DNA from: Pseudomonadota bacterium
GTDB taxonomy: Bacteria > Oederibacteriota > Muellerivitia > Muellerivitales > Muellerivitaceae
Assembly: GCA_021324075.1 (NCBI GenBank)
Contig: JAJPJW010000084.1
Location: 1 to 35,144 of the forward strand
Reading direction: 5' to 3'
Length of the DNA: 35,144 nt
The position numbers and the translations under genes are program-made. The notes under the pieces were generated by a model. The model did not search any database. It was not told the DNA's origin and saw only the letters and a list, made by a program, of their open reading frames with translations. Positions 1 to 35,144 of this stretch are shown here, piece after piece. The stretch's first letter is position 1. Each line of letters opens with the position of its first letter.

Positions 1-12
1 CCTTTGGCAACC

Positions 13-402
13 ATGCCCCTTTCCACTTCCGCCTTCCTCAAAAGACCCCTTTGCGCGGGTCTTTTTATTTTTCTCCTGGCGCTTGTTTCGGGATGCGCTT
101 CCATCGGCATCCGCGACTCCTCCCTGCAGCTTCAAATCACACCCCGGCCCGTTTTGCGGGGCCAGCCGGCCCTTGCCCAAATCAACGCTCCCATGGACGC
201 CGACAAGGTGGAGGGCGTGGTGCTGGTAATGGGCAGCCCCCGCTTGGAATTCCGCAAGGATGCGGACAAAGGCATCTGGTATTTCTACGGAACCATCCCC
301 TTTTCACCCTGGGTGAAACCCAATACCTATACGGTGAGGGTGCTTGTAAGCTCGGCCCATGAAGAACCCCATTACACCGAGATGAAGGTGGACTTGAAAT
401 GA
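13..402 (+). CDS. Putative lipoprotein of unknown function
   Basis: ORF 4..402; hydrophobic N-terminus followed by lipobox-like LVSGC; ATG at 13 is an alternative to the ORF-track start at 4. Stop overlaps the next start (ATGA-type overlap 399/402). Confidence 0.6.
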   Translation: MPLSTSAFLKRPLCAGLFIFLLALVSGCASIGIRDSSLQLQITPRPVLRGQPALAQINAPMDADKVEGVVLVMGSPRLEFRKDADKGIWYFYGTIPFSPWVKPNTYTVRVLVSSAHEEPHYTEMKVDLK

Positions 403-1271
403 AGGGCGAAGCGGTCACCGTCGTCATTCCGGCCTACAACGAGGAAAAAGCTGTGGCCGGGGTGATCGGGGAAATCCGCAAGGTGCTCAAGCAGGCAAGA
501 GTCCCCCATGAAATCCTCGTGGTGGACGACGGCAGCCGCGATGCAACGGCCGCCCGGGCCAAGAAGGCCGGGGCGCGGGTCGTCTCCATGGGGGAAAACC
601 GGGGTTATGGGGCCTCCATCAAGGCCGGGATGCGTGAATCCCAATACGGGCTCATCGCCATTACGGACGCGGACGGGACCTATCCTTCCAGCGAATTACC
701 CGAACTCCTCCGGATGGTCGAAACGGCCGATATGGCCGTGGGTGCAAGAGTCAAGGCCGGTGCAGCCATCCCCTTTTTAAGGCGTTTCCCGAAATGGCTC
801 CTCGGCAAATGGGCCAATTACCTGGCGGACCGCAAGATCCCCGACCTTAATTCGGGCCTCCGGGTTTTTAAAAAGAATATCGCCTCCCGTTACGAGGGGT
901 TGTGCCCCAACGGCTTCTCATTTACCACGACCATTACCCTTGCCCTGGAATGCCATGGTTACATCGTGAAGTACCGCCCTATTGCCTATGCCCCGCGGGT
1001 GGGGGAATCGAAAATCCGCCCCTTTCGCGACACCTTCAACTTCTTTTCGCTGGTTTTAAGGGTGGTTATGTATTTCAAACCCTTGAAGATTTTTATCCCC
1101 CTCAGCGGTATCATACTCATGAGCGGCCTGGTACTGGGACTGACCACCTGGTTAAGCCGCCAGCCTTTCACCAATACTACGTTGTTCCTACTGGTCACCA
1201 GCCTCCAAATTGCCCTCTGGATCGCCATCACCGGACTTCTAGCCGACTTACTTGTCAAACGAGGAAGGTAA
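399..1271 (+). CDS. Family 2 glycosyltransferase (DPM1/dolichol-phosphate mannosyltransferase-like) with C-terminal TM region
   Basis: VTVVIPAYNEEKAVAGVI...ILVVDDGSRDAT...ITDADGTYP, classic GT2 motifs; hydrophobic C-terminus. Confidence 0.9.
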   Translation: MKGEAVTVVIPAYNEEKAVAGVIGEIRKVLKQARVPHEILVVDDGSRDATAARAKKAGARVVSMGENRGYGASIKAGMRESQYGLIAITDADGTYPSSELPELLRMVETADMAVGARVKAGAAIPFLRRFPKWLLGKWANYLADRKIPDLNSGLRVFKKNIASRYEGLCPNGFSFTTTITLALECHGYIVKYRPIAYAPRVGESKIRPFRDTFNFFSLVLRVVMYFKPLKIFIPLSGIILMSGLVLGLTTWLSRQPFTNTTLFLLVTSLQIALWIAITGLLADLLVKRGR

Positions 1272-1274
1272 TCC

Positions 1275-2693
1275 ATGAAAGTTTTGCTCATCAACCCCCC
1301 GTCCGAACACATGATCACCACGAATATCCCCTCGGTGGTGGACGAGGAGCGGGGTTTCAACCCACCCCTGGGGTTGCTTTATGTCGCCGGCTACGCCAAG
1401 GCCAAGACCCCCCATGAGATCCTGGTGATGGACTGCCAGGTGGAGGAAGTTTCGCAGGAAGAAGTGGAGGACCGAATCCGTTCCGTCATGCCCGATGTGG
1501 TGGGCATTCAGGCCCTAACCTTTACCATTATCGATGCGCGCATGGTCGCCCAGGCCGCCAAACGGGCTAATCCAAAATGCAAGGTGGTCATGGGTGGACC
1601 CCACGTGCATATCTTCGCCCGGGAAACTTTAGCCATGCCGGAAGTTGATTTTGCCATCAAGGGTGAAGGGGAACTGGCCTTTAGCCAGCTTCTATCCGCC
1701 TTGGAAGGCCAGATGACCTTCGACAAGGTTTTCGGCCTGGCCTACCGCGATGCCGCGACGGGCCAAGTGAAGGACAACCCGCCGGCCCCCCCGGTGGAGG
1801 ACCTGGACAGCCTGCCCCACCCGGCGCGGGAACTGACGCCAATCAACAAATATTATTCCCTCATCGCCAAACACAACCCCATCACCACCATGTTCACCAG
1901 CCGTGGATGCCCCTACCGCTGCCTCTTTTGCGACCGGCCGACCATGGGCCGCCGCTTCCGGAGCCATTCGGCCATGGCGGTCGTCAACGAAATGGAAGTT
2001 TGCGTCAAGATGGGCATCCGTGAATTTTTCATCTACGACGACACCTTCAACGTCAACCGCAAGCGGGTTTTCGAGATCTGCGAAGAAATCAAAAAGCGTA
2101 AATTGGACATCGCCTTCGACATCCGCGCACGGGCCGACCGCATGGACGAGGAAATGCTGGCTGAACTGGCCTCGGCGGGTTGTGACCGCATCCATTATGG
2201 GGTGGAGTCCGGTAACGAGGAGGTCCTGGAAACCCTCTTGAAGGACCTGGACCTGGACCACGTACGCAAGATGTTCAAGGCCACCCGGGCCCACGGCATG
2301 AAGACCCTGGCTTATTTCATGATCGGCAATCCGGGCGAAACCAGGGAGATGGCCCTGAAGACCATCCAATTCGCCAAGGAACTGGACCCGGACTTCGTCC
2401 ATTTTTCCGTGCTGACGCCCTTTCCCGCCACCGCCATCTACTACAAGGCGCTGGAGGAAGGCCGCTTCGACAACGACTATTGGGCCGAGTTCGCCAAGAA
2501 CCCCACGGCCGATTTCAAACCGAAGCTTTGGGAAGAATTCATGAACCGGGATGAACTTATCGACCTTCTCAAATACGCCTATAAGTCCTTCTACCTGCGG
2601 CCCAAGATGGTCGTCAAGAACATGGCTTATACCCATTCGCCGGTGGATTTTTTCCGCAAAGCCCGTGCCGGATTAAAGATGCTTCGTATATAA
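1275..2693 (+). CDS. B12-binding-domain radical SAM protein
   Basis: N-terminal MKVLLINPPS...; GIQALTFT...VVMGGPHVH B12-binding-like; SRGCPYRCLFCDRP CxxxCxxC radical SAM motif. Confidence 0.92.
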   Translation: MKVLLINPPSEHMITTNIPSVVDEERGFNPPLGLLYVAGYAKAKTPHEILVMDCQVEEVSQEEVEDRIRSVMPDVVGIQALTFTIIDARMVAQAAKRANPKCKVVMGGPHVHIFARETLAMPEVDFAIKGEGELAFSQLLSALEGQMTFDKVFGLAYRDAATGQVKDNPPAPPVEDLDSLPHPARELTPINKYYSLIAKHNPITTMFTSRGCPYRCLFCDRPTMGRRFRSHSAMAVVNEMEVCVKMGIREFFIYDDTFNVNRKRVFEICEEIKKRKLDIAFDIRARADRMDEEMLAELASAGCDRIHYGVESGNEEVLETLLKDLDLDHVRKMFKATRAHGMKTLAYFMIGNPGETREMALKTIQFAKELDPDFVHFSVLTPFPATAIYYKALEEGRFDNDYWAEFAKNPTADFKPKLWEEFMNRDELIDLLKYAYKSFYLRPKMVVKNMAYTHSPVDFFRKARAGLKMLRI

Positions 2694-2762
2694 TTTTCCC
2701 CGCCGAGACATCCCGTTGGCTTGCCGAAAAAACCGCGACCCTAAAAAGGAAATTCACCCCTT

Positions 2763-3815
2763 ATGTGGAAACGACTTTTAGTCATCGTCGTCGCCCTCGG
2801 TTTGCTGGCTTTGTCCCTCAAGGGCGTCAAGCTGCACGAGACCCTGGATATTTTAAAAGGGGCCAATTGGCTCCTTTGTTTTCTCGCCCTCGTCATTCTC
2901 GTTTTTATGACCTACTTGCGCGGCGTGCGATGGAGTTATCTCCTCAGAATGCAGGGATACCAATACTCCGCTTGGAATTGTTTCGTGGTCTATATGGTCA
3001 GCATGTTTTGGGGAAATGTGACTCCGGGCCGGGCCGGGGATTTTGTGAAGGTCCTCTACGCGAAACAAGATGTCAAGGCTCCCATTGGTTCGGGCATGGC
3101 CAGCGTTCTGGTAGACCGGGTCCTCGATCTCTACCTGCTCCTGGTCATGGGGGGGCTGGGCCTTTGGATCAACCCCATGCCCACCGACCCCGATTCGATC
3201 AAAATGATCAAGGCGGTGAAGTACCTATTCCTCATATTGCTGTTTATCTCCTTGCTGGCCTTCAATAAAAAAATCGGAGGATTTCTCTTAAAAATCGCTT
3301 CCCGATCCATGATGAAACAAGCCCACCAGGAAAAGACGGATAAGATCTTCGAGGATTTCCACAAGGGAATGGAGAGCTTCTATCGCCCGGCGATGGCTTG
3401 GCCGGTGGCTCTTTCGATCGTCGCCTATGCCCTCATCTACTGGTCTTGCCAGCTCCTGGCCCAAAGCATAGGGCTGAATATCAATATTTATTACATCACC
3501 TTCACGATTTCGGTGGTGAACATCGTTTCGCTCCTGACCCTTTTTGGCTTGGGCACAAGGGATCTGGCCATCCAGAAGCTCCTCGGGCTTATTTCCATCA
3601 GCCGGGAACCGGCGGAAGCCTTCTCACTCCTCATCTTTTTCTTCGCGACCGCGCTTTTCACGCTGGTTTGCTTTTTCTTCTCATTCCTCAAGCCGCTCCC
3701 GCTTGGGGGTGTTTCGGGGAATCCCGATAACGGCACCGTTACAGGATCGCAAACCGGGATGGCCACGGACCAAGTTGCCTCGGTTGGACCTGGACCCCGA
3801 AACGACGGCCAATAG
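2763..3815 (+). CDS. Lysylphosphatidylglycerol synthase TM region/UPF0104-like (flippase-like) integral membrane protein
   Basis: Multiple TM segments; YLRGVRWSYLLR...NVTPGRAGDFVKVLYAK motif typical of the family; stop is TAG. Confidence 0.8.
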   Translation: MWKRLLVIVVALGLLALSLKGVKLHETLDILKGANWLLCFLALVILVFMTYLRGVRWSYLLRMQGYQYSAWNCFVVYMVSMFWGNVTPGRAGDFVKVLYAKQDVKAPIGSGMASVLVDRVLDLYLLLVMGGLGLWINPMPTDPDSIKMIKAVKYLFLILLFISLLAFNKKIGGFLLKIASRSMMKQAHQEKTDKIFEDFHKGMESFYRPAMAWPVALSIVAYALIYWSCQLLAQSIGLNINIYYITFTISVVNIVSLLTLFGLGTRDLAIQKLLGLISISREPAEAFSLLIFFFATALFTLVCFFFSFLKPLPLGGVSGNPDNGTVTGSQTGMATDQVASVGPGPRNDGQ

Positions 3816-3859
3816 GGTAAAACTGCTATACGCCGATTCATTTCCGCTGATGCGCGTCA

Positions 3860-3888
3860 TTGCCGCCTCCCCTTTCCGATGTTATAGT
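3860..3888 (+). promoter_or_regulatory. Sigma70-like promoter for parAB: TTGCCG-17-TATAGT
   Basis: TTGCCG 3860-3865, 17-nt spacer, TATAGT 3883-3888, ~47 nt upstream of parA start. Confidence 0.5.
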
Positions 3889-3935
3889 GGCGCCCCATAA
3901 AAAATAGCGTCTTCCAGTCAAGCAAAGGGAAGTAG

Positions 3936-4697
3936 ATGGCACGGATTATCTGCATCACCAACCAAAAGGGCGGCGTGGGAAAGACCACCACCACCGTCAA
4001 CCTGGCTTCCTGCATGGCGGCCATCGAGAAAAAAACCCTGCTGGTGGACATGGACCCGCAAGGCAACTCCACCAGCGGCGTGGGGCTGGACAAGACCCAG
4101 TGCGACCCCAATATCTACAACGTGCTGATGGGGGACGCGGACATCCTGGGGGTTATCCGGCCCACCGAACTTAAAAAGCTCTTTTGCGCCCCTTCCAACG
4201 GCCATTTGACCGGCGCCGAAGTGGAATTGGTGGGTTTGGAAGAACGGGAAACACGCCTGAAAAAAGCCCTTTCGTCCATCGCAAAAGATTTCGATTTCAT
4301 CCTGATCGACTGCCCGCCTTCATTGGGCTTTTTGACACTGAACGCCCTGGTGGCCGCCGACTCAGTATTGATTCCGGTCCAAAGCGAGTATTACGCCCTG
4401 GAGGGGTTGAGTTCCCTGATGGAGACGGTGGAACGAATCCGGGAAAGCCTGAACCCCAAGCTGGAAATCGAAGGGGCGCTCCTGACCATGCACGACTCCC
4501 GCACCCGAATCTCCAGCCAGGTGGCGGACGAAGTGCGGAAGTTCTTCGGGGAGAAAGTGTACAATACGGTCATTCCACGCAACGTCCAGCTTTCCGAGTC
4601 GCCTTCCTTCGGAAAGCCCATCATCCTTTATGACATCCGTTCCAGTGGTGCGCAGGCCTATTTAAACCTCACGAAGGAGGTCGTCCGGCATGGCTAA
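3936..4697 (+). CDS. parA: Chromosome partitioning ATPase ParA/Soj
   Basis: MARIICITNQKGGVGKTTTTVNLA deviant Walker A; DFILIDCPPSLGFLTLNAL. Confidence 0.96.
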   Translation: MARIICITNQKGGVGKTTTTVNLASCMAAIEKKTLLVDMDPQGNSTSGVGLDKTQCDPNIYNVLMGDADILGVIRPTELKKLFCAPSNGHLTGAEVELVGLEERETRLKKALSSIAKDFDFILIDCPPSLGFLTLNALVAADSVLIPVQSEYYALEGLSSLMETVERIRESLNPKLEIEGALLTMHDSRTRISSQVADEVRKFFGEKVYNTVIPRNVQLSESPSFGKPIILYDIRSSGAQAYLNLTKEVVRHG

Positions 4698-5550
4698 AAA
4701 AGCGCTGGGACGCGGGCTGGAAGCCCTTATTCCCAAAAAGTTGATGGAGGAAAAGAAGGGTTCCGCCCAACTGGTGCCCCTCTCCAAGATCAAGCCGAAC
4801 CCCTTCCAACCCCGCAAGGTCTTCCGTGCGGAAGAACTGCAGGACTTGGTGCAGTCAGTCAAGGAGAGGGGCATCCTCCAGCCCATTGTGGTGCGAAAGA
4901 AGGGCGACCTTTGGGAAATCATCGCCGGGGAGCGCCGCTACCGTGCAGCCCAAAAACTGGGCCATTTGACCATCCCGGTCATCGAAGTGACGGCTTCGGA
5001 TGTGGAATCCCTGGAACTGGCCCTCATCGAAAACCTCCAGCGCTCCGACTTGTCCCCCCTGGAAGAAGCGGAGGGCTACCGCCGCCTGCAGGATGAATTC
5101 AGCATGACCCAGGAGCAAATCGCCCAGAAGGTGGGAAAGGACCGGGCTACGGTGGCCAACGCCATGCGGCTTTTGAAACTCTCGCCGGAGGTCAAGGCCA
5201 TGCTGGCCTCGGGAGAGCTCACGGCCGGCCATGGGCGGGTTTTAGCGGCCCTGCCGACCCCGCAGGAACAATACAAATGGGCGGACCGCATCGTGCGGCA
5301 GGGTTTTACGGTGCGGGACGTTGAAAAGTGGCTTCAAAACCAAAAAGGCCCGGTGAAAAAAAACAAAGGCAACGGAAAGCCCAAGGATGCCAATGTCGCC
5401 AAGCTGGAGGAGAACCTGCGCAACTGGTTGGGGACCAAAGTGACGGTCAAAACCCAGGGGAAGCAAAAGGGAGTTGTTTACTTTGAATATTATTCCTTGG
5501 ATGACCTGGACCGCATCCTCAGCCTCTTCCGCAAGGCCGGGTATCGTTGA
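4690..5550 (+). CDS. parB: Chromosome partitioning protein ParB/Spo0J
   Basis: ALGRGLEALIPKK; IKPNPFQPRKVF; GERRYRAAQKLG; overlaps parA by 8 nt. Confidence 0.96.
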   Translation: MAKKALGRGLEALIPKKLMEEKKGSAQLVPLSKIKPNPFQPRKVFRAEELQDLVQSVKERGILQPIVVRKKGDLWEIIAGERRYRAAQKLGHLTIPVIEVTASDVESLELALIENLQRSDLSPLEEAEGYRRLQDEFSMTQEQIAQKVGKDRATVANAMRLLKLSPEVKAMLASGELTAGHGRVLAALPTPQEQYKWADRIVRQGFTVRDVEKWLQNQKGPVKKNKGNGKPKDANVAKLEENLRNWLGTKVTVKTQGKQKGVVYFEYYSLDDLDRILSLFRKAGYR

Positions 5551-5574
5551 CAATCAAAGACGTTGTGCTAAATT
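5547..5574 (+). promoter_or_regulatory. Sigma70-like promoter TTGACA-16-TAAATT overlapping the parB stop
   Basis: TTGACA 5547-5552, 16-nt spacer, TAAATT 5569-5574. Confidence 0.5.
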
Positions 5575-5640
5575 AAAAACACTAGTTTGACCCGGAAACA
5601 ACGGTTTCCGGGAATCCTTTTGGCCGAAGGAGAACCAACC

Positions 5641-5925
5641 GTGGGAATTACGGCAGCGGAACAAATTGCCAAGAAAATGGAAGGAGAGGTCAAGCGGCTT
5701 GCGCCCCAGGCTGTGATCCGCAACGACTACTCCAGCTACAAGGACGACGGGGTGGACATTTACGTGTACGCTCCCCGGAAAGTCGCCGATATGTTGCGCG
5801 GGCGATTGAAGGGCACCATGGACGCCGAATTGCGCCGGGTGAAAGGCATTAAGGCAAGGCTCTTGATGGAAGACATCGAGAACATGACGCCGGAAGCCAA
5901 GAAGAAATACGGAATTCCCGTTTAA
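5641..5925 (+). CDS. Small conserved-looking protein of unknown function (~94 aa)
   Basis: GTG start at 5641 preceded by GAAGGAG with 8-nt spacing; MGITAAEQIAKKMEGEVKRLAPQAVIRNDYSSYKDDGVDIYVY... The ORF-track start (TTG 5587) is less likely. Confidence 0.65.
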   Translation: MGITAAEQIAKKMEGEVKRLAPQAVIRNDYSSYKDDGVDIYVYAPRKVADMLRGRLKGTMDAELRRVKGIKARLLMEDIENMTPEAKKKYGIPV

Positions 5926-5962
5926 TTGCGCTTCATTTAAAATCGTTTTTTGCTGGTAAAAT

Positions 5963-6001
5963 AAAAGCCTCTTTCCATGAAAGGAAAGGGGCTTTTTTAT
6001 T
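5963..6001 (+). terminator. Intrinsic terminator
   Basis: AAAGCCTCTTTCC-atgaa-GGAAAGGGGCTTTTTT hairpin (one G-U pair) followed by a T run. Confidence 0.85.
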
Positions 6002-6121
6002 AAGCTTAAATTTCAAAACAAATTTGTTCGGGCAGGTAATTCATCCGGTGGTTTTTCGGATCAAACTACCATGGTTTTTATTTTGCGCCATTCTGCGGCA
6101 AACCGCTTTTGAGGGAGTTTT

Positions 6122-6685
6122 ATGCCTTTTTCAGTGGAACTTTTTTTCGACCCTAAATCTTCCATGGCGGTCCAGCAATGCGGGGCCTTCCTTCAAAAGG
6201 CTGGGGTCCCTTCCATCTTCTCAACCTTAGGGGCTTCACCCCATGTGAGCCTGGCGGTCTTCGAACAATACAATCCTGAACGTCTCCATGCCCTTTTAAA
6301 GAAGCTGGCCGCCAGCTACCCTCCCACCTCTTTCCGGCTTTCCAGTGCCGGGACCTTCTTTGGCAAGGAAGGGGTGCTTTTCCTGGCCCCGGTCGTTACG
6401 GACTCCCTCTTGAAGATCCACGACTGGATCCACCGTGCCCTGCCCAAAGCGGTGGAAGGGAATTGGGTCTATTATTTGCCGGGCGGCTGGGTACCCCATT
6501 GCACCTTGGCCATCCGGCTGACCCCGAAAAAGCTTGGCAAGGGTCTGGAAGTCCTACGCCGAAAAGGGGTTTCGATCCAGGGACGCTATAGTCATTTGGC
6601 ACTGGTGGAAACCCATCCGCGTATCAAGCCCATCCGGTTGATTTATTCCATTCCATTTTCCGGCAATCATCGCAAAAACCCTTGA
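6122..6685 (+). CDS. 2'-5' RNA ligase / 2H phosphoesterase family protein
   Basis: Two spaced HxS/T motifs: SPHVSLAVFE and VPHCTLAIRL; overall length ~187 aa. Confidence 0.8.
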   Translation: MPFSVELFFDPKSSMAVQQCGAFLQKAGVPSIFSTLGASPHVSLAVFEQYNPERLHALLKKLAASYPPTSFRLSSAGTFFGKEGVLFLAPVVTDSLLKIHDWIHRALPKAVEGNWVYYLPGGWVPHCTLAIRLTPKKLGKGLEVLRRKGVSIQGRYSHLALVETHPRIKPIRLIYSIPFSGNHRKNP

Positions 6686-7306
6686 ACCGCCAAGTCCAAA
6701 AGAGACTGCCGGAAAGATTATTCAAAACTAAAGGTGCCATGCCTGGTTTTGGCGGTTTTATATTCCAATTTCGCCTACACAACGGAGATTTGGAAGATCG
6801 GCTAATGAATAAGGTTAATAGGTTCATAGAATCTTCCGGCCGAAATTTGGCCATGGGGGCGGGTTGCATCGCCAAGAGTTTTGAGGGGCCAATGTCTGTT
6901 CCCAAGATCCTGGGATATCCTATGGTGGCTAGGATCATTTTGCTTGCTGGGAGCTTTTTAACTATCTGAGAAAGCTTAAAAGCCCCTTTCTAAGGGGATT
7001 AGAAGTTTTTTTGACCTACCTCAAGGGTAAGAATGGCCTGGATATTTGGATATTATTGACGACTTGCACTATTGATTTCTTGCCCTTGGGAAAGTCACGG
7101 TTGGCGGAAAACGGGGTTTGTTTAAGAATATATTGCGGATTTGTGGTTAAGTTGACATCGCCCGAACCTTGCAATCAAAGGGTTGCCGCATCAAGCAATA
7201 ATCCTGGAAATAGGGTCTTTTTTCAGTTCATCCACAATCCTTTGATAAATGTCGCAATAAAACCCCATTCCCTGGGGTGTATCACTTCAAAAACGTCGTT
7301 TTCGGC

Positions 7307-7336
7307 TTGACGGCCCTAACTGGCAGGCTTTATAGT
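7307..7336 (+). promoter_or_regulatory. Sigma70-like promoter TTGACG-18-TATAGT for the outer-membrane gene
   Basis: TTGACG 7307-7312, TATAGT 7331-7336; ~290 nt upstream of the start codon, implying a long 5' UTR. Confidence 0.55.
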
Positions 7337-7436
7337 TTGCCAGTTGTTTGTGCGCGGTTTTGGCTTAAAACCTGTGAATTTAACGTAAGTTTCGTGTGAA
7401 ACGGGTTTGAAAAGCTCTCGTTTATAAAGAACCTGT

Positions 7437-7603
7437 CGAGGGTGGCGCTTTTTTGGGAAGCGGCCCACGCTCGTATTGTTCTTCAGCAGTTGGAGCCCCC
7501 TGGCAAGGGTTCCGGAGCAGGTTTGCTCGGGTGTGGCACTCTTCCCTGAGGAGTGCAACCCAAAAAAGGTTGAACCGCCGTGCTTTTCCCTGAGAAGTAC
7601 GGC
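7437..7603 (+). promoter_or_regulatory. Structured 5' UTR with serial hairpins, including two with identical TTCCCTGAG loops
   Basis: Hairpins by inspection: CGAG-g-GTGG-CGCTT/AAGCG-gc-CCAC-g-CTCG (7437-7473); GAGCA/TGCTC (7515-7528); GCACTC-TTCCCTGAG-GAGTGC (7536-7556) with outer GGGT/ACCC (7529-7561); GCCGTGCTT-TTCCCTGAG-AAGTACGGC (7577-7603). Confidence 0.6.
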
Positions 7604-7628
7604 AAAAAAAGCTAAAGGAGAGAGAAGC

Positions 7629-9164
7629 ATGAAGAGAATTCTTGCTTTGTTGGTTGTTGGCTTCATGGTTTTGGGCGCGAAATTGGCCATGGCCGATGTG
7701 CGTGCCGATGCCTTGAACGTGGATCCGCAGTACATTGACGATGTGGATCTGATCTGGCTGTACCCGAACTTGGTGACGCAGTACAAGAACATGTTTGATG
7801 TTCGCACCAACTATTTGAATAGCAACACCACCTGGGGTGGCTTCATCGATGGGGAGCACACCGGTTTAGGCACGGTGGCCGCTTATGCTTTCCGTCCTTA
7901 TGGCTATCAAGGCCAACTTGGATGGAACAATAATGAGCCCGGCTGGTTTGGAACTGGCTTCGGCTGGAACGGGAGCTGGAATAATGCTGGCCGTTGGACC
8001 GCCGCTCCGGGTACCGGACACATTAATGTTACCAATCCGGAAAACAAGCTTGACCTTATTTGGGGCGATTCCATGGATAAGGGCAATATCGGTATCCACA
8101 TCAACTACGCGGATGCCCAGCCCAATGGCGGCGACCCGAATGGTATCACCCAGAACCGTAATATTGCCAATAGCGCAGCCAACAGCAATCAAGTCACCGC
8201 CTCGGATGATGCCCGCGTTTTGGGTGTCAACGTCGGTTTGGGCTTGACGGACTTGGGACCCTTCGCGGCTGGAAACGTGCACGCCGGGTTCTCCCTGGGT
8301 TCTTTGAGCTATGATGACAAGGGAACCAACACGGGAGCCAACACGCCGGTTAATGAACAATCGGTGAAGGACAACGGAATTTATTCGGCGATGATTGGCG
8401 CGATCATGAAGAACAACCTCGACGAAAACAGCGATGTCCGTGCATTCGCCGATGTGTATCTCGATCAAAACAATCAAACTGAAGCTTTCACGCATGATGC
8501 CACGGGCAACGGGTTGCACAACGAAGCCGGTGATACCGATGCGGAATTCACTTCGAAGTACAACGACATCATCGCGGATCTGGGCCTTGGCTGTAACCAC
8601 AAGGTCCTGGATGGCAAAGCCACCGTTGGTACGGGAGTCGGCCTTTGGTGGGCCAATTCCGACCAGAAGCTCGGAGGCACCACTCAAAACGGTACTGCGA
8701 CGACGACCACTTATGTGCCCCAGAATGCCGGTCCGAGCGCGTTTGACGAACAAACCCGTGACGACATGGACTGGAACTGGAATGCCCATGTGGAGGCCCA
8801 AGTGGCGAGCTGGTTGACCCTTCGTTCGGGTCTCACACGCCCGATCATTTGGAGGACTACTACCGTTACGACCGTCAACACCTATGACCCCTCCGGCAAT
8901 GGCGCCGTGGTTAGCAGCGTGAAAACCACGAACACCCGCGATGCCTGGTTCGGCGGCAACTTCGGTACCTACTCCCTGGGCTTTGGAATCAACTGGGAAA
9001 ACTGGCAATTGGATGCCGATGCGCAAGTCGGGGACGTTTATCAGTCCATCGGCAACGTTTCGCCCGGGAACGGCCTTCTCTTCGACAATGGAATCGGCAA
9101 TAACAACGGCAATACCGGCACGCTTTTCGCCGCCTACAACGCCGATATCCGTTTCAAATTCTAA
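7629..9164 (+). CDS. Secreted/outer-membrane beta-barrel-like protein of unknown function
   Basis: ATG 7629 preceded by AAAGGAGAGAGAAGC; signal peptide MKRILALLVVGFMVLGAKLAMA; Gly/Asn/Trp-rich body; terminal aromatic ...NADIRFKF. The ORF-track start (7476) lies inside the structured leader. Confidence 0.75.
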   Translation: MKRILALLVVGFMVLGAKLAMADVRADALNVDPQYIDDVDLIWLYPNLVTQYKNMFDVRTNYLNSNTTWGGFIDGEHTGLGTVAAYAFRPYGYQGQLGWNNNEPGWFGTGFGWNGSWNNAGRWTAAPGTGHINVTNPENKLDLIWGDSMDKGNIGIHINYADAQPNGGDPNGITQNRNIANSAANSNQVTASDDARVLGVNVGLGLTDLGPFAAGNVHAGFSLGSLSYDDKGTNTGANTPVNEQSVKDNGIYSAMIGAIMKNNLDENSDVRAFADVYLDQNNQTEAFTHDATGNGLHNEAGDTDAEFTSKYNDIIADLGLGCNHKVLDGKATVGTGVGLWWANSDQKLGGTTQNGTATTTTYVPQNAGPSAFDEQTRDDMDWNWNAHVEAQVASWLTLRSGLTRPIIWRTTTVTTVNTYDPSGNGAVVSSVKTTNTRDAWFGGNFGTYSLGFGINWENWQLDADAQVGDVYQSIGNVSPGNGLLFDNGIGNNNGNTGTLFAAYNADIRFKF

Positions 9165-9182
9165 GCCTAAGTTAGGTTGACC

Positions 9183-9218
9183 AACCCCGCCCCGGATTCC
9201 GGGGCGGGGTTTTTTTTT
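9183..9218 (+). terminator. Strong intrinsic terminator
   Basis: CCCCGCCCCGG-att-CCGGGGCGGGG (9185-9209) followed by TTTTTTTTT. Confidence 0.95.
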
Positions 9219-9272
9219 GGTGTATTTTCCACAATGGCCGGTCAGAATGAACCAATGATTTTGAGAGGGAAC

Positions 9273-10085
9273 ATGAACCGATTTTTAAAGGTTATTTTCA
9301 GCATTGCACTCCTGGTATTTGGAACCAAATGTGCCCTTGTCGAAGCTGCCCCTGCGACCGGGGAAGCTTCCCCCACCCCGACCCTAACCCTTGAACAGGA
9401 GAAAAAAGATCTCGAGCTTGAAAAACTCCAACTGGAAAACGAGAAATTAAAACTCGAATTAGAAAGGGCGAAGTTGCAGGCGGCCCCGACCGGTGAACCC
9501 GAGCAAAAGGGGGATGATAAAGACAAAGAGGAAAAAGAACGGGCTGTCGACGCTTTTCAAACTTCCATGTCCCAAAAGGCCGAAGCTTTGGCCAAGGAAA
9601 ACAAGGATAAGGAAAATGTCGTCGTCCTGGACCTGGTGAATAGTGAGATGTGGTGCAAGGGTGTCCGTTACAGTGTTCACGAGATGAACGATATCGCCGA
9701 GGATAATCGCTGGAAAATTGACAAACGCTTGGATGAATTGGACCCAGGTGGCGATTCCCGGAACCTTTACCGGTTGAGGAATATTTCCCTTTTAAGATAT
9801 GACACCCGTAAACGCGGTATTCTGGAAATAACCGCCCCGGTCCAGGAGGACGACTTCCAGTTTTTAACGCCGGAAGGGGTTTCCTTCACTTCGGGGATAG
9901 GGGATGTTCGAAATGCCTATCAAAGCCTTTATTTCGCCTTCGACGGAGAAAACCACGAAAACCGCCACGTCATCCTGAAATATATCCACAAAGTGGAATG
10001 GAATTTTTCCGATCGGCTGAATTTTGATTTTGACCGGGATGGAAAGCTCGTTAAGATTCGTTACGGCGTTTTAGACGAAAAGTGA
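9273..10085 (+). CDS. Secreted/periplasmic protein with N-terminal coiled coil, unknown function
   Basis: ATG 9273 after GAGAGGGAAC; signal peptide MNRFLKVIFSIALLVFGTKCALVEA; heptad-like LEQEKKDLELEKLQLENEKLKLELERAKLQ. Confidence 0.65.
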   Translation: MNRFLKVIFSIALLVFGTKCALVEAAPATGEASPTPTLTLEQEKKDLELEKLQLENEKLKLELERAKLQAAPTGEPEQKGDDKDKEEKERAVDAFQTSMSQKAEALAKENKDKENVVVLDLVNSEMWCKGVRYSVHEMNDIAEDNRWKIDKRLDELDPGGDSRNLYRLRNISLLRYDTRKRGILEITAPVQEDDFQFLTPEGVSFTSGIGDVRNAYQSLYFAFDGENHENRHVILKYIHKVEWNFSDRLNFDFDRDGKLVKIRYGVLDEK

Positions 10086-10215
10086 AGAAAAGGCGTCTAT
10101 AAGCTAGATTTCACCCTCGATGATTTGCCACGGACACGATGGAAAATAGATTCCCATTGAGATGAAGGTTGTTAAACCGAATTCCTGAAATCTAATTTAT
10201 TTGGAGGAAAAGAAA

Positions 10216-10554
10216 ATGGACACTGCCAACGCTCAAACCACGATATCGACGACCGCGCCGGCCAAGCCGGTGATGGGAGCCGGTTCGCCGGCGGCAAGCC
10301 TGCTATCTTTCGCCCCCTTTATCGCCATCATGGTGCTTTTCTATTTCCTGATGGTCCACCCCCAGAGCAAGGAAAAGAAGAAAAGGGAAGAGATGCTGGG
10401 GGGAATCCAGCGGGGTGACCGGGTCTTGACCCGGGGGGGCATTTATGGAACGGTGGCCGATATCAAGGAACAGGTTTTGATCCTGAAAATCAGCGATAAC
10501 AGCAAGGTGGAAGTGGACCGGGGCTATGTGGAAACGGTCCAAAAGCAATCCTAA
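10216..10554 (+). CDS. yajC: Preprotein translocase subunit YajC
   Basis: MVLFYFLMVHPQSKEKKKREEMLGGIQRGDRVLTRGGIYGTVADI; GGAGG 8 nt upstream of ATG 10216. Confidence 0.92.
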   Translation: MDTANAQTTISTTAPAKPVMGAGSPAASLLSFAPFIAIMVLFYFLMVHPQSKEKKKREEMLGGIQRGDRVLTRGGIYGTVADIKEQVLILKISDNSKVEVDRGYVETVQKQS

Positions 10555-10759
10555 ATCGGCCTGTCATTAAAGACTTCGGGTTTACCGCCGAGAATTCAGT
10601 TTGGAATTCCTTCTGGTTCCTGGCAATGCCTATCCTACGAATTCGTGGTCTTCCCGTTAAACTCGGTTGATGAAGGTAAGTTTTAAATTTGCCGAAACCT
10701 CTTTCGCCCAAAAAAGTGGTTTTAATTTTAGAATTGCAAAAATTTGTTAAGACTAATAT

Positions 10760-10787
10760 TTGTCAATTTGATTTAGTCCGTTAAAAT
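10760..10787 (+). promoter_or_regulatory. Sigma70-like promoter TTGTCA-16-TAAAAT
   Basis: TTGTCA 10760-10765 and TAAAAT 10782-10787, ~100 nt upstream of the HTH-REC gene. Confidence 0.45.
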
Positions 10788-10883
10788 AAAACCGCAATTC
10801 AAGATGCAAGGGGATATTTGGGATATAATTTCCTTGAAATCCTCGCAAGCCAAACAAAATCAATCGAAGGCGATTCAAATCCA

Positions 10884-11426
10884 ATGAGTGAAATCATGAC
10901 GGCCCAAGAACTTTCGGCCTACCTGAAGATCACCACTACTACGATCTATAAATTAGCCCAACAGGGAGAAATCCCTTCGTTCAAAATTGGAAGCGAGTGG
11001 CGTTTTAAAAAGGAACTCGTCGATCGTTGGCTGGAAAACGGCGCGGGACACGCCCCCCGGAAAGTCCTTATTGTGGACGACGAGCCGGCCATCTGTGAGC
11101 TTTACAAACGGGCCTTGGACCGCCGGAAGTTCGTCGTGGATTCGGTCAGTTCGGGGCTGGAAGCCATCCAGGCGTCCAAGATGAACAACTATGACATCAT
11201 TTTCCTTGATTTAAAGATGCCGGGGATGAACGGGGTCGATACTTTCAAAGAATTTAAAAAAATCGGATTGCGTTCCCTCGTGGTGATCGTTACCGCCTAC
11301 CCGGACAGTGAACTCTTAAGCGAGGCGATGAAACTGGGCCCCCTGACCGTCATCCTGAAACCCTTCGACCTGAACGAAATCCAGAAATCGGTCGAGTCCC
11401 TCGTTTTGATGACCACCCGCGCCTAA
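10884..11426 (+). CDS. Excisionase-family HTH domain fused to a response-regulator receiver domain
   Basis: MTAQELSAYLKITTTTIYKLAQQGEIPSFKIGSEWRFKKELVDRWLE (Xis/MerR-type HTH) followed by KVLIVDDEPAICELYKRAL...DIIFLDLKMPGMNGVDTF (REC). Confidence 0.88.
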   Translation: MSEIMTAQELSAYLKITTTTIYKLAQQGEIPSFKIGSEWRFKKELVDRWLENGAGHAPRKVLIVDDEPAICELYKRALDRRKFVVDSVSSGLEAIQASKMNNYDIIFLDLKMPGMNGVDTFKEFKKIGLRSLVVIVTAYPDSELLSEAMKLGPLTVILKPFDLNEIQKSVESLVLMTTRA

Positions 11427-11570
11427 TTTTCCATCCGTCTTCCCCGGTACCGGCCTGTTTTTGAAATCCGGGTTATTTGGCCCGCCCCGCATCATTTTTT
11501 CCAACTTTTAACAAAAACTACCGCGCCACCCCTACAATGTCCCCTTCAAAACATTCGGAGATGTTGAACC

Positions 11571-12959
11571 ATGAAGGGACAACCTGAAATCCTTGGTCTA
11601 CCCCTGGAACTTCGTGCCGACATGGCTGGGGAAAAAACCGCGGACTTCATCGGAGTCTGGGAAGCGCTGGCCCAAGAAGGCCCCGCCATATTCCTGGAAA
11701 GCGCGGGTCCTCTCGGTGTGGCCAGCCAATGGCTGATCGTGGCGGGCTCACCCCGGGCCGAGTTTTTTGGCCGCGGAGGAAAAACATGGTGGAAGGACTC
11801 CTCGGGAACCCGCGAAACCGGCCTCGCTTTTTGGGATTTCTTAAACCAAGTAACCCGAGGAACCGACGGCTTTTCAACCCTTCCCCTCTGTCTTTCACAG
11901 TCCTGGTTCGGCGTCCTGAGTTACGACTTCGGCAGGAATTTCAACCAGCAAAGAAAAAACAGCAGTGAAACGGGGTCGTCCCCCGTACCTGAATTTTATT
12001 TCTTCAAGCCTTCGATCGCGGCGGCCTATAACCGGCAAACCAAGGAATTTTTTTTCTTCGGAAAACATCCGGAAGCCTTTTTTCATAAAACCCAATCCCC
12101 CCGGGTGCCCTTTCATGTCCATGACCTGAAGGCCCTTTCCCATTTTTCCCAATATGAATCGAGGGTACGGCGCGCCCAGGATTACATCGCGCAGGGCGAC
12201 ATCTACCAGGCCAACTTGGCCCAGGCTTTTACCGCCCAATGGGACGGGGGAGAGGGAACCCTTTACCGGTTCTTGCGGGAGATGAACCCGGGGCCCTTTA
12301 TGGGACTTTTCCGGGGGGACGGGTTTACGGTGGTCTCCTCTTCGCCTGAACGCCTGGCGGCGGGCCAGGGGGACTGGCTGGAAACCCGCCCCATCGCGGG
12401 AACCAGGCCCCGCGGCAAGGATGGGGTGGAAGACCTTCGCATGCAGGTGGAGTTAAAAACGAACATGAAGGAACAAGCCGAGCACCTCATGCTGGTGGAC
12501 CTGGCCCGCAATGATTTGGGCCGGGTCTCACGGTATGGGACGGTTGAAGTGGGGCGGTATGCGGAAGTGGAGTCCTACGCCCGTGTCCACCATTTAGTTT
12601 CCACGATCCGTTCCCAAAAGCAGCCCGATGCCTCGTTCTCGGACATCCTCCGATCCGTCTTTCCGGCAGGCACCATTACCGGATGTCCCAAAATCCGGTG
12701 CATGGAAATCATTAACGAATTGGAAGGCCGGCCCCGGGGTTTCTATACCGGAAGTATGGGATATGTGGCGCCGGGACCTTGTTTTGATTTCAATATCCTC
12801 ATCCGCAGCTTCACCCTTTTTTCCGATGGTTCGCTGGAGTTCCAAGCGGGAGCGGGCATCGTGGCCGATTCCGACCCGCACCGGGAATATATGGAAACAC
12901 TCTATAAGGTGGAAGCCCTGGCCCAGGCTTTGGGGACAACCCTTTTGGAGGCCCCATGA
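11571..12959 (+). CDS. pabB: Aminodeoxychorismate synthase component I
   Basis: IAGTRPRG...LVDLARNDLGRV...HHLVSTI...FPAGTITGCPKIR...YTGSMGY chorismate-binding motifs; followed by pabC. Confidence 0.9.
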   Translation: MKGQPEILGLPLELRADMAGEKTADFIGVWEALAQEGPAIFLESAGPLGVASQWLIVAGSPRAEFFGRGGKTWWKDSSGTRETGLAFWDFLNQVTRGTDGFSTLPLCLSQSWFGVLSYDFGRNFNQQRKNSSETGSSPVPEFYFFKPSIAAAYNRQTKEFFFFGKHPEAFFHKTQSPRVPFHVHDLKALSHFSQYESRVRRAQDYIAQGDIYQANLAQAFTAQWDGGEGTLYRFLREMNPGPFMGLFRGDGFTVVSSSPERLAAGQGDWLETRPIAGTRPRGKDGVEDLRMQVELKTNMKEQAEHLMLVDLARNDLGRVSRYGTVEVGRYAEVESYARVHHLVSTIRSQKQPDASFSDILRSVFPAGTITGCPKIRCMEIINELEGRPRGFYTGSMGYVAPGPCFDFNILIRSFTLFSDGSLEFQAGAGIVADSDPHREYMETLYKVEALAQALGTTLLEAP

Positions 12960-13816
12960 ACCAGCCTGTTTTCCTGGATTCAAAGCTAGTCCCCCCTTTC
13001 CAAGCCCGCCTTTCCGCTTTTAATACGGCCTTTCTCCATGGGGAATGCCTTTTGGAGGCCGTACCGGTTTATCAAGGGAAACCCCTCTTCTTGGACGACC
13101 ATTTGGCACGGTTGAAAAAAGGCTGCCGGTTCTTAGGCTGGTCCCTCCCCGGGCGGGGACGGTTCCAGAAGGCCATCCAACTGTTTACGTCCCATCCCGG
13201 GAGTCCCGCCCATTTCATCATCCGCTTCGGGTTGGTTCAGGAACTGGACCCGCCAGCATCACCCCGGACTTTTTCCAGAAAACCGCCCCGCTTACTGGCC
13301 ATGATCCGCCCCATGCGGCATGACCCCGAAGACTCTTTTCCACCTTCCGGGCGGGCGGGAATCAGCCCGATCCCGGTTCCCGGTCCTTTGGCCGCGCCTG
13401 GACAATTCAAGTGGATCTTTTACATGATGGTGCGGCGGGACTTCCGGTTGCACCCGGAATGGGATGAGATGCTTCGATTAAATGAAAAGGGCTTTGTCGT
13501 GGACGGCGGAAGTTCCGCGCCCCTTTGGGCCGTCGGCGGCAAGGTTTACGCCCCCTCTTTGCGGGAAGGCGGGTTGGAAAGCGTGACAAGGATGAAAATC
13601 CTAAAATTATGCAGGTCCCTCCGGATCCCCGTCGTGGAAAAAAACTGGAAGCCCTCCGACGTCTTGAAAAAGGGCGAGCTGTTTTTCGCCGGATCGGGTG
13701 TTGGAATCCTCACCATCTCCCATCTCATGGGGAAGCGCCTTCAGCATTCCACGCCCCTGGCTTTGAGGCTTTGGCAACAGTATAGGAAGTTCGCTTTGGG
13801 GAAAGGACAGTCTTAA
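12956..13816 (+). CDS. pabC: Class IV aminotransferase, probable 4-amino-4-deoxychorismate lyase
   Basis: AFNTAFLHGECLLEAVPVYQGKPLFLDDHLARL; class IV PLP fold; translationally coupled to pabB (overlap 12956/12959). Confidence 0.8.
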   Translation: MNQPVFLDSKLVPPFQARLSAFNTAFLHGECLLEAVPVYQGKPLFLDDHLARLKKGCRFLGWSLPGRGRFQKAIQLFTSHPGSPAHFIIRFGLVQELDPPASPRTFSRKPPRLLAMIRPMRHDPEDSFPPSGRAGISPIPVPGPLAAPGQFKWIFYMMVRRDFRLHPEWDEMLRLNEKGFVVDGGSSAPLWAVGGKVYAPSLREGGLESVTRMKILKLCRSLRIPVVEKNWKPSDVLKKGELFFAGSGVGILTISHLMGKRLQHSTPLALRLWQQYRKFALGKGQS

Positions 13817-13840
13817 CCCGGATTTTCCGGCTAAATTAAA

Positions 13841-13868
13841 TTGTCCTGTCGCAATGAGGGGCTAGAAT
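13841..13868 (+). promoter_or_regulatory. Sigma70-like promoter TTGTCC-16-TAGAAT for folD
   Basis: TTGTCC 13841-13846, TAGAAT 13863-13868. Confidence 0.4.
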
Positions 13869-13943
13869 AACGACGCTCCGGTCTATCCCGGTGTCGAGGG
13901 CAAACAGGCTTCAAAATTCACCACAGGTTTTTGGGGAGGTTTT

Positions 13944-14801
13944 ATGGCTTTACTCTTGGATGGAAATGCCGTTTCAAAGGCCGTTCAGGAACGAATAGCC
14001 GGGGAATTTGAAAAGGTGAAATCCAGCGGCCAGAAGCCGGGATTGGCAGTGGTGCTGGTGGGGGACAATCCGGCTTCAGTGGTCTATGTCGGGCGCAAGA
14101 AAAAGGCCTGCGAGACCCTCGGCTTTTTCTCCGAGGAATACCGCCTTCCGACCGAAACCCCCGAGGGGGAACTGCTGGGCCTGGTGCAAAAACTCAACCA
14201 AGACGCCAAGATCCACGGGATCCTGGTTCAACTTCCGCTGCCCGGTCATTTGAACCCCCAAAAAGTCATCGAGACCATCGACCCGCGCAAGGATGTGGAC
14301 GGTATGCACCCTTTCAGCCTTGGAAAACTTGTGGCGGGGCTTCCGGGTTTGAGGTCCTGCACTCCGGCGGGTGTGATGGCGATGTTGGAGCACTATAAGA
14401 TTTCCCCTGCGGGGAAAAGGGCTGTGGTCATCGGCCGAAGCATCATGGTAGGGAAGCCCATGGCCCAGCTTTTAATCGAGGCGAATGCCACTGTCACCGT
14501 TTGCCACAGTAAAACCAAGGACATTGGGGCCGTCATCCGGGAGGCGGATTTGGTGGTGGCCGCCATAGGGAGACCCCGCTTTGTCACCGCCGACATGGTG
14601 AAGGAAGGAGCGGTAGTGGTGGATGTGGGAATCAACCGAACGGCTGAAGGGAAACTGGTGGGGGATGTGGATTTTGACGCCATCGCCCCCAAAGCCTCAG
14701 CCATTACGCCGGTCCCCGGAGGGGTGGGGCCCATGACCATCGCCTTACTGATGAAAAATACCTACCAGGCCTTTCTGGAGCAAACCCAAAACCGGGGCTG
14801 A
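13944..14801 (+). CDS. folD: Bifunctional methylenetetrahydrofolate dehydrogenase/cyclohydrolase FolD
   Basis: VVLVGDNPASVVYVGRKKKAC; GILVQLPLPGHL; DVDGMHPF; VVIGRSIMVGKPMAQLL; PVPGGVGPMTIALL. Confidence 0.97.
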   Translation: MALLLDGNAVSKAVQERIAGEFEKVKSSGQKPGLAVVLVGDNPASVVYVGRKKKACETLGFFSEEYRLPTETPEGELLGLVQKLNQDAKIHGILVQLPLPGHLNPQKVIETIDPRKDVDGMHPFSLGKLVAGLPGLRSCTPAGVMAMLEHYKISPAGKRAVVIGRSIMVGKPMAQLLIEANATVTVCHSKTKDIGAVIREADLVVAAIGRPRFVTADMVKEGAVVVDVGINRTAEGKLVGDVDFDAIAPKASAITPVPGGVGPMTIALLMKNTYQAFLEQTQNRG

Positions 14802-14862
14802 CATCAACCCGGAACCGAATTTTTCCGCCAAACCGGATGTGAGGAACGGACAAGGATTTCTT

Positions 14863-15468
14863 GTGAAACGAACCCTTAAAATTGGCCTGACCGGGGGTAT
14901 AGGCGCGGGGAAAAGCCTTGTCCTGGATATCCTCCGGGACAAAGGCATTCCGGTCCTCCAAACCGACCACCTGGGGCATCAATTGTTGGCCGAGAGGGAA
15001 TTTTTAAGGTCAATTGTCCGCCATTTCGGTAAAGATATTTTGGGATCGGGCGGAAAAATTGACCGGCAAAAGCTGGGGAGGGAAGTTTTCCAAGACCCTT
15101 CTCAACGGAAAAAATTGAACCGATTACTGCATCCGGAGATCCTCCGGCGGGTGGCGAAATGGGCCCGCCGGGAGTCCGGAAAATCCCCCCAGCCCCGTTT
15201 GGTGGTGGTGGAGATTCCGTTGCTGTTTGAAAGCGGTTCGGACCGTTTGTTTGACGGGGTTCTTTGCGTTTCCGTATCCCTGAACGTGAGACGGAAACGG
15301 CTTTTGAAAAAAGGGCTTAATCTTGGTGAAATCAAAAGCCGGGAGAAAGCCCAATGGTCCCAAGGGCGGAAAAATCAGGCGGCCGACTGGGTTATTTTTA
15401 ACCGGGGGAACCGAAAAGAATTAAAATACGCCGTTGACCGCTGGCTGAAAAAATTCGATGCAAACTAG
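14863..15468 (+). CDS. coaE: Dephospho-CoA kinase
   Basis: KIGLTGGIGAGKSLVLDILRDKGIPVLQTDHLGHQLL; GTG 14863 preceded by AAGGA; stop is TAG. Confidence 0.88.
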   Translation: MKRTLKIGLTGGIGAGKSLVLDILRDKGIPVLQTDHLGHQLLAEREFLRSIVRHFGKDILGSGGKIDRQKLGREVFQDPSQRKKLNRLLHPEILRRVAKWARRESGKSPQPRLVVVEIPLLFESGSDRLFDGVLCVSVSLNVRRKRLLKKGLNLGEIKSREKAQWSQGRKNQAADWVIFNRGNRKELKYAVDRWLKKFDAN

Positions 15469-15551
15469 AAACGCCGCAAGCCTGTCGTCCCCGTTTCAAG
15501 GCTTCCACAATAAGCCCGAAATAGGCGAGGGTAGCTCATAGAAAGTCTTCC

Positions 15552-17012
15552 ATGCTGAAAATACTGAAGTTTGAAAACCTGGGTTTTTACCAAAAATGGG
15601 TCGTGGTGTCGGGAACGACTGCCCTGGCCACGGGGGTATGCTATTGGGCGACCCAGCGGGGCGAGCTTTCTCTATCCCTGCTCCTTCTTTTTTACGTTCC
15701 CCTCGCCCTGTCGACGGTTTTCCTTGGACTCAATGTTACCGCGGTCTTGGCCGTTTTTATCATCCTCATCTCCCTTTTCAACCTGCTTTCGGTTTCAGCC
15801 CCGACTTGGATCTTGGTCACTTTTTTTATTGGGCTCGCGGTCAATTACATCGCTTGGTACCGCTGGATCAAGTCGGGCGAATTGGAGGAGTTCCAACTCC
15901 GGAAGGCCGCGGAGGAGTTGGATCTTCTGGAGAATGATGCCCGCATAGCCCATGAAAAAATCAAAAACGCCCACCAGGCTAATCAGGTCAAGATCCAGCG
16001 CTATATCGCCCTGAATGAACTGGCCCGCAGCCTGGCCATGACCCTCAAGACCCAGGAAGTCGTCATTTTCCTGATTGAAACCATTTCCAAAACTTTTATG
16101 GCTTCGGGCGGGGTTTACACCCTTTTGCTGTTCGACAACAGCATGCGAAAGTCCCTCCATGCGGTGCGCTATAGTGTTGATACGGAGATGGAGGTCCGGC
16201 TTAACCGGGAAAGGCTCAACTCCGATGAAATCTTCAATGCCTGGGTGGTGTCCCAGGCCAAGCCCCTTTTTATCGCGGACACGGCCAATGATTTTCGGTT
16301 CCAGAATTACTCCCCCGAGAACAAGATCCGCAGCCTGGTGTCGGCGCCATTTATGGCGGGGAATGAAATGTTGGGGCTGATTCGTATGGAAAGCTGCCAG
16401 CCGCTGGCTTTCCGACAAGAAGATGCACGTCTTTTGTCCATTTTCTGCGATCTTGGCACGGTAGCTTTGGAACACGCGGCCCTCTACCGGCAAACCATCG
16501 AATTGGCCATTACGGACGGGCTGACCGGCCTTTATGTCCAAAGGTATTACAAGGAAAGGGTGAGGGATGAGGTATTCCGTGCCTTAGAGCATAAACTGCC
16601 CCTTTGCCTGATGATGATCGATGTGGATAAGTTCAAGGATTACAACGACAAATACGGCCATTTGACGGGAGACAGGGTCCTCAAGGGTGTTGCCCAGATA
16701 CTAAGGGAAACGGTCCGGACCGTGGACTTGGTAGCCCGCTATGGAGGGGAGGAATTTTCCGTCCTCTTATTGAAAACCCCCTGGTCGGGTGCCAAGACGG
16801 TGGCCGAGCGCATCCGGCAAAAAGTGGCCGCCCAGGAAATCGTTGCGGCCCATGAAACGACCCGAGTGACGGTTTCCATCGGGGTGGCGGAGTTGAACCC
16901 CTCTTTTAAAGACGTGGAAACCTTTGTGGATTCCGCCGACCAAGCCCTTTACCAGGCTAAAGCCGACGGTCGAAACTGTGTCCGGTTCGCCAAGACGGGA
17001 ACGGGATCATGA
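15552..17012 (+). CDS. Membrane-associated GAF-GGDEF diguanylate cyclase (intact GGEEF and RxxD I-site)
   Basis: N-terminal TM segments; GAF-like middle; DGLTGLY...DVDKFKDYNDKYGH...RTVDLVARYGGEEF. Confidence 0.9.
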   Translation: MLKILKFENLGFYQKWVVVSGTTALATGVCYWATQRGELSLSLLLLFYVPLALSTVFLGLNVTAVLAVFIILISLFNLLSVSAPTWILVTFFIGLAVNYIAWYRWIKSGELEEFQLRKAAEELDLLENDARIAHEKIKNAHQANQVKIQRYIALNELARSLAMTLKTQEVVIFLIETISKTFMASGGVYTLLLFDNSMRKSLHAVRYSVDTEMEVRLNRERLNSDEIFNAWVVSQAKPLFIADTANDFRFQNYSPENKIRSLVSAPFMAGNEMLGLIRMESCQPLAFRQEDARLLSIFCDLGTVALEHAALYRQTIELAITDGLTGLYVQRYYKERVRDEVFRALEHKLPLCLMMIDVDKFKDYNDKYGHLTGDRVLKGVAQILRETVRTVDLVARYGGEEFSVLLLKTPWSGAKTVAERIRQKVAAQEIVAAHETTRVTVSIGVAELNPSFKDVETFVDSADQALYQAKADGRNCVRFAKTGTGS

Positions 17013-18403
17013 AAATGATGGCTCAAAGGATTTTGGGGGCCCTTTTGGCCCTGAGCCTCCTGGCCTTGACCCTATTGCCGGGACCCGGTTTTTTCTTCAG
17101 CTGTCTCCCGATTTTTTTCATGGCTTTTCTCTGTTTTTCCTTTCCGCCCGCCGGGGCTTGGTTTCTGATCGTCTATTCGGTTGGTTTGGCTGTGGGACGG
17201 CTGGCTTTCGGCTATTACCCCCAAAGCCTGGTTTTTCCTGAAGTTCTCGCATTGGCGGCGCTTTATTGGGCGCCCTCCTTCATCCAGGAAAACCAGGCCG
17301 GAAAAAAAGACGGTTTTAAGTCGAAATACCAGACCAAAAAAGACGAGTACGAATCATTCCGGGAGGTTGCCGAAAGCCTCAAAAAGGAAAATGCTCAAAA
17401 CGAGAAACAGCTCCGCCAGATCGAACATCTTTACGACGTCATCAAGGAGGCTGGAAGCACGATGAACGTCCAAGAGATGATCGAGCTGACCAAAGAGTTT
17501 ACTGAACGGATGTTCGACCTTCCTCATTTCGTCATTGCGGTGCTTTCTAATGACGCCAAGAAATATGAAGTCCGCATCGCTTCGGGTTGTGATGAACTAC
17601 TTTTCAGGTCCTTTGACGTGGAACTGGAATCGGAGGGATTGGCCTCCGTCCTTAGCCGGGAAAAGAAACCGGTGTGGATTTCCAACGTCGACTCCAACGG
17701 GACTTTTTCCAAATTGCGGAACCTTTCCATAAAGTCCTTTATCTTCCTTCCGTTCCTCGTCCAAGACCGTGTCATCGGATTCCTTTGTTCCTATTCGAGC
17801 CGGGAAGACTTCATTGACCAGGAAAAATTTTCCAACTTCCAGGTGTTTTGCAACCAGATTTCCATCGGACTCCAAAAAGCCCTTCTCTATGAAAAGGTCC
17901 AAAAGCTTTCCATCACGGACGGGCTGACCAAGCTTTATTCCCACCGCTATTTCAAGCAACGCCTTGAGGAGGAATTGGTCCTGGCCAACCGTTATTCCTC
18001 CCAGCTGAGCCTGCTCATCCTGGACATCGACCATTTCAAGCATTACAACGACAATTTTGGCCACGTCGCGGGCGACCATGTTTTGATGGAGGTCGCCAGG
18101 ATTTTGAGGGAACAATCCGACATGACGCATATCGTGGCCCGTTATGGGGGCGAGGAAATGGTGGTGGTCGCCCCTGAAACGACGAAGGAACAGGCCATGG
18201 AGGTGGCGGAAAAAATCCGCAAGACCGTTGAATCCTATTCCTTTACGGTGGGGAAGGAGACGACCAATGTAACGGTCTCCATCGGGGTAGCCACCTTCCC
18301 CCAGGATTCCCAAACGAGTTTGGATTTAATCAGCAAGTCGGACAAGGCCCTCTATGCGGCCAAGGCCAGAGGCCGCAATCGTATCGTCGCTTACCCTATT
18401 TAA
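17009..18403 (+). CDS. Membrane-associated GAF-GGDEF protein (GGEEM signature, no RxxD I-site)
   Basis: N-terminal TM segments, coiled coil, GAF-like region, DGLTKLYSHRYFKQRL...DIDHFKHYNDNFGH...MTHIVARYGGEEM; 4-nt overlap with the upstream paralogue. Confidence 0.88.
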   Translation: MKMMAQRILGALLALSLLALTLLPGPGFFFSCLPIFFMAFLCFSFPPAGAWFLIVYSVGLAVGRLAFGYYPQSLVFPEVLALAALYWAPSFIQENQAGKKDGFKSKYQTKKDEYESFREVAESLKKENAQNEKQLRQIEHLYDVIKEAGSTMNVQEMIELTKEFTERMFDLPHFVIAVLSNDAKKYEVRIASGCDELLFRSFDVELESEGLASVLSREKKPVWISNVDSNGTFSKLRNLSIKSFIFLPFLVQDRVIGFLCSYSSREDFIDQEKFSNFQVFCNQISIGLQKALLYEKVQKLSITDGLTKLYSHRYFKQRLEEELVLANRYSSQLSLLILDIDHFKHYNDNFGHVAGDHVLMEVARILREQSDMTHIVARYGGEEMVVVAPETTKEQAMEVAEKIRKTVESYSFTVGKETTNVTVSIGVATFPQDSQTSLDLISKSDKALYAAKARGRNRIVAYPI

Positions 18404-18472
18404 CGGCAGTCACCGGTGAAGACCTCTGACACGTAGACCGGGGAGCACTCGTTTCAAAAGCCGATTTTAGGG

Positions 18473-18500
18473 TTGACAGCCCGGGGTGGAGTGGTAGGAT
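18473..18500 (+). promoter_or_regulatory. Sigma70-like promoter TTGACA-16-TAGGAT upstream of rho
   Basis: TTGACA 18473-18478, TAGGAT 18495-18500; leaves a ~230-nt leader before rho. Confidence 0.5.
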
Positions 18501-18739
18501 TGAGCGTCCACGAAAGACACCAGACGCGATCCCCAAGTACTCCCGACGGATTTACCCCAAACATAAACGCAAATCGAACGCCCATTAGTTTTTAATCCAA
18601 GGTTTTTCGGATTCTGACGTGAAGCAGGCCGGTCAATTTCTGGAAAAATTCATCAAATGAATTTTCATTCAAAATTTTAATTCCCCACAAAGTTCCGGGC
18701 TTTTTCGTGCCCGGAACCCAAGAAAGGATTTGAGGGATT

Positions 18740-19999
18740 ATGGATATAGCGGATCTGAAAAAGAAAACCATCGCTGAGTTGACCGAAATGGCCCGGGAGC
18801 TCAACTTGGAAGGTGTCGGCGCGATGAAAAAACAGGACTTGATCTTCAAGATCCTGGAAACCCAGACCCAGCGTAACGGCGTCATCAACGCCGAGGGAGT
18901 GCTGGAAATCCTGCCCGATGGTTTCGGCTTTTTGAGGTCCGCCAATTACAATTACTTGCCCGGTCCCGATGATATTTACGTTTCGCCCTCCCAGATCCGG
19001 CGTTTCAACCTGCGTACCGGCGATACGGTGACCGGGCAGGTCCGTCCCCCCAAGGAAGGGGAGCGTTATTTCGCCCTTTTGAAGGTGGACTCCATCAATT
19101 TTGAGCCGCCCGACGCCGTCAAGCAAAAGGTGCTTTTCGACAACCTGACGCCCATTTATCCCAACAAACGAATCTGGCTGGAAACCGCGCCCGACGACCT
19201 GTCCATGCGGGTGATGGACCTATTGATTCCACTGGGCAAGGGACAGCGGGGGCTCGTCGTGGCGCCTCCCCGTACAGGGAAAACCATCCTCCTCCAGAAG
19301 ATCGCCAACAGCATCGCCAAGAACCACCCGGAGATCTATCTGATCGTACTCCTCATCGACGAGCGTCCGGAAGAAGTGACCGATATGCAACGGTCGGTGA
19401 AGGGCGAAGTGGTCTCTTCCACTTTCGATGAACCACCGGAACGGCATGTGACGGTGGCCGAAATCATCATCGAAAAGGCCAAGCGATTAGTGGAACACAA
19501 GAAGGATGTGGTCATTCTGCTGGATTCCATCACCCGCCTGGGGCGGGCCTATAACACCATCGTGCCTTCCTCGGGCAAAGTGCTTTCAGGCGGCGTGGAT
19601 TCCAACGCCCTTCAACGTCCCAAGCGTTTTTTCGGCGCAGCCCGCGACATCGAGGAAGGGGGAAGCCTGACCATCATCGCCACCGCCCTGATCGATACCG
19701 GCAGCCGCATGGATGAAGTCATCTTCGAAGAATTCAAGGGGACGGGTAATCAGGAAATCGTGTTGGACCGCAAATTGGCGGAACGCCGCATTTTCCCCGC
19801 CTTCGACATCACCCGGTCGGGCACCCGCCGGGAGGAACTGCTGCTCACTGAAGAGGAACTGAACAAGGTTTGGATCTTGAGGAAAATCCTCAACCCCAAC
19901 AACCCCGTGGATGCCATGGAATTCCTTCTGGACAAAATGCGCCGTACCAAGTCCAACAAGGCTTTCCTGGATTCCATGAAGGGAACCGTGAACGAATAA
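18740..19999 (+). CDS. rho: Transcription termination factor Rho
   Basis: [13 protein letters not shown]...[71 protein letters not shown]. Confidence 0.98.
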
Positions 20000-20029
20000 C
20001 TTTGGCCTGATTTGAAGGACTTGAAGCCG

Positions 20030-20959
20030 ATGTATCCTTTTGTGAGAAGGGTTTACCTCGCCGTTGGCGTTGTCTTGGCCCTCTTGTGGTTCGGCATGCT
20101 GGGCCTGGCCGTCCACGCCATGAAACCTCAAATGCTTTCCTTGACTTCGGCCCCGGCACCGGTCGTATCCGAAAACCTCCTGGATTTGTCGCCTTCGCTT
20201 GAAGGAACGGGTCTTCATTTTTCGTCCTACCACCTATCCGCCGGCGAGACTTTCGCAAGCCTTTCGGAAAAGTTCCATCTGTCCGAAGAAACCCTGCGAA
20301 GCCTGAACCAGGCCAATGACAATACCCAGCCACAGACCGGTACCTTGCTCCTGATCCCGTCCAAAGAGGGAATTTTTCATATGGTGCGGCCCGGCCAAAC
20401 CCTGGCTGATATTGCCCGCGCCTATGGTTTGTCCTTAAAAGATATCCTCAAATCCAACCCGCAAAGGGGGGACGCGGATTTGAGGCCGGGGGATGTTTTA
20501 TACCTGCCCGGTGCGGCTTACCTGGCCCGGCAGGATGTCCGATGGCTGGCCCTTCTTTCCTTGACCGACCAAAAAGGTTTTTTGAAACCGACGACCGGCC
20601 GGTTCGCCGATGGTTTCGGGATGCGGTTACATCCCCTTACCCACAAGATGGCCTTCCACGAAGGGCTCGATTTGGCCCCCGGATGGGGCGCCCGGGTGGT
20701 GGCTTCCCAGGACGGAAAAGTCACCTTCGCCGGGATAAGGGCGGGTTACGGACGTCTGATCGTCCTGGACCACGGGTTGGGGTTGACGTCCTGGTATGCC
20801 CATTTGGATGAGATACTCGTGAAGCCAGGTCAGTCGGTCAAAAGAGGGGTACTGATCGGAAAAGTGGGAAATACGGGCCGGGTCACGGGCCCCCACCTGC
20901 ATTTTGAAGTCCGGTTGAATGGGGAGCCGCGGAATCCGCTTCTTTATTTGGCCCAATAA
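20030..20959 (+). CDS. LysM-domain M23 family metallopeptidase (murein hydrolase-like)
   Basis: N-terminal TM; LysM-like SAGETFASLSEKFHLSEETLRSLN and VRPGQTLADIARAYGLSLKDILKSN; M23 HEGLDLAPGWGARVVASQDGKV...YAHLDEI...GPHLHFEV. Confidence 0.9.
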   Translation: MYPFVRRVYLAVGVVLALLWFGMLGLAVHAMKPQMLSLTSAPAPVVSENLLDLSPSLEGTGLHFSSYHLSAGETFASLSEKFHLSEETLRSLNQANDNTQPQTGTLLLIPSKEGIFHMVRPGQTLADIARAYGLSLKDILKSNPQRGDADLRPGDVLYLPGAAYLARQDVRWLALLSLTDQKGFLKPTTGRFADGFGMRLHPLTHKMAFHEGLDLAPGWGARVVASQDGKVTFAGIRAGYGRLIVLDHGLGLTSWYAHLDEILVKPGQSVKRGVLIGKVGNTGRVTGPHLHFEVRLNGEPRNPLLYLAQ

Positions 20960-21060
20960 CCCCCTTTACCGGCCGCCAAGTCCCCGGCCAAGTGGCAGCT
21001 CGGTCCATGCCGCTTATCCTTTTAAAAGGCCGGATAATGAAAGCGGTATAGTCCCCGGCT

Positions 21061-21081
21061 ATTTGCGCCAAAGGCGCAAAT
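21061..21081 (+). repeat. Perfect inverted repeat ATTTGCGCC-aaa-GGCGCAAAT in the intergenic region
   Basis: 9-bp perfect stem with 3-nt loop read directly; no T run follows, so not called a terminator. Confidence 0.7.
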
Positions 21082-21178
21082 TAAGGGACAAGCAGTTCAG
21101 GCGATAGCGTCGTTTTCTGGATTTGATACTCTAGGGTTTGTGATTTTCTGAGAAAGAGCCATCCCTTGACTTCCGCGG

Positions 21179-21206
21179 TTGATTTTTTTAGCTTTTTGAA
21201 TAAACT
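21179..21206 (+). promoter_or_regulatory. Possible promoter TTGATT-16-TAAACT for rpmE
   Basis: TTGATT 21179-21184, TAAACT 21201-21206, ~57 nt upstream of rpmE. Confidence 0.35.
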
Positions 21207-21262
21207 AGCGACCCCTCGGAAAACGAGTGAAAAACGAGTTGCTTGAGAAACGGAGTTGTGGC

Positions 21263-21586
21263 ATGAGAACAGGGATTCACCCCAAATACTTTAAGACAAA
21301 GATCACATGCGTCTGCGGTAACGTTATTGAGACGGCCTCCACCAAAAGTGAGAGCTTTTCGGTTGAAATCTGCTCGGCTTGCCATCCTTTCTTCACGGGT
21401 AAGGTCAAGCTGGTGGACATGGCTGGGCGCGTCGAAAAATTCCAAAAGAAGAGCGCTACCGCCGCCACCGCCCAGGCCGAAACCAAGGCCCGGTTGGAAG
21501 CCAAGGCGGTCGCTGCCGCCGCCAAGAAGGCCAAGCGCCAAGCCGCGCCTCCTCCCGCCGAAAAAAGTTCCGAGCAAAATTCCTAG
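21263..21586 (+). CDS. rpmE: 50S ribosomal protein bL31 with C-terminal Ala/Lys-rich extension
   Basis: [63 protein letters not shown]; stop is TAG before a terminator. Confidence 0.92.
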
Positions 21587-21604
21587 CTTTTCCGCCCAGC
21601 CTTT

Positions 21605-21650
21605 AAAACCTCCGGTTTTTACAGCCGGAGGTTTTTCTTTTTTCTTTAAA
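21605..21650 (+). terminator. Intrinsic terminator after rpmE
   Basis: AAAACCTCCGG-tttttacag-CCGGAGGTTTT (21605-21635) followed by TTCTTTTTTCTTT. Confidence 0.9.
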
Positions 21651-21690
21651 TAATCCCTCTTTTAACACCCTTTGATTCAAAGGCCTTTCC

Positions 21691-22758
21691 ATGATCGAAC
21701 CGAAGCTCCAACAAGCCGAAAAGCGCTACCAGGAATTGTCGGACCGCCTTATCCATCCGGATACCTTCGCCAATTCCTCGGAACTCCAGAAAATTTCAAA
21801 GGAGCATGCGGACTTGGAACCGCTTGTGGAGAAGATCCGGGAATACCGCAAGTTCACGAAGGAAAAGGCGGAGGCCCAATCCCTTTTGGACGGGAACGAC
21901 GCGGAAATGAAGTCGCTCGCCCAAGCCGAGCTTCCCACACTTGAAAGAAGAGTGGAAGAGCTCCACAAGGAATTGAAAAAACTGCTCCTTCCCAAGGACC
22001 CCAACGGCGATAAAAACGCCATTATCGAAATCCGCGCGGGAACGGGAGGGGAATAGGCCGCCCTTTTTGCGGCGGATCTTTTCCGTATGTATTCCCGATA
22101 TATGGAAAAGACAGGGATGAAAATGGAATTGCTTGATTCCAGCTCCACGGAAATCGGCGGGTTCAAGGAAATCATTTTCATGGTCACCGGAAAGGGCGCC
22201 TTCGGAAAATTCCGGTTTGAAAGCGGGACCCACCGTGTCCAGCGCGTTCCAAGAACCGAGGCTTCGGGACGTATTCATACTTCCGCAGCCACGGTGGCAG
22301 TGCTGCCAGAGGTGGATGAGGTGGACATCCAAATCAAGGATTCGGACTTGCGTATCGATACCTTCTGTTCTTCCGGAGCCGGGGGACAAAGCGTTAACAC
22401 CACCTATTCGGCGATCCGGATCACCCATTTGCCTACGGGGCTTGTCGTCCAATGCCAGGACGAACGTTCACAATTGAAAAACAAGGCCAAAGCCATGAAA
22501 GTCCTCTATGCCCGCCTGAAGGAAAAGGCCGACGCGGAGGCCCAGGCCTCCCTTTCGGCGACCCGTAAAAGCCAGGTGGGAAGCGGGGACCGAAGCGAAA
22601 AAATCCGAACTTACAATTTTCCCCAGAACCGCGTGACCGACCACCGTATCGGCCTTACTCTTTACCGATTGGATAAGGTCATGGAAGGGGATTTGGACGA
22701 ATTTCTGGAAGCCCTGGCCTTGGCTTATCAAGAAGAGCAGCTGAAAGAACAGGCTTGA
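21691..22758 (+). CDS. prfA: Peptide chain release factor 1 (RF1), reading frame interrupted by one in-frame UAG at 22054-22056
   Basis: N-terminal part [20 protein letters not shown]...[11 protein letters not shown]-stop; immediately in frame [18 protein letters not shown]...[20 protein letters not shown]...[24 protein letters not shown]...[25 protein letters not shown]; 21691 and 22087 are in the same frame; terminal stop TGA. Confidence 0.95.
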
Positions 22759-22788
22759 GGCAAAACAGCGTTTTGAAGGAGCTTTTGA

Positions 22789-23670
22789 ATGCCGGAAGGA
22801 ACAGGGGCTAAGGAGGTCTGGACGCCGTTGAAAATCATCCAATGGGCGGTTCCTTACCTTACCCAGAAGGGGATAACCAGTCCCCGTATGGACGTGGAAC
22901 TCCTGGTTGCCCATGCCCTTCATTTGGACCGGCTGAAGGTTTACCTTCAGTTTGACCGGCCGTTGGATGGCAGTGAATTGGCGGCCATAAGGGAATTGCT
23001 CAAGCGAAGGGCCCAAAGGGAGCCCCTTCAATACATACTGGGACAGAGGGAGTTTTTTGGCTTTGACTTTAAAGTGGGCCCTGGGGTGCTGATACCACGC
23101 CCTGAAACGGAGCTGCTTGTGGAGGGGGCCTTGAAACATTTGGAGAGATTGCCACTGGAAAATCGTTTGTTTTTGGATCTGGGTACGGGCAGTGGCTGCA
23201 TCGCCTTAGCGGTGGCCAAAAGCATTTCCTGCCAAGTTTGGGCGGTAGATCAATCGGAAAAGGCCCTGGAAATGGCCCAACTTAATGCAAAAAACCTGGG
23301 TGTGGATTCCATACAGTGGCGCCTGGGGGACTGGTTTAAAGCCTTAAAAACCGAGGATCCAGCCCAATTTGGGGTGATTGTCAGCAATCCTCCCTATGTT
23401 TCTCCTGAGGAAAGAGTTGAGTTATCCCCGGAGGTCAGGGATTTCGAGCCGCCCGAGGCCTTGTTCGCAGAAAAACAGGGCTTAAAAGCTTATGAGGATA
23501 TTGCAGTCGGGTTAAAAGAGCGGCTTTTAAGATTAGGCGCCGCATTTTTGGAGATCCACGCCAATGGTTTTGACAAGGTCTCCAGGATCATGGCTCCCTT
23601 GGGATTAAAGGAAACCCTGGAGAGGGACTTGCAAGGACTTCCCCGGATAATTAAGCTTGAAAAACAGTAA
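22789..23670 (+). CDS. prmC: Release factor glutamine methyltransferase PrmC/HemK
   Basis: RRAQREPLQYILGQREFFG...VLIPRPETELLVE...LDLGTGSGCIALA...VSNPPYVSPEE; directly follows prfA. Confidence 0.95.
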   Translation: MPEGTGAKEVWTPLKIIQWAVPYLTQKGITSPRMDVELLVAHALHLDRLKVYLQFDRPLDGSELAAIRELLKRRAQREPLQYILGQREFFGFDFKVGPGVLIPRPETELLVEGALKHLERLPLENRLFLDLGTGSGCIALAVAKSISCQVWAVDQSEKALEMAQLNAKNLGVDSIQWRLGDWFKALKTEDPAQFGVIVSNPPYVSPEERVELSPEVRDFEPPEALFAEKQGLKAYEDIAVGLKERLLRLGAAFLEIHANGFDKVSRIMAPLGLKETLERDLQGLPRIIKLEKQ

Positions 23671-23674
23671 GTTA

Positions 23675-23704
23675 TTGACTCTTTTTGGCGACGATCTGTA
23701 TAAT
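23675..23704 (+). promoter_or_regulatory. Sigma70-like promoter TTGACT-18-TATAAT upstream of rpoB
   Basis: TTGACT 23675-23680, consensus TATAAT 23699-23704. Confidence 0.65.
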
Positions 23705-23719
23705 CACCCCTCTTTGCCC

Positions 23720-23754
23720 AAAACGAGAAAAGCCCTTTCTCGTTTTTTATTTTC
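23720..23754 (+). terminator. Intrinsic terminator or attenuator in the rpoB leader
   Basis: AAAACGAGAAA-agccc-TTTCTCGTTTT 11-bp stem (23720-23746), then TTATTTTC. Confidence 0.75.
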
Positions 23755-23834
23755 TAGGGGCAGTTCTTTCTAAGGGAAGAAATTCCCATAAGCCGCGCAT
23801 GGGCTCATTCCTGTTGTCTTCTGGAGGACTTTCT

Positions 23835-26800
23835 GTGAAAAAAATGAAATACGGCCGCCGCGAACGAATTGATTTCAGCCGCATCTCTTCCATTATGGAG
23901 ATGCCGGACTTGATTGAGTTTCAACGGAAGTCCTATGAGGCGTTTTTGCAGAAAGATGCCACGGTGGATCAACGGGCCGACCAGGGATTACAGTCCGTTT
24001 TCTCCAGCGTTTTCCCCATTTGGGATTTCAACGAAGTTTCCTCCTTGGAGTTCGTTTCCTACACCTTGCTGGAACCAAAGTACAACGTGCGGGAATGCCA
24101 GGAACGCGGCATGACCTATTCGGTTCCCATGAAGGTGACCCTCCGCCTCGTGATCCGCGAGGAAGACCCCGAAACCAATACCAAGAAGGTTAAGGACATT
24201 CGTGAACAGGAAGTTTTCTTCTGCGACCTGCCTATGATGACCGAACGCGGAACCTTCATGATCAATGGCGCTGAGCGCGTCATTGTATCTCAGCTGCACC
24301 GCTCTCCCGGCGTTACCTTCGACGAGGACGACGGCAAACTTTCCTCCTCCGGTAAAAAGATGTACATGACCAGCGTGATTCCCTACCACGGTTCCTGGCT
24401 CGAGTTCGAGTTCGATGTGAACGGTGTGCTTTACGCCCGTATCGACCGCAAGAGGAAATTCGTGGCCTCCACCCTGCTGCGGGGATGGGGCTTTTCGACC
24501 GACGAAGACATCCTGAAAATCTTTTTTGAGATTGAAAACCTGGAAGTTTCCGAAAAGAAGCTGCAAGGCAAGGCGCTTGCCGCCGACGTGGCCCATCCCG
24601 AAACCGGGGAAGTTTTGGTGGAAGCCGGCGCGGATTTCACTGCCGAAGTTGTGGCGGCCCTGAAGAAGCATGGCGTCAAGCAAGTCAAGGCGGCCACTTC
24701 CAATCCCAATGATGTTTCCATTTTGAATACGCTGCGCAAGGACAATACTCATTCGCAGGACACCGCTTTGGTTGAGATCTACAAGAAGATGCGGCCGGGC
24801 GACCCTCCGACGTTGGAAAACGCCAAGAGCCTGATGGACAACCTTTTCTTTAACAAGAAGCGGTACGACCTGGCCCGGGTGGGCCGCTATAAAATGAACA
24901 AAAAGCTGGGAATGAAGACTTCCCTGGAACAGCGCACGATTTCCAAAGAAGACTTGGTGGCCATCATCCGTTACCTCTTCGACCTCTGCAACGGCAAGGG
25001 TGAAAAGGATGATATCGACCACTTGGGCAACCGTCGCGTCCGCACGGCCGGCGAACTCTTGGAAAACAAGCTCCGCCTTGGATTTACCCGCATGGAAAGG
25101 GCGGTCCGGGAACGCATGTCCATCGTCGATATGGACATGAATCCCATGCCCAGCCAGCTTATTTCCACCAAGCCCATTACGGCGGCGGTGAAGGAGTTTT
25201 TCGGAACGTCTCAATTGTCCCAATTCATGGATCAAACCAACCCCTTGGCCGAATTGACCCACAAGCGGCGGTTGTCGGCCCTCGGACCCGGCGGTTTGAA
25301 CCGGGAGCGCGCGGGTTTCGAAGTGCGCGACGTGCACCATACCCATTACGGTCGTGTTTGCCCGATTGAGACGCCGGAAGGTCCGAATATCGGGCTGATT
25401 GCCTCCCTCTCGACTTATGCCCAGATCAATGAATACGGCTTCGTGACCACCCCGTTAAGGAAGGTCGAAGGCGGCAAGGTTTCCAAGAAGATTGAGTTTT
25501 TGCCGGCTGACGACGCCGACAAATACATCATTGCCCAAGCCAACACGCCCTTAGACGACAGCAACAAGTTCTCCAATGACATCATTGCGGCCCGTTATAA
25601 GGACGATTTTCCCATTGTGACCCCCAATGACATCCACTATATGGACGTTTCGCCCCGGCAGTTGTTCTCCGTGGCCACCTCCCTCATCCCCTTCCTTGAG
25701 CACGACGACGCCAACCGCGCCTTGATGGGCTCCAACATGCAACGGCAAGCCGTGCCTTTGATCCGCACCGAGGCTCCTTTCGTGGGTACGGGTATGGAAT
25801 ACAAGGCCGCCTACGATTCGGGTGTTTTGGTCATCGCCAAACGCGACGGCATCGTGGCGGGGGTGTCGTCCGACGAAATCATCATCTTTGCCGACGAAGT
25901 GGATGATACGGGTTCGGTGGATATCTATAAGCTCACCAAGTACAAGCGGTCCAACCAGGACACCTGCATCAACCAACGCCCCATTGTGAAGAAGGGCGAA
26001 AAGGTAAAAAAAGGGGATGTCATTGCCGACGGCCCCTCGACCGACCAAGGTGAATTGGCCCTGGGCCGGAACCTCCTGGTGGCTTTCATGCCCTGGAGGG
26101 GTTTCAACTTCGAAGACGCCATCATCGTGTCCGAGAAGCTGGTCCGCGAGGATTACTTCACCTCCGTCCATATTGAGGAATTCGAGCTGGAAGCCCGGGA
26201 TACCAAGCTGGGCAAGGAAGAAATCACCCGGGATATTCCCAACGTGGGCGACGAGGCCCTGAAGGACTTGGATGAGGAAGGCATCATCCGTATCGGCGCC
26301 GAAGTAGTGCCGGGCGATATCCTGGTGGGGAAAGTTACCCCCAAGGGTGAGACCGAACTCACTCCCGAAGAAAAGCTTTTGAGAGCCATTTTCGGGGAGA
26401 AGGCCGGGGACGTTCGCGACGCCTCCCTGCGCGTTCCACCGGGTGTGGAAGGCAAGGTCATCGACGTCAAGGTCTTCAAGCGCAAGGAAAAGGACGAGAA
26501 GATCAAGGGCCGGGATGCTTCCATGGTCAAAGCCATTGAGAAAGATTCCACCCACAAGATCAAACAGCTGGAAAAGGAAAATGAAAACCGCATCGAGGCC
26601 GTGAAGAAACAGATGGAGGAAAAGGCCAAGGACCTGAACAAGAGTGAGAAAAACGCCCTGGAAGAGCAAGCTGAAGAAGAAATCAAACGCTTGAACGAGG
26701 TCCTGCAGAACCGCGTCAAGGAAATCGAGCGCGAAAAGAACAACGAAATCGAGAAGGTCAAGAAGGGTGACGAATTGCCCCCCGGCGTCATTAAACTCGT

Positions 26801-27524
26801 AAAGGTTTATATCGCCAAGAAGCGCAAATTGTCGGTTGGCGACAAGATGGCAGGCCGTCACGGGAACAAGGGTGTGGTCTCCAAAATCGTGCCAGTGGAA
26901 GACATGCCTTACCTTCCCAACGGGAGGCCAGTGGATATCATCCTGAATCCCCTTGGCGTTCCTTCCCGTATGAACGTGGGACAGATACTGGAAACCCACC
27001 TGGGTTGGGCGGCCCATGAGGGCGGCTACCATGTGGCTTCCCCGGTGTTTGACGGGGCCAAGGAAGAGGAAATCAAGAAAGCCTTAAAGGAACAGAGCCT
27101 GCCCGAATCGGGCAAGATCACCCTGTACGACGGTATGACCGGCGAGTCTTTCGACCAGGAAGTGACCGTGGGTTACATCTATATCTTGAAGCTGGCCCAC
27201 TTGGTCGATGACAAGATCCACGCCCGTTCCATCGGGCCCTATTCCCTCATCACGCAGCAACCCCTGGGCGGCAAGGCCCAGTTTGGTGGCCAGCGGTTCG
27301 GGGAAATGGAAGTCTGGGCTTTGGAGGCTTATGGCGCGGCTTACACCTTGCAAGAACTTTTGACCGTCAAGTCCGACGACGTTCAAGGCCGCACCAAGGT
27401 TTATGAGGCCATTGTTAAGGGCAAGAACGCTCCGGAACCGGGTATCCCCGAATCGTTCAACGTTTTGGTGAAGGAACTGCAAGGTTTGTGTTTGGACGTC
27501 AAACTCATCAAGAATTCGAATTAA
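23835..27524 (+). CDS. rpoB: DNA-directed RNA polymerase subunit beta
   Basis: GTG 23835 preceded by [22 protein letters not shown]...; [28 protein letters not shown]; the ORF-track start at 23685 lies in the leader. Confidence 0.97.
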
Positions 27525-27536
27525 GGAGGGGGATCC

Positions 27537-30500
27537 ATGAGCCAAGTCAAATCAACCACCCCTGAGAATGAAAACGAAGTGACCAAACCGGCAGCTCCGG
27601 AGGCGCCTGTGGCGGCTCCTATGATGGCCGACAAGAAACCAAACCTGGAGGTTCTTCTCAAAGAAACCACCCGGTTTGACGCCATCAAGATCGGCTTGTC
27701 CTCCCCGGAGACCATCCGTTCCTGGTCCCATGGAGAAGTCAAGAAACCGGAGACCATCAATTACCGCACCTTTAAGCCGGAGAAAAACGGTCTTTTCTGC
27801 GAGAAGATTTTCGGCCCAACGAAGGACTGGGAATGCGCCTGTGGTAAATACAAGAGAATCAAGTATAAGGACGTCATCTGCGACCGCTGCGGCGTAGAAG
27901 TCACCCAAGCTAAGGTTCGCCGGGAACGCATGGGCCATATCGAATTGGCCTGCCTGGTTTCCCATATCTGGTACCTCAAAGGTGTTCCCTCCCGCATGGG
28001 TTATCTTTTGGAAATGTCGACCCGTAACCTGGAAAGGGTCATCTATTACGAATCCTATGTGACCCTGGACCCGGGCAAAGCGCCCGTGGAAGTCGGACAG
28101 CTCTTAAGTGAGGACGAATACCAGAAACTCCGCGCTGAATATGGCGCTTCCTTGAAGGCCAAGATGGGTGCAGAGGCTATCCGGGACCTGATCCGCATGG
28201 TCAACCTGGACGATTTGGATAAGAAGTTGCGGGTCCAGATGAAGCAGACCACTAGCGAGCAAAAGCGCAAGACTCTCATCAAGCGTTTGAAGGTCATTGA
28301 GAGTTTCCGCAAGAGCGACAACAAGCCCGAGTGGATGTTCCTTGAAGTTTTGCCCGTCATCCCGCCCGAACTTCGCCCCCTGGTTCCTTTGGATGGCGGC
28401 CGTTTTGCCACCTCCGATTTGAACGACCTTTACCGTCGCGTGATTAACCGTAACAACCGTTTGAAAAAGCTTTTGGAACTGCACGCGCCTGAGGTCATCG
28501 TACGCAATGAGAAACGCATGCTCCAGGAAGCAGTGGACGCCCTTTTGGACAACGGCCGCCGTGGCCACGCTGTGCGCGGGCCGGGTAACCGTCCCTTGAA
28601 ATCCCTTTCCGACATGTTGAAGGGAAAGCAGGGTCGTTTCCGCCAGAACCTTTTGGGAAAGCGTGTCGATTATTCGGGCCGTTCGGTCATTGTCGTGGGA
28701 CCTGAACTGAAGATGCACCAATGCGGTCTTCCCAAGAAGATGGCTTTGGAACTCTTCAAGCCTTTTATCATCAAGAAGCTGGAGGACCGAGGTTACGTCC
28801 ATACCATCAAGAGCGCACGCAAGATGGTCGAGCGCGTGAAGCCGGAGGTTTGGGACATCCTGGCCGAGGTTATCCGCGACCATCACGTGCTCTTGAACCG
28901 CGCCCCGACCCTGCACCGTCAGGGTATCCAGGCATTCCAGCCGGTCCTCATTGAGGGCCGCGCTATCCAGATCCATCCGCTCGTTTGCACGGCCTTCAAC
29001 GCCGACTTCGACGGAGACCAGATGGCCGTCCATGTGCCCCTGTCCAGCGAGGCCCAGATGGAAGCGCGTTTCTTGATGCTGTCGACCAACAACATCAATT
29101 CCACCTCCAACGGCCGTCCTATCGTGACTCCGACCCAGGATATCGTCTTGGGTTCGTATTACATCACGAAGGAAATGCCGGGCGACAAAGGCGAGGGTAG
29201 GGTTTTCTCCGGCCCCCAGGAAGTCGTCATCGCCCTGGATGCCAAGCAAGTGGGCAAGCACGCCCGTATCAAAGTTCGCCGCAACGGGAAGTTGATTGAC
29301 ACTACCGTCGGACGGGTATTGTTCAACCAAGTCATCCCCTCGGATTTGCCATATGTCAATCGGGTCATGACCAAGAAGGAATTGGGCGACTTAGTGGCCC
29401 TTTGCTACGAAAAGTTGGGCCCCGAGGTAACCGTCAAGCTTCTGGACGACGTCAAGGAACTTGGCTTCAAGTATGCAACCCAGGCGGGAATCACAGTTTC
29501 CATTGATGACATGAAGATTCCGAAGGACAAGCCTGAAATCCTGAAGCGTTCTTACAAAGAAGTCGCCGAAATCGAGAACCAGTACAAGAAAGGCATCATC
29601 ACCGGCGGCGAACGGTACAACAAAGTCATCGACATTTGGACCCACACCACCGATGAAATCGCGGAAGTCATGTTTGAGAACCTCAAACAAGATCACCATG
29701 GGTTCAACCCCATTTACATGATGGCGGATTCAGGCGCCCGCGGTTCCAAGATGCAGATCCGCCAATTGGCGGGTATGCGCGGACTGATGGCCAAGCCCCT
29801 GCAGAAAATCACGGGGTCCATCGGTGAAATCATCGAATCTCCCATTACGGCCAATTTCCGGGAAGGCCTCACGGTGTTGGGATACTTCATTTCCACCCAC
29901 GGCGCCCGCAAGGGTTTGGCCGACACCGCCTTGAAGACAGCGGACGCGGGGTACCTGACCCGCCGCCTGGTGGACGTCTCACAGGAAGTCATCATTAACG
30001 TAGAAGATTGCGGCACTGTGAATGGCATCCGCGTGGGAGCCATCAAGGAAGGCGTCGAGATTATCGAGCCTTTGAAGGACCGCATCGGCGGCCGAGTGGC
30101 CGTGGATAACGTGGCCAACCTGCTCACTTCCGAGGTCATTGTACGTTCGGGCCAGATCATTACCGAAGACATCGCCGAAAAGCTGGAAGAGGCGGGTATC
30201 GAACAGATTCGCGTCCGTTCGGTCCTAACCTGCGAATTGGAACGCGGCGTCTGTGCGAAGTGCTATGGCGTGAATATGTCCAACGGCAGGCTGGTCCAAA
30301 TCGGTGAAGCGGTTGGCATCATCGCCGCCCAGTCCATCGGCGAACCGGGGACGCAGTTGACCCTCCGGACCTTCCACGTGGGCGGCGCCGCCAGCCGTGC
30401 CCTGGAACAATCCAAGATCGAATCGACGAAGAACGGCGTTGTGAGGTTCCATAATCTGAAACTGGTCGAGAACCGCAATAAGGAACTGATCGTCTTGAAC

Positions 30501-31778
30501 CGTAACGGTGAGATCTCGGTTTATGACGAAAAAGGAAGGGCCATGGAGAACCATGTGGTTCCATTTGGCTCGACCTTGAAAGTACGGGAAGAAGCTACCG
30601 TCCGGGAAGGCCAACTGTTGGCCCACTGGGATCTTTACAAGGTTCCCATTTTCACGGAAGTCTCCGGTAAGGTGAAACTGCAGGATGTTCTCCGCGGCGT
30701 AACGGTGCGCGAAGAGATTGATGCTTCCACCGGTTTGAAAGAACGCGCCATTATCGAATACAAGGATGAAAATCTGTCGCCCCGTTGTGTCATCATGAAT
30801 CCGGAAACTGGAGAAGCCGTCAAGAGTTACCGACTGCCGACAGGCTCCCTCATCAATGTGATGGACGGAGACAATATCATGGCCGGTGACATCCTGGCGA
30901 AGATCCCGCGTGAAATGTCCAAAACCCGCGATATTACCGGTGGTCTGCCCCGGGTCGCCGAACTTTTCGAGGCTCGCCGTCCCAAAGGCAACGCGGTCAT
31001 CGCCAAGATTGCCGGAACGGTCGGATTCGGAACCGCTTCGAAGGGTTATCAACGGGTGATTGTGACCAACACGGAAGGCAAAAAAAGCATCGAGGAAGAA
31101 TACGCCATTCCCTATGGCAAGCATCTAAACATCCACGAGGGCGACTACGTCCGTCCTGGCGATGCCTTGACGGATGGTCCGGTGGACCCGCATGACATCC
31201 TGGAAGTGCAGGGTGAAGCGGCGGTCCAGGAATACCTGCTCTCCAAGGTCCAGGAGGTTTACCGCCTCCAGGGCGTTAAGATCAATGACAAGCACATCGA
31301 AGTGATTATCCGGCAGATGATGCGCAAGATCGTCGTGCAGGAAGCGGGAGAAACCGAGTTCCTTCCCAAACAACAGGTGGACAAGGGTAAGTTCAAGAAG
31401 GAAAACGAACGGGTCGGTGATAAAGATGGAAAAACCGCCACGGCCCGCCCCATCCTTTTGGGGATCACCAAGGCCTCTTTGGGCACCGAGAGCTTCATTT
31501 CGGCCGCCAGCTTCCAAGAAACCACCAAGGTTCTGACGGAAGCGGCGGTTTCGGGAAAAGTCGATGAATTGCGAGGCTTGAAAGAAAACGTGATTATGGG
31601 ACATTTGATCCCGGCCGGGACGGGCAGTGCCTTTTACCGCGGGGTCAAGATCAAGGTTGACGAACCGGAGGAAGAGCTTCCGGTGGGCATCGCAGCCCCC
31701 CCCTCGGCCGAAATGGAAGAGGGCGATTTGAAGGCGAATGAAGGCGAAACTACCAAAAAAAGCCTTGACCAGGCCTAG
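27537..31778 (+). CDS. rpoC: DNA-directed RNA polymerase subunit beta'
   Basis: [62 protein letters not shown]; stop is TAG. Confidence 0.98.
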
Positions 31779-31836
31779 GTCCTTTGGTAGCCTACCCGTC
31801 CGCGTTTGAGCTCGTTAGTTGGTCATAGCGGTTGAG

Positions 31837-32000
31837 AAATCCTCCTTTTGGGCGGTGCCGGAAGAGTGGCACTTACCAAACGGGTGAGCTAGAGGAGGGA
31901 TTTGCTTGAAGATTCCCCCTTGAACCTTTTTCACGAGGTTCAGGGTGACGTATGGAATATTCACTTGGCAAAGGCGGAGCTCACTGTCTTTGCCTTTTTT
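31837..32000 (+). promoter_or_regulatory. Structured leader of rpsL ending in an intrinsic terminator
   Basis: Long-range AAATCCTCC (31837-31845)/GGAGGGATTT (31894-31903); GTGCC/GGCAC (31855-31872); CCC-TTGAACC/GGTTCA-GGG (31917-31945); GGCAAAG/CTTTGCC (31967-31994) + TTTTTT. Confidence 0.55.
31967..32000 (+). terminator. Intrinsic terminator between rpoC and rpsL
   Basis: GGCAAAG-gcggagctcactgt-CTTTGCC followed by TTTTTT, only ~26 nt upstream of the rpsL start. Confidence 0.75.
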
Positions 32001-32025
32001 ATTTTATGGGTAAGTGGAGGGATCT

Positions 32026-32415
32026 TTGCCGACGCTGAATCAGCTGGTCCGCATGGGCCGTGAGAAGAGCAAACATAAAACGAAATCACCCGCTTTGAAG
32101 GCTTGTCCCCAAAAGCGTGGTGTCTGTGTCAAAGTGGCCACCATGACGCCGAAGAAGCCCAACTCGGCCCTTCGGAAGATCGCCCGTGTGCGGTTGACCA
32201 ACGGAATGGAAGTGACTTGCTATATCCCGGGTGTCGGCCACAATTTGCAGGAGCACTCGATTGTCTTGATCCGCGGCGGCCGCGTGAAGGACCTTCCGGG
32301 TGTCCGTTATCACATCATCCGCGGTGCTTTGGATGCCGCCGGAGTAGCCGACCGCAAGCAGGGACGGTCCAAGTATGGAATGAAGCGGCCTAAAAAAGAC
32401 GCCGCTAAAGCTTAA
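32026..32415 (+). CDS. rpsL: 30S ribosomal protein uS12
   Basis: TTG 32026 ([12 protein letters not shown]) preceded by [37 protein letters not shown]. Confidence 0.97.
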
Positions 32416-32427
32416 GGAGAGCACCCA

Positions 32428-32898
32428 ATGCCCCGTCGAAAAGTAGCCGCGAAACGCGAAATTCTTTCCGATTCGCGTTACAACAACAAGTTGGTGGCCA
32501 AGTTCATCAATTGCATGATGTATGACGGCCAAAAAATGGTGGCTACTCAAAGCTTTTATGAAGCCCTGGATGTTTTGGGCCAAAAGCATGGGGAAGGCGC
32601 CTTGAATGTGTTCAAGACCGCCATTGAGAACGTGAAGCCAGTTTTGGAAGTCAAGTCCCGCCGGGTCGGCGGCGCCACATACCAAGTTCCCGTGGAAATT
32701 CGTCCTGAACGCAGGGTTTCCCTGGCCATTCGGTGGATTTTGACCGCGGCCCGCGCCCGCAAGGAAAAAACCGTCGCCGAGAAATTGGCGGCCGAATTGA
32801 CCGATGCCTTCAAGAACCAGGGTACGGCCATCAAGAAAAAAGAAGATACCCATAAAATGGCGGAAGCTAACCAGGCCTTCGCCCACTATCGCTGGTAA
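32428..32898 (+). CDS. rpsG: 30S ribosomal protein uS7
   Basis: [61 protein letters not shown]. Confidence 0.97.
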
Positions 32899-32913
32899 TT
32901 TCGAGGAAAGAAA

Positions 32914-35004
32914 TTGTCCACTACTACGACCCGTCAGATCCCATTAGCGAAGACCCGAAATATCGGCATCATGGCTCATATTGATGCGGGCAAAACCACT
33001 TTGACCGAGCGCATCCTTTTTTATACGGGCCGCACCCATAAGATAGGCGAGGTCCATGACGGCGCCGCCACGATGGACTGGATGCCCCAAGAACAAGAGC
33101 GCGGCATTACCATCACTTCTGCCGCCACCACTTGTTTCTGGAAAAACAACCGGATCAATATCATCGATACGCCCGGCCACGTGGATTTCACCATTGAAGT
33201 GGAACGTTCCCTTCGGGTATTGGATGGTGCCATTGGCGTATTTGGAGCCGTGGAAGGCGTGGAACCCCAGTCCGAAACCGTCTGGCGCCAAGCCACCCGC
33301 TACGGCGTGCCCCGCATCGCTTTTGTCAATAAAATGGACCGGATCGGTGCCGATTACTTTGCGGCTATTGACCAAATGCGGAAGCGTTTGAACGCCAATG
33401 CCCATCCTGTCACCTTGCCGGTGGGGGAAGAGGACAAGTTCGATGGCGTCATCCACTTGGTCGAAATGAAACGCTATCGTTGGCTGGACGACTCCCTCGG
33501 GGCCAAGTTCGAGATTGAAGAAATTCCGGCTGACATGAAGGAAATGGCCCAGAAATACCGGAAAGAGCTGGTCGAAGCCGTCGCCGAATTTGACGACGAT
33601 GTCATGCAAAAATACCTCGACGGCCATGAAATCACCTCGGAAGAAATCCAAAACTGTATCCGCAAAGGGACGATTTCCAATAAATTCAACCCGGTGTTCT
33701 GCGGCTCAGCGTTCAAGAACAAGGGAGTCCAACCTTTGTTGGACGCGGTTGTCAATTATCTCCCTTCGCCTTTGGACATCCCGTCGGTTAAGGGCCACAA
33801 TGCTGAAACCGATGCGGAAGAGACTCGCGAAGCCAGCGACGATGCGCCCTTCTCCGCCCTTGCCTTCAAGATCATGACCGACCCCCATGTTGGAAAATTG
33901 GTTTATTTCCGGGTCTATTCGGGGTCCCTTTCCGTGGGTTCCTATGTTTATAACTCGACCAAGGGCAACCGCGAGCGGATTGGCCGCCTTTTGCAGATGC
34001 ACGCCAACAAGCGCGAAGAAATCAAAGAGGTTCACGCCGGCGATATCGCCGCCACCGTCGGCATCAAAACCATCACGACCGGGGACACCTTGTGCCTTGA
34101 GGAGAAGCCCATCATCCTTGAGAAGATGGTGTTTCCCGATCCGGTTATCTCGGTGGCCATCGAGCCTAAGACCAAGGCCGACCAGGAAAAAATGGGTCTG
34201 GCCTTGGGCAAGCTGGCCGAAGAGGATCCGTCCTTCCGTGTTAAAAGCGATGAAGAAACGGGCCAAACCATCATCTCTGGCATGGGTGAGCTCCACCTGG
34301 AAATCATCGTCGACCGCATGATGCGCGAATTCAACGTGCAAGCCAATGTCGGTAAACCCCAGGTGGCTTACCGCGAGACGATCCGTAAAGCCGTCGAGGC
34401 CGAAGGCAAATACATCAAGCAAACCGGCGGCCGCGGTAACTATGGCCACTGCTACATCAAGATGGAACCCCAAGAACCCGGTAAGGGCATCGAATTCGTG
34501 GACGCCATCAAGGGCGGCGCGATCCCGCGGGAATTCATTCCCGCCGTTCAAAAGGGCATCATGGATGCCAAAGACAGTGGAGTGCTGGCCGGTTATCCAG
34601 TGGTCGATTTCAAGGTGACCCTCTTTGATGGCTCCTATCACGATGTGGACTCGAATGAAATGGCCTTCAAAATTGCGGCTTCCATGGCGTTCAAGGACGC
34701 CATGAAGAGTGCCAGTCCCGTCATTTTGGAGCCGATCATGGACGTGGAAGTTGTCACGCCCGATGACTTCATGGGCCCGGTGATGGGTGACCTGCAGTCC
34801 AAGCGCGGAAAGATTGAAGGGATGGAGTTGCGCGGTTCTGCGCAGATCATCCGTTCGAAGGTTCCTTTGTCCGAAATGTTCGGTTATTCCACCAACTTAA
34901 GGTCCATGACCCAGGGCCGGGCGACTTACTCCATGCAGTTCGCGCGTTACGAGGAGACGCCCAAAGCGGTCCAACAAGAAATCATCGGTAAAGTGAAGGG
35001 TTGA
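32914..35004 (+). CDS. fusA: Elongation factor G
   Basis: TTG start; [75 protein letters not shown]. Confidence 0.98.
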
Positions 35005-35033
35005 AAAAAATCAGCGCCCAAGTAAGGGCGTAG

Positions 35034-35144
<111 letters not shown>

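Follow-up and report, generated by a model that had tools for sequence, protein, structure and literature searches.

Constant-tip hairpins upstream of a porin-like gene: a candidate family of cis-acting leader RNAs in FCPU426 bacteria

Two hairpins that differ in their stems and share their tip stand in tandem directly ahead of a barrel gene in the window, a 35,144-nt stretch of DNA (coordinates on the + strand) from a genome, G000, that is 98% complete. The question raised by this locus is whether the hairpins belong to a regulatory RNA and, if so, what reads them. In our best reading, they belong to a cis-acting leader RNA that is a candidate for a new family, associated with envelope-protein genes of FCPU426 bacteria.

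Architecture of the leader and its gene

A preliminary description of the locus had placed the hairpins GCACTC-TTCCCTGAG-GAGTGC (7536-7556) and GCCGTGCTT-TTCCCTGAG-AAGTACGGC upstream of the gene, each followed by a run of A, the second run leading into AAAGGAGAGA and the ATG; all these elements are present. The nine identical nucleotides reported for both hairpins were also confirmed, but not as an open nine-nucleotide loop: in the predicted fold of most copies, UUC pairs with GAG and leaves a three-nucleotide CCU loop, larger terminal loops being found in the second copy of G001 and in the copy of G008. Exact matches to TTCCCTGAG occur in the window at these two sites only. The first hairpin is extended by a basal helix, GGGU/ACCC, formed by 7529-7532 and 7558-7561. 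Both hairpins fold far more favorably than shuffled sequences: the z-scores are -3.9 for the first hairpin, -7.7 for the second, and -4.5 for the whole stretch.

The feature is wider than the originally delimited segment 7529-7603. The two hairpins constitute the 3' part of a leader of approximately 290 nt that extends from a promoter-like site to the start codon of the barrel gene (Table 1); from the position of this site, we infer a transcript start near 7344 and a 5' UTR of about 290 nt. Upstream of the two hairpins, hereafter Ca and Cb, the leader contains a variable middle region B and a further hairpin, A, that had been missed and is conserved more strongly than the C hairpins. The hairpins stop 25 nt before the ATG. 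A strong intrinsic terminator lies directly behind the gene, and thus the porin mRNA is probably monocistronic.

Table 1. Features of the leader and of the gene that it precedes
Feature	Position	Strand	Remark
Promoter-like site, sigma70-type, TTGACG-18-TATAGT	7307-7336	+	leader start
Module A block, 49 nt	7436-7484	+	49/49 identity in G000, G003, G005, G007
Hairpin A, CGAGGGUGGCGCUUUUUUGGGAAGCGGCCCACGCUCG	7437-7473	+	local fold or pairing with hairpin Ca
Variable middle region B	7475-7528	+	at least one hairpin; sequence and length vary
Hairpin Ca, GCACUC-UUCCCUGAG-GAGUGC, with basal GGGU/ACCC helix	7529-7561	+	
A6 spacer	7562-7567	+	
Hairpin Cb, GCCGUGCUU-UUCCCUGAG-AAGUACGGC, second copy	7577-7603	+	genus g1 only
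A7 spacer, leading towards the ribosome-binding site	7604-7610	+	A-rich in all orthologous leaders
Ribosome-binding site AAAGGAGAGAGAAGC	7614-7628	+	AAGGAGAGAGAAG invariant in family f1
Barrel (porin-like) gene, 511 aa	7629-9164	+	putative controlled gene
Intrinsic terminator, just 3' of the porin gene	9183-9211	+	13-pair stem with 11 GC, then T7

The 511-aa product has no match in Pfam. Its AlphaFold2 model, built with six orthologs, is a barrel of moderate confidence (pLDDT 63, pTM 0.67), and the best fold match in PDB is outer membrane protein A of Bdellovibrio (TM-score 0.44 by query, 14% identity). The protein is therefore likely, although not proven, to be a porin-like outer-membrane beta-barrel.

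The genomic surroundings of the porin gene are partly shared. In five genomes, it is followed by a gene for a coiled-coil-like exported protein without a Pfam match (window 9177-10085, L054:9285, L056:8468, L057:10621, L058:8943), which in G000, G001, and G005 is followed in turn by a gene for a protein with HTH_17 and receiver domains (window 10818-11426). In genus g1, the porin gene is preceded by parA-parB and a gene resembling 2'-5' RNA ligase (window 3936-6685), and in G003, G005, and G008, it is preceded by glmS (L054, L056, L058); the porin block has therefore changed its 5' neighbor and retained the leader. The rest of the window (18740-35001) contains core genes, namely those for Rho (18740-19999), a PrmC-like methyltransferase, rpoB (23685-27524), rpoC (27537-31778), and EF-G (32914-35004).

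Conservation of the C hairpin in orthologous leaders

Porin orthologs with about 28-40% identity were found in four genomes of the same family (G001, G003, G005, G007) and in one genome of the same order (G008). Each of the five orthologous genes is preceded at approximately 300 nt by a similar promoter (a TTGAC(A)-17/18-TATATT-like site) and carries a C hairpin before its start codon. The preliminary description had proposed to check whether the tip is conserved in such leaders, and the motif is indeed kept in all five further species. Its view of the hairpins as a duplicated element holds for a structured RNA element and not for the duplication as a general state: two copies were observed only in G000 and G001, the two species of genus g1 with the porin gene, whereas each leader of G003, G005, G007, and G008 contains a single copy. 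The counterpart of Cb in G001 (L057:9015-9053) has a different stem.

In G003, three leaders are arranged in tandem, preceding the porin gene and two neighboring genes whose NHL-repeat products bear lipoprotein-like signal peptides, and for this reason the leader appears to serve different exported proteins. The two NHL-repeat genes are adjacent (L054:4320-5402 and 5546-6614, on G003:C107), and their DNA is near-identical over the initial segment of the signal-peptide sequence, which looks as though a cassette for expression and export, made up of leader and signal peptide, had undergone duplication.

The sample behind the family thus consists of six species and eight leaders. The suggestion that the stems covary around a fixed tip was borne out both by a stem test on the nine distinct C copies and by a leave-out model. 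Over the eight stem pairs, 88.9% of cells are paired and 9 cells carry changes in both arms. Neither value was attained in any of 500 shuffles, and pairing amounted to 36-61% when the register was slid. The second copy of G001 was scored without its 2-nt gap, which makes the stem count a conservative one. Trained without G001 and G008, a covariance model recovered both G001 copies in 90 kb (E-values 3.8e-8 and 0.019) and did not recover the G008 copy. The reach of the family beyond the taxonomic family rests on the position of the G008 copy and on its hairpin, seen by eye and found by a model trained on that copy. At the level of the whole leader, RNAalifold analysis of six leaders resolved the structured regions A, B, and C and found double-sided changes at seven pairs; 2 of 500 shuffles were as good. 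Helices 2 and 3 of this consensus, which carry double-sided changes, belong to region B, and the window copy of this region is also folded.

When 59 genomes were searched with the model built from all copies, nine strong matches in six species were obtained, every one of them in leaders at one locus, and the search repeated over 45 genomes of the phylum returned the same strong matches. No clear C copy was found elsewhere in the 59 genomes, the remaining matches having E-values of 0.017 or higher; nine weak matches in other genomes were inspected, had other contexts, and were judged to be chance hits. A repetitive or mobile element was rejected as well, since neither the own genome nor related genomes contain convincing extra copies, and a one-mismatch match in the own genome, TTCCCTGGGGAGTGC (C115), has no leader context. 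The C hairpin combines compensatory stem changes and a conserved tip across orthologous leaders with a fixed position 5' of start codons, and it has no clear copy elsewhere in the 59 genomes. As anticipated, it could not be assigned to a known RNA class: Rfam 15 gave no match in the window at gathering scores, and the leader searched at E-values up to 10 matched only rli43, at a chance-level 11.8 bits, where the gathering score is 100.

Module A and its alternative pairing

All 49 nucleotides of 7436-7484 are identical in G000, G003, G005, and G007, that is, in four species of three genera. By contrast, identity is about 46-50% over the porin DNA and about 45-54% at synonymous positions of the porin gene and its neighbors, which are near saturation. 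The exact module A core, GCGCTTTTTTGGGAAGCGG, occurs only in these leaders, including that of G007; it was not found in viral contigs, and a phage origin was rejected. In G001, which belongs to the same genus as the window, a diverged hairpin, GGGGCCCUUUUGGGAGCGGCUCC, stands in place of A. We interpret this cross-genus identity of module A as a sign of purifying selection. Recent exchange of the leader between species is an alternative source of this identity, conceivable because the congener G001 differs in this very module. Ahead of module A, an extra 5' hairpin, CUUCGAC...GUCGAGG, was observed in G003, G005, and G007 (L054:7378-7425, L055, L056), with G-U changes in copy 2 of G003; it is absent from G000 and G001.

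Besides folding alone, module A shows complementarity to Ca, so that two mutually exclusive folds are predicted. In four species, the A:C duplex has an energy of -44 to -45 kcal/mol versus about -35 to -39 kcal/mol for the two local hairpins, none of 300 shuffles gave a duplex energy as good, and all 25 modeled pairs, from which the basal four pairs were left out, can form. The A:C pairing has a probability of 0.89 in the full-length leader, and the C hairpin folds locally when A is omitted. G001 and two of the G003 copies have a weakened A:C helix. Covariation does not distinguish it, since 172 of 500 shuffles were as good and only one double change was observed; moreover, A and C have similar 5' arms, and part of their complementarity may therefore be due to hairpin repetition. 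The long-range helix was thus rejected as the sole structure and kept as a possible alternative fold, and that it acts as a switch we consider doubtful.

Possible modes of action and known systems

The hairpins and the ribosome-binding site do not appear to be linked by direct pairing. The preliminary description had suggested that CUUUUC of the second hairpin pairs with GGAGAG of the Shine-Dalgarno (SD) region, an idea contradicted by the folding ensemble, in which the probability of this pairing is 0.000 for three leader lengths and no pairing of a C hairpin with the SD was found. The probability that the SD is unpaired spans 0.08-0.99 across the eight leaders: it is mostly unpaired in four of them (0.73-0.99) and has values of 0.08-0.47 in G008, G003_2, and G000, and consistent sequestration in all members, as is characteristic of a thermometer, was not observed. 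Both the zero pairing probability and the variable accessibility make plain SD sequestration unlikely as the shared mechanism. A transcription attenuator was rejected, since the leader contains no terminator-like site and its hairpins are followed by runs of A rather than U. Among the known RNA-binding proteins, a search of ten genomes (a set without G007) revealed neither Hfq nor ProQ. CsrA was not detected in G000-G006 and G008 (G007 was not in this set either) and was found only in G009, which represents another family outside the order; the tips, UUCCCUGAG, contain no GGA, the signature of CsrA targets. KH proteins of the KhpA/KhpB type are present in these genomes and are no more than candidates for the tip-binding factor.

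Regulation by the leader in cis at the RNA level is quite probable. That the tip stays fixed while the stems change points to a trans-acting factor that recognizes it; the reading in which RNA-level regulation and such recognition are combined seems to us evenly balanced, and tip recognition as a separate part falls slightly short of that. Under the combined reading, the leader would act after transcription start, affecting the initiation of translation on the porin mRNA, the stability of this mRNA, or both, and the C tip would be a sequence-specific site for an RNA-binding protein or a small RNA. Display of the tip would depend on the choice between the local hairpins and the A:C helix, and the second C copy of genus g1, lacking a partner in A, would be available at all times. 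In its boldest form, a proposal that we regard as unlikely, the upstream hairpin competes for one or two recognition hairpins that have the invariant tip and thereby masks or exposes them, forming a new class of riboregulators that controls a post-transcriptional envelope regulon of porin and NHL lipoproteins in a branch of the phylum without detectable Hfq, CsrA, and ProQ.

Several other explanations were weighed. The leader could be a passive stabilizer or standby site, in which hairpins and A-rich spacers protect a highly expressed porin mRNA against nucleases and keep the ribosome-binding site open while the tip remains unread. This explanation would agree with the length and structure of a 5' UTR that precedes the gene of a predicted major outer-membrane protein, with the A-rich single strands ahead of a strong ribosome-binding site, and with an SD that is mostly unpaired in half of the leaders; a precedent is the E. 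coli ompA mRNA, which is stabilized by 5' UTR elements (PMC2777011). Yet a shield needs stems, and neither a constant tip nor a 49-nt block identical across genera; this strict conservation seems to exceed the need of a passive stabilizer, and the SD is predicted to be paired in some leaders. We therefore hold passive stabilization to be rather unlikely. A metabolite or ion riboswitch, with A, B, and C as one ligand-binding fold and the A:C pairing as its switch, would account for the two exclusive folds predicted in four species and for the high conservation of A; it appears very improbable given the lack of an Rfam class, the freely varying middle, the duplication of C alone, target genes (porin and NHL lipoproteins) that suggest no ligand, the missing terminator, and the inconsistent SD sequestration.

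Operator sites for a transcription factor 3' of the promoter, or a recombination site spreading the leader among surface genes, would be compatible with the perfect inverted repeats, with the three adjacent leader copies in G003, and with a module A that is identical in three genera and diverged within the window's genus, as leader exchange would produce. Such a DNA-level signal is nevertheless improbable, because varying arms around a constant spacer are the opposite of what an operator shows, G-U pairs are retained, and all copies occupy one locus in constant orientation and at constant distance before the start codon. Finally, a leader peptide or small ORF (GTG GCG CTT TTT TGG GAA GCG GCC ...) might explain the conservation of module A, through which a frame is open in four species. 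Third codon positions are, however, as invariant as the others, copy 3 of G003 lacks the GTG and has an in-frame stop after eight codons of the block, and G001 lacks the frame; the sequence thus largely refutes this explanation, which we find scarcely credible.

To our knowledge, RNA regulation is next to undescribed in uncultured phyla such as FCPU426. A leader identical across genera, upstream of a porin that is only 28-40% identical, would mean that control of this outer-membrane gene is more constrained than most of the protein, and the leader offers a concrete bait for an RNA-binding factor in bacteria without detectable Hfq, CsrA, and ProQ. If the riboregulator proposal is true, the class would form an envelope regulon.

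Comparison with known systems reveals partial similarities. Like the E. coli ompA 5' UTR, the leader is a long structured leader of an outer-membrane barrel gene, with hairpins split by single strands before the SD. The E. coli ompA leader is a target of MicA and Hfq, whereas Hfq was not found in the ten genomes considered here; furthermore, the two leaders have no sequence relation, and the fixed UUCCCUGAG tip, the tandem copy, and the cross-genus identical block are features of the present one. The target leaders of CsrA/RsmA resemble it in having repeated hairpins near the SD, which are protein-binding sites in that system, and differ from it in the GGA-containing tips and in a regulator that was found here only in G009. 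Orphan candidate structured RNAs known from comparative genomics (PMC2864571, PMC8040213) are likewise covarying leaders upstream of a fixed gene type; the present leader, having no match in Rfam 15, is likened to them by kind and not motif by motif. In the ompA RNA thermometer of Yersinia pseudotuberculosis, structure at the SD melts with temperature (PMC8245352). Both are structured 5' UTRs of outer-membrane proteins that could act on translation, although the SD is not consistently sequestered in the leaders described here. By analogy, and being a member of neither by the tests made, the leader would work most like these outer-membrane protein leaders, those of E. coli ompA and Yersinia ompA.
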